A stretch of DNA of 64,000 nt. Source: SAR92 clade bacterium H231. GTDB taxonomy: Bacteria; Pseudomonadota; Gammaproteobacteria; Pseudomonadales; Porticoccaceae. Position numbers and translations under genes: made by a program. Numbering within the stretch: the stretch's first letter is position 1; each line of letters opens with the position of its first letter. A model generated the notes under the pieces. It had not been told where the DNA came from. It worked only from the letters and a program-made list of their open reading frames with translations, and searched no databases. This document shows, one piece after another, positions 1 to 64,000 of the stretch. The stretch covers positions 124,001-188,000 of the forward strand of contig JAOALC010000004.1 in assembly GCA_025153775.1 (NCBI GenBank). The letters are read 5' to 3'.

Positions 1-489
1 CCCATTAACCAGGCCGCGAAAAATGCAGGGATACAAAACTATCTGCTATTCGCTCTGGCGCGCCAGGAAAGTGCATTTAATGCGACGGCAACTTCCGGAG
101 CCGGTGCCATGGGTCTGATTCAGGTAATGCCGGCCACAGCAAAATCAACGGCAAGAAAACATCGCTTGCCCTATGTCAGCAAGAAACAGCTGCACAAGGC
201 CTCTGTGAACCTGCCTATAGGCTCGAGGTACTACAGCGATCTTCTGCAACGATTTGGCAACAATCGCATTCTGGCCACCGCTGCCTATAATGCGGGTCCC
301 ACCCGCGTGGACCAGTGGTTGCGCAAAACTAATGGCAAGCTCCCTTTCGATGTATGGATGACCCTGATCCCATTTAAAGAGACGCGCAGCTATGTGCGCA
401 ATGTAATGATGTATTCCGCCATTTATTCTCGCAAGCTGGGTATGACACCACCTATGCTGCAGCAACATGAACTGGATAGGCTGCTATGA
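1..489 (+). CDS. Soluble lytic murein transglycosylase, C-terminal part (cut by window edge)
   Basis: The reading frame is open to position 1, so this is the 3' end of a longer gene, not a 126-residue protein starting at the ATG at 109. The visible part is an SLT (lysozyme-like) domain. ARQESAF near residues 21-27 carries the catalytic glutamate, followed by the typical GAMGLIQVMPATA stretch and later AAYNAGPTRVDQWL. The family cleaves the MurNAc-GlcNAc bond of peptidoglycan in the periplasm, forming 1,6-anhydro ends. The missing N-terminus would hold the signal peptide and helical superhelix of Slt70-type enzymes. Family assignment is firm; the exact subfamily is not. Confidence 0.9.
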   Translation, partial: PINQAAKNAGIQNYLLFALARQESAFNATATSGAGAMGLIQVMPATAKSTARKHRLPYVSKKQLHKASVNLPIGSRYYSDLLQRFGNNRILATAAYNAGPTRVDQWLRKTNGKLPFDVWMTLIPFKETRSYVRNVMMYSAIYSRKLGMTPPMLQQHELDRLL

Positions 490-559
490 TGGCAAGTTAC
501 ACTGCAATACTAGCCCACAGAATCCCCTCTGAGGGCAATTCGGGCCCAGGTGTGTCAGA

Positions 560-1363
560 GTGATAGATATTGGTGTAAACCTCTCCAGCAAACGTTTTAA
601 AGGGGATGTAGCTGATGTACTGACCAGAGCTGTAGACGCCAATGTGCTGCAAATGGTACTCACCGGCACTTCGGTAGATGAGAGCCGCGCGGTGCTGTCT
701 ATCTGTGAAGAGTACAGCGACCAGTTTCCCTCCATGCTGTTCGCCACCTGTGGCATCCATCCCCACGATGCCCTGTCCTTCAACACTCAGAGTCTGGATG
801 CTTTGCGCGAACTGGCCCAGCACCCACAGATGGTGGCCATAGGTGAAGCCGGCCTAGACTTTAATCGCAACCTGTCTCCAGCTGCAGCTCAGGAAGCCTG
901 CTTTGAGGCCCAGCTGGAACTGGCAGCCGAACTGCAGTTGCCACTATTTCTTCACGAGCGCGACGCCGCTAAACGCCAGCTGGAAATTCTTAAGAGCTAT
1001 CGCGATGAATTTAATGAGGCAGTGATCCACTGCTTTACTGGGGACAGGAAAACTTTGTTTAGCTATCTGGATATGGACCTGCATATAGGGATAACCGGCT
1101 GGATATGCGATGAGCGCAGAGGTCAGGAACTGCAAAGCCTGGCTAAGAATATCCCTCTGCAGCGGCTGATGATAGAGACAGATGCACCCTATTTGCTGCC
1201 GCGCTCCATTCAGCCCGTGCCTGCAGATCGCCGCAACGAACCGGCGTTTTTATCCTATGTTCTGGCAGGTATTGCTGCAGTGCGGGGGGAAACTGAGCAA
1301 CAGATAGCCAGCGCCACCTGCGCCAATGCCCAGAGATTTTTCAACTTACCCAGCCCAGACTAG
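560..1363 (+). CDS. tatD: TatD family metal-dependent hydrolase/DNase
   Basis: This 267-residue protein has the E. coli TatD layout. It shows the N-terminal DIGVNL motif, GIHPHDA, AIGEAGLDF (metal-ligand Glu), LFLHERDA, HCFTG, and the C-terminal ETDAPYLLPR with the last metal Asp. TatD proteins are TIM-barrel metallohydrolases with 3'-5' exonuclease activity on DNA/RNA and a role in oxidative DNA repair. The start is GTG at 560; no in-frame ATG precedes the conserved DIGVN motif. The stop codon overlaps the stop of the convergent MOSC gene inside a shared CTAG. Confidence 0.93.
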   Translation: MIDIGVNLSSKRFKGDVADVLTRAVDANVLQMVLTGTSVDESRAVLSICEEYSDQFPSMLFATCGIHPHDALSFNTQSLDALRELAQHPQMVAIGEAGLDFNRNLSPAAAQEACFEAQLELAAELQLPLFLHERDAAKRQLEILKSYRDEFNEAVIHCFTGDRKTLFSYLDMDLHIGITGWICDERRGQELQSLAKNIPLQRLMIETDAPYLLPRSIQPVPADRRNEPAFLSYVLAGIAAVRGETEQQIASATCANAQRFFNLPSPD

Positions 1364-1830
1364 GCCTCTTCTATACTGCCACCTGCGGAAATCAGCCCCG
1401 AGCTCTTAATCTGCGCCCTGAGACCGCCCTTGCCCACCAGGTCCGGAAGAATTCGTACACCCAGTCGCTTTTGCAACCCTGCACAGGGCTCGCAAAGCTG
1501 CACCCCATAGCATTGAACACCATCAATGGTAAAATTTTTGCCCACCAGATTATTGAGTTCAATCCCCTCAGTAACCAGATTGCGGCGAAAATCACTGTCA
1601 TGAAACTTATTACCTGTGGCACGGTTAAATGCCTCTATCACCTCTGACTCTATCAGAGTGATCTCCCAATCAGGCTGGCCTTTGAAACTCGATCTATTAG
1701 CGCCTGACTCTGAATAGTAGCGGTCGCCCACTATGCCCTTACCAGCTTTGAGCGAGACCTTTTGATGGCCGCTTACATTATCACCCGCTTTGCGGGCAAT
1801 ATAAATTGCTTTGATTTTAGCTGTGGTCAT
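1360..1830 (-). CDS. MOSC domain protein
   Basis: A 156-residue single-domain protein, ATG at 1830. The pattern GIVGDRYY, ITLIESE, RRNLVTEGIELNNLVGK and the conserved cysteine in LCEPCAGLQKR is that of the MOSC (molybdenum cofactor sulfurase C-terminal) family. MOSC proteins bind or transfer sulfur on molybdenum cofactor, and some act in detoxification of N-hydroxylated compounds. There is no FAD/2Fe-2S extension of the YiiM/YcbX type. It follows the HD-domain gene on the same strand by 15 bases and may be co-transcribed. The substrate is unknown. Confidence 0.85.
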   Translation of the reverse strand: MTTAKIKAIYIARKAGDNVSGHQKVSLKAGKGIVGDRYYSESGANRSSFKGQPDWEITLIESEVIEAFNRATGNKFHDSDFRRNLVTEGIELNNLVGKNFTIDGVQCYGVQLCEPCAGLQKRLGVRILPDLVGKGGLRAQIKSSGLISAGGSIEEA

Positions 1831-1845
1831 AGCTACTCAGTGCCT

Positions 1846-2418
1846 TTAACTAGCCATCAAGTCTTTGTAAATTGAGGTCTTGGGCTGACTAAATACCGAG
1901 CGCACCATGGGCTCGAACAGAGATAATTCCATCTTTGGCATACTGGGGTCAAAAGAGGGATCGTCGTATTTAGCAATAAACCTAGCGGTGCGCTTGAAGT
2001 TTTCGTTATCAGCAAACTGATCGCGCATATTGCGATCGGCACCCAGGAAGTGGAAAAAGTTATAGCCCTGGAAAATAGCATGATGCTTGATCATCCAGTG
2101 ATTCTCTTCTGATACAAATGGCTGCAATATAACTGCTGCCAGGTCGGCATGGTTAGCGCTGCCCAGGGTGTCCCCTATATCATGTAACAGTGCGCAAACT
2201 ATATATTCTTCATCTTCGCCAGCCTCTGCAGCACGATGGGCTGTCTGCAGTGAGTGCTGCAAACGATCCACAGCAAAGCCCCCGTAATCGCCGGTTAATA
2301 GTTCCATATGGGACAGTATGCGATCTGGTAGTTTCTGAAAGAATGCCAGCTGCTCCGGCAAAATAATCTCCCAGTCCTGCGCGGTACTCGCAGACATTTT
2401 GGTAAATGATGCTTTCAT
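1846..2418 (-). CDS. HD domain protein, PhnZ/MIOX-like
   Basis: A 190-residue protein whose HD signature is ALLHDIGDTLG around residues 77-87. It is preceded by QHSLQTAHRA and followed by NHADLA, IKHHA and a late KYDDPSFDP. This array of His/Asp ligands fits a metal-binding HD fold. The spacing recalls the diiron oxygenase branch (PhnZ, myo-inositol oxygenase-like) rather than a nucleotide phosphohydrolase, but this is a judgement by eye. No phosphonate genes lie nearby. Its only close partner is the downstream MOSC gene. Confidence 0.7.
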   Translation of the reverse strand: MKASFTKMSASTAQDWEIILPEQLAFFQKLPDRILSHMELLTGDYGGFAVDRLQHSLQTAHRAAEAGEDEEYIVCALLHDIGDTLGSANHADLAAVILQPFVSEENHWMIKHHAIFQGYNFFHFLGADRNMRDQFADNENFKRTARFIAKYDDPSFDPSMPKMELSLFEPMVRSVFSQPKTSIYKDLMAS

Positions 2419-2523
2419 AATTCCCCTGCCAATTGTGTTCTTATAGTTATTAATGCGGGAGATATTAGCAGGGCTCGGACTGTTTGGCTATCGCCGGAAA
2501 ATGGTCTGCGGTTTGATACACAA

Positions 2524-2550
2524 AGCCTGCTATCCGGCAGATAGCAGGCT
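2524..2550 (-). terminator. Hairpin downstream of the GH3 gene
   Basis: A perfect 10-bp inverted repeat (AGCCTGCTAT / ATAGCAGGCT) with a 7-base loop lies 17 bases after the GH3 stop codon. The U-tract on the minus strand is poor, so it may be an RNA-stabilising hairpin or a weak terminator. Confidence 0.5.
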
Positions 2551-2566
2551 GTGAATTGATAACTTT

Positions 2567-5050
2567 TTAGGCGCCAAGGTCGCAGTACTCAACCAGCTCT
2601 ATGGGAGCATTGGGAATAATGCGCACGTCTCTAATGGTCAGCGCAAAAGACCTGGCTGTGGTCAGCAGAAATGGCGTTGTTACTTTTTCGAGGTCGGCAC
2701 CCACTGCCTTGAAGCATTTCAGACTGATGCCGCGGGTTACCCACTCACCCTCTGGGACAGTGGAAAACATTTTGGTTACATCCTGGCTTCCTGTGCAGGG
2801 CCAGCCACAATCCATACGCTGAAATACCTTACCCTTTGGACGTTTATTGACCTTAAACTCAACCATAACGGCGCCGTTTTTATCTGACATTTCAGACAGA
2901 CTAAGCGCATCATTCACATGCCAAAAGAACTGGCCATCGCGTCGGCCGGACCATTTAACCAGACGGGAATCTTCCTGCACCACACCATCCACGGTGGTCA
3001 CACTGAGATCACCAAATGCGGACTGAGTGTTAGCCCCCTCAACCAGCCGCGACCAGTCACTGCTGTCGCCTACATAGGCTTTAAACGGTGGCCGGTTACT
3101 GCCGCTGAACACAATTTGCGCTGAGGATGCGGACTTGGCCAGCGAGATTTCATTGAGATTGCCCGCAACAAGCTCTCTATCGCCGTAGGCTAGACCCTGG
3201 CCACCAGCCAGCAATAGGTCGGCAACTGGCAGAGACCTATCCTGCTTGTTTAGTTCCGCATTGGGCCAGTCAAAAGATAGCTTGCCGGTAAAATCAAAGC
3301 GCGGCTGCCCCTTGGCATCGGCCACCATTACATCGGCTATACCGCCGCCCTCAGAGCCTGGTAGCCAGGCAACCACGAAGGCATCTGAGCTATTGAGCTC
3401 AGCATTGACCCACAGGGGGCGGCCAGTTAAAAATACGGCTACTACGGGAATATTTTTGTCTTTAAAACTCTGCAAAAGCCTGAGGTCAGACCTGTCACTG
3501 CCCTTGTAGGCCAGCGAATCTACATCCCCCACGCCTTCGGCATAGGGCTCCTCGCCAAATACCACTACGGCAACATCGGGCTTCTTGGTCCAGCTGCCGT
3601 CTGCGCTGAGCTCAGCACTGCTACCAATATTTTCCAGGGCACTGTTAAGGCCAGCATAAATAGAGGTTGCACCGGGAAATTCGCTATTCTTATTTTCAGT
3701 TCCCTGCCAGGTGATAGTCCAACCACCATTCTGCTTGCCAATATTATTAGCGCCATCACCAGTGACCAACACATGCTGCTTGGGTTGCAACGGTAGTAGC
3801 TGATTTTTGTTCTTGAGCAACACAAGCGACTTGCGCACAGCCTCACGAGCTACAGCTCGATGCTCAGGAGCACCTATCAGGGCTTGGTTACCTGCGACTT
3901 TGCGCGTGGATGGAGCACCCTTTTCAAATAGACCAGCGAGGATTTTAACGCGCAGAATACGGCTTACTGCATCATCAATTCTGGACATGGCAATTTCACC
4001 AGACTTAACCTGATCTATGGTATTCAACAACAGAGCCTTCCAGTCTTCCGGCACCATAATCATATCCACGCCAGCATTGATTGAAGCCACACAGCTTTCG
4101 TTGTTACAGCCCTCAACCTGGCCTACACCATTCCAGTCGCTGACTACCAGCCCATCAAAACCCAAGCGCCCTTTCAATACGTCGGTCAGTAGTTGCTTGT
4201 GGCCGTGTAGTTTGAGGCCATTCCAGCTGTTGAACGATGCCATAACAGTCAGTACGCCGGCATCCAGCGCTTTGTAGTAGCCCTGACCATGTTCCTCGAG
4301 CAACTGCTCCAGATCCATGATTACATCGCCCTGATCAATACCTCTGAAGGTACCTCCGTCACCTATAAAGTGTTTGGCTGTACCAATCACTTTCTCTGTG
4401 TTGCTGCGCAACTCGCCAGGCTCACCCTGCATACCCAGAACAATTTCGCCTGCGTAAGAGCGCACAATAGACGACTGGTTGCTGTAACCTTCATAGGTGC
4501 GTCCCCAGCGATTGTCTTTTACAACCGCAACTGTAGGAGCGAATATCCAGTCGATACCTGTAACCGCAACTTCGCGTGCGGTTATCTCGCCAATTTTCTT
4601 CATTAATGCCGGGTCATTAGCAACCCCCAGACCAATATTATGTGGAAACAGGGTGGCTCCGATCACATTGTTGTGTCCATGAACCGCATCTGTACCCCAA
4701 ACCAGTGGGATACCGGCACCGCCGCCACTGCGATCCAGAGAAGCATGATAATAGCTATCGGCTAGCTGCAGCCAGTCATCGACACTGGAGGCCTTGTTTC
4801 TGTGGGGGAAGGAACCACCACCATTGAGCACAGAACCCAGATGGTATTTGGTGACATCTTCCGGAGTGACCCATTTGATTTCGCCCTGAATCATCTGGCC
4901 CACTTTCTGCTCTAGAGTCATGCCCTGCAAAATGCTCTGAATCTGCGCCTCAACGTCTTTATCGGCCATAGCGCTGGGAGCGGACAGACCAAAAAATAAT
5001 ACCAGCACAGCCTTAAGTACCAGTTTGGCAGACTTTAATTTCACCCACAT
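2567..5050 (-). CDS. Secreted GH3 beta-glucosidase / exo-1,3/1,4-beta-glucan glucohydrolase
   Basis: An 827-residue protein with a signal peptide (hydrophobic residues 10-24, cleavage likely after AMA at 29). The GH3 N-domain spans about 50-375. It shows KHFIGDGGT and GLVVSDWNGVGQ, in which Asp305 is the expected nucleophile. The GH3 C-domain spans about 410-640, with FGEEPYAEGVGD near the acid/base position. The last ~170 residues match the beta-sandwich C-terminal module of ExoP-type glucanases. Such enzymes release glucose from laminari- or cello-oligosaccharides in the periplasm or on the surface. It is followed on the minus strand by a hairpin. The adjacent LytS/LytTR pair might regulate it, but that rests on position alone. 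Confidence 0.92.
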   Translation of the reverse strand: MWVKLKSAKLVLKAVLVLFFGLSAPSAMADKDVEAQIQSILQGMTLEQKVGQMIQGEIKWVTPEDVTKYHLGSVLNGGGSFPHRNKASSVDDWLQLADSYYHASLDRSGGGAGIPLVWGTDAVHGHNNVIGATLFPHNIGLGVANDPALMKKIGEITAREVAVTGIDWIFAPTVAVVKDNRWGRTYEGYSNQSSIVRSYAGEIVLGMQGEPGELRSNTEKVIGTAKHFIGDGGTFRGIDQGDVIMDLEQLLEEHGQGYYKALDAGVLTVMASFNSWNGLKLHGHKQLLTDVLKGRLGFDGLVVSDWNGVGQVEGCNNESCVASINAGVDMIMVPEDWKALLLNTIDQVKSGEIAMSRIDDAVSRILRVKILAGLFEKGAPSTRKVAGNQALIGAPEHRAVAREAVRKSLVLLKNKNQLLPLQPKQHVLVTGDGANNIGKQNGGWTITWQGTENKNSEFPGATSIYAGLNSALENIGSSAELSADGSWTKKPDVAVVVFGEEPYAEGVGDVDSLAYKGSDRSDLRLLQSFKDKNIPVVAVFLTGRPLWVNAELNSSDAFVVAWLPGSEGGGIADVMVADAKGQPRFDFTGKLSFDWPNAELNKQDRSLPVADLLLAGGQGLAYGDRELVAGNLNEISLAKSASSAQIVFSGSNRPPFKAYVGDSSDWSRLVEGANTQSAFGDLSVTTVDGVVQEDSRLVKWSGRRDGQFFWHVNDALSLSEMSDKNGAVMVEFKVNKRPKGKVFQRMDCGWPCTGSQDVTKMFSTVPEGEWVTRGISLKCFKAVGADLEKVTTPFLLTTARSFALTIRDVRIIPNAPIELVEYCDLGA

Positions 5051-5296
5051 AGTTGCAACTCTCTAAATTGATTCTTTAAAAATTACCTGAAAAAACCCAA
5101 CTTTCATCCACCAATCTGGTGATTGACGCCGATGGCCAGATATTGGTTTCAGGGCACGCAGAATCAAGGTTAATGACTAGAGAAAAGGTTGACATGCAGA
5201 GGATGCAAGGGGAAGTGCAGTTGCGGCAACCGGCTTGTACATTGCGATAAAGCGGGTCTGGCAGCTTATTTTTGCCGAGCTAGACTCCGCCGCGTT
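5051..5296. other. Intergenic region between the GH3 and LytTR genes
   Basis: About 250 bases upstream of the GH3 gene and downstream of the LytTR regulator. It should hold the GH3 promoter. I see no convincing operator, direct-repeat LytTR site or RNA structure. Confidence 0.4.
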
Positions 5297-6103
5297 TTAT
5301 TGGAAGAGGTTGCGGATAGACTCGCGATAATTGCGGCTCACTTTTAAGGAGCCTCCATCCGAGAGATGAAGCAAGCTACCACCTTTTTGCAGCGGTGTTA
5401 CGCTGACCACTCGCTCCACATTGACTATGGTAGATCTGTGTATTTGCACAAACAGCTTGTCATCCAACTTGGCCTTCAACTCTCGCAATGTGCTTCTAAT
5501 GACGTGGGTCTCTCCTGCCGCATGAACACACATATAGTCTCCAGCAGCATCAACCCAATCAATATCATCAAAGGGGATGACCTTAACCACACCAGAGTCG
5601 CGCACTAGCAGCTTGCGCTTCATGCCATCGGGCAGACTTTCACTTCTGCTATCTCCGGGCTTATCTGCTGCCATGCGCTTAGAGATAGCATCAATGGCGC
5701 CGATTAGCGGTGTTTTAAAGTTAGTACCAGACTGGCTTTTTAGCCGATCCAGTGCCCGATCAACCGAGCGTCGAATGCGCTCCTCGTCCAAGGGCTTTAA
5801 TACATAGTCCACAGCATGAAGATCAAAAGCATCCACGGCATACTGATTAAAGGCGGTCACAAAGATCGCCATAGGCATAATGTCAGACTGCAAAGTCTTA
5901 ACTACCTCAAAGCCATTCATGCCTGGCATCTGAATATCTAAAAATAATAACTGGGGCCGCAACTCTAATGTAGTAGCCACAGCCTCTTTACCATTGGAGC
6001 ACTCTGCGACCACCTCAACATCATCAAAAGATGCCAGCAACAGACGCAAAAACTCTCGCGCCAGGGGCTCGTCATCAACTATTACTGTTCTCAATTTCTG
6101 CAT
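5297..6103 (-). CDS. LytTR-type response regulator
   Basis: A 268-residue regulator. The receiver domain (residues 1-120) has the acidic pair VDDEP near residue 9, the phosphoacceptor Asp56 in LLFLDIQMPGMNG, and the conserved Lys in YVLKPLD. A linker of ~45 residues follows. The C-terminal LytTR DNA-binding domain (about 165-265) contains DIDWVDAAGDYMCVHA and FVQIHRSTIVNVERV. It is the cognate partner of the sensor kinase 17 bases upstream on the same strand, as in AlgR/FimS and LytR/LytS pairs. The target genes are unknown; the GH3 gene directly downstream is a candidate. Confidence 0.92.
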   Translation of the reverse strand: MQKLRTVIVDDEPLAREFLRLLLASFDDVEVVAECSNGKEAVATTLELRPQLLFLDIQMPGMNGFEVVKTLQSDIMPMAIFVTAFNQYAVDAFDLHAVDYVLKPLDEERIRRSVDRALDRLKSQSGTNFKTPLIGAIDAISKRMAADKPGDSRSESLPDGMKRKLLVRDSGVVKVIPFDDIDWVDAAGDYMCVHAAGETHVIRSTLRELKAKLDDKLFVQIHRSTIVNVERVVSVTPLQKGGSLLHLSDGGSLKVSRNYRESIRNLFQ

Positions 6104-6120
6104 AATCAGTCTTTTGTTGG

Positions 6121-7260
6121 TTACTTGGGCTGCTTGTCTAAGGGCATGCGCATGTAGACATTGAGCCCTGAGGGTTTGGCGCGTTCCAGCCGGAACTTGT
6201 AGTTGTCACCATAAAACTCATGCAATCTATCTATAGTATTTCTCAGTCCGACCCCCACTGCATCTGGCTCAATCTGATAATTTTCTAGTCCAGGCCCAGT
6301 GTCGGTCACTTCTATCTCTACAAACTCCCCATCCAGTCTGGCAGCAATAACTAACTTACCACCAGCCTCTGAAGGTGCAATAGCATACTTGATTGCATTT
6401 TCAATCAGGGGTTGCAGTATTAAACTTGGCACCAAAACAGTACTGGCCTCGGGCTGAATGTCAAACTCCAGCTCCAGTCGATCACCAAAGCGAGTTTGCT
6501 CAATATTAAGATACAGCCTTAGCGCATCCAACTCCTGCTCCAAACTGACCCTTTTAATGGGGTCATTATCCAGAGAGTAGCGCAAGAAGTCGCTGAGCTG
6601 CACGATCATACTGTTTGCTGTGGATGATTTTTTAATCTGAACCAGAGCAGATATAGCATTCAGCGTGTTAAACAAAAAATGAGGATTGAGCTGATAGCGC
6701 AGCATTTTTAGTTGGGCTTCATGGGCAATTGTCTCAGCCCTGGAGCGGCGCAACTGTTGCTCTTTATTCTCAGCGGCCACCATCAGCAGCGTTTCATGTT
6801 CCTTCTGTAGCAGCTGATAGTATTTCACACCGTGATAAAAAGCCACCCAGCACACAAAGATCAAAATTGAACCAAATAACCAGCCGCCAAAATCAGACCA
6901 TAGATCTGACTCACCCGTCATGGCCATAAAGGTGGTCATGCGCAATATTGTCCACACCAGTGAACAGCCTAGTACCCCGGCAATGGCCGCAGAAATACGG
7001 AAGACTCCGCTGTCGTACCAGAAGTAGTGAAAAACCCAGCGCAGTGGCCAGGACACTAGCACACCCAGTGCCGACTGCAATATTGTATGGGCTATATAGG
7101 CCGCACCCTGCTGGTTATACCATAGGGTTAAACTCAAAAAACTGATTAGCGACAACCCGAACCAACCGACAAACTGTAATATCCAAAACTGATAATTACT
7201 GTTGCGATACAGGGTCCCTATAAAGGGGGGATAATTAGATTCCATCGACGATTCAGCCAT
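6121..7260 (-). CDS. LytS/AlgZ-type sensor histidine kinase
   Basis: A 379-residue membrane kinase. Four hydrophobic segments fill residues 25-150 with no recognisable sensing domain. The His_kinase (PF06580-type) block follows with the phosphoacceptor His in LRYQLNPHFLFNTLNAIS near residue 195. The C-terminal HATPase has NAIKYAI (N box), DTGPGL and GVGLRNT. It pairs with the downstream LytTR regulator, separated by 17 bases. In AlgZ/FimS relatives the His phosphorylates the LytTR partner. The signal is not predictable from the sequence. Confidence 0.9.
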   Translation of the reverse strand: MAESSMESNYPPFIGTLYRNSNYQFWILQFVGWFGLSLISFLSLTLWYNQQGAAYIAHTILQSALGVLVSWPLRWVFHYFWYDSGVFRISAAIAGVLGCSLVWTILRMTTFMAMTGESDLWSDFGGWLFGSILIFVCWVAFYHGVKYYQLLQKEHETLLMVAAENKEQQLRRSRAETIAHEAQLKMLRYQLNPHFLFNTLNAISALVQIKKSSTANSMIVQLSDFLRYSLDNDPIKRVSLEQELDALRLYLNIEQTRFGDRLELEFDIQPEASTVLVPSLILQPLIENAIKYAIAPSEAGGKLVIAARLDGEFVEIEVTDTGPGLENYQIEPDAVGVGLRNTIDRLHEFYGDNYKFRLERAKPSGLNVYMRMPLDKQPK

Positions 7261-7422
7261 AGTCCAAATCTGCTTGTGTCATTATTGATTATTTGATTCG
7301 CCAGCCGAACCAAAGGACCGTAAAATAGCATAAACACTAGCGCAAGGGTATGTTTTAGCCCTGCTTCCACAATCTGCCAGGTCGTTGATGATCTGTTTAG
7401 CGGCCCTACCAAAGTATCAGTC

Positions 7423-8052
7423 ATGCCCCAGCCAAACAATTCGCAAAACGCTCACTATATAGAACATTTGGGTATTAAAGCCCTAAAATCATCTCACCCA
7501 GGAGTGCGTCGGCTAAAGCGTCAGCAGCAAGGACACAGCGCCCATGGTAACAAGGTATGGCGATCTAGCTTTGTGCTGATGGATTATTTAAGCACCTACC
7601 CACCAGCGCCCAAATCCCGCGTGCTGGATATTGGCTGCGGCTGGGGCTTAACCGGGCTATTTCTGGCCAAACAATATGCCACCGAGGTTACCGGAATTGA
7701 TATAGATGACTCTGTGGCGCCTTTCCTGGCACTGCAGGCTGAGATTAACCAGTGCGCAATGGCTTTCCAGGCTCGGGGGTTTGAGACCCTTACCAGCGAT
7801 GAGCTATCAGGTTATCAAACTATTATTGGCACAGATATTTGTTTTTGGGACGAGCTGACCGAGCCATTATTTGACCTGCTAAAGCTTGCGATTAGCGCGG
7901 GGGTGGAGAGAATTATTATCGCCGACCCGGGCCGACCACCTTTTTGGGATCTGGTTGACAGGTCTGCTGAAACCCTAGATGCATCTGTGGTTACCCGACG
8001 TATTTACGAACCCTGGAAAACAGAAAAATATATGCTGGTCCTACAGAGCTGA
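7423..8052 (+). CDS. Class I SAM-dependent methyltransferase
   Basis: A 209-residue Rossmann methyltransferase. The SAM-binding motif I is RVLDIGCGWGLTGLFLA around residues 66-82, followed by the acidic VTGIDID and later GTDICFWDELTEPLFDLL. The layout resembles small lysine or nicotinamide N-methyltransferase-like (METTL/ETFB-KMT) proteins. The protein or metabolite substrate is unknown. It is transcribed divergently from the sensor kinase and converges with the repeat lipoprotein gene across a bidirectional terminator. Confidence 0.82.
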   Translation: MPQPNNSQNAHYIEHLGIKALKSSHPGVRRLKRQQQGHSAHGNKVWRSSFVLMDYLSTYPPAPKSRVLDIGCGWGLTGLFLAKQYATEVTGIDIDDSVAPFLALQAEINQCAMAFQARGFETLTSDELSGYQTIIGTDICFWDELTEPLFDLLKLAISAGVERIIIADPGRPPFWDLVDRSAETLDASVVTRRIYEPWKTEKYMLVLQS

Positions 8053-8090
8053 TCAGGACATTTAATTACAGCAGAAAAGTCTCGGCCTAC

Positions 8091-8130
8091 AAATAAAAAT
8101 GCCGAGCATAGCTCAGCATTTTTATTTTTT
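8091..8130. terminator. Bidirectional terminator between convergent genes
   Basis: A 12-bp perfect stem (8091-8102 with 8116-8127) has A-rich and T-rich arms and a small inner GAGC/GCTC stem. The run of T on each exit side gives intrinsic termination for both the methyltransferase (+) and the lipoprotein (-). Confidence 0.85.
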
Positions 8131-8166
8131 TAGACTGCTACATTTGTAGCATGCTTAATAACCATA

Positions 8167-10467
8167 TCAAGGCGAAGCTGTTACCGTTACTTCCTTGATA
8201 ATCAAGCCCTGATCGCGTTCAACAATGTACATAAGCAGACCCTTATAGACCTCACCATCAGGACGAGCAGCAAACGTCACCTCATAGGCAGTCTCTGTCT
8301 CACCAGTTACAACGACCGGGTCAGTAAAGAAGCTAGGATCAACATTCGGGTGTGCATCCTTTTCAAACTTAAACTTCACGCTCGTATCCGCGACTCCAGC
8401 AGGAAGTGCAGCTTTAAAGGTAACCGTGCCACCATTTGGAAAACTAAAGGGTGAAATTGCTGTGTTGGTGTTAGCCCAACCTGCCCAGTCCTGTGCTCCT
8501 GTTGGGAAAGTAAAGGCTCCGGTTTCAGCAGTGTAGGTTCCACCACCAAACTCGCCCCAAGTGGCATATGGATTAGTCGAGGCAGTTACTGTTACATCCT
8601 TGATAATTACACCCTGGTCACGTTCAACTATGTACATCAGTAAGCCTTTATAGACTTCACCAGTAGGTCGAGCAGCAAATGTCACCTCGTAGGTAGCTTC
8701 TGTCTCACTATTTACAACAACCGTGTCTGTAAAAAAGCTAGGATTAACATCTGGGTGTGCATCTTTTTCAAACTTAAACTTCAAGGCCGTATTCGCTCCA
8801 CCTGAAGGTAGTGCAGCTTTAAAAGTTACTTTACCACCATAAGGAAAAGCAAATGGAGTAATTGCTGTGTTGGTATTAGCCCAACCTGCCCAGTCCTCTG
8901 CTCCTGTTGGGAAAGTAAAGGCTCCTGTTTCGGCACTGTAGATTCCACCACCAAACTCGCCCCAGGCAGCAGTTGTTGGAGCCGTAGCAGTTACTTTCAC
9001 CTTTTTGATGATTACCGGCGAATCACGCTCAACTATATACATGAGAAGACCCTTGTAGCTTTCGCCATCAGGTCGAGCGGTAAATGTTACTTCATACTCA
9101 GCTTCGGTCTCACCAGTTACCACAACTACATCTGTAAAAAAGCTCGGATCAACATTTGGATGTGCATCCTTCTCAAACTTGAACTTAACAGTAGTATCGA
9201 GCCCGCCAGCTGGGAGTGCTGCAGTGAAGGTTATCTTACCGCCCTCTGGGAAGCTAAATGGCGCAATTGCTGTGTTGAGGTTAGCCCAACCAGCCCAGCC
9301 CTCGGCTGTAGCTGGGAATGTGAAGGCTCCGGTATCGGCGTTGTAGTCTTGACCACCAAACTGACCCCATTCTGCAAACTCGCTAGGCTCTACAGGCGAG
9401 ACATTTACACCGTCGGGCATAACAATACCACCGTGTTTCACGTCGTCCCAGTACCAGGTCGCCGCAGCTTTACCTGAGGTTATACCACCCCAGATAATAA
9501 GTAATGCTCCGTACTCAACCGCTGGGTCTATTGCGCCTTCAATTGGATCACTAAAATCAAAGTATAAAGTTTCCCATTCATCGGCAACAGATGTATAAGC
9601 TTGCGCCACAACATTTTTAGCATTGTTGGTAGCATCTTCTAATTTGAGCACCACCTTGGTGCCAGCGGCGTCTGATTTCACACGCATCGTCACAACAGAA
9701 TCCGCTTCACTTAAAAAGAAGCTAAAGTCAGGAGCAGTTGTTTCTCCAACAACCAGGTAAGCGCCAGCCCATGGTTGGCCACCAGCCTCAATGGAGGATT
9801 TAACAATTGTGTTAGTCGCAATAGCCGGATCAACCATTAACTCAGAGAGGATGCCCGGAACTACATCATTATTGGGGGTACCAATATCTTTCCAATTATA
9901 GGTCAGAGTTGAATCTTCAAAATCCAGCTTACTCTCAACAACAGGATAAACTACGCACGAACCATCTGCACAGTATTCTACGCTGGCCCATTCGCCTGCC
10001 TTTCCATCTGCATTAGAAGCCATTGTAGAAGCAGATACCGAATCACCAGCAACGCCACTAACATCGGAGAAAGATATATTAAAAGCGACTATACCATCAG
10101 CATCATCAGCGGTCATAGTTCGAGCTCCCGACCAACTGTTGTGCTGGCCTTCCACATCTACTTCAACACCGTTAATAGTAACTGTGGGCTTTTGGAGAGA
10201 CTCGCTCGCGGTGAAAGAGACCTTCACAGTATCTCCAAGTTCAGCATACTGCAGACCTGTCTCTACCGCGGCTAAAGTCACTTTAGTCAGAGTAGGTGCA
10301 ACACCATCTGGACCTGGCTCGGCTGAAATATCAGTTGTGTTACCACCGCCGCCGCCACAGGCCGACAGGATTAAAGAAAATGAAAGTGCAACGATTGCAC
10401 CTAGATGATTGGTTTGCATGAGACCTTTTAACCAGCCTGACATACCAACGGTTGTTTGCTGACGCAT
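8167..10467 (-). CDS. Surface lipoprotein with triple 135-residue glycan-binding-like repeats
   Basis: A 766-residue product. The lipobox LSAC places the acylated cysteine at residue 37 and is followed by a GGGGG linker. The ATG at 10419 (Met17) gives a better-sized signal peptide and has an AAGG upstream, so it is probably the true start. Domains: an Ig/CBM-like region (about 50-165); a beta-sandwich CBM-like module (about 180-350) containing LDFEDSTLTYNWKD and TWYWDDVKHGG; and three near-identical repeats from Trp367, Trp502 and Trp637. No catalytic motif is visible. I infer an outer-membrane glycan-capture protein, perhaps for beta-glucan given the GH3 enzyme 3 kb away. Function is unproven. 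Confidence 0.75.
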   Translation of the reverse strand: MRQQTTVGMSGWLKGLMQTNHLGAIVALSFSLILSACGGGGGNTTDISAEPGPDGVAPTLTKVTLAAVETGLQYAELGDTVKVSFTASESLQKPTVTINGVEVDVEGQHNSWSGARTMTADDADGIVAFNISFSDVSGVAGDSVSASTMASNADGKAGEWASVEYCADGSCVVYPVVESKLDFEDSTLTYNWKDIGTPNNDVVPGILSELMVDPAIATNTIVKSSIEAGGQPWAGAYLVVGETTAPDFSFFLSEADSVVTMRVKSDAAGTKVVLKLEDATNNAKNVVAQAYTSVADEWETLYFDFSDPIEGAIDPAVEYGALLIIWGGITSGKAAATWYWDDVKHGGIVMPDGVNVSPVEPSEFAEWGQFGGQDYNADTGAFTFPATAEGWAGWANLNTAIAPFSFPEGGKITFTAALPAGGLDTTVKFKFEKDAHPNVDPSFFTDVVVVTGETEAEYEVTFTARPDGESYKGLLMYIVERDSPVIIKKVKVTATAPTTAAWGEFGGGIYSAETGAFTFPTGAEDWAGWANTNTAITPFAFPYGGKVTFKAALPSGGANTALKFKFEKDAHPDVNPSFFTDTVVVNSETEATYEVTFAARPTGEVYKGLLMYIVERDQGVIIKDVTVTASTNPYATWGEFGGGTYTAETGAFTFPTGAQDWAGWANTNTAISPFSFPNGGTVTFKAALPAGVADTSVKFKFEKDAHPNVDPSFFTDPVVVTGETETAYEVTFAARPDGEVYKGLLMYIVERDQGLIIKEVTVTASP
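8170..9369 (-). repeat. Three tandem 405-bp coding repeats
   Basis: Units begin at the WG(E/Q)FGG codons, with Trp at 9367-9369, 8962-8964 and 8557-8559. That is an exact 405-bp (135-residue) period. All units keep the TGAFTFP, GWAN.NTAI.PF, KFKFEKDAHP, PSFFTD and KGLLMYIVERD blocks. The unit nearest the C-terminus lacks a few trailing residues. The repeats are highly similar in DNA as well as protein, which suggests recent internal duplication. Confidence 0.92.
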
Positions 10468-10623
10468 AACTCCCCCTAAAATGAGTTTTTATAATTCGAC
10501 TTAATTATAGAAATTAAAACAATTTCAACTATCGATTCTCTGCGCCTTCTGCCCTGATCACCACAGCAATACGTTGAATAGGGATATATATGCGGTGAAT
10601 CGGCTGACACTGAGGTCAATGGG

Positions 10624-10647
10624 AAAAAAGTGCGAATAAACGCGCTT
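10624..10647 (-). terminator. Probable terminator of the oad-bolA transcript
   Basis: On the minus strand a 7-bp stem with one mismatch begins at the bolA stop codon and is followed by a run of six T. It would end the oadG-oadA-oadB-bolA transcript. Confidence 0.5.
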
Positions 10648-10966
10648 AGTTAGACTTGCTGCCACCCAAACAACTTGGGGATTTTGGGGCTCCAGCTGCA
10701 GTTTCAGACCATTCAGCAGCCGTGTAGGTATGCAGTGCCAAGGCATGGACTGGCCCAGCTAGCTGATCTGCCAGCAGCTGGTAGATTAGCTGGTGACGCT
10801 GCACCAAACGCAAACCCTCAAACTGATCGGTGACCAGCACCAGCTTAAAGTGGCTCTCTGAGCCTGGCGGTACAGAATGCATATGGCTTTCATTAGTGAG
10901 CTCTAGTAGCTCAGGCTCAAACCGCCCTGCTACAGAGTCATAGATACTCTGCTCTACAGGGCCCAT
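10646..10966 (-). CDS. bolA: BolA family protein
   Basis: A 106-residue protein close to E. coli BolA in length and sequence. It shows NESHMHSVPPGSESHFKLVLV, QRHQLIYQLLADQL and the VHALALHTYTAAEW signature. BolA works with monothiol glutaredoxins in Fe-S cluster handling and acts as a stress and morphology regulator. Its ATG overlaps the oadB stop as TAATG, so it is translationally coupled to the sodium pump genes. The C-terminal Ser/Gly-rich tail is normal for the family. Confidence 0.93.
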   Translation of the reverse strand: MGPVEQSIYDSVAGRFEPELLELTNESHMHSVPPGSESHFKLVLVTDQFEGLRLVQRHQLIYQLLADQLAGPVHALALHTYTAAEWSETAAGAPKSPSCLGGSKSN

Positions 10967-12138
10967 TACATACCGCTCACAAGATTAATCATTACGCCTG
11001 CAGCCACAGCGGAACCAATAACGCCTGCCACATTGGGGCCCATGGCATGCATCAGCAGGAAGTTATGGGGATTGGCCTCAAGCCCAACCTTATTCGCAAC
11101 CCGCGCAGCCATGGGTACGGCAGAGACACCTGCAGCACCAATCAGCGGATTCACTTTATGGGTTGCCACTTTATTCATCAACTTAGCCATCAGTACTCCT
11201 GAGGCGGTGCCTATACAGAACGCCACGGCACCCAGGGCTAGAATACCCATGGTTTCGGGGTTGAGAAACTTCTCGGCGCTCATTTTAGAGCCTACACCCA
11301 ATCCAAGGAAAATAGTGACAATGTTAATCAGCGCGTTCTGAGTGGTATCACTCAGACGGTTCACTACACCACATTCGCGCATCAGATTACCAAAGCAGAA
11401 CATACCTAATAGCGGCGCGGCATCTGGCAGCAACATAGCCACCAATACCAACAGAGTTAACGGAAACACAATGCGCTCTGCCTTGGTCACAGGGCGCAGT
11501 TGCTCCATCTTAATCTCGCGCTCTGCAGGGGTAGTCAGTGCACGCATAATGGGCGGCTGAATAATGGGCACCAGAGCCATATAGGAATAGGCGGCTACGG
11601 CGATTGCACCCAGCAAATCCGGGGCCAGCTTGCTGGTAACAAAAATTGCCGTAGGCCCGTCGGCACCACCAATAATACCTATAGAGGCCGCATCGCGAAT
11701 ACTGAAATCGAGAATGCCAAAGTGGCTGAGAGCCACGGCACCCAGCACAGTGGTAAAGATACCCACCTGCGCCGCCGCACCCAGCATTAGGGTTTTGGGA
11801 TTAGCTAGAAGAGGGCCAAAGTCTGTCATGGCGCCCACGCCCATAAAGATCACCAGAGGAAACAGACCTGTTTCTATGCCCGCATGGTAAATATAGTAGA
11901 GCAGTCCTCCGGGGCTCTCCATATTGCCCATGGCATCATAGATAGGTGCAGCATCGAACCCAGCGCCGGGAATATTGGCCAAAATGGTTCCGAAACCAAT
12001 AGGCACTAGCAGCAGGGGCTCAAAACCTTTGCTGATGGCCAGAAATAGCAGTGTTAGGCCTACTGTCATCATTACTAACTGACCCAGCTGTAACTGCGCA
12101 ATACCTGAGCTAGCCCAGAGGCTAATTAAATTTTCCAT
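10966..12138 (-). CDS. oadB: Oxaloacetate decarboxylase Na+ pump, beta subunit
   Basis: A 390-residue polytopic membrane protein. It has the hallmark [20 protein letters not shown] and, near the C-terminus, [18 protein letters not shown] and [18 protein letters not shown]. The beta subunit decarboxylates the carboxybiotin formed by the alpha subunit and couples this to Na+ export across the inner membrane. The gene lies 13 bases downstream of oadA and overlaps bolA by one base, so the order oadG-oadA-oadB-bolA forms one minus-strand operon. Confidence 0.95.
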
Positions 12139-12151
12139 AGTTTGGGGCTCC

Positions 12152-13939
12152 TTAGGCCAGAGTCACCAGAACATCGCCCACGGCACAGCTATCACCGCCC
12201 TGCACCCTAACCTCAACAATACTGCCGGCAGCCGGCGCACTGACCGAGGTCTCCATTTTCATGGCTTCGAGAATAATAATAGTCTCGCCCTCAGCAACCG
12301 CCTGACCGGGCTTGACTAGCACCTTAACCACGGTACCAGCCAGGGGAGCATTAACCGGTGAACCACCGGTCGCCGCAACTGGCGCCGCTGATCCGGCAGC
12401 CGGAGCCACTGCGGCAGCACCAGCAATAGCACTAATATCACCGCCATTGGCCACAGCTACGGTGTAGGACTTACCCTCCACTTCAACCGTATAAATTTCT
12501 TCTCCCGCCTCATTGGTCTGCACAGCAGCACCAGCAGTGGGTACCGGCTCAAAGGCTGCGGGATTATCTTTGTTCTGCAAGAACTTAAGACCCACCTGAG
12601 GGAACAGTGCATAGGTCAGCACATCATCGATCTGCCCCTCTCCTGCACAGAGTTGAAATCCATGCTCTGCCGACAGCCCTTCCAACTCTGCGGTCAGAGC
12701 TTCCAATTCTGGATCGAGATTATCGGCCGGACGGCAGGTAATTGCCTGTTCGCCTTCGTCCAATACGCGGGCCTGAAGCTCGGCATTGACCGGTGCAGGT
12801 GCAGCACCATATTCACCGCGCAACACGCCTGCGGTTTCTTTAGAAATTGATTTGTAGCGCTCGCCGGTCAATACATTCAGTACCGCCTGAGTACCTACAA
12901 TCTGTGAGGTGGGCGTTACCAGAGGAATAAAGCCCAGATCTTCGCGCACCCGTGGGATCTCTGCCAGCACCTCGTCAAGACGATCACCGGCACCCTGCTC
13001 GCGCAGCTGTGATTCCATATTGGTCAGCATGCCACCGGGCACCTGAGCCACCAGAATTCGTGAATCAACTCCTCGCAGAGAACCTTCAAAGGCACTGTAT
13101 TTCTTGCGTACCTCCCTAAAGTAAGCGGCAATTTCCTCCAGTTTATCTATCTTCAAACCAGTATCTCGCTCGGAGCCTTCAAAGATAGAAACCACAGATT
13201 CTGTGGCCGAGTGCCCATAGGTCATAGACATTGAAGAAATCGCAGTGTCCACATTGTCAATGCCGGCCTCTACACACTTGGTAATAGTGGTGGTCGACAG
13301 GCCCGTAGTGGCATGGGCATGAAGCTGCAGGGGAATGGAAACTGCCTTTTTAAGCTTAGTGACCAGCTCATAACCCACATAGGGGGTCAGCAGACCCGCC
13401 ATGTCTTTTATACAGATAGAATCTGCACCTGCGTCTTCGATCTGGCGCGCCTGATCTACCCAGAGATCAATAGTATGCACCGGGCTAACCGTATAGGAAA
13501 TAGTACCCTGGGCATGCTTGCCCACCTGCTTGACAGCACGCAGAGCAGTTTCAAGGTTGCGCATATCATTCATAGCGTCGAACACCCGGAAGACGTCAAT
13601 ACCATTGGCCGCGGCACGCTCAACAAACTTCTCTACTACGTCGTCGGCATAGTGGCGGTAACCAAGAATATTCTGGCCGCGAAACAGCATCTGCTGAGGC
13701 GTATTGGGCATAGCCTTTTTAATTTCCCTAATACGGTCCCAGGGGTCCTCTCCCAGATAGCGAATACAGGAATCAAATGTTGCGCCACCCCAGGATTCCA
13801 TTGACCAATAACCAATCTGATCCAGCTTCTCAGCTATTGGTAACATATCGTCAATGCGCATTCTGGTGGCAAACAACGATTGATGGGCGTCGCGAAGAAC
13901 AACTTCGGTTATTCCGAGCGCAGGCATATTAGAGGGCAT
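12152..13939 (-). CDS. oadA: Oxaloacetate decarboxylase Na+ pump, alpha subunit
   Basis: A 595-residue carboxyltransferase with biotin carrier. The N-terminal TIM barrel begins [15 protein letters not shown] and carries the metal and Lys site in [14 protein letters not shown] and LHAHATTGL. The middle is the PYC_OADA domain. A Pro/Ala-rich linker leads to the biotinyl domain, where the modified lysine is Lys561 in EAMKMETS. It moves CO2 from oxaloacetate to biotin for the beta subunit. It could start at Met5 as well. No acetyl-CoA carboxylase-like partner is present, consistent with the OAD complex rather than pyruvate carboxylase. Confidence 0.95.
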
Positions 13940-14001
13940 AGTGATGTCCGTTTTAGTTAAAAATATTGCGGGTTAAACTTACAGCTTTATAAAACAGGGT
14001 T

Positions 14002-14244
14002 CTACTTGCGGCCGCGATGCTGATCAATGGCAGCTTGAATTACTTTTGCAATGCGGGGCTCGACTGTAGCGCTCTGTGGCGATACAGGGCCTTCTGCTGC
14101 TGCTTCAATGTCTTCGGTGACCAAGCGGTTAACCAAACCCGACATAGCAGCTGTAATACCCACCAGCAGGGTCAAAAAGGTAAATACTGTACCCATACCA
14201 TAGAGCAACAGATCCAGGCCTTGGGTGATCAGAGATGATTCCAT
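14002..14244 (-). CDS. oadG: Oxaloacetate decarboxylase Na+ pump, gamma subunit
   Basis: An 80-residue protein from the ATG at 14244. A longer frame from a TTG at 14295 lacks a good start. One transmembrane helix (LLLYGMGTVFTFLTLLVGITAAMSGLV, about residues 10-37) is followed by an acidic stretch and a basic tail ending QHRGRK. This is the OadG plan: it anchors the alpha subunit to the beta subunit and helps bind Zn2+. It is the first gene of the oadGAB-bolA operon and diverges from argS, so the promoter should lie in 14245-14401. Confidence 0.85.
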   Translation of the reverse strand: MESSLITQGLDLLLYGMGTVFTFLTLLVGITAAMSGLVNRLVTEDIEAAAEGPVSPQSATVEPRIAKVIQAAIDQHRGRK

Positions 14245-14401
14245 TATTAGTCCGCAGTAGTTGAATGCTAGCCCCGCAACCAGAGCAATGGGCAAAACTA
14301 TAGCAATAAGTTTATTTTTTGCAAGTTTGGCTTTGCTTTCAGTGGTGGGAAACCTACAATCCGCCCCTGAAATTCCTTAGATCAGTGGAAACGCACCATA
14401 A

Positions 14402-16123
14402 ATGAGCATAAAAGACACTCTTATCAATAGAATTTCTGCAGCCATGCAGGCCGCGGGGATTCCAGACGACTGCTCACCCATGCTAGCGCTCAGTGGCAAA
14501 CCTCAGTTTGGCGACTATCAGGCTAATGGCGCCATGGGCGCGGCCAAACGCATGAAAACCAACCCCCGTGAACTGGCTCAACTAATAATTGATAATCTAA
14601 ATCTAGAAGGTATTGCCGAAAAACTCGAAATCGCCGGTCCGGGCTTTATAAATATTACGCTGGCTGCAAAATATCTGGCTGAGAGTCTGGGCCAAGACGC
14701 AAATCCCAGAGCAGCGAATCCGCAGACCGTAGTGGTGGACTACTCCTCACCCAACCTGGCCAAAGAGATGCATGTAGGCCATCTGCGCTCCACTATTATT
14801 GGCGATGCGCTGGCTCGGGTCCTAGAGTTTCAGGGTCATACAGTGCATCGACAAAACCATATGGGAGATTGGGGAACCCAGTTTGGCATGCTGATTGCCG
14901 AGCTTGAATTACACCTGGGCGAAGGTGAACAGGCCGATTTAGCTCTCAATGATTTGGAATTGTTTTACCAGCAATCCAAAAAGCACTTTGATGCCGACCC
15001 AGAGTTTGCAGATAAAGCTCGCGCCTATGTGGTGAAACTGCAATCTGGCGATGCCCATTGTCGCAAACTGTGGCAAAAATTTATCGATGTCTCTGTGGCC
15101 CATAATATAGATATTTACAAGCAGCTCAATGTAGGCCTGCGGGAACAGCATATAGCCGCAGAGAGTTCCTATAACGATGACCTCGACAATGTGCTCAATG
15201 AGCTGGTAGCTCAGGGACTGGCTGTAGACTCCGAGGGCGCCAAGGTGGTTTTCCTCGATGAGCTGGCCGATAAAAATGGTGATCCCTCGCCCATGATCGT
15301 GCAAAAATCTGGCGGCGGCTTCCTCTATGCCACCAGTGATCTAGCCTGCCTGAGATACAGAGTAGGCCAACTGAAAGCCAATCGTATTCTGTACTTTATC
15401 GATGCGCGCCAGTCTCTGCATATGAAGCAGGTATTTATTACAGGCCGCAAAGCAAACTTTGTCCCTGCCGACGTCAGCCTAGAACACCATGCCTTTGGCA
15501 CCATGATGGGAGCAGATGGCAAGCCCTTTAAAACCCGCAGCGGTGGCACAATCAAGCTGGCAGATCTGCTGATTGAAGCGGTAGAGCGCGCAGAGGTTCT
15601 GGTGAGTGAGAAGAATCCGGACCTGGCGACCAGCGAAGTGAAAGAAATTGCTCGCAAAGTGGGCATTGGCGCTATTAAGTATGCAGACCTGAGCAAAACC
15701 CGCACCAATGACTATATTTTTGACTGGGATGCCATGCTGTCTTTTGAAGGCAACACCTCGCCCTATCTGCAGTATGCCTACACCAGAATACGCAGCATCT
15801 TTCGCAAGGCTGGCATAGAGACCGAAAACTTCTCGGCGCCAATAGATCTGCGGCAGCCCCAGGAAAAAACACTGGCCCTGAAATTGCTGCAGTTTAACGA
15901 TGTGCTGGAACAGGTGGCCGCAGACTGCTATCCCCACAGCCTCTGCACCTATCTGTACGAATTGGCCAGTGCCTTTATGTCATTCTATGAACAGTGCCCG
16001 GTGTTAAAAGATGGCGTGGATAGCGCCACCCAGCAGAGTCGCCTGCAACTCTGCGCCCTGAGTGCGGCAACTCTGGCTCAGGGTTTAGATTTGCTGGGCA
16101 TTGAAGTTATGGAAAAAATGTAA
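14402..16123 (+). CDS. argS: Arginyl-tRNA synthetase
   Basis: A 573-residue class I synthetase of normal bacterial length. It has the N-terminal Add1 domain, the HIGH-equivalent HVGH at residues 124-127 ([13 protein letters not shown]), and [21 protein letters not shown] in place of a KMSKS loop, as usual for ArgRS. The C-terminal DALR anticodon-binding domain spans about 455-573 ([16 protein letters not shown] onward). It charges tRNA-Arg; a tRNA-Arg(ACG) gene lies at 40.8 kb in this window. A single chromosomal copy is the usual arrangement. Confidence 0.97.
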
Positions 16124-16207
16124 CCTCAGAGCCCAATTAGTCAAAAGTCAGGCAAACCCACACAGGCTGCGCTAAATTTAAAGGAGTTAATTACCGAATT
16201 TATCGCC

Positions 16208-17446
16208 GTGCATGATCTAAGCATTCTGGCCATTATCTGGACCAGCGTATTTTTCGCTTCATTTATCGCTCACCGCACCAGACTGACTCCGGTTCTCTGG
16301 TATCTATTTTTGGGCTCCACCCTGGTCAATCTGGGTATGCTGCCCACCCAAATGCCCATCTTTATCCTCAACTTTGCCGAGTTGGGCATTATTACCATTA
16401 TGTTTGCACTGGGCTTTGAAGAGGACACCAGCAACTTTTTAAAAAGTATTAAACGCAGCTGGGGCATAGCTGTGTTTGGCGCCCTTACACCATTTGCGGT
16501 TGCCTACAGCGCCACCTTCTATTTCTGGGGCGATAAGCATATAGCGCTGCTCTGTGGGCTGGCCATGGCCTCAACCACTGTGTCCCTGAGCATGGTGTCA
16601 TTAAAGACCGAGGGCCTGAGCCATACCCCAGCTGCAACCGGCATTATGACCTCGGCGGTACTGGACAATATTGCCTCACTGGCACTGATGGTAATTCTTA
16701 TCCCCATAGCTGTTGGCGAGGCCACATTTTCTTTACATAGTCTGCTGCTGATCGCAGGCAAGGCCTTGGGCTTTTTCTTGATCGTTTCCTTTATGGGTAT
16801 CTGGCTATTTCCAGTTAATGCCGGCTGGGTGAAACGGGTTCCGATAATTCGTCACTTTAATTTAAAGTTGATGCTAGCCATGGGCCGGGGTGAATACAGC
16901 ATACTGGCCCTGTTGCTGATCGCCCTGCTGGTGGGCCTACTGGCAGACTTCTTTGGTTTTCACCCCGCTATAGGGGCCTATATGGCGGGACTCATCATCA
17001 AGCGAGAATACTTTGATTATCACCATGATCAGAAGATTGACTTTCATGATCAGGCTAAGCAGATGATTAACAATATTGCCTTTGCCTGGGTGGGCCCTGT
17101 GTTCTTTGTTACCCTGGGTACCAAGTTAATCTTTGATGCAGATTTATTTTTACAGGTACTGCCCTACAGTTTAATTCTGTTTGTCGGCATGTTTATCGGG
17201 CAGATTGTGTCTGCAGGCTTGGCGGCCCGGACCATAGGCCACTTTGATAAGCCCACTAGCCTGTTAATTGGTTTTGGAATGTTAGGCAGAGCCGAACTGG
17301 CCTTTGTGGTGCTGGAGATTGCCTATGTGCAACATAATATTGTCAGTCTCGAGGGCTTCTACACATTGATGCTCACCGCGTTCCTGCTCAACCTCTCAGT
17401 GCCTATCTGTATTCGCTGGTGGAAAACACATTATTTGCCAACCTGA
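16208..17446 (+). CDS. Kef-type cation:proton antiporter (CPA2) without an RCK domain
   Basis: A 412-residue membrane protein with about 11-12 hydrophobic helices of the Na+/H+ exchanger (CPA2) fold. It shows NFAELGIITIMFALGFEED, the VLDNIASL helix and GFHPAIGAYMAGLIIKREYFD. It ends after the membrane domain, with no TrkA-N/TrkA-C regulatory part as found in KefB/KefC. The start is GTG at 16208. An AAGGAG at 16181-16186 is too far upstream for it, so a rarer codon a few residues upstream is possible. The last 16 bases overlap the convergent macro-domain gene. Ion specificity is not predictable. Confidence 0.85.
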   Translation: MHDLSILAIIWTSVFFASFIAHRTRLTPVLWYLFLGSTLVNLGMLPTQMPIFILNFAELGIITIMFALGFEEDTSNFLKSIKRSWGIAVFGALTPFAVAYSATFYFWGDKHIALLCGLAMASTTVSLSMVSLKTEGLSHTPAATGIMTSAVLDNIASLALMVILIPIAVGEATFSLHSLLLIAGKALGFFLIVSFMGIWLFPVNAGWVKRVPIIRHFNLKLMLAMGRGEYSILALLLIALLVGLLADFFGFHPAIGAYMAGLIIKREYFDYHHDQKIDFHDQAKQMINNIAFAWVGPVFFVTLGTKLIFDADLFLQVLPYSLILFVGMFIGQIVSAGLAARTIGHFDKPTSLLIGFGMLGRAELAFVVLEIAYVQHNIVSLEGFYTLMLTAFLLNLSVPICIRWWKTHYLPT

Positions 17447-17886
17447 GTGCGATAGAGCGCAGTGGTCACGGGATCAAAACAGCAGAACACCACAGACTCC
17501 AACAGGGGATTTTGGCGCAGAGCCTGATTGACCTCCCGTATGGCAATTTTAACCGCGCGGCGAGTCGGAAAACCCGAGACCCCGCAACTGATCGCCGGAA
17601 AGGCAATACTCTTGATATTTTGTTGTTTGGCCACATCCATTATCTGGTTGTAGCAGTAGGCAAGCTGCTCCTCTTCACGCTGGTCACCTCCCCGCCAGAC
17701 AGGCCCCAGGGTATGTATTACAAACTCAGCGGAAAGATTGTTAGCAGCTGTGATACTCACTTCGCCCTCAGAGGAATTCTCACCAGCAGCCTCAGCAGCA
17801 AAGCCTATGCAGTCTTCGGACGCACAGACAATCGCATCTACCTCTAGCTTAGTGATATCGCCCTGATGAATTTTGACTCGGTGCAC
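17431..17886 (-). CDS. Macro domain-like protein with a shortened ligand loop
   Basis: A 151-residue protein with the macro-domain frame. It has the N-terminal VKIHQGDITKLEVDAIV, then FVIHTLGPVWRGG, SIAFPAISCGVSGFP and a final VVFCCFD. The usual NAANSxLxGGGGVDGAIHxAAG segment after the first strand is absent: the sequence runs VDAIVCASEDCIGFAAEAAGENSSEGEV. The conserved Asn and the glycine loop contacting the distal ribose of ADP-ribose are therefore gone. It may bind another ligand or be catalytically dead. The start is GTG. The 3' end overlaps the antiporter gene. Confidence 0.75.
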   Translation of the reverse strand: MHRVKIHQGDITKLEVDAIVCASEDCIGFAAEAAGENSSEGEVSITAANNLSAEFVIHTLGPVWRGGDQREEEQLAYCYNQIMDVAKQQNIKSIAFPAISCGVSGFPTRRAVKIAIREVNQALRQNPLLESVVFCCFDPVTTALYRTQVGK

Positions 17887-18001
17887 AGACTTTTTTTACC
17901 TCGAAATAAACCTTCGAAGTATAAAAAAACACAGCTCAACAAATGTTGACGACCATCACAGTCACACTGAGAACTGATCGTCTATTTATTTGTTAATAGG
18001 C

Positions 18002-19483
18002 TTAAAGTTGGCGGTGCATCTGGTCGAACTGCTCAACCACTACTGGGTTTAGGCTGCTTTTAGTGAGCAGGCTAAAAACTACAATAGCCACCAGAGCAAA
18101 AATAAAGCCCGGAACCAGAGCGTAGAGATCAAACAGCCCACCCTCCAAGCCTGACCAGAGAACCACAGTTAGGCCGCCGGTAATCACGCCAGCCATTGCA
18201 CCAGCTGCCGTCATGCCCCTCCAGTACAGACTCACCAGAATAGCAGGACCCAGAGAGGCGCCCAGACCGGCCCAGGCATAGGACACAACATCCAACACCT
18301 TGCTATCTGGGTTCATTGCCAAAACCGTTGCCAACAGCGCCAGAGCCACCACCGCAATGCGACCCAGCTGCAGCCTTTTTTCGGTAGTTAATTCGCGCCT
18401 GGTAACCAGAGGATACAGATCTTCAGCCAAACTGGCCGAGCAGACCAATAGCTGGGAATCGACGGTGCTCATTATGGCCGCTAAGATGGCCGCCAGCAGC
18501 ACGCCGGCCACCAGTGGGTGAAAAATAAGGCTAGTCAGGGCAATAAACACCTTCTCAGAGTCCACCAGTGGCTGATCCAAAAAGGCTATGCCGCTAAGGC
18601 CCACCAATATAGCCAGCAGATAGCAGAGCAGCGCCCAAGAGACACCAATGGCCGCTGCGCTGCCCGTGTCCTGTGGCGAACGAAGTGCCTTGAAACGGGC
18701 CAGAATATGTGGCTGACCAAAATAGCCCAGCCCCCAGCCCATAGTGCTGATAATTGTCATCCAGCCCAGCACCTGCCCCTCCGCAGAGGTAAAAATATTG
18801 AGTAGCTGGGGGTTTTGCTGGTCAATCCGGCCTGCAAACTCAGCCGTTCCTCCAGCCTGACTAATAACCAGCACAGGCACAGCCACCAGTGCCAGCAGCA
18901 TAAGAATACCCTGGAAAACATCAGTCCAGGACACAGCTAGAAAGCCACCAAACAACGTGTAAACCAGGATAAGTGCCACACTGACAAACACAGCAATATG
19001 GTAGTCAAAACCAAATACCTCGTTAAATAGTTTGCCACCAGCAATCAGCCCAGAGCCCACATAGAACAGGAAAAAAACCAAAATACTGATCGAGGCAATA
19101 GACTTGAGCCAGGGCCTGGAGTCGGCAAATCGTCTCTGCAAATAGGCCGGCAAGGTCACCGCATCATCGAGCTGGGCACTGTATATTCGCAGACGCTTAG
19201 CCATCAATAGCCAGTTGGCCGCCACGCCAATCACCAGACCTATGGATATCCAGGCGGCCTCAAGTCCGGCCAAATAAGCATAGCCTGGCAAACCCAGTAA
19301 CACCCAGCCACTCATATCCGAGGCGCCGGCACTGATGGCTGAGACGGCTGGCGACAACTGACGCCCGCCCAAAAAATAGTCGCCGGCGCTCTTGGTGCGC
19401 ACATAGGCATAAAAACCTATTCCCAGCACAATACTAACGTAGACCATAAAGGCGATGACAGTGGATGCAGACAGCTGCGACAT
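18002..19483 (-). CDS. putP: Sodium/proline symporter
   Basis: A 493-residue member of the solute:sodium symporter family with about 13 hydrophobic segments. The family pattern includes YFLGGRQLSPAVSAISAGASDMSGWVLLGLPG, TLFGGFLAVSWTDVFQG and GWGLGYFGQPHILARF, typical of PutP. It imports proline with Na+. It follows ttcA on the same strand by 18 bases, but a functional tie is unlikely. Dependence on the Na+ gradient fits the Na+ pump oadGAB nearby. Confidence 0.93.
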   Translation of the reverse strand: MSQLSASTVIAFMVYVSIVLGIGFYAYVRTKSAGDYFLGGRQLSPAVSAISAGASDMSGWVLLGLPGYAYLAGLEAAWISIGLVIGVAANWLLMAKRLRIYSAQLDDAVTLPAYLQRRFADSRPWLKSIASISILVFFLFYVGSGLIAGGKLFNEVFGFDYHIAVFVSVALILVYTLFGGFLAVSWTDVFQGILMLLALVAVPVLVISQAGGTAEFAGRIDQQNPQLLNIFTSAEGQVLGWMTIISTMGWGLGYFGQPHILARFKALRSPQDTGSAAAIGVSWALLCYLLAILVGLSGIAFLDQPLVDSEKVFIALTSLIFHPLVAGVLLAAILAAIMSTVDSQLLVCSASLAEDLYPLVTRRELTTEKRLQLGRIAVVALALLATVLAMNPDSKVLDVVSYAWAGLGASLGPAILVSLYWRGMTAAGAMAGVITGGLTVVLWSGLEGGLFDLYALVPGFIFALVAIVVFSLLTKSSLNPVVVEQFDQMHRQL

Positions 19484-19501
19484 AGGTTAAATCCTATTTT
19501 A

Positions 19502-20383
19502 TTATAAGTTTATAGCGCGAATATGAGTCTCTAGTTCCTCATTGTCGACAGGCACAGAGTCTCGATCCAGGGCCAGCCCGGTAAAATCGAACAGTGCAGT
19601 ATCGGCTAATTGGGAGGGCGACACATTCTTAATAGCGCCAAAGATCGTATCTATGCGACCGGGGAACTGGCGCTCCCATTGAAGCAACATTTCTTTTACC
19701 GTATTGCGCTGCAATCCGTCCTGGGAACCACAGAGATTGCAGGGGATAATGGGGAACTGTTTGAGCTCTGCAAGTGCAATCAAGTCTGATTCGCGACAGT
19801 AAGCCAGGGGCCTGATCAATATATTTTTTTTGTCATCAGACAGCAATTTCGGCGGCATGGCTTTGAGCTTGCCCTGGTGGAACATATTTAAAAATAGCGT
19901 TTCCACTATGTCGTCGCGATGATGTCCCAGCGCAACCTTGGTGGCGCCAATTTCCTCGGCAAAGCCGTATAATGTACCCCGGCGCAGGCGCGAACAGAGA
20001 CTGCAATAGGTCTTACCCTCGGGGATCTTGCTGGTTACTATGCTGTAGGTATCTTTCTCGAGAATATGATATTCAATGTCCAGAGCATCCAAATAGGTAG
20101 GCAGCACAGTTTCGGGAAAGCCCGGCTGCTTTTGGTCCAGATTGACGGCCACCAGCTCAAAGTCGATGGGAGCATTTCTCTGCAGACCCATCAGGATATC
20201 CAACATGGCGTAGGAATCTTTGCCACCGGACAGGCACACCATTACCCGGTCACCCTGTTCAATCATATTGTAATCAGCAATCGCACTGCCCACATTGCGT
20301 CGCAAGCGTTTCTGCAACTTATTGGCCTCGAGCTGATTCTTGCGAATAGACATTAAAAATTCCGCCTGCTGAAAAGCTGGCAT
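19502..20383 (-). CDS. ttcA: tRNA 2-thiocytidine(32) biosynthesis protein
   Basis: A 293-residue PP-loop ATPase. It has SGGKDS at residues 52-57, two CxxC motifs ([19 protein letters not shown]) for the Fe-S cluster, and [17 protein letters not shown]. It thiolates C32 of selected tRNAs, including tRNA-Arg(ICG), the isoacceptor encoded at 40.8 kb in this window. The E. coli-like core begins at [19 protein letters not shown]. Met11 is an alternative start. It lies upstream of putP on the minus strand. Confidence 0.96.
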
Positions 20384-20437
20384 TGTAAGTGCTCGGTATA
20401 GGTTTCACCAAGTCAGAGACCTATTTATTTTAATCGC

Positions 20438-21292
20438 CTAGAGGGGCCAGATGGTTTCAGGGGCATTTACCCTACTGTCAAAGCTATAGGCAATCTCCCC
20501 GCTAAAGCCGAGCAGATAGAGAGCTTTTAAATCCTCTGCATAATGGGCGAAAAACTTGATCATTTTCTTATCTGAACCAAAATCATGGCCAAACCACTGG
20601 AAGATTTGCGATGCCTGCAGCTGTTTGTTTTTCAGATTGACACCTCTTGGGTGATTGATAAATTCCCGCGCCGAACGCTCCAACAGCTGCCCTATATTGG
20701 ATGAGGTAAATGCCTGCTGCTGAATATTGGGACAGCTCAGGGTGGCACAGCTGAGACCAAAGACAATTTTTCGATCCTGCCACAGTGGCCGCAGAATACG
20801 ATTTTCGATATCCTCGAGACTGAGTTTCACACCAGCTACCCTGATCAACTTTTTATCTTTGATTGAATTTATTACCAGGGATTTAACCGGATAAGCGCGC
20901 AGCACCGAGCTGAGCATCAGCGCATTGTAGAGATTGAGCCAGTAGGCTTTCTGTTCCATGCGCGAGTAATCACGGGGGTCAAGGCGAGCCAGCCCGGCGA
21001 TATATTGGCGCAATTTTTTCCTGTCGCCTGGGCTGACATCTGCGTATCTAAAGCGGTTAATTCCTGAGGGATGATCTACAATCACATAGGTGGCTAAAAG
21101 GTGATCGAATCGACCATGGTCTATACTCCTTGAGTTGTTCTCATGGCTCTGATTCCAGATAGCCCAATAATTAGCTTTAATACTGGCCTCAGGTTCAACA
21201 GCCCGAGCCACTGCGTCCACAGATAGAACCACAGAGAAAATTATCCACACAAGGCCTAGACAATGTTTAACTATGCGCATAATAAACTCCAT
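20438..21292 (-). CDS. DUF547 domain periplasmic protein
   Basis: A 284-residue protein with an N-terminal signal peptide (the hydrophobic stretch ends near VDAVARA). The DUF547 core is KAYWLNLYNALMLSSVLRAYPVKS, then LEDIENRILRP and FGLSCATLSCPNI with two conserved cysteines. DUF547 proteins are common, secreted and of unknown function; a papain-like fold has been suggested for the family. Start options are Met1 or Met5. It is divergent from bioA, sharing the 115-base gap. Confidence 0.85.
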   Translation of the reverse strand: MEFIMRIVKHCLGLVWIIFSVVLSVDAVARAVEPEASIKANYWAIWNQSHENNSRSIDHGRFDHLLATYVIVDHPSGINRFRYADVSPGDRKKLRQYIAGLARLDPRDYSRMEQKAYWLNLYNALMLSSVLRAYPVKSLVINSIKDKKLIRVAGVKLSLEDIENRILRPLWQDRKIVFGLSCATLSCPNIQQQAFTSSNIGQLLERSAREFINHPRGVNLKNKQLQASQIFQWFGHDFGSDKKMIKFFAHYAEDLKALYLLGFSGEIAYSFDSRVNAPETIWPL

Positions 21293-21406
21293 TTTTTATG
21301 CTGTATCTGGTTGCCAGTTAAGGGGCCGGCCGAACAAAAGATGGCTTTACCCAGATACTTTAGGTAGTCTGCCGACCCATCCAGTTTTGATAGCACTGAT
21401 CAGCGA

Positions 21407-22735
21407 TTGCAGTCCAGTGGAGACCCAGATACTTTGAACTCGATCACCCATAGCGCCGAACCCCAGTCACAGATTTTGCTCAACGATCAGAAATATGTCT
21501 GGCACCCCTACTCGTCTCTCAGCAACCCAATTCCGGCCTATGAAGTGGTCTCAGCCGAGGGTGTCAAACTGCGTCTGGCCGATGGCACTGAGCTTATTGA
21601 CGGCATGTCATCCTGGTGGTGCACCATCCATGGCTACAATCACCCTGTGCTAAATGATGCTGCTGTGCAGCAGATTGGTAAAGTCAGCCATGTGATGTTT
21701 GGTGGAATAACCCATGCGCCAGCGGTTAATCTCTGTGAAAAACTGGTCGCGATAACTCCAGCGGGACTAGATAAGGTATTCCTGGCCGACAGCGGTTCTG
21801 TGGCTGTTGAAGTGGCGATAAAGATGGTCTTTCAATACTGGATTTCTAAGGGCCAGCCAGAGAAAAACAAATTACTCAGCCTGCGCAATGGCTACCATGG
21901 CGACACCTTCGCAGCCATGTCAGTCTGCGATCCTGTCACTGGTATGCACCATTTATTTGAACAGGTGGTAGAGAAGCATTATTTTGCGCCGGCGCCGCAA
22001 ACTGGCTTTGATCAGCCCTGGGATGAACAGGATATCGCCGAATTTAGTCAGATGATCAGCGACCACAGTCATCGGCTGGCGGCCGTTATTTTGGAGCCTG
22101 TGGTTCAGGGGGCTGGGGGCATGCGTTTTTACTCACCCTACTACCTGAAGCGCGTGCGAGAGCTCTGCGATAAGCACAATGTGCTATTAATCGCCGATGA
22201 AATAGCCACCGGCTTTGGTCGCACTGGCAAGCTGTTTGCCTGTGAGTGGGCTGATATATCGCCAGATGTACTCTGCCTGGGCAAAGCTATCACCGGCGGC
22301 TATATGACCCTGGCGGCAACCCTGTGCACCGATAAAGTAAGCCGAGGCATCTGCGAGGGCGAAGCGGGCTGCTTTATGCACGGGCCTACATTTATGGGCA
22401 ATCCCCTAGCCTGCTCTGTGGCCAATGCCAGCATAGACTTGCTGCTCAGCGCAGACTGGCAATCCAATATACAGCGCATTGAATCCACCCTAAAGCAGCA
22501 GCTAGTGCAGTTTTCGCAGCTTAAATCTGTTGCCTCTACTAGGGCGCTGGGAGCCATAGGGGTGATAGAAATGCACGACCCGGTCAACATGGCCGAGATT
22601 CAAAAACAGTTTGTTGAGGCTGGTGTCTGGGTGCGGCCCTTTGGCAAGCTAGTCTATGTGATGCCGCCCTTTATTAGCTCAGATGAAAACCTGATCCAAT
22701 TAATGGCTGCTATCTTCTCGGTGTTGGAGCCTTAG
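21407..22735 (+). CDS. bioA: Adenosylmethionine-8-amino-7-oxononanoate aminotransferase
   Basis: A PLP-dependent class III aminotransferase (442 residues from the TTG at 21407) that makes 7,8-diaminopelargonate in biotin synthesis. It matches E. coli BioA in DGMSSWWCTIHGYNHP, SHVMFGGITHAPA, NGYHGDTFAAMSV, IADEIATGFGRTG and LGKAITGGYMTLAATL, which holds the PLP lysine. No in-frame ATG lies near the N-terminus. TTG codons at 21407 or within the next 25 codons (just before LNDQKYVWHPY) are the candidates. No other bio genes are adjacent. OadA in this window would need biotin. Confidence 0.95.
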   Translation: MQSSGDPDTLNSITHSAEPQSQILLNDQKYVWHPYSSLSNPIPAYEVVSAEGVKLRLADGTELIDGMSSWWCTIHGYNHPVLNDAAVQQIGKVSHVMFGGITHAPAVNLCEKLVAITPAGLDKVFLADSGSVAVEVAIKMVFQYWISKGQPEKNKLLSLRNGYHGDTFAAMSVCDPVTGMHHLFEQVVEKHYFAPAPQTGFDQPWDEQDIAEFSQMISDHSHRLAAVILEPVVQGAGGMRFYSPYYLKRVRELCDKHNVLLIADEIATGFGRTGKLFACEWADISPDVLCLGKAITGGYMTLAATLCTDKVSRGICEGEAGCFMHGPTFMGNPLACSVANASIDLLLSADWQSNIQRIESTLKQQLVQFSQLKSVASTRALGAIGVIEMHDPVNMAEIQKQFVEAGVWVRPFGKLVYVMPPFISSDENLIQLMAAIFSVLEP

Positions 22736-22739
22736 CAGC

Positions 22740-23279
22740 CTACCGAGCTACCTGATGGGGCGCTATCTCTATTTTGTCCGCCTCGTAACCCTGGGAGACT
22801 GCAAAGTCGACTAACTCTTTGAGTTTTTCATCTGATATCTCAACATCCCTGGCCATAATCCACAGGTAGTCGCGGGCCTTGCGACCAATCACAGTGTACT
22901 GATAGTCAGAGTCTAGGTAGATGACTCGATAATCTGCCTTGATTGGCCATACAAACTGCACCCCCCAAGTGGCATTGGTGTCTTTGTTCCTTACAAAGCC
23001 GCGGGAGCTAAACTCCTTTTCCTCACCCTCAAAGCTATCCTTATTAAAAGTAAATGTGGTGGCAATAGTGCCGTCGCCATCCAGCTTGTAAGTCTCAATG
23101 GGGTTGTGGGCGTCTTTTTCAAAGGGCGTGGGAATATTGGCAATCACATACCAGTCACCCATAAAACGAGGCAGATCGACGTAGTCCACCGTATCCATAG
23201 GTGCCTTGGCACTTACAGCTGGGTTGGCCCCGAGCATCAGAAAAACCAGTAGGCCTTTACCCCAGAACAATTTATTCAT
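22740..23279 (-). CDS. blc: Bacterial lipocalin
   Basis: A 179-residue protein from the ATG at 23279. A longer frame exists, but its first 24 codons lie inside the upstream gene. The signal peptide ends near VSA; no lipobox cysteine is seen, so it is probably periplasmic rather than lipidated like E. coli Blc. Lipocalin motifs: LPRFMGDWYVIANIPTPFEK and the late YLWIMARD. It binds fatty acids or lysophospholipids in related proteins. The start overlaps the stop of the DUF1295 gene by 8 bases, so the two are coupled. Confidence 0.88.
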   Translation of the reverse strand: MNKLFWGKGLLVFLMLGANPAVSAKAPMDTVDYVDLPRFMGDWYVIANIPTPFEKDAHNPIETYKLDGDGTIATTFTFNKDSFEGEEKEFSSRGFVRNKDTNATWGVQFVWPIKADYRVIYLDSDYQYTVIGRKARDYLWIMARDVEISDEKLKELVDFAVSQGYEADKIEIAPHQVAR

Positions 23280-24084
23280 ACAGCTCTCCCTTGACCTGCT
23301 CCCTGGGCATCCAGGGTAGAAATGTATTAGTGCACTGCATATAGTCTTCATAGTCGCTGCGACGCTGGGTAATACCTCTCTCCATCAGACTGATACCGGA
23401 GAGCTTTAAAAGCAGGAAGGTGACTATCAGGGGCGCAAGCAATACAAAGCCATTGCCAGTTGGCACTGCGAAGATAAACCAGCCCCACCAGACGCAGAAT
23501 TCACCAAAATAGTTGGGGTGTCTGCAGTAGCGCCACAGCCCGGTTTTCAGAGTCTGCTCCTCATTGACCACCAGTCTATTAAATCGATACAGCTGTTTAT
23601 CAGCTATGGTTTCAAAGCAGAACCCAAATAACCACAGGGCAACGCCAGCAGACTGGTAGGAACTCCAAGTCATATCGGCAGTGATCGCAATAGCAAACAG
23701 GGAGCTGACTACAGCTGCCAAAATTGGCTGAGCGACAAAAATGAGATAGAAACTCTGCAACCTAAAGCTACTGGCACTGCGCTCGCGCAGCTCTTTATAG
23801 CGACGGTCCTCAGGCTGGTGCCGACCCCGGACAATGGCAAACAGACTCAGCCGCAGGGCCCAGCAACAGACCATGACCACCAATGCTATCTGCACACTGC
23901 CAAGCATTCGCGTCTCTATCAGATAAACCAGCGCGGGCAGCATCAGCACTACAGGCCAGCTGTAGTAAATTATACTGATCTTATTCAGATATAAGCTGAC
24001 CAGCCAGGTACAACCAGCAATCGCAAGTATGGCTGGCAGAGCCTTTAGGATTAGCAGAAAAATAGATGACAGTTCAATAACCAT
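23272..24084 (-). CDS. DUF1295 membrane protein (steroid reductase/ICMT-like)
   Basis: A 270-residue membrane protein with six to seven hydrophobic segments. The C-terminal motif TGLWRYCRHPNYFGEFCVWWGWF, with the preceding FNRLVV, is diagnostic for DUF1295, related to isoprenylcysteine methyltransferases and steroid 5-alpha reductases. The residues are consistent with NADPH or SAM binding. The biological substrate is unknown; an isoprenoid or fatty lipid would fit the coupled lipocalin gene downstream (8-base overlap). Confidence 0.88.
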   Translation of the reverse strand: MVIELSSIFLLILKALPAILAIAGCTWLVSLYLNKISIIYYSWPVVLMLPALVYLIETRMLGSVQIALVVMVCCWALRLSLFAIVRGRHQPEDRRYKELRERSASSFRLQSFYLIFVAQPILAAVVSSLFAIAITADMTWSSYQSAGVALWLFGFCFETIADKQLYRFNRLVVNEEQTLKTGLWRYCRHPNYFGEFCVWWGWFIFAVPTGNGFVLLAPLIVTFLLLKLSGISLMERGITQRRSDYEDYMQCTNTFLPWMPREQVKGELYE

Positions 24085-24166
24085 GGATATGTTGGAGCCT
24101 GGTTTTTTTGTTATGGACTGTATACGGCAGTAAAAATTGGCAGGATCAGTGCTTTAACACTGTTAT

Positions 24167-24790
24167 CTAAGATCTTTTGGACTTGCCCAGCTTCTCGCTG
24201 GTACTCAGCCTGGCCAGACTATTCTTTTTAATCAAAATATAGGTGGACCCCACACCCCCGTGCTGCTTCTGAGCACTGTGAAAAGCCAGCACATTGTCAA
24301 TCTGGCGCAACCAGTGATTGACGCAGCTTTTAAGTCGCGCTGGCTGCTCTCTGCCCTCGCCTTTGCCATGGGTCACCAGGGCACAGCGCACACCGTGCTT
24401 TTGGCAGCCCTCGACAAAATCCCAGAGCGCAACGCGAGCCTGCTCCACTGTGTGGCGATGGAGGTCGAGACGCGACTGAACCTCGTACTTGCCCTGACGC
24501 AGATTTTTATAGACTCCATGTTGCACTCCAGGACGGGCAAATTCCAAGAAGTCATAGGGATCTAATACATTGATAATACTGGCTGGGTCGAGAAGGTTTC
24601 CGCTCTTAAGCTGCTCCTGCTGGGCGGCCTTGCGGCGCTCTAAGATGCCTGGCGTCAACTCCGGCGGCTTAGGTATATATCTGGCACCCTTAGCCTGCAG
24701 TGGTTCGACATCATCGCCAACCAGAGCCCTAAATTCATCTTCGTCAGCTGGGTCTTGGGTTTGACTGTCTGGATACTCAGCGGCTGACAT
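24167..24790 (-). CDS. Smr domain endonuclease-like protein
   Basis: A 207-residue protein. The Smr domain begins at LDLHRHTVEQARVALWDFV (about residue 107), followed by LVTHGKGEG and GGVGSTYILIKK at the end. The N-terminal half is the charged DUF-like region of SmrA/YdaL proteins. Smr domains nick DNA or cleave RNA; related SmrB acts on mRNA at collided ribosomes. It is divergent from slyD with 57 bases between the starts. Confidence 0.88.
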   Translation of the reverse strand: MSAAEYPDSQTQDPADEDEFRALVGDDVEPLQAKGARYIPKPPELTPGILERRKAAQQEQLKSGNLLDPASIINVLDPYDFLEFARPGVQHGVYKNLRQGKYEVQSRLDLHRHTVEQARVALWDFVEGCQKHGVRCALVTHGKGEGREQPARLKSCVNHWLRQIDNVLAFHSAQKQHGGVGSTYILIKKNSLARLSTSEKLGKSKRS

Positions 24791-24847
24791 TTTTTGTTCC
24801 TGAAAAAAAATTTACTGTATTATGGCGCCACTTTTGGGGAGGGCAAA

Positions 24848-25333
24848 ATGCCGGTAAGCGTCAACCATGTAATATCAGTTCACTATAACCTGAGAGACGA
24901 TAATAATGAACTTATCGATAGCACTTACGATGAGGATAAACCTATGGTTTACCTCCATGGTCGACGACAGATGATCACAGGGTTCGAAACTGAAGTTGCA
25001 GGTGCAGCTATTGGCGATAAGCTGACCTTTGCAGTTATGCCCGCTGAGGGTTATGGACTGCGCAATGTTAACAATACTCAGCGCATCCCCAGCAAGTACC
25101 TAAAGCATGAGGGCCGGCTTACTCCGGGCAAGAGTATTCAGGTCAATACCGACAGCGGCGTTAAGCCAGGCACAGTGATCAAAGTTGGCAGGTTTAATGT
25201 GGACGTGGATATGAACCATCCTCTGGCCGGTAAAAACCTGCACTTTGAAGTAGAGATTATGGATATTCGCAAGGCTACGGATGAAGAAATAGCCCATGGT
25301 CATGTGCATGCTGAGGGTGGCTGCAATCACTGA
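24848..25333 (+). CDS. slyD: FKBP-type peptidyl-prolyl isomerase SlyD
   Basis: A 161-residue protein starting at the ATG at 24848, preceded by a strong GGGGAGGG. The frame is open further upstream, but that part lies over the promoter. The FKBP core (NLRDDNNELIDSTYDEDKP, GFETEVAGAAIGDKLTF) encloses the insert-in-flap chaperone domain, and FEVEIMDIRKAT closes the fold. A short His/Cys tail (HGHVHAEGGCNH) gives the Ni2+-binding end typical of SlyD, here shorter than in E. coli. Roles: proline isomerisation, holdase and nickel delivery. Confidence 0.94.
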   Translation: MPVSVNHVISVHYNLRDDNNELIDSTYDEDKPMVYLHGRRQMITGFETEVAGAAIGDKLTFAVMPAEGYGLRNVNNTQRIPSKYLKHEGRLTPGKSIQVNTDSGVKPGTVIKVGRFNVDVDMNHPLAGKNLHFEVEIMDIRKATDEEIAHGHVHAEGGCNH

Positions 25334-25348
25334 TCTCTGCCCGCTAAT

Positions 25349-26113
25349 ATGATGGATCTCTCCTGGATACAGCTGGGTGTAGTTGCCTTCATATTTGTCT
25401 GGAGCGGTTTTGTGCGCTCTGGTCTAGGCTTTGGTGGAGCTCTTTTCACCCTGCCATTTCTGCTACTTATCTACAATGATCCGCTGATTTTTCTACCCAT
25501 TATTTCCCTGCATCTGCTGTTTTTTGCCGGCTTGACCCTGGTGCAAGCTGAACTGGGTAAAAAGGATGCCGACAGCACCAGCGTCAACTGGCAATTTGTA
25601 CGCTTCGCTCTGCTGGTTATGCTCGTGCCCAAGCTGGCAGGAGTCATTGGACTGCTGGTGTTACCCACAGCGCTAATGAATCTGATTATCTTTTCTCTAA
25701 TTGCCGCCTACTCCCTGACCTATATCCTGGGTAAACCGCTTCAGAGCAACAGCTGGGTAGTAGACATAGCCTTCCTAATTACTGCAGCCTATATTAGCGG
25801 TACCTCGCTGATTGGCGGCCCCCTAGTGATTGCTGTGGCCATGCGCCATATAAAACCCCAGGAATTTCGCAATACGCTGTTTGTTATCTGGTGGATATTG
25901 GTCAGTATTAAGCTCTGTGCCTTTGTGATTGCCGGTGTCGATATACAGCTGATAAACGCTCTGTGGCTACTGCCCTTTGCCGCTATTGGACATCTAATTG
26001 GCCATCGTTTCCATAGTCAACTGTTGCAGCGTGACAGCGCCAGCTTTTACAGAATCCTCGGCTGGGTGCTGCTTGGCACCTCAGTTGTGGGTATTTCCCA
26101 GGCTCTGGCCTAA
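25349..26113 (+). CDS. TauE/SafE family membrane transporter
   Basis: A 254-residue integral membrane protein with about eight hydrophobic helices. It has the two family repeats: FVWSGFVRSGLGFGGALFTLPFLL at the N-terminus, and ISGTSLIGGPLVIAVAMRHIKPQEFRNTLFVIWW in the second half. TauE/SafE proteins export sulfite, sulfoacetate or other organic anions. It begins 15 bases after slyD and may be co-transcribed. The substrate is unknown. Confidence 0.85.
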   Translation: MMDLSWIQLGVVAFIFVWSGFVRSGLGFGGALFTLPFLLLIYNDPLIFLPIISLHLLFFAGLTLVQAELGKKDADSTSVNWQFVRFALLVMLVPKLAGVIGLLVLPTALMNLIIFSLIAAYSLTYILGKPLQSNSWVVDIAFLITAAYISGTSLIGGPLVIAVAMRHIKPQEFRNTLFVIWWILVSIKLCAFVIAGVDIQLINALWLLPFAAIGHLIGHRFHSQLLQRDSASFYRILGWVLLGTSVVGISQALA

Positions 26114-26190
26114 AAGCCAGAGTAACTAATCTGGCAGCCTAATCTGAGTTTGCTAATATTAAAGCTGAAACCACAAGGATGTTGTGATCA

Positions 26191-27411
26191 GTGCAGATAC
26201 CGCCCGCCACCTACAAAGCCCTAACCCCAGTTATCTGCGCGGTTCTATCGATTGTGGCCTGTTGGCAGCAACAGATACTGCCCGCGGCGCTGACTGCCCT
26301 GCTTCCGCAGCTGCCATTTATTCTGCTATCTGTAGCTTCGCTGATAGCCGCACTGAGCAACCAGAGCCGAGAGCTGGCGACTAGCCTGTTGATGTTATGT
26401 GCCTACTGGCTGATCCGAAGCTACTTGCAAACACCGCTGCAGAGCCTGCCAGCTGCGCAGATTTTTTACCTGCTCTCCTATTTTGTTCCCAGCATTGTGC
26501 TCTATCTGCTGTTTATCCCCGAGAATGGTCTGCGTCATATTCGTGGTACTGGCCTGGCGGCAATGCCGGCAACTCTTCTATTTGTTCTCAGCCAGATTTT
26601 TGTGGCCAATCCACAGCTTATGGCAGAGCTGAGTCTCGGCAATATTTCCGATCAACTATGGACCATGCACCTATCACCTCTCTCCGGATCCTGGTACCTG
26701 CTGGTATTGATCTGCGCGGTCGCCATGGCCAGTCGACGTGAGCCTATTTTCGATAGCTCCGCCGCCGGCTGTCTGTTAATTCTATTTATCACCCTGGGCT
26801 GGATTGATGTCAATAATATATCCGCAGTGATGTTTACCGGCATAGGAATCCTACTGACAGTGAATATCACCAGCGGCCTGTTTCATCTGGGGTTTTATGA
26901 TGAACTGACCCAGATAGGCAATCGCCGCGCACTGCTGGCTGCACTAAAAACCGCCGGCAACCAATACAGCTTGGCCATGGTGGATGCGGATCATTTTAAA
27001 AAGATCAATGATCGCTTTGGTCATGATCTGGGTGACCAGGCCCTCAAAGTTATCGCCAGCTGCATCAGTAAAACAGGTGGCGCCAGAGCTTTTCGCTACG
27101 GTGGAGAAGAGTTTTGTCTGCTGTTTAAGGGTAAGAGTCGCGAGGAAGTGGCGGACAGTCTGGAACAGGTGCGCCAGACCATTGCCAATTACGATATGGT
27201 GATAAGAGACAAAAAACATCGTCCCAGTGATGCCTCGGCGGGACAAAAAAAGCGCGGCGCGTCCAAACGTCACAACAATCTGCGTCTAACCGTGAGTGTG
27301 GGCGTCGTAGACAACTCCGATGGCGGCAGTTTTGAGCAGCTGATTAAGCTGGCAGATCGAGCACTCTACAAAGCCAAAGCCGGCGGGCGCAACCGGCTGG
27401 CCTTCGCCTGA
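26191..27411 (+). CDS. Membrane diguanylate cyclase (GGDEF)
   Basis: A 406-residue protein with about seven hydrophobic segments in residues 8-230 and a C-terminal GGDEF domain. DELTQIGNRRALLAAL opens the domain, VDADHFKKINDRFGHDLGD holds the metal Asp, and GGEEF at 304-308 is the active site. No RxxD inhibitory site precedes it. The start is GTG at 26191 with AAGGAT 10 bases upstream. The intact GGEEF predicts c-di-GMP synthesis from two GTP. The membrane part has no named sensor family. Confidence 0.9.
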   Translation: MQIPPATYKALTPVICAVLSIVACWQQQILPAALTALLPQLPFILLSVASLIAALSNQSRELATSLLMLCAYWLIRSYLQTPLQSLPAAQIFYLLSYFVPSIVLYLLFIPENGLRHIRGTGLAAMPATLLFVLSQIFVANPQLMAELSLGNISDQLWTMHLSPLSGSWYLLVLICAVAMASRREPIFDSSAAGCLLILFITLGWIDVNNISAVMFTGIGILLTVNITSGLFHLGFYDELTQIGNRRALLAALKTAGNQYSLAMVDADHFKKINDRFGHDLGDQALKVIASCISKTGGARAFRYGGEEFCLLFKGKSREEVADSLEQVRQTIANYDMVIRDKKHRPSDASAGQKKRGASKRHNNLRLTVSVGVVDNSDGGSFEQLIKLADRALYKAKAGGRNRLAFA

Positions 27412-27438
27412 GGGCACCAGGCGATTGAGGCGCTGCCC

Positions 27439-28107
27439 TCAGGAGTGGAAACTGGTGGTTTTCTCCAGAGGATCGCGCTCAGTACGCAGATTATTGGCGG
27501 CATCAGCCTCGTCGACATAGCCAAAGGACAGCCCCATCATCAATTTGTAATGGCTATCTATACCCAGCTCCTCACGAACCAGGTCGGGGAAACAGCTCAC
27601 CGAAGTCTGGGGACATGAACCTATACCCGCATCGGTCATCGCCAGCATCAGTGTCTGGGCATACATGCCCACATCACCTGCTAGCCTGACCAGTTCAGGG
27701 AACTCATCAGTAACAAAGATAAAGGCGATATGGGGCGCATCAAAAAACTCAAAATTCCGCATCCAGGACCAGGCGCGCTTTTCTGGGTTATCGCGGGTAA
27801 CGCCCTGGTGCTCCCAGAGACCCAGAGCAGAGCAGATCTGACGCTCTTTGTAATCCCCAGTAAACTTTCCCTGCCAGGGAAAATCTGGGTTGCCCGTCGT
27901 ATCCGTTGAGGCGACCGCCACCATTTTCTCGCGCATGCGATTGCAGGCTTCGCCAGACAGCACATGGACATGCCAGGGCTGAACATTGCAGTTGGACGGC
28001 GCCCAGCTGGCCAGCTCAAACACCTGCTTTAAAGTTTCCTCGTCCACCTGCCTAGATGTAAACCCTCGATATGAATGTCGAGCACGCACTGCGTCAGCAA
28101 ATTCCAT
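27439..28107 (-). CDS. Nitroreductase family oxidoreductase
   Basis: A 222-residue FMN enzyme. The ATG at 28107 follows an AAGGGG and is preferred over the upstream GTG at 28131. Family motifs are VRARHSYRGF, ASWAPSNCNVQPWHVHVLSG, LMLAMTDAGIGSCPQTS and MMGLSFGYVDE. Such enzymes reduce nitro groups, quinones or flavins with NAD(P)H. The length fits the short nitroreductases that dimerise around FMN. The natural substrate is unknown. It is convergent with the diguanylate cyclase. Confidence 0.88.
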   Translation of the reverse strand: MEFADAVRARHSYRGFTSRQVDEETLKQVFELASWAPSNCNVQPWHVHVLSGEACNRMREKMVAVASTDTTGNPDFPWQGKFTGDYKERQICSALGLWEHQGVTRDNPEKRAWSWMRNFEFFDAPHIAFIFVTDEFPELVRLAGDVGMYAQTLMLAMTDAGIGSCPQTSVSCFPDLVREELGIDSHYKLMMGLSFGYVDEADAANNLRTERDPLEKTTSFHS

Positions 28108-28247
28108 TCCGGTATCCCCTTGATAAATCACTGCTGTTATTAGATTGGCCAGGATTCTAGATTAATTTAGGCCTAGGTTGATAGAGCCATGAACTGATAG
28201 GACCTTGGAGTGGTCCAGACTTTAGCAAACTGCCCAGCAATTTGCAG

Positions 28248-28280
28248 GCAAAAAAAAAGCCCTGATCAAACTTGGGCTTT
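28248..28280 (-). terminator. Intrinsic terminator of the MaoC-acyl-CoA dehydrogenase operon
   Basis: On the minus strand AAAGCCC pairs with GGGCTTT (28256-28262 with 28274-28280) and is followed by a long T-run, about 30 bases past the dehydrogenase stop. Confidence 0.85.
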
Positions 28281-28310
28281 AAAAGGGTTAATCTGTAATC
28301 CAGGCCGCTA

Positions 28311-30122
28311 TTAGCTGGCATCAAAATAGTCTTCAGACATTGCCATCACCGACTCAAGATTAGCGCCTATAGTCTTGGCATGAACCTGGGCCTGGGGCAG
28401 CATGCGTTCGAAAAAGAACTCAGCAGTGTGCAGTTTTTCCTGCAAAAACTTACTGTCCCCCTTACCCGCATCCAACTGCGCCTGGGCAACCGCACTCATC
28501 TTGGCCCACATAAAGGCCATATAGGCATAACCAGAGTACATCAGAAAGTCTGCTGAGCCCGCGCCTACGGCATCTGGGTTACGTTTGCCCTGCATAGCGA
28601 GCTTGTAACCCAGATAGCGCCACTTAAGGGCAAGCTTAACCAGAGTCCAGGCCTGCTTGCGCTGGGTTTTATTGCCTCTGGGCCAGGGCAGTGACTTAGC
28701 GGCAAAGCTAAGCATCTCACCGGTAAAAATCTTTAACTGGGCAAAGCGATCCATCAATACTTTGCGGCCGATCAGGTCAAGGGCCTGGATACCAGTGGTG
28801 CCCTCGTACAATGTAGCAATGCGGCTGTCGCGGAGTATCTGCTCCATGCCCCATTCTTGGATATAGCCATGACCACCAAATACTTGCACACCATGATTGG
28901 CAGCCAGTACACCTTGCTCGGTGATAAAGCCTTTAAGTATGGGAGTACAGAAACCGAGCCTGTCTTCGGCAGCGCTTCTCGCCTGTTCAGTCTCACCCCC
29001 CACATAGAGATCGGCAAACTGACTGGCATAGGTCACCATAGCTCGGCCACCCTCGGCAATAGCGCGCTGAGTTAATAGCATGCGACGCACATCTGGATGA
29101 GCGATAATCGGATCTGCAGGGCCATCGGGATTTTTAATTCCAGACAGTGAGCGCATTGCCAGGCGTTCGCGTGCATATTTGGAAGCACCCTGATAGGAGC
29201 GCTCTGCAGCTGCCGCGCCCTGGCTGGCGGTGCCAATACGCGCAACGTTCATATAGGTAAACATGGCATTGAGCCCGTCATGGGGCTCGCCAATCAAAAA
29301 CCCAGTGGCATCGTCAAAGTTAAGCATGGCGGTACCATTACCATGAATACCCATTTTATGTTCTATGGACCCACAGCGAACCCCGTTGCGCTCTCCTGCA
29401 GAACCATCGGCAGCAGGCAAAAACTTGGGGATAATAAACAGCGAAATCCCCTTGGTGCCCTTGGGCGCATCTGGCAGCTTAGCCAGTACAATGTGCACAA
29501 TATTCTCTGTTAGATCGTGTTCGCCGGCGCTGATAAATATCTTGGTGCCATTTATGTTGTAGCTGCCATCGTCCCTGGGCACTGCCTTGGTTTTTAACTG
29601 CCCTAGGTCTGTTCCGCAATGGGGCTCAGTCAGGCACATGGTGCCACTCCAGACACCACTGATAAGTTTGGTTAGGTAGGTTTGCTTTTGCTCGTCAGTA
29701 CCATGATCTTCCAGAGTAGCCACAGCGCCTTCACTCAGACCGGGATACATAGCCCAGGCCCAGTTAGCGGTGGTAAGCATCTCATTGATCGCAATGCTAA
29801 TTGAAGAAGGCAGACCCTGACCACCCATCTCTGGGCTCCCGGTCAATGAGGTCCAGCCGGCCTCGATAAACTTGGCATAGGCCTCTTTAAACCCAGCGGG
29901 TGTTGTCACCACGCCATCATCCCAGGTACAACCTTTGTCACCAGACTGGTACAGAGGCGCCAACTCAGTCTCACTGAACTTGGCCGCTTCACTAAAAATG
30001 GCATCTAGCATATCTGGAGTTGCCTGATCGCCCCCTTTGACATGCTGATACTTGGACTGCATATCCAGTACATCATTGAATAAGAATGAGTAGTCTTTTA
30101 ACGGTACTTTAAAATCAGGCAT
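28311..30122 (-). CDS. Acyl-CoA dehydrogenase, long (DmdC-like) type
   Basis: A 603-residue enzyme with the full acyl-CoA dehydrogenase fold plus a C-terminal ~130-residue extension. Motifs: MCLTEPHCGTDLG (FAD/substrate), YNINGTKIFISAGEHD, HKMGIHGNGTAMLNFDDA, GGHGYIQEWGMEQILRDSRIATLYEGTTGIQALDLIGRK with the catalytic Glu. This long group includes 3-methylmercaptopropionyl-CoA dehydrogenase of DMSP demethylation, but no other dmd gene is near, so only a general beta-oxidation role is justified. It lies 9 bases after the MaoC-like gene. Confidence 0.92.
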   Translation of the reverse strand: MPDFKVPLKDYSFLFNDVLDMQSKYQHVKGGDQATPDMLDAIFSEAAKFSETELAPLYQSGDKGCTWDDGVVTTPAGFKEAYAKFIEAGWTSLTGSPEMGGQGLPSSISIAINEMLTTANWAWAMYPGLSEGAVATLEDHGTDEQKQTYLTKLISGVWSGTMCLTEPHCGTDLGQLKTKAVPRDDGSYNINGTKIFISAGEHDLTENIVHIVLAKLPDAPKGTKGISLFIIPKFLPAADGSAGERNGVRCGSIEHKMGIHGNGTAMLNFDDATGFLIGEPHDGLNAMFTYMNVARIGTASQGAAAAERSYQGASKYARERLAMRSLSGIKNPDGPADPIIAHPDVRRMLLTQRAIAEGGRAMVTYASQFADLYVGGETEQARSAAEDRLGFCTPILKGFITEQGVLAANHGVQVFGGHGYIQEWGMEQILRDSRIATLYEGTTGIQALDLIGRKVLMDRFAQLKIFTGEMLSFAAKSLPWPRGNKTQRKQAWTLVKLALKWRYLGYKLAMQGKRNPDAVGAGSADFLMYSGYAYMAFMWAKMSAVAQAQLDAGKGDSKFLQEKLHTAEFFFERMLPQAQVHAKTIGANLESVMAMSEDYFDAS

Positions 30123-30131
30123 GGATTAGTC

Positions 30132-31049
30132 CTAGGTAATTGATCCTTCCAGATGAGCTTGCTCAGCTGTTTGATTAAAGAGGGAAAACTGCTGTTTGCC
30201 CTCAAGCTGCTGGGAGTAGAACAGCACCTGAGAGGGTAAAAATAACGGTCTGTGGAAGGTCACGTCTACAGAGTAACCTTCCGTCGGTATCTGCTGGTCC
30301 AGTGCGGCAAGGCAGCGCGCCTTAGTCCACATGCCATGAGCTATCGCCTGCTTAAAGCCAAACAGCTTGGCGGTGATGTCGGTCAGATGAATAGGGTTGT
30401 AATCGCCAGAGACGCGCGCATAGCGGCGGCCTATATCTGCATCGACCCACCAATTCAGGGGCTCGCCCTCGCGGCGAATGGGCGCCACAGCCTTTCTTGG
30501 CACGCCGGTCTTGCAGCGATGTAGAAATACTGACTCTCCAGTCCAGACTACCTGTTTATCCACCCTTGCACTCACATCAATATTCCACTCCAAACCCCTG
30601 GAGGTCAGCACTGAGTTACCAATGGCCGCAGTCATATCAATGGGCTGCCTAATATCGAATTGATGAAGCACAGAAATCTGATTGCGCAGATGAACCTGGC
30701 CCATGGCGCGCATTGGGAAGTCCTGTTGAATCAAAATCTTTAGGAACAGCGGGAAACCCAGCATATGCAAGTAAGTAGCTGGTAGGGTTTCCGAGGATTT
30801 AAAACCACAGAGTTCCTGGTAGGCGTGCAGATGCTGAGGATTGATCACCAGCGAATTAATCTGCGTGCTGAGGCCGGGCAACTGGTCGCCCAGCGCATAG
30901 GTGCCAGACTTAAACGCAGCCTTGCCCAGCAACGAAGGCATACTGGGCAGCTCCTGCATCACTATAGGTGGCTTGCTATCTGAGGGCTTTTGCATATGTG
31001 CGCTTTTATTCATGGACTTCATAATGGGTGCATTCTCCTTGTCAGTCAT
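30132..31049 (-). CDS. MaoC-like acyl dehydratase
   Basis: A 305-residue double hot-dog protein. The C-terminal half has the hydratase 2 motif GDYNPIHLTDITAKLFGFKQAIAHGMW (around residue 215), with the Asp and His catalytic pair intact. Such enzymes hydrate trans-2-enoyl-CoA to (R)-3-hydroxyacyl-CoA. The start is uncertain: Met1, Met10, Met13 and Met19 all precede the conserved region. It forms an operon with the acyl-CoA dehydrogenase and is divergent from an AraC regulator, so a fatty-acid or aliphatic-acid pathway is likely. Confidence 0.88.
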   Translation of the reverse strand: MTDKENAPIMKSMNKSAHMQKPSDSKPPIVMQELPSMPSLLGKAAFKSGTYALGDQLPGLSTQINSLVINPQHLHAYQELCGFKSSETLPATYLHMLGFPLFLKILIQQDFPMRAMGQVHLRNQISVLHQFDIRQPIDMTAAIGNSVLTSRGLEWNIDVSARVDKQVVWTGESVFLHRCKTGVPRKAVAPIRREGEPLNWWVDADIGRRYARVSGDYNPIHLTDITAKLFGFKQAIAHGMWTKARCLAALDQQIPTEGYSVDVTFHRPLFLPSQVLFYSQQLEGKQQFSLFNQTAEQAHLEGSIT

Positions 31050-31143
31050 TGGCTATAAAAAAAGGCTGTTTTGTCATTTCGGCCAATTGTGTATGATGGG
31101 GCTCCTTTGTTTCTGCAAGGCCTCCTGAGGCCAGGTTTATTGT

Positions 31144-32178
31144 ATGACAGGTTTAACCGATTCAGGCACTCTGGCCCGCCTCGCCTATCAGGGTCTGATC
31201 AACCTAGGTGTAGACGCAGACCTGGTGATGCAGCGCTCTGGGCTTAACCCTGATCAGCTCTATCAGGCTAATCTGCGCACCAAATTCAGCGCTCAGCCAC
31301 TGTTTTGGAAAGCCGCAGTTGAGCTGTCTAACGACCCCTGCATAGGGCTGCATCTCGGCGAAAAAATGCCGGTCTATAAAGGCCAGATACTGGAATATCT
31401 GTTTCTCAGTAGCCCAACCTTTGGCGATGGCCTGCGTCGGGTCCTCAGCTACCAGCGCCTGATCAGCGATGCTTTGCACGGCCAGTTATCTGAACAGCCC
31501 AGCCCCTGCCTGACCAGCTATTTTACCGATCACCAATACGCGACCTCGCATCTAGCAGAGGCCATGGTGCTTGGGCTTATTCGCTGCTTTCAATCGGTTA
31601 CGGACAATGCCTTTAAAGCAGATAAAGTGGTGTTTAACCATGCTCCCAATACTGATATTGGGGAGTATGAGCGCATCTTTCAGTGCCAAGTGGAGTTTAA
31701 TGCGCCCTCTTTCCAGCTGTTTTTCCCCGCCTCACTGCTCAATCATAGATCACTTCATGCCCAGCCCGAGCTATTAAATTTACATTTACAGGCAGCTGAT
31801 CAACATATAGCCATGCTGCAACAACAGGATCTGATCGGAAATGTCCGCAACCAGCTTGCTGGCTTACTCGAAAGCGGTGACACCAGCTTGGAAAATGTGG
31901 CAACTCGATTAGATATAAGTGCCAGACATCTGCGCCACCAACTGAATGTTGCCGGCACTAGCTTCCAGCGCCTGCTCAACAGCTATAGGCATAGCCTCGC
32001 AAAACGCCTGCTATCCCAGACTGATGAGGCAATCAGTGAAATTGTCTACCTCACTGGCTTTTCCGAGCCCAGCACTTTTTATCGCGCCTTTAAGCGCTGG
32101 GAGGGTCTAACCCCCATCGAATATCGTATCTCTCATCAGGTGCAACCCAGTCATGAAAACCCTGTTTCTGAGCAGTGA
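31144..32178 (+). CDS. AraC family transcriptional regulator
   Basis: A 344-residue regulator of the OruR/ArgR-like type. The N-terminal arabinose-binding-like domain (PF12625, about 20-200) includes the IGLHLGEKMPVY block. The C-terminal HTH_18 (about 245-330) has LENVATRLDISARHLRHQL and AISEIVYLTGFSEPSTFYRAFKRWEGLTPIEYR. It is divergent from the MaoC/acyl-CoA dehydrogenase operon with 94 bases between, so it probably controls that operon in response to an acyl compound. Confidence 0.9.
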   Translation: MTGLTDSGTLARLAYQGLINLGVDADLVMQRSGLNPDQLYQANLRTKFSAQPLFWKAAVELSNDPCIGLHLGEKMPVYKGQILEYLFLSSPTFGDGLRRVLSYQRLISDALHGQLSEQPSPCLTSYFTDHQYATSHLAEAMVLGLIRCFQSVTDNAFKADKVVFNHAPNTDIGEYERIFQCQVEFNAPSFQLFFPASLLNHRSLHAQPELLNLHLQAADQHIAMLQQQDLIGNVRNQLAGLLESGDTSLENVATRLDISARHLRHQLNVAGTSFQRLLNSYRHSLAKRLLSQTDEAISEIVYLTGFSEPSTFYRAFKRWEGLTPIEYRISHQVQPSHENPVSEQ

Positions 32179-32249
32179 TTCTAGTAGAATGGCGCACCGT
32201 TAAAATTGACACCGGACAATGTTTCGGCCCCCTTGGAGCAATCACCTAA

Positions 32250-35186
32250 ATGACCAGCAATGCACACCCAGCTTTTGAGCTTTTGCGCGAACAACAGATT
32301 CCCTCTCTCAAAGTACAGTATCAAGAGTATCGCCATCGCCAAACTGGTGCCCAGCACATACATCTGGCTGCCGACAATAAGGAAAATGTATTCCTAGTCG
32401 CACTGCGCACTGTACCCATGGACTCCACTGGGGTAGCCCATATTCTTGAGCACACTGCACTCTGTGGCAGCGAAAAGTATCCGGTTCGCGATCCGTTCTT
32501 TATGATGATCAGGCGCTCCCTCAACACCTTTATGAATGCTTTTACCAGCAGTGACTGGACCGCCTACCCTTTTGCCAGTCAGAATAAGAAAGACTTCAAC
32601 AATCTGCTAAGCGTCTATCTTGACTCGGTATTTTTTGCGCGCCTAGACCCTCTGGATTTTGCCCAGGAAGGTCATCGCCTTGAGTTTGCTGATGCCTCCG
32701 ATGCCTCATCGGAGCTGACGTTTAAAGGCGTGGTTTACAACGAGATGAAAGGCGCCATGAGCTCCATTAACTCCGTGCTCTGGCAAACCATGAGCAAATA
32801 CCTTTATCCCACCAGTACCTACCATTACAACAGTGGTGGCGAGCCCGCTGATATTCCAAATTTGACCTACGACCAGTTCAAAGCCTTTTATCGGACCCAC
32901 TATCATCCTAGCAACGCTATTTTTGTGACCTTTGGTGATATACCCGCAGCGGAGCACCAGCAAAATTTTGAACAGCAGGCCCTGCATCGTTTTGAGCGCC
33001 TAGACTGCCATATTGCAGTAACCGATGAGCAGCGCTACAGCCAGCCCCAGTATTTTGAGGAGACCTATGCCTATGATGGGGGCAAAGCTGAAGATCAGGC
33101 TGAACAGCCCTCGACAGCGGATAGCACCCATGTTGTGCTGTCCTGGCTGCTGGGAGACTCCACCGATCTCGAGGCCACCATGCAGGCCCGACTGCTGTCC
33201 AGCGTGCTGTTGGACAACAGCGGCTCGCCGCTGCAAAAAGCGCTGGAGACCACCGACCTGGGCACCTCACCCTCGCCTATGTGCGGGCTTGAGGATTCAC
33301 AAAAAGAACTCTGCTTCGCCTGCGGCGTAGAAGGGTCCAACCCAGAGAGTGCCGACGCCATTGAGGCACTTATTTTGGATGTGCTGCGGGATGTAGCAGA
33401 AAATGGCTTGCCTCAGGAACAGGTGGCAGCCAGTCTTCACCAGCTTGAGCTGAGCCAGCGGGAGTTATCTGGGGGCGGCTACCCCTATGGGCTGCATCTG
33501 ATATTGACCAGCCTTACCAGTGCCACACACCGCGGCGATCCAGTATCTCTGCTTAACCTAGATCCTGTTCTCGACCGACTGCAGCAGCAAATTACCGATC
33601 CAGAATTTATCAAGTCTCTGGCCCGCGACCTGCTGTTAAACAACCAGCATCGCACCAGATTAGTGTTGAGGCCCGATACTGGTTTAGGCCAGCAAAAAGA
33701 GCAGGCCGAAAAAGATCGCCTAGCCAGTATTAAAGCCTCCCTGACAGAGAGTGAAAAGCAGCATATTGTTGACGGGGCGGCAGCATTAAAAGCGCGCCAG
33801 GAAATGGAAGAAGATCTCGATATTCTGCCCAAAGTGGGCATCGAAGATGTGCCTGCAGAGATTGCCTACGCCGACAAGCACAGCCAGATAGCAGGCCCAG
33901 TACCACTGACCAACTACAGTGCTGGCACCAATGGGTTGGCCTATCAACAAATTATTATGCCCATGCCAGCATTCAGCGATGCACAGCTGGACTTGCTACC
34001 TCTGTACAGCACCTGTGTAACAGAGATGGGAGTCGGTGAGCGCGACTATCAACAGACACAGCTTTGGCACTCGTCCGTGGTGGGCGCCTATTCTGCATCA
34101 GCCTCGGTGCGCACCGATAAAGACAGCCTGGACAGGCTCCATGGCAATATTAGTTTTACTGGCAAAGGTCTGGCGCGCAATCAGCCCGCTATGACCGACC
34201 TGATGCAAGAGTCGCTGCAGCGGGCGCGCTTTGATGAGCTGCCCCGGCTGCGGGAGCTGGTGTCGCAAATTCGCACCTATCGCGAATCATCTATCACCGG
34301 CAATGGCCATGTGCTGGCCATGACCGCTGCTGCCAGCGGCCTCTCAGCCAATGCTTATCTCAGTCAGCGCTGGGGTGGCATGACCGGATTAGCACTGCTC
34401 AAGGCACTGGATCACAGCCTGAATACTGACCAGGGGCTGCAGCAGCTGGCCGAGCAGTTACAAAGCATTCACCAGCTTATTTTAAACCAGCCCAGGCAGT
34501 ATCTGCTGGTTGCTGAACCTGAGCGTCTAGCAGACTTTACTGCTGTAATTCAGGCTGGTTTTTCTCCAAGCACAGAGGCATTGGCGAATAATTTGATCGA
34601 CTACAACCCCACATTAACCCCGGTAAATCATTGCTGGACTACCAACACTCAGGTGAGCTTCTGTTCCAAAGCCTATGCCACTGTGCCTACCAGCCACCCA
34701 GATGCTGCGGCTCTCAATGTGCTGGGTGGAGTATTGCGCAATGGCTATCTGCACCGTGCCATCCGCGAGCAAGGCGGCGCCTACGGTGGCGGCGCATCCC
34801 AGGACAACCAAACTGGCGCATTCCGTTTCTACTCCTACAGAGACCCGCGAATCGCAGGTACCCTGACTGATTTTGATGCATCTATAGACTGGGTACAGCA
34901 GCAAAACCTGGGCTATGACAAAATAGAAGAAGCTATTTTGGGCGTAGTAGGCGGTCTGGACAAGCCGGGATCGCCAGCAGGTGAAGCCATTCAGGCCTTT
35001 CATTCCGAGCTTAATGGTCGCGGTAAAGCCTGTACTGAACAGTTTAGAAACGAGGTACTGGCGGTGACCGAGGCAGACTTAAAACGAGTTGCCAGCACCT
35101 ATCTCAGAGAAGACGCTGCTCAGACTGCGGTGATTACCAACACTGAGCTAGCGGCCAGCACTAATCTAGAGATCGTCAGCATTTAA
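32250..35186 (+). CDS. M16C family metallopeptidase (presequence protease-like)
   Basis: A 978-residue insulinase-fold protease of the M16C group. The inverted zinc motif is His64-Ile-Leu-Glu67-His68 in HILEHTALCGSEKYPVRDPFF, with the downstream Glu in YNEMKGAMSS. Four homologous domains and a central M16C-associated hinge fill the length. There is no signal peptide, so a cytoplasmic peptide-degrading role like PreP is inferred. The stop is followed directly by the cmoA ATG, giving tight co-transcription with no obvious functional link. Confidence 0.93.
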   Translation: MTSNAHPAFELLREQQIPSLKVQYQEYRHRQTGAQHIHLAADNKENVFLVALRTVPMDSTGVAHILEHTALCGSEKYPVRDPFFMMIRRSLNTFMNAFTSSDWTAYPFASQNKKDFNNLLSVYLDSVFFARLDPLDFAQEGHRLEFADASDASSELTFKGVVYNEMKGAMSSINSVLWQTMSKYLYPTSTYHYNSGGEPADIPNLTYDQFKAFYRTHYHPSNAIFVTFGDIPAAEHQQNFEQQALHRFERLDCHIAVTDEQRYSQPQYFEETYAYDGGKAEDQAEQPSTADSTHVVLSWLLGDSTDLEATMQARLLSSVLLDNSGSPLQKALETTDLGTSPSPMCGLEDSQKELCFACGVEGSNPESADAIEALILDVLRDVAENGLPQEQVAASLHQLELSQRELSGGGYPYGLHLILTSLTSATHRGDPVSLLNLDPVLDRLQQQITDPEFIKSLARDLLLNNQHRTRLVLRPDTGLGQQKEQAEKDRLASIKASLTESEKQHIVDGAAALKARQEMEEDLDILPKVGIEDVPAEIAYADKHSQIAGPVPLTNYSAGTNGLAYQQIIMPMPAFSDAQLDLLPLYSTCVTEMGVGERDYQQTQLWHSSVVGAYSASASVRTDKDSLDRLHGNISFTGKGLARNQPAMTDLMQESLQRARFDELPRLRELVSQIRTYRESSITGNGHVLAMTAAASGLSANAYLSQRWGGMTGLALLKALDHSLNTDQGLQQLAEQLQSIHQLILNQPRQYLLVAEPERLADFTAVIQAGFSPSTEALANNLIDYNPTLTPVNHCWTTNTQVSFCSKAYATVPTSHPDAAALNVLGGVLRNGYLHRAIREQGGAYGGGASQDNQTGAFRFYSYRDPRIAGTLTDFDASIDWVQQQNLGYDKIEEAILGVVGGLDKPGSPAGEAIQAFHSELNGRGKACTEQFRNEVLAVTEADLKRVASTYLREDAAQTAVITNTELAASTNLEIVSI

Positions 35187-35921
35187 ATGACGGACTCTAA
35201 GCGCGACAATTTATTCGCCAACCCCCTGGGCAAGGTCTCAGGTTTTGTGTTTGATCAGGCCGTGGTGGATGTATTTCCAGATATGATCAGCCGCTCGGTA
35301 CCAGGCTATGAGACCATTCTGTCTCATACCGGCGAACTGGCTTACAGGTATGTTCAGCCGCAGACTAACTGCTACGATCTGGGCTGCTCTCTGGGAGCTT
35401 CAACCCTGGCCATCAGCCAGCGCGTCGCGGACCGAGACGCCAAAATTATCGCGGTGGATAATAGCTCGGCTATGCTCGAAAAATGCGCTAGCATTTTAGC
35501 AGCCAGCAATACCAGTGCGGAGATTCAGCTAATCAATGGCGATATCTGCGATATCGAAATCAGCAATGCTTCTCTGGTAGTGATGAATTTTACGCTGCAG
35601 TTTGTGCCATTGGCGCAACGTCCGCAGTTGTTGGAGAAAATCTATCAGGGCCTTAATCCGGGCGGCTGTCTGATTATTTCTGAAAAACTCAGCTTTGAAC
35701 CCGAGTCGCTAAATACACTGCTCAGTGAGCTTCATCATGATTTTAAGCGCGCCCAGGGTTACAGCGATTTGGAGATTAGTCAGAAGCGGGATTCAATAGA
35801 GAATGTGCTGGTGCCGGAAACCCTGGAGACTCATATCCAACGATTAAGAGCCTGCGGATTTCAGTCCGCAAGCCCCTGGTTTCAATGCTTTAATTTTTGT
35901 TCTCTGGTGGCTATTAAGTAA
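35187..35921 (+). CDS. cmoA: Carboxy-S-adenosyl-L-methionine synthase
   Basis: A 244-residue methyltransferase-fold protein matching CmoA. It begins RDNLFANPLGKVSGFVFDQAVVDVFPDMISRSVPGYE, with YDLGCSLGASTLAI as the SAM motif and VVMNFTLQFVP. It makes carboxy-SAM from SAM and prephenate. CmoB (37.8 kb) then transfers the carboxymethyl group to tRNA U34. cmoA and cmoB are split here by an aldehyde dehydrogenase and slyX on the other strand. The 3' end overlaps the convergent dehydrogenase by 8 bases. Confidence 0.96.
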   Translation: MTDSKRDNLFANPLGKVSGFVFDQAVVDVFPDMISRSVPGYETILSHTGELAYRYVQPQTNCYDLGCSLGASTLAISQRVADRDAKIIAVDNSSAMLEKCASILAASNTSAEIQLINGDICDIEISNASLVVMNFTLQFVPLAQRPQLLEKIYQGLNPGGCLIISEKLSFEPESLNTLLSELHHDFKRAQGYSDLEISQKRDSIENVLVPETLETHIQRLRACGFQSASPWFQCFNFCSLVAIK

Positions 35922-37338
35922 GCATTTTCATTGTAGCTTTGATCACTTTTCTTACAGCTGGTGTGTAAGGAGGATAAAACATCGACAGGCTGCTGTACTT
36001 GTCTACCAGCACACTGCGCTCATGGGTAAAGGCTCTAAAGCCCCAGACACCGCCAGACTTGCCAATACCGCTGTTGTTAACGCCACCAAAGGGAAGATTG
36101 GGATGCAGAAAGTGCATCACCGTCTGGTTGACGCAGGTGTCACCAGCGCTGGTTTCCTGCAGAATCTTGTCGGTCACCTTATTGTTTTTACTGTAGATAT
36201 AAAGCGCCAGCGGCTTTGGTCTTGCATTGATATAGCTAATGACTTGATCAATGTCAGAGTAAGTAATAATTGGCAGCAGTGGCCCAAAAATCTCTTCCTG
36301 CATAATGGCCGAGTCGTCGCTCATACCCTCGATCAATGTGGGTGCAACAAACTGCCCTTTCTTAGTCACCTCACCACCAGTCAAGACCACCCCGCCCTTG
36401 GCTTTGGCATCGTCCAAGAGTCGCGTGATACGTCCATGGTGGCCAGCATTAACAACGCGGCAATAATCGCTATTAGCTCCGGCATCTTCACCCAGGCCAT
36501 ATTGGCTCTTAATGGTGGCGGTCATTTCGGCGACAAATTTATCTTTTATGGATTCGTGGACATAGATATAGTCTGGCGCAATACAGGTTTGACCATTGTT
36601 GTTGAACTTGCCCCAGCCGATGGATTTACTAGCCTTTTTAAGATTGGCTGATTTATCAACAATCACCGGGCTCTTGCCACCCAGCTCCAGAGTGACAGAG
36701 GTTAGATTTTTGGCTGCGGCCGCCATCACATGTTTGCCTACAGCTGGACTGCCGGTAAAGAAGATATGGTCAAAGGGCAGATTGGTCAGGTAACTGGCCA
36801 CATCGGCCTCACCTTCAAACAGTGACACTTCTTCTGGCCTAAACGCTTCTTTAACAATCTGGCCAATCACCTTGGACATTTTAGGGGTCATTTCTGAGGG
36901 TTTGATAACCACCGTATTACCTGCGGCAATTGCCCATATCATTGGGCCAAAGGTCAGGTTAAAGGGGTAATTCCAGGGTGAGACCACCAGGGTGACGCCC
37001 TTGGGTTCTTTGACGATTTTGGATTTGGTTCCCAGCATAGAGATGGTTACCTTGACGGGCTCGGGCTTCATCCATTCTTTGAGGTGCTTGCGAACATGTT
37101 TGAGCTCGGTGAGTACCGGCATGATTTCAGCCAAATCCACTTCGGCGCCGGGCTTGCCAAAATCTGCGGCCGCCGACTCGTGGATTTTGTCATGGGCGGC
37201 TCTAAATGCCGTTTCAAAGCGCTTTAAAACAGCAAGTCGCTGGCGGTAATCTGATTTTCTCAGCTCCAGCGCATAGTCTTTTTGCTGCGCAAATACCTTA
37301 TCTATTTTGGCTTTAACCGTCGGCTTTATCTCAGTCAT
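35914..37338 (-). CDS. NAD(P)-dependent aldehyde dehydrogenase, class 3/coniferyl type
   Basis: A 474-residue enzyme from the ATG at 37338, preceded by GGGGGA. A TTG four codons upstream is unlikely. Motifs: VVSPWNYPFNLTFGPMIWAIAAGNTVVIKPSE, FFTGSPAVGKHVM, ELGGKSPVIVD with the general-base Glu, and the catalytic Cys in NNGQTCIAPDY. The short length and sequence are those of ALDH3/coniferyl aldehyde dehydrogenases, acting on fatty or aromatic aldehydes. The C-terminus is rich in Lys/Tyr/Pro and may associate with membrane. The substrate is not decided by context. Confidence 0.92.
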   Translation of the reverse strand: MTEIKPTVKAKIDKVFAQQKDYALELRKSDYRQRLAVLKRFETAFRAAHDKIHESAAADFGKPGAEVDLAEIMPVLTELKHVRKHLKEWMKPEPVKVTISMLGTKSKIVKEPKGVTLVVSPWNYPFNLTFGPMIWAIAAGNTVVIKPSEMTPKMSKVIGQIVKEAFRPEEVSLFEGEADVASYLTNLPFDHIFFTGSPAVGKHVMAAAAKNLTSVTLELGGKSPVIVDKSANLKKASKSIGWGKFNNNGQTCIAPDYIYVHESIKDKFVAEMTATIKSQYGLGEDAGANSDYCRVVNAGHHGRITRLLDDAKAKGGVVLTGGEVTKKGQFVAPTLIEGMSDDSAIMQEEIFGPLLPIITYSDIDQVISYINARPKPLALYIYSKNNKVTDKILQETSAGDTCVNQTVMHFLHPNLPFGGVNNSGIGKSGGVWGFRAFTHERSVLVDKYSSLSMFYPPYTPAVRKVIKATMKMLT

Positions 37339-37489
37339 ATTGTCCCCCAAGGATAGTTTTACTCTGCAAGTACGCTGTTACCTATCAGCACAGGCATTGC
37401 TTTTTGTTTTTGTTAGCTAGTTATAATTATTTTTACCGCGCTACTCTGCAATCAAAATAAGTGACCCATGGTATCTAGGTTTATCTGGC

Positions 37490-37726
37490 CTAGTAATGGG
37501 GTGGTCGCTCGCCGGCAGCGGCTCCGATACTGTCAGTCTGCCCCATGCCACTGGGCTCTGCCGCGTTATCCTGCAACACTTCGATGCGCTCCAGCATGGC
37601 TCTATGGGCCTTGGTAAGGGCATCGATCTCTTGCTGCTGACGAAAAATCTCATCTTCCAATTGCGCGTTGGCCATTTCCAGATAGGCCAGTTTTTCTTCA
37701 AAAGCCTGCACTTGTTTCTCGTCCAT
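37490..37726 (-). CDS. slyX: SlyX family protein
   Basis: A 78-residue protein, coiled coil over residues 5-55 (KLAYLEMANAQLEDEIFRQQQEIDAL), with a polar tail ending in the family's PPHY. SlyX is a small conserved gammaproteobacterial protein of unknown function, often near slyD; here slyD is 12 kb away. It is divergent from cmoB. Confidence 0.9.
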   Translation of the reverse strand: MDEKQVQAFEEKLAYLEMANAQLEDEIFRQQQEIDALTKAHRAMLERIEVLQDNAAEPSGMGQTDSIGAAAGERPPHY

Positions 37727-37812
37727 TGTCTACCCTGATAAACCACCATAATTTTGACCATTACCATAGCGGAAATGACATATAATTGCCTGCCAAAATC
37801 CCAGGCAACCTT

Positions 37813-38802
37813 ATGATACCTGAAACACTTAATTATGGGCCCTTTCTGTCCTGGCTCGAAGAGTCGCCTATGAGTCACTGGGGCGAAAGTCTGCCGGAGC
37901 TGCTGGCCCAACAGCTGCGCCGAGAGCGCTGGGGCGATATGCCTGAATGGGAGGAAACGCTCAAGCGCCTACCAGAGATAGACCCACTGACAATAGAGCT
38001 CAAAGACCAGGTCTCCATTGGCAACCCAAGTTTAATGGACAAGGGGCGCCGACTGGCACTGCAGGCCACCCTTATGGGACTTCACCCCTGGCGCAAAGGG
38101 CCTTTCAATCTTTTTGGCATGCAGCTCAATACCGAGTGGCGTTCAGACTGGAAATGGGATCGTGTCCTGCCCCATCTGGATTCCCTGGAAAATCGCTTAG
38201 TACTCGATGTGGGTTGCGGCAATGGTTACCACTGCTGGCGTATGCTCGGCGCAGGCGCCCAACGGGTAATTGGTATAGATCCATCGGTTAAATTTGTTTT
38301 TCAGTTTCAGGCGATCAAAAATTTTGCCGGTAGACAGTTGCCGGTGGACGTGCTGCCGCTGGGTATAGAACATATGCCGGAGAAACTGGCGGCCTTTGAT
38401 ACCCTGTTTTCAATGGGCATCCTCTATCATCGCCGTTCACCCATGGCCCATTTGCGCGAATTAAAAGAGCTATTGCGTCCAGGTGGGCAGCTGGTGCTGG
38501 AGACATTAGTGATAGAGGGGCCGGAGGGGATGGTGCTGGTACCAGAGGGTCGCTATGCCAAAATGCCCAATGTCTGGTTTTTGCCATCGCCCGACACTCT
38601 ACTTAGCTGGATGCGCAAGAACGGCTTTAAGAATCCACGTATGGTCGATATCAGTACTACATCCACCAGCGAACAAAGGGCAACAGACTGGATGACCTTT
38701 GAGTCTCTAGCGGACTTTTTAGATCCCCAGGATCACAGTAAAACCATTGAAGGTCACCCTGCCCCGGTCAGAGCAGTATTTTTAGCCGAAGCGCCTTTTT
38801 AA
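37813..38802 (+). CDS. cmoB: tRNA U34 carboxymethyltransferase
   Basis: A 329-residue protein from the ATG at 37813; the upstream in-frame TTG at 37786 is less likely. CmoB markers are HPWRKGPFNLFGMQLNTEWRSDWKWDRV, VLDVGCGNGYHCWRMLGAGA (SAM motif), GIDPSVKFVFQF and SMGILYHRRSP. It uses carboxy-SAM from CmoA to make cmo5U34 in tRNAs that read codons ending in A, G or U. It is transcribed apart from cmoA in this genome. Confidence 0.96.
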   Translation: MIPETLNYGPFLSWLEESPMSHWGESLPELLAQQLRRERWGDMPEWEETLKRLPEIDPLTIELKDQVSIGNPSLMDKGRRLALQATLMGLHPWRKGPFNLFGMQLNTEWRSDWKWDRVLPHLDSLENRLVLDVGCGNGYHCWRMLGAGAQRVIGIDPSVKFVFQFQAIKNFAGRQLPVDVLPLGIEHMPEKLAAFDTLFSMGILYHRRSPMAHLRELKELLRPGGQLVLETLVIEGPEGMVLVPEGRYAKMPNVWFLPSPDTLLSWMRKNGFKNPRMVDISTTSTSEQRATDWMTFESLADFLDPQDHSKTIEGHPAPVRAVFLAEAPF

Positions 38803-38871
38803 AGGTAATCCAGACAACTCTAGGCAAATGCAGATCGCGTTTTACCGCGCTAAAAAATTAACGGCCATTAT

Positions 38872-38902
38872 AAAAAACCACCGCGGATTGGCGGTGGTTT
38901 TT
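38872..38902. terminator. Bidirectional terminator between cmoB and ald
   Basis: An AAAAACCACCGC stem pairs with GCGGTGGTTTTT around a 6-base GGATTG loop, with A- and T-runs at both ends. It serves the convergent cmoB and ald genes. Confidence 0.9.
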
Positions 38903-38924
38903 CGACCTGGCGCTAAAGTCAGGG

Positions 38925-40040
38925 TTATGCCTTTAACGCCTCATCTGCCGCCACATACTGATATCCCAGTGCATCAGCTACCGCTTTATAGGTCACCTTA
39001 CCTTTGTGGACATTTAAGCCATTCTGTAAGTTTTTATCCCGGAACAGGCTGCTGATGGGATCATCAGCCAGTGCCAGTGCATAGGGCAAGGTTGCATTGT
39101 TCAACGCCATAGTCGCCGTCCGCGCCACACCACCGGGCATATTGGCAACACAGTAGTGCACCACATCCTCAATCACATAGGTGGGGTTTTCATGGGTGGT
39201 GGCCTGGGAGGTTTCAAAACAACCCCCCTGGTCAATGGCCACATCCACAATCACCGCACCCTTTTTCATACGACCAATCAAATCTTTCGATAGCAACTTG
39301 GGTGCCGCTGCACCAGGAATCAGAACAGCACCAATCACCAGGTCAGCCTCAAGGGCATATTCCTCGATGGCCGCATTGGTCGAGTAAACACAGCGAGCCC
39401 TACCCTCGTACTTGGCGTCAAGGTCTCGTAAACGAGGAATAGAACGGTCTAAGATAGTCACATCGGCACCCATACCCACAGACATCGCCGCCGCATTATC
39501 GCCAACCACACCGCCACCAATCACCAGCACCTTGGCCGGTGCCACGCCGGGAACACCACCCAGCAGCACACCGCGGCCGCCCTGGGCCTTCTCTAAATGA
39601 TGTGCGCCAGCTTGCACCGACATACGGCCAGCAACCTCAGACATAGGCGCCAACAGCGGCAGTCCACCCTGGTTATCCGTAACTGTCTCGTAAGCCACAC
39701 AGGTGGCTCCAGAAGCAACTAATAACTCCGTCTGCTTGGGGTCTGGCGCCAGATGCAAATAGGTATATAAAATCTGCCCCTCACGCAGCATCTTGCACTC
39801 AGTGGCCTGAGGCTCCTTGACCTTGACTACCATATCTGCACGGGCAAATATCTCAGCTGCCGACTCGACCATCTCCGCGCCAGCACTCAAGTATTCCCCA
39901 TCGGGAAAATCAATGGCAGCCCCGGCGTTGCGCTCAACAATCACCTTATGACCGCGCTTAACTAACTCATTAACCGACGAGGGCGTTAAGCCCACTCTAT
40001 ATTCGTGATTTTTAATTTCCTTAGGTACACCCACTAACAT
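38925..40040 (-). CDS. ald: Alanine dehydrogenase
   Basis: A 371-residue enzyme from the ATG at 40040; the TTG two codons upstream is not needed. It begins [20 protein letters not shown] and carries the active-site His in [10 protein letters not shown], the catalytic Lys region, and the NAD-binding [29 protein letters not shown]. It interconverts L-alanine and pyruvate plus ammonia with NAD. It is divergent from an Lrp-type regulator, a conserved pairing in gammaproteobacteria, so alanine or leucine control by that protein is likely. Confidence 0.96.
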
Positions 40041-40199
40041 GGTCAAGCCCTCTGTTTAAGCTAAGATTCAAATATAGTTGCCATTTGTATTGGCTGTTTA
40101 TCCGGTAATTCTAGAAGTATAGAATAATATTTCTTAGCGTAATTGGGTATAATGCAGAATATTTTCAGTTGTATTGAGCTTATACAGGATATTTTACCG

Positions 40200-40697
40200 A
40201 TGAAAGATTCTCCCACTTCTACCGAACAACTTGGCAAGATAGATCGCAACATACTGCGAATACTGCAAAAGGACGGACGCATAAGCTACACCGACCTGGC
40301 GCGCGAAGTCGGCCTGTCTGTGACCCCCTGTATAGAGCGAGTTAAGCGCCTAGAGCGCAACGGATATATTCTTGGCTACGCGGCCAAAGTCTGCCCAGAG
40401 CGACTCAACGTCAATCTGGTCGTCTTTGTGCAGATCAGGCTCAATCACACGTCCCAGGAAAACTTTGAAGAGTTTCGCAGCGCAGTGATGGATATGGAAA
40501 ATATCCAGAGCTGTTTTCTGGTATCAGGCAATTATGACTATCTGATCAAAACGCGCGTGGCCGATATGGCAGCCTACCGAGAACTGCTTGGCCACCGCAT
40601 TCTCAAACTGCCCGCAGTACAGGAATCCACCAGCTATGTGGTGATGGAAGAGCTAAAAGAGACCATGGAAGTTCCGGTGCCCTACAGCAGGAAATAA
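40200..40697 (+). CDS. lrp: Lrp/AsnC family transcriptional regulator
   Basis: A 165-residue regulator from the ATG at 40200, although the frame is open to 40143. The N-terminal HTH (LGKIDRNILRILQKDGRISYTDLAREVGLSVTPCIERVKRLERNGYI) and the C-terminal RAM effector domain (LVVFVQIRL, CFLVSGNYDYLIKTRV) closely follow E. coli Lrp in length and layout. Its position opposite ald supports direct control of alanine catabolism. The Shine-Dalgarno is weak. Confidence 0.9.
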   Translation: MKDSPTSTEQLGKIDRNILRILQKDGRISYTDLAREVGLSVTPCIERVKRLERNGYILGYAAKVCPERLNVNLVVFVQIRLNHTSQENFEEFRSAVMDMENIQSCFLVSGNYDYLIKTRVADMAAYRELLGHRILKLPAVQESTSYVVMEELKETMEVPVPYSRK

Positions 40698-40731
40698 CTC
40701 ATAAAAACAAGCGAATATCCCAGCCTTAAGG

Positions 40732-40760
40732 TTGACTCAAATCCATTGCTCACCTATAGT
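40732..40760 (+). promoter_or_regulatory. Sigma-70 promoter of tRNA-Arg
   Basis: A -35 box TTGACT (40732-40737) and a -10 box TATAGT (40755-40760) are separated by 17 bases. Transcription would start about 20 bases before the mature tRNA. Confidence 0.8.
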
Positions 40761-40787
40761 GCGCAACCTCAGAAATGAGAACAAAAC

Positions 40788-40864
40788 GCACTCGTAGCTC
40801 AGCTGGATAGAGTACCCGGCTACGAACCGGGCGGTCGAAGGTTCGAATCCTTCCGAGTGCGCCA
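40788..40864 (+). tRNA. tRNA-Arg(ACG)
   Basis: A 77-nt cloverleaf. The acceptor stem GCACTCG pairs with CGAGTGC. The D-arm has AGCTCAGCTGGATAGAG, the anticodon stem CCCGG/CCGGG encloses CTACGAA with anticodon ACG, and the T-arm is GGTTCGAATCC. The discriminator is G and the CCA is encoded. The ACG wobble base should be deaminated to inosine by TadA. The gene marks the left edge of the AT-rich catabolic region. Confidence 0.97.
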
Positions 40865-40904
40865 TATACAAAAACCCCGCCTTTATGGCGGGTTTTTTGT
40901 ATAT
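40865..40904 (+). terminator. Terminator of tRNA-Arg
   Basis: An AAAAACCCCGCC stem, a short loop and GGCGGGTTTTTT begin directly after the CCA end; flanking TATACA/TGTATA extends the palindrome. Confidence 0.9.
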
Positions 40905-41432
40905 GGCGTACGACGAGGTGAGAACCTTCAGGTCGACTAGTTATCCCCACTCAATAGTTGGGCTATATTTAGCCCAATAAAAACAATGGGTAGCACGGCC
41001 TATTTTCAACTTTGTAACTGGTTTGTAAATCAGTCCACTAATTAGGCACATCGCTTATCACTGTGAATCCTATTATTTTTAAGATGTTAGGCAAATCGCA
41101 CTCGCAAATTTTGTAACGTTGGCTGACAGCAAATTTTATTACACAAATTTCTGGCTCACTTATTAAGTACATCCAGCTTTTCCAGGAAATGTCAGGCCAA
41201 TCCCGATAATTATTTTTAACCATTTGGTTCCGGATAGCATATGACGCGATACTCTGATGTATTCGATATTTACGCCATATTACTTGAGGGCGCTATGACC
41301 CTAAGTGACTGTAAATATTTTCTTTTTGTTTAGATAATTCCAGCTCAGTAGTGCAAATAAATTTAGCCTCATAAAAACTATAGGTTGCAAAGCGATTTTT
41401 ATGGTGCTCGAGAGTGCTGGTTATACACTGCT
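40905..41432. other. Gene-poor AT-rich stretch between tRNA-Arg and kdgK
   Basis: About 530 bases with no credible gene. A 61-codon minus-strand frame at 41038-41223 has no recognisable family and only a weak ribosome site. No integrase remnant or second copy of the tRNA 3' end is visible. Base composition becomes AT-rich here and stays so to the right edge. Confidence 0.6.
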
Positions 41433-42383
41433 TTACCCACTTTTAAACAGCTCATCAACTAATTTTCGGGAAATAATAGCCCCGCGATGTTGGATAACCT
41501 CACTAGCTAGGCAATGGCCCAATGCCGCACATTCCGCCGGAAGCATCTCTCCTTGGAGTCGACTAGCTAGATAGCCAGCATTGAAAGAATCCCCTGCCGC
41601 AGTGGTATCTATAACTTTTTCAGAAGGAATCCTAATCGCTTTGACCGCATACTTATTGTCATTGGTTTCAATAAGACAGGACTCTTCGCCACGCTTAAGT
41701 ACCACTTCTGGTATCCCATAAAACCGACATCTAGCAAATACATCCTCGGGACTAGAGTCACCCCATAATTGGCATTCATCATCGAAAGTTAGGAAGGCAA
41801 TATCGGTAATTTGTAAAATTTTTCGATACCACAGCTGAGCCTCATCGGTACTCGCCCAAAGCTTATGGCGATAATTACTATCAAACCATATCTTACTCCC
41901 CCGCTCTTTTGCTCTGACAAGTCCGCCGATAAGTTTTTGTCGGTCATGACGGGGTAAAATAGCTAGAGATATACCTGAGAGATACAGGTAATCAATGTCA
42001 GCCAGAGATGCAAGCTCTTTATCGTACGCGTCCCCAGTTAACAGATATCGAGCGGCGGATTGTTCCCGCCAATATTGGAACGACCGCTCTCCATTTGCAT
42101 CGACCGCAATGCGATATGATCCCGGCTTTTTATCACTAAATCGCCGAATTTTGTCAGATTCAATCCCCTCCTCAATAAAATATCGAATCATCGAGACACT
42201 TAAAGGGTCAACACCCAGTGCTGTAATATAATGAATCAGATATTCGCCAGCCGGCAGGAGTCTAGATAAATAAACAGCCGTATTTAAAGTATCGCCCGCG
42301 AATGCCTGATCGCTTAAATCATGTCTTATTTCGACCATACACTCACCAATAAAGGCGATGCTGGGCCGGGTTTTATCTGACAT
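41433..42383 (-). CDS. kdgK: 2-dehydro-3-deoxygluconokinase
   Basis: A 316-residue PfkB-family kinase from the ATG at 42383 with GAGG upstream; a TTG at 42410 is less likely. It follows E. coli KdgK closely: FIGECMVEI, GDTLNTAVYLSRLL, YLYLSGISLAIL, IWFDSNYRHKLWAS, DIAFLTFDDE and the ATP/anion motif VIDTTAAGDSFNAGYLASRL with catalytic Asp. It phosphorylates KDG to KDPG, the entry of uronate carbon into the Entner-Doudoroff route. It is the last gene of the leftward uxaC-GH28-kdgK operon. Confidence 0.95.
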   Translation of the reverse strand: MSDKTRPSIAFIGECMVEIRHDLSDQAFAGDTLNTAVYLSRLLPAGEYLIHYITALGVDPLSVSMIRYFIEEGIESDKIRRFSDKKPGSYRIAVDANGERSFQYWREQSAARYLLTGDAYDKELASLADIDYLYLSGISLAILPRHDRQKLIGGLVRAKERGSKIWFDSNYRHKLWASTDEAQLWYRKILQITDIAFLTFDDECQLWGDSSPEDVFARCRFYGIPEVVLKRGEESCLIETNDNKYAVKAIRIPSEKVIDTTAAGDSFNAGYLASRLQGEMLPAECAALGHCLASEVIQHRGAIISRKLVDELFKSG

Positions 42384-42432
42384 ATTTATGGCCTCGGACA
42401 CTCTTGCCAAAGAAGCTCTGCGAACATCGTTA

Positions 42433-44292
42433 TTATAGCCTTACTTCAATAAACACAGTGTGGTATCCCGTAGCCTGCCCATCGTTGACGTTGAGACGCA
42501 ACCTATAAGTTCCGGGCTTTTCAAATGTTATCTCTGTTGCCAGAGCGGTTGGATTTGAAAAGCGCACAGTGCTGGCATCGCCAAACGGGTAATTGACATT
42601 TTTTCCATCTGCATCTTCTCCCATGGAGACGGCTTCTGCATCAGCAGGCACAGCCTCCCACTGGAAAGTCATTGGGTCATTCTCTGCATCCAATACATCC
42701 CCTGAAAAACTTATGCTATTTCCATGGGATAGACTTAGTATCTTCTCCTCTCCGGCATACACATCAGGGGGGGTATTGGTCAATTGTGGAATAAGGATAG
42801 AGTTCTTCCCTCCGTCAACAAGTGCCTCCAATGGGGAATTATCGACAGTCACATTGCGGAAATACATCGTATCAAAATCTACAAAATTAAATGCATTGGG
42901 GTTTTCCCCTGCGCTCAAATGTACGTTATCGAACACAAAGTCTTTTAAAGGTATTTTATCGGTTCCCTGTAAGATCATAGGATTGATGGAGGTACCACCA
43001 ATGAAGTTCTCAAGCCGGATATCTTTAAATTCTGGATCGCGATTATATTTTACCCCGGTGCTATCGTAATTTGTTGTTACTTCAATCATTGATAATTTAC
43101 GGCGGTTTTCGGGAACATCTGCAAGATCACCATAGGTCAGATTGCGCATCCTAATATGTTCAAAATGACTACCCCTATTTTTGTTCGCCTTGAAATAGAA
43201 TCCCTTTCGCAAACCCGTTCCCTCTGAATTTTCGATAAATATATTGCGAACTCCACCAGATGCCTCGCTTCCTAGTGCAATTGTATCGTCAGCCAGAAAA
43301 CGTACATTTTGTACAACAATATTTTTGCTTGGAATCATCTTTTGCAGCCCTTCTAAATCGCGCCCCGACTTAATTGATATACAATCGTCACCCGTCGCAA
43401 AATCAACATTATGGATATACACATCCTGACTGGATTCAATATCGATACCGTCGTTATTTTTGTTGAGCGAATTCATCGTCATATTTCGTACGGTTATATT
43501 TTTAGACATGTAAAAATGATTTACCCAAAACGGGGAATCAATAATATTCACTCCTTCTAAGAGTATGTTCTCACTATCATAAAAAAGTATGAACGCAGTT
43601 CGCAGGTTTCCAGCCCGGTCAAACCTACGTTTAAATAAGGGTACGTTATCGTTATTCATATCCCGAACAACCTTCTCCCATTCGCCTTTCACAGAACCAG
43701 GCACGCGCTTAAGGTCCTCTTGGGATGCTTTATCTACCCAAGTTGACCAGCTGTTTTCTGCCTGTCCGTTAAGTGTCCCTTTACCAGTGATTGCAATGTT
43801 TTTCTTTTGGTAAGCATAGATAAGAGGCGAAAAGTTATAGACATCGGTTCCCTCATAGCGACTAAGCACCTGAGGCAGGTAGCTCTCATAATTACTGCTG
43901 AAGAGTAACTCTGATCCTTCCTGCAAATGTAAATTGACATTGTTTTCTAAATTTAGAGGTCCATCAACATAATACTCGCCTCTGGGGATGCTGACTGTCC
44001 CTCCGCCAAATCGAGATACATCAATAATAGCGTTTTGAATGGCTTGTCGCGCATCGGTTGAGCCATCTGCTATGGCATTATAAGGCGCATCGGTAATAAT
44101 TAATGTTCGATTTGGAAAGCTGGGCGCCTTAATACGCGACAAAATAACCGGCACCTGAGCCCATGAACCACGATAGTTAGAATCGCTATCACCTACAGTC
44201 TTTTTTTTGACTTCAGTTGACGGATCCGCACACCCAGCTACCATCACCGACAAGACAATAAGGGCTAGTGTATATTTAAGTTTACTGAACAT
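42433..44292 (-). CDS. GH28 polygalacturonase-like surface lipoprotein
   Basis: A 619-residue lipoprotein (lipobox VAGC, Cys21). A right-handed beta-helix spans about 60-500. GH28 catalytic motifs: NNDG at 279-282 (Asp281), GDD at 301-303, GSEASGG at 341-347 in place of GHG, and FYFKANKNRG at 365-374, where the usual Arg of RIK is replaced by an aromatic residue. An Ig/PKD-like C-domain (about 505-619) follows. It probably releases galacturonate or unsaturated uronates from a pectin-like polymer, likely exo-acting. Neighbours uxaC and kdgK support uronate use. Confidence 0.88.
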   Translation of the reverse strand: MFSKLKYTLALIVLSVMVAGCADPSTEVKKKTVGDSDSNYRGSWAQVPVILSRIKAPSFPNRTLIITDAPYNAIADGSTDARQAIQNAIIDVSRFGGGTVSIPRGEYYVDGPLNLENNVNLHLQEGSELLFSSNYESYLPQVLSRYEGTDVYNFSPLIYAYQKKNIAITGKGTLNGQAENSWSTWVDKASQEDLKRVPGSVKGEWEKVVRDMNNDNVPLFKRRFDRAGNLRTAFILFYDSENILLEGVNIIDSPFWVNHFYMSKNITVRNMTMNSLNKNNDGIDIESSQDVYIHNVDFATGDDCISIKSGRDLEGLQKMIPSKNIVVQNVRFLADDTIALGSEASGGVRNIFIENSEGTGLRKGFYFKANKNRGSHFEHIRMRNLTYGDLADVPENRRKLSMIEVTTNYDSTGVKYNRDPEFKDIRLENFIGGTSINPMILQGTDKIPLKDFVFDNVHLSAGENPNAFNFVDFDTMYFRNVTVDNSPLEALVDGGKNSILIPQLTNTPPDVYAGEEKILSLSHGNSISFSGDVLDAENDPMTFQWEAVPADAEAVSMGEDADGKNVNYPFGDASTVRFSNPTALATEITFEKPGTYRLRLNVNDGQATGYHTVFIEVRL

Positions 44293-44369
44293 AATTTATC
44301 CTTTATTGATAGGTAGGCTTGTAACCTGTATACGTTAGAGTTGATGCACAGTCATTGAGACATCTTTCT

Positions 44370-45806
44370 CTATGTATCATTGCCTATTCGATAAGCTTGT
44401 TTAGATAGGTTGTAGGTTAAATCTTTTGCAATCTCCAGGGCATCATTCTCTGATAACCTATGTTCGCAAACTAGGCCTGCCAGATAAGCGCAATCGACGC
44501 GGCGAGACATATCATGCCTGGCAGGAATACTCAGTAATGCCCGAGTATCGTCATTAAAACCGACAGTATTGTAAAATCCTGCAGTTTCCGTGGTCTGTTC
44601 GCGGAATCTCATAATGCCTGCAGGGCTGTCATTAAACCACCATGCAGGACCCAGTCGGAGACAAGGATAGTGTCCGGCGAGTGGAGCCAGTTCTCGCGAA
44701 TAATTAGTTTCATCAAGGGTAAATAGTATGAGATTGAGATCAGAATTATTCCCAAAGCAATCCAGCAAAGGTTTTAGCGCAGTCGTATACTCCACTTGTA
44801 TGGGTATATCTGCTCCTTTATCACTGCCATAATTCTGAAACATCCATTCGTTATGGTTGCGATAAGAGCCTACATGAATTTGCATAACTAATTTATCGTC
44901 AAGACTCATCCGCGCCATCTCAGTTAGCATCTGCGCTCTGAACAACTCGGCATCTTCTCGGCTGACTTTACCCGCCATGATGCGGTCAAATAGCCTTTCG
45001 CAGTTAGCAGTAGAAAGATTGGCAGTTCTTGGCGTGGGGTGTCCATGGTCGCTGCTTGTGGCGCCCATAGCAATAAAGTCAGCGCGCCTGTTTCTATGTG
45101 CCTGCAAATAACCTTGCCATGAATGAATATCTTGGCCTGTCATTTCGCCAAACAGCCTTAGTGACTTCATGAAATCTGTGTGCTCTGGGTCAATCACAGA
45201 GTCTGGTCGGTAAGTTGTAACAACCTTCCCGTTCCAATCACTGTCTTTTAATATCTGATGATACTTTAAGTTATCGACAGCGGATTCAGTGGTCGATAAA
45301 AACTCGATATTGAATCGATCAAAAATTTGGCGGGGACGAGATTCTTCTTTTTGGAGTTGTTCTGAAATACTATCAAAATAATCATCCGCCGTAGTCTCAT
45401 TGAGCTCTTTAGACTGCTTAAAAAAATCGGCAAATGTCTGATTTAGCCATAATGCAGAAGGGGTCCCACGAAAAAGATAATAGTTCTTGGCGAATAACCT
45501 CCACGCAGTACGTGGATCGTTAACGCTTTCCTCATTGTTGGCATTATTTTTGGACCTAATTCCTAATTCAGAGAGGCGAATACCCTGACTATATAGCATG
45601 CGCAATAAATAGTGGTCTGGCGCTATTAACAATTTAGTGGGGTCGGTAAAACAGTTGTTTTCGGCAAACCATGAAGGGTCTGTATGTCCGTGAGGGCTGA
45701 TAATCGGCAGATCTTTCACTTCGAGATAAAGTCTTCGAGCCATTGAGCGAGCGCTGGGGTTACCAGGTAATAGTCTATCGGGATGATTGTTAATGGGGTC
45801 TGCCAT
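44370..45806 (-). CDS. uxaC: Uronate isomerase
   Basis: A 478-residue enzyme of the UxaC family. It has LPIISPHGHTDPSWFAEN near the N-terminus (metal-binding HGH), IEFLSTTESAVDNL, ATSSDHGHPTP, and MQIHVGSYRNHN. It converts D-galacturonate to tagaturonate or D-glucuronate to fructuronate. The oxidoreductase and dehydratase that normally follow (UxaB/UxuB, UxaA/UxuA) are not in this window. Its upstream region carries a sigma-70 promoter overlapped by the operator palindrome. Confidence 0.95.
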   Translation of the reverse strand: MADPINNHPDRLLPGNPSARSMARRLYLEVKDLPIISPHGHTDPSWFAENNCFTDPTKLLIAPDHYLLRMLYSQGIRLSELGIRSKNNANNEESVNDPRTAWRLFAKNYYLFRGTPSALWLNQTFADFFKQSKELNETTADDYFDSISEQLQKEESRPRQIFDRFNIEFLSTTESAVDNLKYHQILKDSDWNGKVVTTYRPDSVIDPEHTDFMKSLRLFGEMTGQDIHSWQGYLQAHRNRRADFIAMGATSSDHGHPTPRTANLSTANCERLFDRIMAGKVSREDAELFRAQMLTEMARMSLDDKLVMQIHVGSYRNHNEWMFQNYGSDKGADIPIQVEYTTALKPLLDCFGNNSDLNLILFTLDETNYSRELAPLAGHYPCLRLGPAWWFNDSPAGIMRFREQTTETAGFYNTVGFNDDTRALLSIPARHDMSRRVDCAYLAGLVCEHRLSENDALEIAKDLTYNLSKQAYRIGNDT

Positions 45807-45825
45807 TCTGGGAGTCTCTATCTCC

Positions 45826-45858
45826 AGTGCGGAGACATAAAAGTAAGTAATTTGGTGT
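45826..45858 (-). repeat. uxaC leader segment duplicated in inverted orientation
   Basis: This 33-base stretch of the uxaC 5' leader is repeated exactly, as its reverse complement, at 50461-50493 next to the broken oxidoreductase. Confidence 0.93.
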
Positions 45859-45859
45859 T

Positions 45860-45888
45860 ATGATACCGGTGTCAATTACTGTTGTCAA
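45860..45888 (-). promoter_or_regulatory. uxaC promoter with overlapping LacI-type operator
   Basis: On the minus strand TTGACA (45883-45888) and TATCAT (45860-45865) are 17 bases apart. The palindrome TGACACCGGTATCA (45861-45874) covers the -10 box and part of the spacer. The central CpG dyad is typical of LacI-family operators. The site lies between the LacI gene and uxaC, so binding would block RNA polymerase. Confidence 0.75.
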
Positions 45889-45908
45889 ACGTGCAGAAGT
45901 AAGCTTTG

Positions 45909-46982
45909 CTATCCGCGGAGTATTGGTGGTGGTGCTGTTGTCTCACGCCGCACTAACGTGGGAACAAGCTCAGATTTAATTGTCTTGGCGAGTCCAATAT
46001 TATTATTGCATAACGCAAGTAACTTAAGTGTTGCAAGCTTACCCATCTCTTTCACCTTCAGATTCACAGTGGTTAATGCAGGCCAAACTTTGGAAGCCTG
46101 CGGCGTATCATCAAACCCAATAATTGTTAGCTCGCTGGGTATGTCAATCCCCATTTTCTGGGCGGTAACCATGACACCAATAGCCATCTCGTCATTACTG
46201 GCAAAAATAGCGGTAGGAGGATTGTCTGACTTTAATAGTTGCACGGCACAATCAACACCTGATTGAAAAGTATTGGCTCCAAAAACAATTTGGTTAGCCC
46301 CAAGGTGAACACCATTTTGCTCAAGCGCATCACGAAAAACATCGTGACGCTCAGCAGAAGATTTAGAGTTGTCGGGTCCTTTAATAAAACCAATATCTCT
46401 ATGACCTAGCGCTATTAAATGTTCTGCTATGTCTTTAACGGCTTCACGATCATTGAAGTGGACCATGTGTGCGACATCATCAGAAATAACCGACACTAGC
46501 CGCACATAATTACACTTAATAGCTTTCAGCTTATTAATTAAATCATTAGATTCGGAGAGTGGTGGCAGCAAGATAACCCCGTCAATTTTTGTACGCCTGA
46601 TGAACTTAATAATGTCATCATGCAGACTGGCTTGGGTTGCGTCACAGGGATGAACAACCAGTTCATAGCCATTAGGCCGACACTGACCCAATGCACCATA
46701 CATAGCGTCTGTAATAAATGATGCATTGGGGTTGTCATAGATCATTGCTAGTAAGAAGGAGCGGCTAAACGCTAATCCTCTTGCCTGAGGGTTAGGAGAG
46801 TAATCTAGATCTTCAATGACTTTTTTGACTTTACTTAATGTTTTGGCGCCAACATTAGGTTCACTATTTATCACCCGGGAGACAGTTTTCTTTGATACTC
46901 CCGCGAGCCGCGCCACATCACTGATTGTGGGCTTTTTACCAACAATCGATCCTTCGATGATATTCTCTTTTATAGAATCCAT
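45909..46982 (-). CDS. LacI family transcriptional regulator of the uronate locus
   Basis: A 357-residue repressor. The HTH is PTISDVARLAGVSKKTVSRVINSEPNVGAKTLSKV with the hinge helix NPQARGLAFSRS. The periplasmic-binding-protein-like effector domain (about 75-345) has DGVILLPPL, DIGFIKGP and FASNDEMAIGVM. It is flanked by two copies of the ACCGGT-type palindrome, one before uxaC and one before the divergent DUF1080 gene. It is therefore the likely regulator of both arms. The inducer is presumably an uronate or KDG-related intermediate; this is inference. Confidence 0.9.
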   Translation of the reverse strand: MDSIKENIIEGSIVGKKPTISDVARLAGVSKKTVSRVINSEPNVGAKTLSKVKKVIEDLDYSPNPQARGLAFSRSFLLAMIYDNPNASFITDAMYGALGQCRPNGYELVVHPCDATQASLHDDIIKFIRRTKIDGVILLPPLSESNDLINKLKAIKCNYVRLVSVISDDVAHMVHFNDREAVKDIAEHLIALGHRDIGFIKGPDNSKSSAERHDVFRDALEQNGVHLGANQIVFGANTFQSGVDCAVQLLKSDNPPTAIFASNDEMAIGVMVTAQKMGIDIPSELTIIGFDDTPQASKVWPALTTVNLKVKEMGKLATLKLLALCNNNIGLAKTIKSELVPTLVRRETTAPPPILRG

Positions 46983-47271
46983 TTTCAGTTAGCCCCAACA
47001 TACTAAATTAAAATTCAACCTGCCTATTTTTAACCCAAGGCGGTAGATAAAGCGGTCCAGATTTAGTTCTGATCTGAGAGGGTAATCAGTCTCGGCAACT
47101 AATGATTCTAACCGATTTTAGCTTGGAAAAATACAGATCTTTAGCCATAAATGCCCCGCTAGACGTTTGTTTTTTAGCCTGAGAACATATACCCTACCAC
47201 CTAACTGATAGCGGTGTCATTATAATCGATAACGCCAAGGCGGCTACTAATGCAATTCTTAGGAGGATTTT
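46983..47271. other. Divergent regulatory region between the LacI gene and DUF1080 gene
   Basis: About 290 bases holding promoters for both genes. The only recognised sites are the operator-like palindrome at 47206-47219 and the -10 box at 47221-47226, near the DUF1080 side. Confidence 0.55.
47206..47226 (+). promoter_or_regulatory. DUF1080 operon promoter and operator
   Basis: TGATAGCGGTGTCA (47206-47219) matches the uxaC palindrome at 13 of 14 positions in the orientation TGATACCGGTGTCA. It is followed at once by TATAAT (47221-47226). The -35 box is weak. The AGGAGG ribosome site of the first gene lies about 40 bases downstream. Confidence 0.65.
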
Positions 47272-48720
47272 GTGTATAAAAATATATCCCAGCGCCTAAT
47301 TTGTTTTTTGTTACCTATCTTCTTTTTATCAGCATGCTCTGTAGACAAAAAGCCTGACTATGAAAATTCAAATTCAGAGTGGAAATACCTATTTGATGGG
47401 TCTTCTCTCGATGGTTGGCACCAGCTTGGAAGCAATGCCCAGTATTATGCAGAAAATGGTGTGATTGTCGGGACCGCAAAAGCCGGGAATACCGATAGCT
47501 TGCTGACTACGCTCAAAACATACAATGATTTTATTCTGGAGTTTGACGTCAAGGTTGATCCGGGCGTGAATTCTGGGATGCAGTTTCGAAGCCAAAGCCG
47601 AGACGGTGATGAGCGCGCGTATGGATATCAACTCAAGATTGATGGTAGTTCGCGTCACTGGAGCGGAGGAATCTTTGATGAAAGGCGCAGGCAATGGCTG
47701 TATAACCTATCGCGTAATTCTCGGGCGCGCTCCGCCTTTAATTTGTCAACTTGGAACCATATGAGAATTGAGGTTATTGGAGCGTCGATACGATCTTGGG
47801 TCAATGGTATTCCAGCAGCTGATTTGATCGATGACTCGAATCTAGGCGGCTTTATCGGACTTCAAGCACCATCCATTAGCCATGATTCTAGTAAAGCAGG
47901 ATTACAAGTTCGTTGGAAAAATATTCGTATTAAAACAGATGACCTAAATAGTTTTAAAACGCCTGAAAATAATGATATCGATCAATTTAGTTCTTTAAAA
48001 AATGAACTCTCACCACGCGAAATTAGAGAAGGTTGGGAGCTTCTTTGGGATGGTAAAACTACCGCGGGTTGGAAAAGCGCAAAGAGAAGCGGATTTCCTG
48101 AGAAAGGATGGAATATAAAGGATGGTGTGCTGAGTGTTTTGTCGTCGGGAGGCGCAGAAGCGCGTAATGGTGGTGACATTATTACGACTAGAGAATTTAG
48201 TAACTTCGAACTGGAGTTGGATTTCAGATTTACACCAGGAGCTAACAGTGGAATCAAATACTTCGTGGATCCGGATCTACTAAAAGGGAAAGGCTCCGCG
48301 ATTGGTTTGGAGTTTCAAATTCTAGATGATGAGACGCACCCAGATGCAAAAAGAGGGATTTCTGGAAATCGAACTATTGGATCACTTTACGACTTAATCA
48401 CTGCGGTTAATCAAAGTGAGCCGCCAAATTCTCCGAAACGAGTCCACCCACCAGGACAGTGGAATCGGGCACGCATAGTTGTTCAGGAGGACTATGTTGA
48501 GCATTGGTTAAACAATATTCTCGTCGTCAAATATTACCGCGGAACGCAAATGTTTAGAGCGCTTGTTGCTTATAGTAAATACGCTAAATGGCCAAATTTT
48601 GGAGAGTGGGAAAAAGGACCGATTCTGCTTCAGGATCATGGTGATTTAGTATCATTCCGTTCGATTAAAATTAGAGACTTGACGTTGAATAAAGGGCACC
48701 GATATGAAAATGGAACGTAG
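47272..48720 (+). CDS. Double DUF1080 (3-keto-glycoside hydrolase-like) lipoprotein
   Basis: A 482-residue lipoprotein (lipobox LSAC, Cys22) starting with GTG at 47272 behind a perfect AGGAGG. Two DUF1080 beta-sandwich domains follow: about 35-225 (WKYLFDGSSLDGWHQLG, FDVKVDPGVNSGMQFRSQ) and about 250-475 (WELLWDGKTTAGWKSAK, LDFRFTPGANSGIKYFVD, HPPGQWNRARIVV). Recent work on the family assigns hydrolysis or lyase action on 3-keto-glycosides. It heads the rightward operon and overlaps the next gene, a Tat-exported oxidoreductase that could supply 3-keto sugars. Confidence 0.85.
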   Translation: MYKNISQRLICFLLPIFFLSACSVDKKPDYENSNSEWKYLFDGSSLDGWHQLGSNAQYYAENGVIVGTAKAGNTDSLLTTLKTYNDFILEFDVKVDPGVNSGMQFRSQSRDGDERAYGYQLKIDGSSRHWSGGIFDERRRQWLYNLSRNSRARSAFNLSTWNHMRIEVIGASIRSWVNGIPAADLIDDSNLGGFIGLQAPSISHDSSKAGLQVRWKNIRIKTDDLNSFKTPENNDIDQFSSLKNELSPREIREGWELLWDGKTTAGWKSAKRSGFPEKGWNIKDGVLSVLSSGGAEARNGGDIITTREFSNFELELDFRFTPGANSGIKYFVDPDLLKGKGSAIGLEFQILDDETHPDAKRGISGNRTIGSLYDLITAVNQSEPPNSPKRVHPPGQWNRARIVVQEDYVEHWLNNILVVKYYRGTQMFRALVAYSKYAKWPNFGEWEKGPILLQDHGDLVSFRSIKIRDLTLNKGHRYENGT

Positions 48721-50026
48721 AAAGTTTATTGGCCTTTCCGCTGCCACATTTGGTGCACTTGCATTTTCAGCTAGCAGCTATGCTCGTATCCTAGGCGCAA
48801 ATGACCGAATCAATGTTGGTTTTATGGGAACGAAAAGCCGCGGAATGGGTTTACTCGGCTCATTTGCAAAAATGCAGGGGGTAAATCTCACTCATAACTG
48901 TGATGTTGACAGTCGCGTCCTTGAGAAAACTCACAATGCCATTATCAAAGCGGGCTTTGAGCCCCCAAAATCTGATAAAGACATCCGCAAAATTTTGGAG
49001 GACCCTACCCTAGATGCTCTGGTAATAGCAGCTCCTGACCACTGGCATGCAACTGCAGGTGTTATGGCATTAGAGGCGGGCAAGCATGTCTATGTTGAAA
49101 AACCTTTAAGCCATAATCCACATGAGGGTGAAATCTTCATTGCCGCGCAAAATAAATATAAAAAAATCGTCCAGATGGGTAATCAACAACGTTCATCAGT
49201 AGAAAGTATTGAACTCATGATGCTTATTGAGGAAGGTTTACTGGGAAATATTTATAGAGCGGAGACTTGGTACGGAAACGACCGTGGTTCAATCGGAAAT
49301 GGTAATTTGGCATCACCCCCCAGTTGGTTAGATTGGAATCTTTGGCAAGGGCCGGCACCCCGGCGCCCGTATAAAGACATTTATGTCCATTATAATTGGC
49401 ATTGGTTTTGGCATTGGGGCACTGGCGAAATATGTAACAATGCCGCTCATGAACTTGACATTGCACGCTGGGCTATGGGGTTAGACGTTCCAGAAAAAGT
49501 CTCTGTAACCGCAGGTCGAAACTTTCATACAACCGATGATTGGGAAATGTATGACACCATGGAAGTACGTTATGATTTTCCGGGTGATAAAACCATAGAA
49601 TGGGTCGGCAACAGCTGTAACAAAGTAAATCGTTTTGGTCGTGGGAGAGGCACGCTCCTACTCGGCACAAACGGACATGCTATTGTTGATCGTTCTGGTT
49701 ATGAAATTTATAGTACTGATGGAACCTTACTGCGCGAAAGAAAGGCGCAGAACCGTTCTGTGAATACCAATGATCTTGTTGGTGCAGGTGCCTTGACAGA
49801 GGCACATGTCAATAATTTTCTCGAATCGATTAGGGGTGTAGCAAAACAGCAACACTCGCCTATAGCCGATGGACATTCAAGCACACTACTCTGCCACTTA
49901 GGTAATATCGCTTATCGCGTTGGTGAAGATATTTATTGTGATTCGAGTAATGGCAGGGTTAAAGGAGCAGACGCGAACCGATTTTGGCAACGTGAGTTTC
50001 AAGATGGGTGGAATTTGTCCATGTAG
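48704..50026 (+). CDS. Tat-exported Gfo/Idh/MocA family oxidoreductase
   Basis: A 440-residue protein with a twin-arginine signal (ERRKFIGLSAA, cleavage near SSYA). The NAD(P)-binding Rossmann fold begins INVGFMGTKSRGMGLLG; EKPLSHNPHEGE carries the conserved Lys, and CNNAAHELDIARWAMG the catalytic His region. Tat export of a cofactor-loaded enzyme points to periplasmic sugar oxidation, as in glucose-fructose oxidoreductase-like proteins. It overlaps the DUF1080 gene by 17 bases. The last 14 codons lie inside the left copy of the 477-bp repeat. Confidence 0.88.
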   Translation: MKMERRKFIGLSAATFGALAFSASSYARILGANDRINVGFMGTKSRGMGLLGSFAKMQGVNLTHNCDVDSRVLEKTHNAIIKAGFEPPKSDKDIRKILEDPTLDALVIAAPDHWHATAGVMALEAGKHVYVEKPLSHNPHEGEIFIAAQNKYKKIVQMGNQQRSSVESIELMMLIEEGLLGNIYRAETWYGNDRGSIGNGNLASPPSWLDWNLWQGPAPRRPYKDIYVHYNWHWFWHWGTGEICNNAAHELDIARWAMGLDVPEKVSVTAGRNFHTTDDWEMYDTMEVRYDFPGDKTIEWVGNSCNKVNRFGRGRGTLLLGTNGHAIVDRSGYEIYSTDGTLLRERKAQNRSVNTNDLVGAGALTEAHVNNFLESIRGVAKQQHSPIADGHSSTLLCHLGNIAYRVGEDIYCDSSNGRVKGADANRFWQREFQDGWNLSM

Positions 50027-50459
50027 TCACACCCCGCTGAGTGGTTAATTAATTTGATACCGCAATGAGGCCAGGAATGCGAAACACATCAGGCAGATCA
50101 ACAATTAGTTTATTAACCGAGCGTATCTTATGACCGTGCGTCTTGGGATTATTTGCGTTGGTAATATTGGCTTACAACACGCCAATAATATCTTATCCGG
50201 CGTTATTCAAGGGGGCATTATTACAGCGGTAAGCGCGCGTGGCTCGTGCTCCTTGGCTGAACAATTCAATATCCCACAGTATTCAAACTATAAAAAATTA
50301 ATCGACAAACAGGTATGCGATGCAGTTATCGTAGCCACGCCGACATGTTCTCATCTTGAAATTGGCTGCTATGCACTTAGCCGAGGCTTACATGTACTGA
50401 TGGAAAAGCCGATAGGCCTATCTGTTGCTGAGGGTGAGAGAATGCTTGAGTTGGTTCAG
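49983..50459 (+). repeat. 477-bp direct repeat, left copy
   Basis: It aligns without gaps to 52975-53451 (constant offset 2992) with about 17 mismatches counted by eye. It carries the end of the Tat oxidoreductase gene, the intergenic gap and the first ~110 codons of the next oxidoreductase. Confidence 0.95.
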
Positions 50460-50522
50460 TACACCAAATTACTTACTTTTATGTCTCCGCACTTGACAAC
50501 AGGAATTGACAACATCAATTGA
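50130..50522 (+). pseudogene. Truncated Gfo/Idh/MocA oxidoreductase
   Basis: The first 110 codons repeat those of the intact gene at 53122. The frame then runs into foreign sequence and stops after 20 unrelated residues. The nucleotide-binding motif is damaged: the first glycine of GVGNIG is cysteine (CVGNIG), from a single G-to-T change. The catalytic domain is absent. After a 94-base insert, 29 bases of the same gene reappear at 50554-50582 (26 identical), so the break is a mosaic. No function is expected. Confidence 0.9.
50461..50493 (+). repeat. Inverted copy of the uxaC leader
   Basis: An exact 33-base reverse-complement match to 45826-45858. It begins two bases after the left 477-bp repeat ends and directly precedes a second uxaC-type promoter. 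Confidence 0.93.
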
Positions 50523-50534
50523 CACCGGTATCAT
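50506..50534 (+). promoter_or_regulatory. Second uxaC-type promoter with operator
   Basis: TTGACA (50506-50511) and TATCAT (50529-50534) are 17 bases apart and overlap the palindrome TGACACCGGTATCA (50520-50533). The 17-mer ATTGACACCGGTATCAT is identical to that of the uxaC promoter. It points toward the CoA-transferase and lyase genes. Confidence 0.75.
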
Positions 50535-50588
50535 GCTATTCAAGTATTCAATTTAATGTTAAATCAACTAGCAGATCCCGTTGGGTAA

Positions 50589-50714
50589 CATCCTCCTTAC
50601 GATGTTTGGTGTACGGCAGATGAAGATCATATTTTATTGAAGGCCAGTGCTGGAGGATATATGCAGACGCATTATGAGCTAACAGAAGTAATTCGAGATG
50701 AGGTTGGCGAATGA
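50589..50714 (+). pseudogene. 3' remnant of an unknown gene upstream of the CoA-transferase
   Basis: An open stretch of 41 codons (from HPPYDVWCTADEDH to VIRDEVGE) has no start and ends in a TGA overlapping the CoA-transferase ATG as ATGA. Such coupling is what an operon partner would leave behind. The junction with oxidoreductase sequence is at about 50582. I do not recognise the family. Confidence 0.55.
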
Positions 50715-51910
50715 CTCAGCCACTAACGGGCTTAAGGATACTTGATTTAACCCATATGTTGTCCGGCCCCTATGGCGGAATGATCCTGGCTGATCTTGGT
50801 GCTGAAACGATTAAAATCGAACCATTACAGGGAGAGGGAACACGCAAGCTCTTGGCGACGGATCCTAATAATTCGTTGAATGGAATGGGCGCTTACTACC
50901 TCACTTTAAATCGAAATAAAAAGAGTGTTTTGATTAATCTTAAAACTGAGCAAGGACTCGAAGTTTTTAAGGACTTGGTCGCCAAAGCAGATATTGTAAT
51001 TAGCAATTTTGGCGCGGGGGTGCCTGAGCGCTTAGGGATTGACTATAAATCTCTCTATAAAGTCAATTCTCGAATTATCACCTGCACCGTTTCAGGTTTC
51101 GGATCTGACGGTCCAGGGAGTAAACGGCCTGCTTTTGATCAAGTGGCGCAAGCCATGGGTGGAGGCATGTCCATCACTGGCGCCGATGCCACATATCCGA
51201 TGCGAGCGGGAATACCTATCGGCGATCTCGGGGGTGGTATGTTTGGCGTTATGGGAATTTTGGCGGCACTTTATGAACGCGAGCGCAGTGGCGTTGGCCA
51301 GCATGTGGATATTTCTATGCTTGATTGCCAAATTTCGATGCTCAACTACATGGCAACGATGTATTTTCTCTCAGGAGAAGATCCATATCCCATTGGTAAC
51401 AGTCATTTCGTCCATGTGCCTTACAATACCTTTAGTTGTTCCGACGGTAGCATCGTCATCGCTGTTCTTACGGATAATTTTTGGCAAAATCTGAAAGAGG
51501 TGGTGGACTGCCCTGCTTTTGATAATACTAAGTACGACACTCAGCCTGGTCGTTGGGAAGACAGAGATATGATAAACAGCACCCTAAATGATTTTCTGAG
51601 TACTAATACTTGCCGGTATTGGCTAACGAAGCTTGAGTCTAAGAGGGTACCTTGCGCTCCCGTTAATAGCCTGAGTCAGGCGCTATCAGATGAGCAGGTT
51701 CTTCATCGCAACATGATTGTAGATCTAAAGCACCCTGATGGTAGTAAAACCAAAGGTCCGGGAAACCCCATTAAACTGTCAAGGACTGATGATAAAATGT
51801 TTACACCAGCGCCTACTTTGGGGCAACATACCGACGAGGTGATGACGGATTTGCTAGGGTTTAGTGCGGAAAAAATTGCGGGATTAAAAAAACAGGGATT
51901 CATAAAGTGA
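50711..51910 (+). CDS. CaiB/BaiF family (class III) CoA-transferase
   Basis: A 399-residue enzyme. It begins LTGLRILDLTHMLSGPYGGMILADLGAETIKIEPLQGEGTRK. The catalytic Asp is expected in GIPIGDLGGGMFGVMGILAALYERE (about residue 170). It moves CoA between carboxylic acids. It is coupled to the lyase downstream (TGATG overlap), suggesting activation of a branched dicarboxylic acid followed by retro-aldol cleavage. The donor and acceptor are unknown. It lies in the cassette between the 477-bp repeats. Confidence 0.92.
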   Translation: MTQPLTGLRILDLTHMLSGPYGGMILADLGAETIKIEPLQGEGTRKLLATDPNNSLNGMGAYYLTLNRNKKSVLINLKTEQGLEVFKDLVAKADIVISNFGAGVPERLGIDYKSLYKVNSRIITCTVSGFGSDGPGSKRPAFDQVAQAMGGGMSITGADATYPMRAGIPIGDLGGGMFGVMGILAALYERERSGVGQHVDISMLDCQISMLNYMATMYFLSGEDPYPIGNSHFVHVPYNTFSCSDGSIVIAVLTDNFWQNLKEVVDCPAFDNTKYDTQPGRWEDRDMINSTLNDFLSTNTCRYWLTKLESKRVPCAPVNSLSQALSDEQVLHRNMIVDLKHPDGSKTKGPGNPIKLSRTDDKMFTPAPTLGQHTDEVMTDLLGFSAEKIAGLKKQGFIK

Positions 51911-52821
51911 TGACAAACGATATAGTGATCACTGATGTTGGGCCTCGAGATGGTCTTCAGAATCAACCTAAAATACTTACAGTTGAGCAGCGGGTTCAGT
52001 TAGTGAAAGCTATAGCCAAGGCCTATGTGCCAAAAATTGAGGTAGGTAGTTTTGTTTCGCCTAATGCTGTGCCTGCTATGGCTGATACCGATCAGGTATT
52101 AAGGGCATTAGCTAGTGAGCCTGATTTTATCACTCCATGTCTTTCGTTGATTCCCAACATGAAGGGCTATGAATTCGCCCGAGACGCCGGCGCTAAAACT
52201 GTTGCCATGGTTCTTTATGCTAGTAATGGAATGGCACAAAAAAATGCATCTATGTCTATGGCTGACGCAGAGGAAGTCACCCTTAATATCCTCCGCTTGG
52301 CCAAACTCGATGGAATAGAGGTCATTGCTACTGTTGCAGTAGCGTTTGAGTGTCCATTTGATGGGCCAAGCGATCCGGCCGTTGTTCAAGCTATAGTGGC
52401 AAAATTCCTCCAGGCCGGAGCGAATCACGTTGTGCTAGCAGACACCATTGGTGCAGCTCATCCTCAGCAGGTGCGCGATATGACGGCGACATTGGTCCAA
52501 AGTCATGGTGCCGAGCAGTTAGGCTGTCATTTTCATGATACTAGAGCGATGGGGCTAGCTAATGTTTACGCAGCTGTGGAGTCTGGTATAAGGCGTTTTG
52601 ATACTTCAATTGCTGGATTAGGCGGTTGCCCATTTGCACCTGGAGCAACAGGGAATGTTGCCACTGAAGATGTTGTTATGATGTTAGAGCAGATGGGTTT
52701 TGATACGGGCATTGATCTGACGCTTTTATTGCAGGCGTCCGATATTGCACAGGACTTAACCGGCGCTTTATCAGGAGGAAGATCGAAGACTTGGCTAATG
52801 GGTCATTTACTTAAACAGTAG
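51910..52821 (+). CDS. HMG-CoA lyase family protein
   Basis: A 303-residue TIM-barrel lyase from the ATG at 51910; a GTG lies one codon upstream. It has VGPRDGLQNQPKIL, DTIGAAHPQQV, CHFHDTRAMGLANVYAA (metal His) and the signature GLGGCPFAPGATGNVATED with the catalytic Cys. The family cleaves 3-hydroxy-3-methylglutaryl-CoA or related citramalyl-like CoA esters. With the CoA-transferase it forms a two-step module. The next gene, a hydantoinase, is cut after 32 codons. Confidence 0.92.
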   Translation: MTNDIVITDVGPRDGLQNQPKILTVEQRVQLVKAIAKAYVPKIEVGSFVSPNAVPAMADTDQVLRALASEPDFITPCLSLIPNMKGYEFARDAGAKTVAMVLYASNGMAQKNASMSMADAEEVTLNILRLAKLDGIEVIATVAVAFECPFDGPSDPAVVQAIVAKFLQAGANHVVLADTIGAAHPQQVRDMTATLVQSHGAEQLGCHFHDTRAMGLANVYAAVESGIRRFDTSIAGLGGCPFAPGATGNVATEDVVMMLEQMGFDTGIDLTLLLQASDIAQDLTGALSGGRSKTWLMGHLLKQ

Positions 52822-52888
52822 TGAAGAGCAGTAGAAGAATAGAGGAAATAATAACTTATTTAACTACGGCCATATTTCGGAGACAAAA

Positions 52889-52987
52889 ATGAGCTACAGG
52901 CTGGGCGTAGACGTGGGGGGTACATTTACAGATCTTCTGCTAATTAATGAAAATACTGGTGAGAAGCATACCGCTTTGGCAATGTGA
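52889..52987 (+). pseudogene. 5' fragment of a hydantoinase/oxoprolinase subunit A gene
   Basis: It starts with ATG behind a GGAGA. The first 30 residues (SYRLGVDVGGTFTDLLLINE, then NTGEKHTA) are the ATP-binding N-terminus of HyuA-type proteins, which normally have about 690 residues. The frame then enters the right 477-bp repeat and stops at TGA 52985-52987. The rest of the gene is missing from the window. Confidence 0.85.
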
Positions 52988-53451
52988 GTTTCAAGATGGG
53001 TGGAATTTGTCCATGTAGTCACACCCCGCTGAGTGGTTAATTAATTTGATACCGCAATGAGGCCAGGAATGCGAAACACATCAGGCAGATCAACAATTAG
53101 TTTGTTAACCGAGCGTATCTTATGACAGTGCGTCTTGGGATTATTGGCGTTGGTAATATTGGCTTACAACATGCCAATAATATCTTATCCGGCGTTATTC
53201 AAGGGGGCATTATTACAGCGGTAAGCGCGCGTGGCTCGTGCTCCTTAGCTGAACAATTCAATATCCCACAGTATTCAAACTATAAAGAATTAATCGACAA
53301 ACAGGTATGCGATGCAGTTATCGTAGCCACGCCCACGTACTCTCATCTTGAAATTGGCTGCTATGCACTTAGCCGAGGCTTACATGTTCTAATGGAAAAG
53401 CCTATAGGTCTATCTGTTGCTGAGGGTGAGCAAATGCTTGAGTTGGTTCAG
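52975..53451 (+). repeat. 477-bp direct repeat, right copy
   Basis: A gap-free match to 49983-50459. Here the oxidoreductase start continues into a full-length gene, so this is the copy with an intact downstream side. Its left end carries the orphan last codons of the Tat oxidoreductase. Confidence 0.95.
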
Positions 53452-54264
53452 CCTAAGCAAGTCTTCGGTCTAATGTTAAATCAACGAACAGATCCCGTTT
53501 TTGTCGCGATGAAAAAAAAGGTGGATGAGAATCTCCTTGGCTCTTTACAAAGAATAAACTGGACTATGACCAATTGGTTCAGACCAGAAATCTACTTTCA
53601 GACCAGCAATTGGCGCGCGACTTGGGCGGGTGAAGGCGGAGGTTTGTTGGTTAATCAGTGCATTCATAACCTTGATATATTGCAATGGATTTGTGGGATG
53701 CCGAGGTCAATTCAAGGTTTTTGTGGATTTGGCAAGTATCATAATATCGAGGTGGAAGACGAGGCTACTGCTTTTTTTGAGTATGAAAATGGCGCTACTG
53801 GATCTTTTATCGGCTCAACTGGGGAATCTCCGGGGGTCAATCGGTTTGACATTATCGGTGATCGAGGGATGATTAGCTATGACGGAGAGAAGCTGCTACA
53901 TTTTGAGAATCGCCCCTCAACCTCGCAGTTTAGTCAGACAACCTCAGAGATGTTTGGACAACCAGAAGTTTGCATTACAGACTTATCGGTTCGCTCTCCC
54001 ATTAATCAGCACGCCACCATTCTTCAGAATTTCATTAACGCTATATCGTCTAACGAAAGCTTGATAGGGCCCGCAGAGGAAGGTTTAAAAGCATTGGCCA
54101 TTGCAAATGCTATTCTCCTGTCAGCATGGGATCGTGAGCAGATTCAGATGCCGTTGGACAGCGCACGATTTCATAAGACCCTAAATGAGCGCCGATCTCA
54201 AAGTCGATTGCGAGCGGCTTCCGAAGCAGAAGTTAATATTGATATGGAGGCGTCATTTCGATGA
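53122..54264 (+). CDS. Gfo/Idh/MocA family oxidoreductase (intact copy)
   Basis: A 380-residue cytoplasmic NAD(P)-dependent dehydrogenase. LGIIGVGNIGLQHANNI is the nucleotide motif, LMEKPIGLSVAEGEQ holds the conserved Lys, and GGGLLVNQCIHNLDILQWICGMP the catalytic His region. There is no signal peptide. Related enzymes oxidise inositols, sugars or uronates. Its stop overlaps the next start as ATGA, coupling it to the Nramp-like transporter. Presumably it once directly followed the Tat oxidoreductase, before the cassette arrived. Confidence 0.9.
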   Translation: MTVRLGIIGVGNIGLQHANNILSGVIQGGIITAVSARGSCSLAEQFNIPQYSNYKELIDKQVCDAVIVATPTYSHLEIGCYALSRGLHVLMEKPIGLSVAEGEQMLELVQPKQVFGLMLNQRTDPVFVAMKKKVDENLLGSLQRINWTMTNWFRPEIYFQTSNWRATWAGEGGGLLVNQCIHNLDILQWICGMPRSIQGFCGFGKYHNIEVEDEATAFFEYENGATGSFIGSTGESPGVNRFDIIGDRGMISYDGEKLLHFENRPSTSQFSQTTSEMFGQPEVCITDLSVRSPINQHATILQNFINAISSNESLIGPAEEGLKALAIANAILLSAWDREQIQMPLDSARFHKTLNERRSQSRLRAASEAEVNIDMEASFR

Positions 54265-55613
54265 ATGAGTCACGTTTACTAAAAGCTGCGGCAACAAGAC
54301 CTCTATTGTTGCGCCTCCCAATTTATCTTCGGCTAAGTGGTCCTGGGTGGTTACAGGGAGCGATGACTCTTGGAGGCGGTAGTCTAGTAACTTCTGTGAT
54401 GATTGGAGCTGTTTATGGCTATGAGCTACTGTGGTTACAGCCGTTGGCTATGCTTATAGGGTGCATCATGCTATTCGCATTGTCTCATCAAACCTTAAGT
54501 ACAGGCCAAAAACCTTATCAGGCCATGCGTAACCATGTTCATCCTAGGTTAGCTTGGGCTTGGGCGTGGGCAGCCTTGTTATCGAGTGTTATTTGGGGGT
54601 TTTCTCATTATCCTCTAGGCGCAGGAATGCTTGAGGAAATCATTGCTGTAAGTACTAGCTTTAGTCTAATAGAGAAAGGTGGTTTGCTGCGCGATATGTA
54701 CCTGCTTTTGTTAGGTATATTAATTTGGATGTCTTGCGCTTACATGGCTTGGAATTACGGTAGGGGTGGACGGTATGTGGCACTCTTTGAAAATCTTATA
54801 AAAATTCTCAGCGGCATGATTATTGTCAGCTTCTTATGGGTTGTACTTTCTGCTGCGACAAATGGTCAGATCGAATGGTCCTCCGTATTAGCAGGCTATA
54901 TTCCAAGATCTGTACCCTCTGATGTTGGAGGCATAACTATTATCATGGCAGCTTTGGGTACTGCTATAGGCATAAATATGACATTTGTCTATGGCTATAC
55001 ATTGCTTGATCGACAGTGGGGTCGGGAGCATCGAGAATTAGCTCAGTTCGACATTGTGCTTGGCCTTGTGCTTCCCTACATTGTCATTACTAGTTTGATT
55101 TCTATTGCCGCCGCCAGTGCACTTCATGACACCGGTTTGGAAATCGCGGGCAAACTTGAGCCACGAAAAGTAGGAGAAATGTTTGTCAGTGCAGGGCTTG
55201 GTGAAATTACCGGTAAACTAATATTCTTTTGCGGTGTGCTTGGCATGGTTATTGGGTCACTTGTGATGCATATGCTATGTTGTGGTGCCGCCGCCGCTGC
55301 TATTTTTGGGTGGAGCCATGACTCACGTAACTATAGATTAGCACTACTCATACCAACACCAGCGGTTCTTGGAGTCTTTGTCTGGTCAACCTTAGGCGCA
55401 TACGTAGTAATACCTGTTGCCGCAATATGCGGGGCCCTATTGCCAATAGCCTATATCGGCTGGTTGATCCTGAATAATCGCAGCGATTACTTACAGGCAG
55501 ATACACCGGTAGGTGGTAAAGCGTTTTTTTATAATGTCTGCATGGGACTTTGTATTTTAGTGGTGATGGTGAGCTTAACTTATTCAACTGCCGTTAAATT
55601 AGGGTTGGTGTAG
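54261..55613 (+). CDS. Nramp-fold transporter lacking metal-binding motifs
   Basis: A 450-residue membrane protein with about 11 hydrophobic helices. The first helix, LSGPGWLQGAMTLGGGSLVTS, aligns with the Nramp GPGFL...DPGN helix but has GGGS in place of DPGN. The sixth-helix region (TAIGINMTFVYGYTLL) lacks the MPH metal ligands. Transport of Mn2+ or Fe2+ is therefore doubtful. It is coupled to one Gfo/Idh/MocA gene and followed 8 bases later by another, so a sugar or sugar-acid substrate is my inference. Mg2+-type Nramp relatives are the alternative. Confidence 0.78.
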   Translation: MNESRLLKAAATRPLLLRLPIYLRLSGPGWLQGAMTLGGGSLVTSVMIGAVYGYELLWLQPLAMLIGCIMLFALSHQTLSTGQKPYQAMRNHVHPRLAWAWAWAALLSSVIWGFSHYPLGAGMLEEIIAVSTSFSLIEKGGLLRDMYLLLLGILIWMSCAYMAWNYGRGGRYVALFENLIKILSGMIIVSFLWVVLSAATNGQIEWSSVLAGYIPRSVPSDVGGITIIMAALGTAIGINMTFVYGYTLLDRQWGREHRELAQFDIVLGLVLPYIVITSLISIAAASALHDTGLEIAGKLEPRKVGEMFVSAGLGEITGKLIFFCGVLGMVIGSLVMHMLCCGAAAAAIFGWSHDSRNYRLALLIPTPAVLGVFVWSTLGAYVVIPVAAICGALLPIAYIGWLILNNRSDYLQADTPVGGKAFFYNVCMGLCILVVMVSLTYSTAVKLGLV

Positions 55614-55620
55614 AATAAAA

Positions 55621-56700
55621 ATGGGATCCATTAAAGATGGAGCAAACTATGCACCTAGCTCAAAAGTAGCACCTGTCATAGGCCGTGGTGAATTTCAGTA
55701 TGCGGCGGCATTTCTTGATCATGGTCATATTATTGGTCAATGCAATGGGCTGAGAGATGCAGGCGCTACTTTAAAGTGGGTCTATGATCCCGATCCTGAG
55801 CGCGTCGCAAGATTTTGTTTGAAATTCCCGTTAGTTCAGGTAGCTAAAAGTTTCGATGAGATTCTACAAGACCCATTAGTCCAATTAGTTACTTCTGCAG
55901 CAGTCCCTAATCAACGGGCCGCTATAGGCTGCCAGGTCATGAAGTCAGGTAAACATTACTTTACTGACAAATCTCCATTTACATCGCTAAGACAGTTAGA
56001 AGAAGTGAGAAAGGTAATTTTGGCTACGGGCCGAAAGTATATGGTTTATTACGCCGAACGACTCCATAACGATGCTGCCTGGATTGCTGGGGATTTAATT
56101 GGCGAGGGAGCTATTGGTAAAGTGCTCCAAGTAGTGAATCTTGCGCCCCATCGCTTAGCACAAGAGACTCGCCCAAGTTGGTTTATGGACAAGTCTTGCT
56201 ATGGAGGTATTTTGACTGATATTGGTTCTCATCAAGTAGAGCAGTTTCTCTCCTATGCGAACTGTTCTGATGCAACTATAAATTTCGCCCGAGCAGAAAA
56301 CATATATCATCAAGATAGTCCTGGCTTGCAGGATTTTGGTGAGTTATCGATGATAGGCTCTAACGGCGCTTCGTTTTATACTCGCGTTGACTGGTTTTCA
56401 CCTGAGGGTCTAAGGACATGGGGTGATGGTCGTACTTTTGTTCTTGGTACGAATGGTACTATTGAGATAAGAAAATATATTGACATCGCGCGTGAAGCAC
56501 CAGCATCAAAATTATTCATAGCTAATGCTGATGGTGAACAGGAAATAGATTGCCTAGGTCGGAGCGGATTCCCGTTTTTTGGAAAATTCATTCTTGATTG
56601 TGCCAATGGAACCGAACTCGCTATGACTCAGGCTCATGCACTAAAAGCAGCAGAGCTAAGCATGCGAGCCCAAGATTTGGCTGACTATCAGCCAAAATAG
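55621..56700 (+). CDS. Gfo/Idh/MocA family oxidoreductase
   Basis: A 359-residue protein with a Rossmann N-half and the family C-domain. It shows LKWVYDPDPERVARFCLKFP, HYFTDKSPFTSLRQLEE in place of the usual EKP, and CYGGILTDIGSHQVEQFLSYA with the catalytic His. The first 30 residues are less typical: AAFLDHGHIIGQCNGLRDAG substitutes for the glycine motif. This resembles the planctomycete-type subgroup. It is the last gene of the rightward operon. Substrate unknown. Confidence 0.85.
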   Translation: MGSIKDGANYAPSSKVAPVIGRGEFQYAAAFLDHGHIIGQCNGLRDAGATLKWVYDPDPERVARFCLKFPLVQVAKSFDEILQDPLVQLVTSAAVPNQRAAIGCQVMKSGKHYFTDKSPFTSLRQLEEVRKVILATGRKYMVYYAERLHNDAAWIAGDLIGEGAIGKVLQVVNLAPHRLAQETRPSWFMDKSCYGGILTDIGSHQVEQFLSYANCSDATINFARAENIYHQDSPGLQDFGELSMIGSNGASFYTRVDWFSPEGLRTWGDGRTFVLGTNGTIEIRKYIDIAREAPASKLFIANADGEQEIDCLGRSGFPFFGKFILDCANGTELAMTQAHALKAAELSMRAQDLADYQPK

Positions 56701-56853
56701 AGTCGCGATTCACTTAATACTTACTCACTAGTCGCCGATAATATTGCTGACGTACCCTGTATGTAGCAGTATATTCAACTCTGTCACTGCATCGACATAA
56801 TTAGTGTTATCAGCAACATTGGTACTGTCATCGCCATAGCCCAACAGATGCTC

Positions 56854-58491
56854 CTAGCCTCCAGCACTTTTCATGGGTAGATCAGCCCACCAATCTTTGT
56901 ACAACAAATCTAGCTGTTTAATGACATGGAGCATTTCATCAGCCAAATTATGGGTCTCTGTCTTATCAACCGACATGTCATAGAGCTCCCAGTCCCCGCT
57001 GCCACCGATCTTATCGGAATTTGACGAGACGATTTTCCAGTTGCCACTCCGAGCTGCCCTACCTGTTCGCCATTCCCAAAAGAGAGGATCGGCACGGACC
57101 GAGTCATAACCTCGGAATACGGGCAACAAACTTTGCCCTTCATAATAAGGAATCGCTCGACCATTGTAGGACTTCGGATAAGTCGCAGATGAGATGTCAA
57201 CAATCGTCGCCATGACATCAATAAAGTGTCCGACGAAGCCCGTGATACGCCCACCCTCTTTAATTACAGCGGGCCAATGCACTATTAGTGGCGTATTGAT
57301 GCCCCCTTGATAGCTATGGCCCTTGAAATACCTGAAGGCTGTATTGCTAACATTGGCCCAATTCGGCCCAAGTGATGCCCACCGACTCATCCCACCTATT
57401 TCACCATCCCCTAACTCAACAACGGCTGCCGAGCTTCCATTGTCGGACGCAAATAAAATCAGCGTGTTGCCCAGCTCTCCAGATTCCGATAGCTGTTCAA
57501 TTAAACGCCCAATATTTTGATCTATTCGGTCGATCATCGCCGCATACACAGACATTTTTTGGTCTTCTATATCTTTTTCGTCGGGGGATAAATGGTCCCA
57601 GTTATCATGAATTGGCTCCGGTCGTGGACATGAGTCATTAATTAGGCCCATCATTTTTTGCTTGTTGTATCTCTTTACAGCGATGGCTCTGTAGCCTGCT
57701 TCGCTATATTGACCTCGATATTTGGCTATGTCTTCAGGCCACGCTTGCAAGGGATCATGCGGCGCTTGATAGGACACATAAAGGAAAAAAGGTTTACGCT
57801 CATCCTTGTACTCAACCAAATACTCGAGTGCTTTATCTGTGTATGTGTCAGTACTGTAAAAGTTTGCAGCCAGTGGCGTGTAAGGTTGCATGCTTTCACT
57901 GTCGAAACACCAATATCGTCGACCCGGCTTTTTTTGGGCCGGCGCAGCCTCTCCCAATCTCTGATGGCCCGGATTAAAGTGGTTTTTTGCACCATCACGT
58001 AAGCCAAAATATCGATCAAAGCCACGGTCATAAGGGTTATCCAATCCATGGTACTTGCCAACCATCAGCGTTCTATAACCGGCGGATTTCAGTACCTCAG
58101 CGAGAGTTACCGAATTTTCGAGATAGGCTTCAGCTGTGGTGCTCATGCCCACCTGTTGCGCGTAGAGTCCAGTAAGTAACGAGGCCCTAGACGGGCCGCA
58201 CTTACTTGTATTATGAAATTGCGTGAATCTAAGTCCTTGCATAGCAAGAAGATGTAAGTTGGGTGTTTGTACCTCACCACCGTAATGGGCGATATCAGAC
58301 CATCCCAAGTCATCGGCTAGGATCAGAACAATATTTGGTTATTCAGGTCTGGTATTTACAGCATTAAAAACAAAGGAAGTATCAGACGCCCTAATCGCAA
58401 GAACCAATAGCGATATGACCACCAACAAGCATAATAATCTATACCTGACTTTAGATCGGGTTGGGGCTTTGCACTCTTTTACTTCTTTCAT
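56854..58491 (-). pseudogene. Secreted sulfatase interrupted by an in-frame stop
   Basis: The full frame would start at ATG 58491: a basic N-terminus, a hydrophobic signal segment (LLCLLVVISLLVLAI), then FNAVNTRPE. A TAA follows at 58339-58341, and the same frame then continues PNIVLILADDLGWSDIAHYGG. The FGly motif CGPSRASLLTG is intact. The part after the stop (484 codons from the ATG at 58308) would lack both metal-binding Asp of ADDLG and the signal. The expected role is removal of sulfate esters from a polysaccharide. It is a pseudogene unless the stop is an error or is read through. Confidence 0.85.
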
Positions 58492-58776
58492 ATGGCTGTT
58501 GACCCCACCATTTCCGAAGTTGGTTTAATACTATTTGGTGACTGCCGACATTACTTATAACCAAACGATGACGCTAAATTTTCCAAACGAAAATACGTAC
58601 CGTTTTAAGTTATCCTGTGCCAATGTTTACGCCCGCATACTTAACTCCGCCATTTTGAGTGCATGTGCCTGAGTCATCGCCAATTCACTTTTAGAGACCA
58701 ATTAGTAAAATGTCGAATCAGTGCTCATCGGGCAATCTCTTTCGCAAGCACTTTTAAGGACAGATTCTACTACCTG
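58492..58776. other. Intergenic region between the PhoD-like and sulfatase genes
   Basis: About 285 AT-rich bases. I see no copy of the ACCGGT-type operator, no hairpin terminator and no credible gene. Confidence 0.4.
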
Positions 58777-60177
58777 CTATTTTCGAGTAAATGTCTTTTT
58801 ATTCTGAATTTTACCTCTCTCTCCAAAGTGCTCAAACGAAATGCTTTGGTCAACCTTATATTTTACCGCTAAGAAACCACCTGAGGGGCCATTATAGGGC
58901 TGCTTGATGATGCCCTTTTCGGGTTTCGGTACATGTTGAACCTTAAATTGACTTGTAGGACCACTACAAAACTCATGCACCTTATCCTTATATATGGAAT
59001 GATATTGCCAATGCCTATCTCCACATATCAAAAATGTATTTTCAGCAATTTTTGTATCAATCATCCAGTCGAGAAATCCTCTTCCCTCAACCATAAACCC
59101 ATTTTCATTAGCATGATTATCCATTTTATGGGGTTTATCTGGACCAATTAAGGGCGAGGGACTTATAATAATTCGAAAATCTGCATCGCTAGCTAACAGC
59201 GTTTCTTTTAACCAAGTTTTCTGGTTTTCTCCCCAGATTGTTTTATTAGGACCATCAGGCATTTGGTTTTTGGAGCGATAATCACGGCCCTCTAACAACC
59301 AAATCTGTACACCTTTACCCCAACGAAAAGTTCGATAAGGCAAGTCGCTATTTGGAAAGGCCTGTTTAAAAACATCAATCCCCTCTTCATGAGTCAGCCA
59401 TGTTTTATCTGACCTGTTGGGATCGCTGTCGATACCATTTGGTCCCTCGATACGTATTGTATTAACAGCCCTATTCGATAGGGGGTCGGCATCGTTGTAG
59501 CGATAGTCGTGATCATCTTTCATAAAATATGATGATATTTGGGCAAAGTAATTTATGGTATAGGGCGTGCCATAGTCCTTTTGATACAACCAGTAAGCTT
59601 CTTCTTTTGATCGTACATCGAATTTATCGTAGTACACAGTGTCCCCAGCAGACACCAAAAAATCTGGATTCTGCCTCCGCATAACGTCGTAAGTTGGCAG
59701 ACCCTGAGATGACTGGCAGGTGGTTACTTGAAAATGTATATCTTCCCGTCGGGCAGAGTGAGGGGCTGTTTTAAAGGAAAAAACCTCAGATAATCGTTTT
59801 TTATTAGTTACGCTATCGACCAATTCCGCTCGATAGTAATATCGGCTATTAGATTTAAGATCTGTCAGTTGGTATTGTAAGTAATAGTCGTTTTCTGAAT
59901 CCGAAGAGCGCCATTCACTCAGAAAGCTGGGGGTCATTTGCTCCGACAAACTATACTGAATCCTCGCTTTTCCTAATTTCCCAGGTATACCATGGTTACG
60001 TTGCTGGCCAATCGACTCGGACAGACGAATATTTATAACTGCCGTATTTGCACTGACCTCTCCTGATTTTGCTCCCATACCGAGATAAGGTGCGTCAGCA
60101 GCCACTAGATTTGCTGTAACCGATAAAAAAATGGCAATAAAAAGCTGGAAGATTATCTTATTTAGATATGATTTCAT
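58777..60177 (-). CDS. PhoD-like metallophosphatase, secreted
   Basis: A 466-residue protein from the ATG at 60177, behind GGGAG; the frame is open upstream to 60222. The signal peptide ends near LVAA. An N-terminal fibronectin-like domain (about 30-135) precedes the catalytic domain: VTTCQSSQGLPTYDVM, FLVSAGDTVYYD, the metal-binding MKDDHDYRYND and late FLICGDRHWQYHS. The family hydrolyses phosphodi- and monoesters. In sulfatase loci such proteins may act on sugar esters. It lies between the DASS transporter and the broken sulfatase. Confidence 0.88.
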   Translation of the reverse strand: MKSYLNKIIFQLFIAIFLSVTANLVAADAPYLGMGAKSGEVSANTAVINIRLSESIGQQRNHGIPGKLGKARIQYSLSEQMTPSFLSEWRSSDSENDYYLQYQLTDLKSNSRYYYRAELVDSVTNKKRLSEVFSFKTAPHSARREDIHFQVTTCQSSQGLPTYDVMRRQNPDFLVSAGDTVYYDKFDVRSKEEAYWLYQKDYGTPYTINYFAQISSYFMKDDHDYRYNDADPLSNRAVNTIRIEGPNGIDSDPNRSDKTWLTHEEGIDVFKQAFPNSDLPYRTFRWGKGVQIWLLEGRDYRSKNQMPDGPNKTIWGENQKTWLKETLLASDADFRIIISPSPLIGPDKPHKMDNHANENGFMVEGRGFLDWMIDTKIAENTFLICGDRHWQYHSIYKDKVHEFCSGPTSQFKVQHVPKPEKGIIKQPYNGPSGGFLAVKYKVDQSISFEHFGERGKIQNKKTFTRK

Positions 60178-60299
60178 TGTAATTCTCCCAGAGATTTTTA
60201 AATATTGTACTGACGCGGTCAATTTTTTTGTATTCTGTAGAAATAATATGGTTTTACGGTTTGCTCTGTTAAAGACACACTTGAAATTCTGGTATTAAT

Positions 60300-61820
60300 C
60301 TATTGGCTGTAGTTTTGAACCCACGCTGGCAATACGCCTAATTCTACTTCAAAAATTGCCATCCCTAAAACGTAACACATAATAGTCAAAGCAAATATCG
60401 CCATTATATTTAGGAGAAAGCCAGCCTTTGCCATTTGTGGGATCGATAGTAAACCACTACCAAAAACAATCGCATTAGGAGGTGTCGCAATCGGTAACAT
60501 AAAGGCACAACTAGCTGCAAATGCAGCTGGTAATGCGAGTAAAAGTGGATTTTCACCAAAGCCGATAGCAACCGCTACAATAATGGGCAAAAAAGCTGTC
60601 AAAGTAGCGACATTACTCATTAATTCTGAAAGGAAAATAATGAGCATGACTGTTAACAACACTAGCAGCCAGGCAGGGATATTATCGAACTGGGTAATTT
60701 TAGAACCAATCCAGTCTGCCACGCCAAAGCTGTTCATGGCACCCGCCAACGCCAAGCCACCACCCAATAATAGTAATATTCCCCAGGGCACATCTTTAGT
60801 ATCGCTCCATCTCAGTAGAAAAATACCTGCCTTCCAATCGACTGGGATAACAAACAGTAAGATAGCGCCGAATATTGCAATGGATGCGTCGTTGAGTACT
60901 ACCCCCCCCAAAAAGGGCTCGATAACGCTTTTACCTATCCAAAGAGATGCGGTTAATAGAAAAACTAACAGAGTTCGAATCTCGGCAGTCGACATTTTTC
61001 CGAGATCGTCGAGCTTTTTATCAATAATATTACCAATACCTTTATGACCTATCATTTCGCAGGGGAAAAGCACAAAGGTTAGCATCCACCAGACGATGGC
61101 CAGTAGTGTTATACCAATCGGAACCCCCACCATCATCCAATCAAGGAAATCAATCTCTAAGCCATAATTCTGCTCGAAGTAACCCTTAAACATAACATTG
61201 GTAGAAGTACCTACAAGGGTCATCATTCCACCAATACTCGCGCTATAGGCAAGCCCTAGCATTAGTGCAGTGCCAAAAGCCGATTTGGAGGCAGCGTCAC
61301 CATCACCCTCTCTCTCTAATAAAAGCGCGACTGAAAGCGCGATGGGCAACATCATTACAGTGGTCGCAGTATTTGTAATCCACATTGATAAAAAGGCACT
61401 CGCGACCATAAAGCCACCAATAACACGTCTTGGTTCTGTCCCAACTCGCTTTACGGTTTCCATTGCAATTCGAATATGTAAATTCCACCGTTGTATCGCG
61501 AGCCCAATGATAAATCCACCCAGAGTCAAAAAAACTGCTTTGCCAGCATAGCTGCTACCCACAGATGTGATAGTTCCTAAATTAAGGATAGGGAATAAGA
61601 CCAGCGGTACCAATGCGGTTACTGCAATCGGAACAGCTTCAGTCATCCACCAAATAGCCATCCAGAGTGCAATAACTAAAACAAGCCAACCATCACCACT
61701 TAAACCTTCAGGTGGCTCCAATTGGAATGCCAGCAAAGAAAAAACTAGCCCGCCAAGAAGTCCTATTTGAGGAATATTCAAGCCAGATATTTTTTGGAGA
61801 AACACTACTTTGGAGCCCAC
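60300..61820 (-). CDS. DASS/SLC13 family sodium-coupled anion transporter
   Basis: A 506-residue membrane protein with about 11-12 helices. WWMTEAVPIAVTALVPLVLFP is the family signature. The two substrate/Na+ motifs are ITNTATTVMMLPIA and MSNVATLTAFLPIIV; LVGTSTNVMF and ATPPNAIVFGSG flank them. It transports dicarboxylates or sulfate with Na+. The start is GTG at 61820, overlapping the cupin gene by 16 bases; a second GTG gives a TAGTG overlap. Beside a sulfatase, sulfate is possible; an organic acid is equally so. Confidence 0.9.
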   Translation of the reverse strand: MGSKVVFLQKISGLNIPQIGLLGGLVFSLLAFQLEPPEGLSGDGWLVLVIALWMAIWWMTEAVPIAVTALVPLVLFPILNLGTITSVGSSYAGKAVFLTLGGFIIGLAIQRWNLHIRIAMETVKRVGTEPRRVIGGFMVASAFLSMWITNTATTVMMLPIALSVALLLEREGDGDAASKSAFGTALMLGLAYSASIGGMMTLVGTSTNVMFKGYFEQNYGLEIDFLDWMMVGVPIGITLLAIVWWMLTFVLFPCEMIGHKGIGNIIDKKLDDLGKMSTAEIRTLLVFLLTASLWIGKSVIEPFLGGVVLNDASIAIFGAILLFVIPVDWKAGIFLLRWSDTKDVPWGILLLLGGGLALAGAMNSFGVADWIGSKITQFDNIPAWLLVLLTVMLIIFLSELMSNVATLTAFLPIIVAVAIGFGENPLLLALPAAFAASCAFMLPIATPPNAIVFGSGLLSIPQMAKAGFLLNIMAIFALTIMCYVLGMAIFEVELGVLPAWVQNYSQ

Positions 61821-62596
61821 TTAAACGCGTAATATTCAGCGTCTCCCCGACCAATATTTCGAATACCATGCGGGATCATTGATCGAAGAAAAATTAAGGA
61901 CCCGGCACCTACTTCATGAAGTTCGCCGTCAATGAACTCCTCAACCTCTCCGAATCTGACTAATATTATTTCCTCATCTAGATGAGTATGGGGTAAATGA
62001 CTACGCATGCCTTCATTTAGCGTTGTGACGTGCATTTCAAATTCTTTCAACATCGCGGTTGGCTGCCGGATGATATTCCTTCTACCCCCTTTTTTATTCT
62101 CGATAAATTCAATATCGTCCCAGTTGACGAAAACTGACTCAATCTCCGTCTGCGAAGGTGGAGGCTCGATAGTATCAGTCTGTCGAGTAACCCATTTTAG
62201 AAGATAAAAAGTGCTTGTTATTTTTTCATTATTAGAGATAGTAACTGTGTCTTTAGGCATGATCAGAGACACGCTTCCGGCACTCATCTCTTTAAGATTT
62301 TCCCGATATTTTTGCGTAGTGGTACCTGACTTTATGATTATCAGTGATTCGACATTGGAATCTGTACTGTCTAAAAAAAAGCTATCTCCAGGAGCAATAT
62401 TCACTAATGAAATTTCTAGAGTCTTGAATCCATCACTTGAGGCTTTGACTATTTTTTTAATTTCGGTCCGATTCTGCTGGTCAACATTTATACTGCGCCA
62501 GTCAAAACTTTGGGAAACAAGTAAAGGATCTGCATTAATTATTCCGCTTGTTAGTGTGAGAATTAGTATAGCTAAACGACAAGTAAATTTTTTCAT
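61805..62596 (-). CDS. Secreted cupin domain protein
   Basis: A 263-residue protein with a signal peptide (cleavage near INA). It looks bicupin. The N-terminal half (about 55-130) keeps the fold pattern but no clear metal ligands. The C-terminal cupin has MRSHLPHTHLDEEIILVRFGEVEEFIDGELHEVGAGSLIFL and IPHGIRN with HxH...E and a late His. Cytoplasmic KdgF-type cupins open unsaturated uronates; a periplasmic relative here would be a reasonable but unproven guess. It is translationally coupled to the DASS gene. Confidence 0.8.
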   Translation of the reverse strand: MKKFTCRLAILILTLTSGIINADPLLVSQSFDWRSINVDQQNRTEIKKIVKASSDGFKTLEISLVNIAPGDSFFLDSTDSNVESLIIIKSGTTTQKYRENLKEMSAGSVSLIMPKDTVTISNNEKITSTFYLLKWVTRQTDTIEPPPSQTEIESVFVNWDDIEFIENKKGGRRNIIRQPTAMLKEFEMHVTTLNEGMRSHLPHTHLDEEIILVRFGEVEEFIDGELHEVGAGSLIFLRSMIPHGIRNIGRGDAEYYAFKWAPK

Positions 62597-62944
62597 AGTG
62601 CTACCCAGTCTTGTGATGTGCTTTTAAATGGCGTATTAACATAGAAATAAATGAACATGCTGTTACTCTGGTCTAGTTGATGCGCCTATTTGAATAAGAA
62701 ATTTTCTATCTCAAGTTAAGTCACTAAAGAGCGAATAACTCCTAGACTTGAAGTATCTCTCGAGAGTTTTTGGCTTGTAAAGTCACACTGCTATTTTAAT
62801 CGTGAAGAAAAGCATAACAAGATAGTCTCGATAGTTAGTTTTTTCCCAGTAGTAGTGAAGAGTATATAGCCCGCATCGATGATATTCCCTGAGATCTGGT
62901 ATTTTTTAATAACTTGAATTTTACGCCGAAGATTTGCTCCAGAA
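62597..62944. other. Intergenic region between the TonB receptor and cupin genes
   Basis: About 350 AT-rich bases. It should hold the promoter of the cupin-DASS-PhoD-sulfatase block. I see no copy of the ACCGGT-type operator here and no gene. Confidence 0.4.
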
Positions 62945-62983
62945 GCGTCTAATATACCTAAAACTGAAAGATATATTAGACGC
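62945..62983 (-). terminator. Hairpin after the TonB receptor gene
   Basis: A perfect 12-bp inverted repeat (GCGTCTAATATA with TATATTAGACGC) lies 16 bases past the receptor stop. No T-run follows, so it may be a processing or stabilising hairpin rather than a strong terminator. Confidence 0.6.
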
Positions 62984-62998
62984 TAAAGAACAATCAGC

Positions 62999-64000
62999 CT
63001 AGAAGGAGTAGTTTGCAGTTAATGCGTAAGTTTTACCTACCTCACGATACTCTCTAGCTCGGCTATTATTACCTTGATATGCATAGAATTGTTCATCTGT
63101 CATATTAAAGCCCTCTAACGTTAGTGTTAGATTGTCGAGCTGCGGTGGCCTATACGAAATAGATATATCTAAACGATTTTGCGGCTCTATAAATCGATTA
63201 TCACCGGAGACGGTAGCCCAGGTTTCATCGAAGTAATCACTTCTGCTGGTATAAGCTGCGCGGACACCCAGTAAGTCAGTCTCATAAAATAGAATTACGT
63301 TATATGTATCCTCTGACACTCCAGAAAGTGGAAGCCTATTGCCAGATGAATCGAAATTAGAACTTTCGTCTGCATCTATATAGGTCCAATTTGCTTGGAT
63401 TCCCATGTCGCGAACTATCGGCATATCCGCATAATCGAAGTTTTGCAGAAGGCCAATTTCCCAGCCGGAAATATCAAAGCTCCCTGACGTATTGATGCTA
63501 TCGGTGATACTCACTTCTACGCCGTTAGAGTCAACACAGACGCCGCTTGAGTTTAAGGACAATGAGCCTGTGGTTGCACCTCCTAAATCAATATCGCTTA
63601 GTGCAGAAATACTAGTAAGGCTTGAGGGACAAAGTGATCTATTGTCAATTCCATTCGAAATGGTTTTAGTAAAGTAGGCTGCGCTTACTGAACTGCCCGC
63701 TCTATTATACCATTCAAGGGATAGATCGAAGGACTCTCCTTCAAATGGCTCGAGCTCCGGATTACCTAAGGATATTGAAACTGAATCATCCTCAATATCA
63801 ATAGATTGACCCACTTGATAGCTATCATCACCTTGGTGAGGGCGTGCAATTGTTTCTGCATATGATAAACGAAGTAACAAATCATCAGACAGATCCCACA
63901 CGAGATTCAATGAAGGAAGAACATGATTGAAGTCATGGTCCGCAGTGTAATAAATCGGATCGCCAAGGCCTTTTCTATAAGCACCAACTGTACGGCTAGT
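62999..64000 (-). CDS. TonB-dependent receptor, C-terminal part (cut by window edge)
   Basis: The frame is open to position 64000 on the minus strand. The visible 333 residues are outer-membrane beta-barrel: LPSLNLVWDLSDDLLLRLSYAETIARP, LEPFEGESFDLSLEWY, LDISISYRPPQLDNLTLTLEGFNMTDEQFY, and a terminal strand ending YALTANYSF with the C-terminal Phe needed for barrel insertion. This is the large gammaproteobacterial carbohydrate-receptor type. It imports oligosaccharides with TonB energy. The plug domain is outside the window. It presumably serves the catabolic genes to its left. Confidence 0.92.
   Translation of the reverse strand, partial: TSRTVGAYRKGLGDPIYYTADHDFNHVLPSLNLVWDLSDDLLLRLSYAETIARPHQGDDSYQVGQSIDIEDDSVSISLGNPELEPFEGESFDLSLEWYNRAGSSVSAAYFTKTISNGIDNRSLCPSSLTSISALSDIDLGGATTGSLSLNSSGVCVDSNGVEVSITDSINTSGSFDISGWEIGLLQNFDYADMPIVRDMGIQANWTYIDADESSNFDSSGNRLPLSGVSEDTYNVILFYETDLLGVRAAYTSRSDYFDETWATVSGDNRFIEPQNRLDISISYRPPQLDNLTLTLEGFNMTDEQFYAYQGNNSRAREYREVGKTYALTANYSF

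Follow-up and report, generated by a model that had tools for sequence, protein, structure and literature searches.

A foreign CoA-transferase/lyase gene pair between copies of a duplicated target segment, downstream of a permuted resident promoter copy, in a SAR92 clade genome

Introduction

According to the available portion of PMC11111574, which cites Li and Bock 2019, promoter capture can switch on horizontally transferred genes by way of illegitimate tandem duplication, as observed experimentally under laboratory selection. In Streptococcus pneumoniae, as far as the accessible text of PMC3784515 describes, transformation yields merodiploids of ~100–900 kb through the pairing of chromosomal repeats, which in the first such case were IS861 remnants. 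In the systems covered by the accessible part of PMC3240628, foreign DNA comes to lie between repeats of the target segment in a transposase-free manner.

The locus described here, from a 64-kb window (the whole stretch of DNA analysed), can be set against the same portions of these sources. As in the promoter capture experiments, foreign genes acquire a resident promoter plus a duplication, without a transposase or long homology; as in the PMC3240628 systems, transposase-free foreign DNA sits between repeats of a target segment; and as in the pneumococcal merodiploids, tandem duplication accompanies DNA uptake. It differs from the first in being natural rather than experimentally selected, and in that its promoter is a separate, permuted copy with a regulator's operator-like word; from the second in its additional promoter insert and in a mechanism inferred from the product alone; and from the third in scale, the duplication being 0.6 kb. 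To that extent it is a candidate natural counterpart to the laboratory-selected activation of foreign genes in PMC11111574. Donor-type operon, empty site, promoter source and loss of a resident operon are all readable from sequence at this one locus, and thus the order of events and natural regulatory rewiring become testable. In the literature on bacterial templated insertions, on SAR92/Porticoccaceae and on hydroxymethylglutarate CoA-transferase/lyase, as represented by its accessible text, the locus does not appear.

The repeat pair and the empty site

The site is a sugar-acid operon in a uronate/glycoside-utilisation island of this marine bacterium. On the plus strand the operon comprises two genes matching the Gfo/Idh/MocA oxidoreductase family profile, ox1 (48704–50026) and ox2 (53122–54264), an Nramp-family transporter gene (54261–55613; PF01566) and a third oxidoreductase gene (55621–56700), which matches NCBIfam oxidoreductase models below cut-off only. 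On the minus strand lie uxaC, for uronate (glucuronate) isomerase (44370–45806; PF02614 and NF002794, both above cut-off), and a LacI-family regulator gene (45909–46982; PF00356, PF13377).

Pairwise alignment of 49983–50459 with 52975–53451 gives 460/477 identical positions, with 17 mismatches and no gaps, exactly the ungapped 477-bp direct repeat with about 17 mismatches claimed in a preliminary description of this DNA. Its coordinates and identity stand, but its end at 50459 does not, since beyond a 75-bp insert the ox2 homology in copy 1 picks up again at ~50536–50582 (39/47). The duplicated segment totals ~600 bp and consists of the ox1 tail, the intergenic region and the 5' part of ox2, with copy 1 at 49983–50582 (plus strand, split by the insert) and copy 2 at 52975–53499 (plus strand). 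Intact ox2 resides with copy 2, while copy 1 is a truncated fragment with a 130-aa ORF (50130–50522, plus strand), in which the first Gly of what we take to be the GxGxxG motif has become Cys. One other direct repeat was found when the 64-kb window was scanned with seed 14 and a minimum of 70 bp, a tandem of 405-bp period at 8170–9279 within a single gene.

The divergence between the copies had been taken as a sign that the event is not brand new. This is weak evidence, because the two alleles could have differed already before joining, and the divergence by itself gives no date. A 120-bp mismatch-free run within the repeat is not significant (P = 0.11).

The cassette-free oxidoreductase-oxidoreductase-transporter operon that had been predicted exists in two relatives, L070 and L071, the latter ~89% identical over 18.7 kb. 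The segment that flanks the cassette as direct repeats is single-copy at this empty site. Also among relatives, L072/G048 is without the cassette, and a sulfatase gene occupies the site; the cassette-repeat arrangement was found in one genome only.

A foreign operon fragment with cut edges

The cassette spans 50583 to ~52974 and is a fragment of an operon for CoA-transferase, HMG-CoA lyase, HyuA and HyuB, cut within a gene that we call X on the left and within hyuA on the right. A search for such an operon intact elsewhere had been suggested; it occurs so in G007, preceded by X, while in G016 its parts are split over two contigs; homology of the cassette to the G007 operon starts at 50589 and ends at 52959. 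Both flanking genes are severed, as first described: on the left X, 243 aa when complete, keeps its final ~41 codons (50583–50714, plus strand; 81% to residues 202–243 of G007 X), and on the right hyuA keeps its first ~28–30 native codons within a 32-aa ORF (52889–52987, plus strand; 87% to HyuA 1–30). A search of the host genome gave no second match to X or HyuA. The X remnant carries an in-frame TAA stop at 50586–50588 and, further on, GGAGG at 50652–50656 preceding an ATG at 50661, where initiation may be coupled to the CoA-transferase gene.

Of the two complete genes, both on the plus strand, the first (50711–51910; PF02515) encodes a family III CoA-transferase and the second (51907–52821) an HMG-CoA lyase-like protein. 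Their sequence relatives include succinate-hydroxymethylglutarate CoA-transferase and HMG-CoA lyase. Among PDB sequences, however, the best match of the CoA-transferase is formyl-CoA transferase (10uh, E 4e-75), with succinate-hydroxymethylglutarate CoA-transferase second (9br6, E 3e-73). Each of the seven NCBIfam models that it matches scores it below cut-off, among them the SUGCT-type equivalog NF052585 (293.2 bits versus 750), so that any substrate named for it is putative. The lyase-like product is a predicted enzyme, scoring above the cut-off of the curated HMG-CoA lyase family (NF004283, 303.5 bits versus 246). Constraint on both genes resembles that on the G007 branch, a purifying-selection signal that also includes pre-insertion time. 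In 21 of the 21 other places examined the pair occurs with HyuA, and so the pair here may be a non-working remnant.

With argS as the one core gene used to place the host, the host groups with G013 (support 97/96), while its cassette groups with G007/G016 (support 100/100), and vertical placement of the cassette is rejected (p-AU 4e-25). This supported conflict between trees, together with the site being empty in relatives, indicates that the cassette is horizontally acquired.

A permuted promoter copy upstream of the cassette

The 75-bp insert in copy 1 (50461–50535, plus strand, ends approximate) repeats the promoter of uxaC, which lies 4.6 kb away, in permuted order: the downstream part comes first and the promoter/operator part second. 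The two match the minus strand of 45823–45858 and 45860–45888 at 35/36 and 27/29 positions. The source, on the minus strand at 45860–45888, has the form TTGACA-17-TATCAT (11/12 match) with a LacI-type operator-like word at 45861–45874, a layout kept in L071 and L072. Within the insert, the same promoter-like form points into the cassette (50506–50534, plus strand) and contains the operator-like word TGACACCGGTATCA at 50520–50533. Its sigma-70 match of 11/12 is the top score across the scanned region, which holds 8 promoter-like sites versus 6.5 expected. In the window the word occupies three distinct places, with 5 strand-wise matches at ≤2 mismatches versus 0.19 expected. Exact copies stand at three places in the genome; the reversed word as control gives 2 matches at ≤1 mismatch, versus 5 for the true word. 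The LacI-family regulator encoded next to uxaC is the probable reader of the word, as predicted from sequence.

Over its first part, the insert is closer to the uxaC promoter of the host (G000; 35/36) than to those of L071 (22/28) or L072 (hardly any match), which suggests copying within the host lineage. That pointer comes from the first part alone, since the second, operator-side part scores 47 to the L072 promoter and 48 to that of G000. As in promoter capture, the foreign genes have resident promoter sequence on their 5' side, in the sense orientation, and the foreign pair appears to be wired into a local control circuit. This permuted candidate promoter copy, aimed into the cassette, is a new finding. 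The preliminary description contained neither the promoter insert, nor the extra stretch of repeat, nor the absence of the operon formerly resident in the host.

Our preferred reading, which we hold to be fairly probable, is that a horizontally transferred operon fragment was joined with a ~600-bp target duplication and came, by promoter capture, to lie behind a uxaC-type promoter. A piece holding the end of X, the CoA-transferase and lyase genes and the start of hyuA would have entered the uronate/glycoside-utilisation island from a G007/G016-type lineage and been joined at two intragenic points, leaving one copy of the duplicated target on each side. The nearby uxaC promoter with its LacI-type operator would have been copied into copy 1, reading toward the cassette and placing an orphan gene pair behind a local promoter. 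The two complete genes would then probably run as a two-step module controlled by the uronate LacI regulator: free 3-hydroxy-3-methylglutarate or a similar acid would be converted to its CoA ester, which would be cleaved to acetyl-CoA and a keto acid.

Joining of the cassette

As had been proposed, no transposase is needed. None was found (Pfam or NCBIfam) in 13 of the 20 ORFs of at least 100 aa at 44–60 kb, the other 7 overlapping these genes; there are no terminal inverted repeats of at least 40 bp within 46000–58000, and none of 11 short inverted pairs (12–21 nt) in 50440–53020 has arms at 50583 and 52974. Transposon or IS insertion was rejected on the absence of a transposase in the 13 ORFs and of inverted repeats (arms ≥12 nt) at the cassette ends. 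The closest donor-type sequence available is 76% identical to the cassette at the DNA level, so microhomology at the junctions is unreadable. A donor among sequenced phages was rejected, since the 11 phage records matching the CoA-transferase alone as query all show <60% protein identity. Joining could have proceeded by single crossover after circularisation, by replication template switching or by homology-facilitated illegitimate recombination.

The single-crossover origin first proposed fits the structure and the empty site, and is one of three routes to such a structure. We regard it as a tentative candidate: a circular donor with the homologous segment and the cassette, for example an end-joined linear fragment, would integrate by one Campbell-type crossover, and the right junction (hyuA/ox1 tail) would, equally tentatively, be the circularisation joint. 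Repeat-cassette-repeat in an otherwise intact operon is the exact product expected, and the relevant part of PMC3240628 reports linear DNA in E. coli being ligated into a circle followed by single crossover. However, the route presupposes an existing fusion of ox2 to X in the donor, and no donor joining segment to cassette was found among matches in 94 genomes or plasmid records, though such a molecule may lie outside these collections. A donor among sequenced plasmids is rejected: 13 records match, the best spans 18% of the cassette and none spans 80%. Nor does either copy stand out as imported, both being similarly close to L070 over the same 477 bp (copy 1 456/477, copy 2 449/477); an L070-like patch once considered as proof of import was dropped, being common to both.

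In replication template switching, which is possible yet somewhat unlikely, the fork would leave ox2, copy the foreign fragment and return 0.6 kb upstream, the promoter insert being a further switch. The insert is indeed a permuted, partly re-copied promoter, with the shared sequence GGT-TCA at both ends and GCAC inside, and seven copy-1-specific changes lie in the 47 bp adjoining it. However, stretches this short may be shared by chance, the foreign template had to be present in the cell, and the insert may have arrived afterwards, in an event of its own.

We are more doubtful of homology-facilitated illegitimate recombination, in which one arm would pair with ox1/ox2 while the other end joined illegitimately upstream to give the duplication. 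It is known from three naturally competent species, to go by the accessible part of PMC3240628; the host has a ComEC-family protein, and the locus recombines between lineages. Yet the same ComEC-family model matches 10 of 14 control genomes, making it weak evidence of competence, and a pre-fused donor arm is required here too. An assembly artefact merging two organisms or strains is very improbable, for although 477-bp repeats can mislead assemblers, both cassette junctions fall in unique sequence, the promoter insert sits within copy 1, and the assembly has 7 contigs with 97.79% completeness and 0.11% contamination.

Loss of the resident operon

The resident operon is absent from the host: sequences 10.3 kb apart in G013 are 175 bp apart in G000. 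Its relocation within the genome is rejected by the cassette versus argS trees. In a bolder, improbable reading, a single serial template-switching episode would have joined the foreign two-gene fragment, the target duplication and the permuted promoter of a neighbouring regulon, giving a ready-regulated unit that replaces the lost operon and shifts its chemistry to uronate control. In the resident setting, a GntR-family regulator gene adjoins the operon.

Structure of the duplicated site

The gapless direct repeat of the preliminary description, 49983-50459 against 52975-53451 with 17 mismatches in 477, was recovered on alignment; other direct repeats in the window (seed 14, minimum length 70) are confined to a within-gene tandem repeat at 8170-9279. 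The gene that holds the latter (8167-10467) has three repeat units spaced 405 bp, with identities of 100, 81 and 73%, and a Pfam search with it gave no match. The left copy (copy 1) is broken after 50460 by an insert of about 75 bp, beyond which it again resembles ox2, a Gfo/Idh/MocA-type oxidoreductase gene, at 39 of 47 positions up to 50582. Since homology resumes past the insert, the duplicated segment is about 600 bp: it takes in the final 44 bp of the preceding oxidoreductase gene, ox1, crosses the intergenic space and runs ~126 codons into ox2.

Between the copies (50583 to ~52974) lies a fragment of an operon. As had been expected, an intact version exists elsewhere: in G007, a genome of the same genus, a row of genes encodes X (243 aa), for which neither Pfam nor NCBIfam has a match at E 0.001, then the CoA-transferase and the lyase, and last HyuA, of 691 aa, and HyuB, of 627 aa; the DNA similarity of this row to the window spans 50589 to 52959. 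The flanking genes are indeed cut: ~41 codons remain from the end of X and ~28-30 from the start of hyuA, and a search of the host genome, G000, for further X or HyuA gave no other match. HyuA matches follow the lyase in all 21 other lyase-holding places examined, a tally in which G007, examined twice, is counted once, the second G021 copy shows just 26 HyuA residues before the contig end, and G016:C34 is excluded as its contig ends within the CoA-transferase. Among the lyase loci examined, several with short flanks, X is found only in G007 and G016.

Genome contigs scanned with ox2 yielded 85 relatives; among the 80 loci listed of these 85, three are close (protein identity 78-92%). Two of these are the cassette-free relatives that the preliminary description called for: L071 (NZVE01000014.1), matching window 41437-50457 and 52966-62599 at ~89%, where ox2 and the transporter gene come straight after ox1, and L070 (PBZS01000072.1), with 90% identity right of the site and 79% left. 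In the third, L072 (NYXU01000017.1, titled Porticoccaceae), the cassette is likewise absent and a sulfatase gene separates ox1 from ox2, in the same arrangement as G048:C58; this sulfatase has a window homologue at 56854-58308 on the opposite strand. Across the genus (50 genomes, G000 among them), the ox1/ox2/transporter part is matched only in G000 and G048 and the cassette occupies this site in G000 only, while 28 other genomes have cassette matches away from the site.

Sequence of different lineages forms a mosaic at this locus. Identity of L070 to the window climbs sharply inside ox1, from 78% to 96% around window-equivalent 49372, looking like a recombination breakpoint. The L071 record is titled Rhodobacteraceae, yet it is ~89% identical and syntenic to the island, and the genus's other carrier is titled Porticoccaceae; the title is possibly a mislabelling. 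The transporter (54261-55613) is of the Nramp family, within a sugar oxidoreductase operon, and the ox2-transporter-ox3 trio (ox3 being a further oxidoreductase gene) is retained in the Paraglaciecola, Catenovulum and MAG loci examined (L073, L074, L076).

Origin of the cassette

In a tree of the CoA-transferase and lyase (22 proteins), G000 joins G007 and the second copy of G016 (support 100/100), and a forced grouping of G000 with G013, G028, G011 and G021 fails the AU test (p-AU 4e-25). In the argS tree (18 rows), G000 pairs with G013 (support 97/96), and grouping it with G007 and G016 is rejected (p-AU 4e-81). DNA identities to G000 follow each tree: for argS, G013 is nearest at 86%, with G016 at 72% and G007 at 70%; for the cassette, G007 and G016 are nearest at 76%, with G013 at 71%. 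By this conflict, in which the host position comes from one core gene, argS, the cassette is foreign to G000. The donor-type operon is nearly identical between G007 (L025, G007:C51) and G016 (L027/L028), with X and the compared stretch of HyuA both at 100%; as argS places these genomes apart, its movement was recent. A resolvase-family gene (L025:1120-1701) lies ~4 kb from it in G007.

In G013, G028, G011, G016 and G044, a resident operon adjoins acyl-CoA dehydrogenase and GntR-family regulator genes (families assigned on G013 proteins, remaining genomes by homology). On contig 1 of G000, a distance of 175 bp separates the sequences that match G013 positions 4524 and 14817 (G000:C1:352655-352831, L166), so ~10.3 kb with the CoA-transferase/lyase/HyuA/HyuB operon is lacking between conserved neighbours. 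Because G028, outside the G000-G013 pair of the argS tree, also has the operon, the simpler reading is that G000 lost it.

The promoter-derived insert

The insert (~50461-50535) matches the strand upstream of uxaC (uronate isomerase, 44370..45806, minus strand) at 35/36 and 27/29 bases, the parts in swapped order. It holds TTGACA-17-TATCAT (11/12 to consensus), the top score in the scanned region; this score and the shared origin with the uxaC promoter, rather than the site count (8 against 6.5 expected), carry the point that it is a putative promoter. It includes an operator-like word, TGACACCGGTATCA, found exactly at three genomic places (the insert, uxaC and upstream of a TRAP DctP gene) and with one mismatch at two more, of which one (window 47206) precedes the ox1 operon; read backwards as a control, the word gives 2 matches at the same tolerance (<=1 mismatch). 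The uxaC promoter layout is the same in L071 and L072. In its first part, the insert resembles the G000 promoter far more closely than those of L071 or L072, which suggests that this part was copied within the G000 lineage; the operator part is non-discriminating, the L072 promoter being about as close.

Template switching would fit the short sequences shared at the insert, GGT-TCA at both ends and GCAC inside. The product observed would result alike from a single crossover following circularisation, from homology-facilitated illegitimate recombination or from template switching; literature bearing on the mechanism includes PMC11111574, PMC3784515 and PMC3240628. Over the same 477 bp, copies 1 and 2 are similarly close to L070 (456/477 and 449/477) and to L071 (408/477 and 404/477), so neither stands out as imported.

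Fate and likely function of the genes

The ox2 copies differ at 13 codons within the first 110. At 8 of these (6 synonymous) it is copy 2 that differs from the relatives or looks the odder, and at 3 (1 synonymous) copy 1 differs from them, all small counts; at the remaining 2, both synonymous, the departing copy is unclear. The two nonsynonymous changes of copy 1 are E56 to K and the loss of the first glycine in the GxGxxG motif. At polarised sites, with five outgroups, nonsynonymous changes per synonymous change are 0.31-0.40 for the window CoA-transferase (0.38-0.43 on the G007 branch) and 0.48-0.61 for the lyase (0.68-0.88), and the protein branch lengths of window and G007 are equal (0.14 and 0.14). 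Because the branches include pre-insertion time, these values show that the two genes are not long dead but do not imply present function.

Family matching places the CoA-transferase in family III; among solved relatives formyl-CoA transferase is best and succinate-hydroxymethylglutarate CoA-transferase next, and it falls under the cut-off in all seven NCBIfam models matched. The lyase clears the HMG-CoA lyase model cut-off and aligns with HMG-CoA lyases. Their pairing suggests a two-step breakdown, the inferred substrate being a free hydroxy-dicarboxylic acid.
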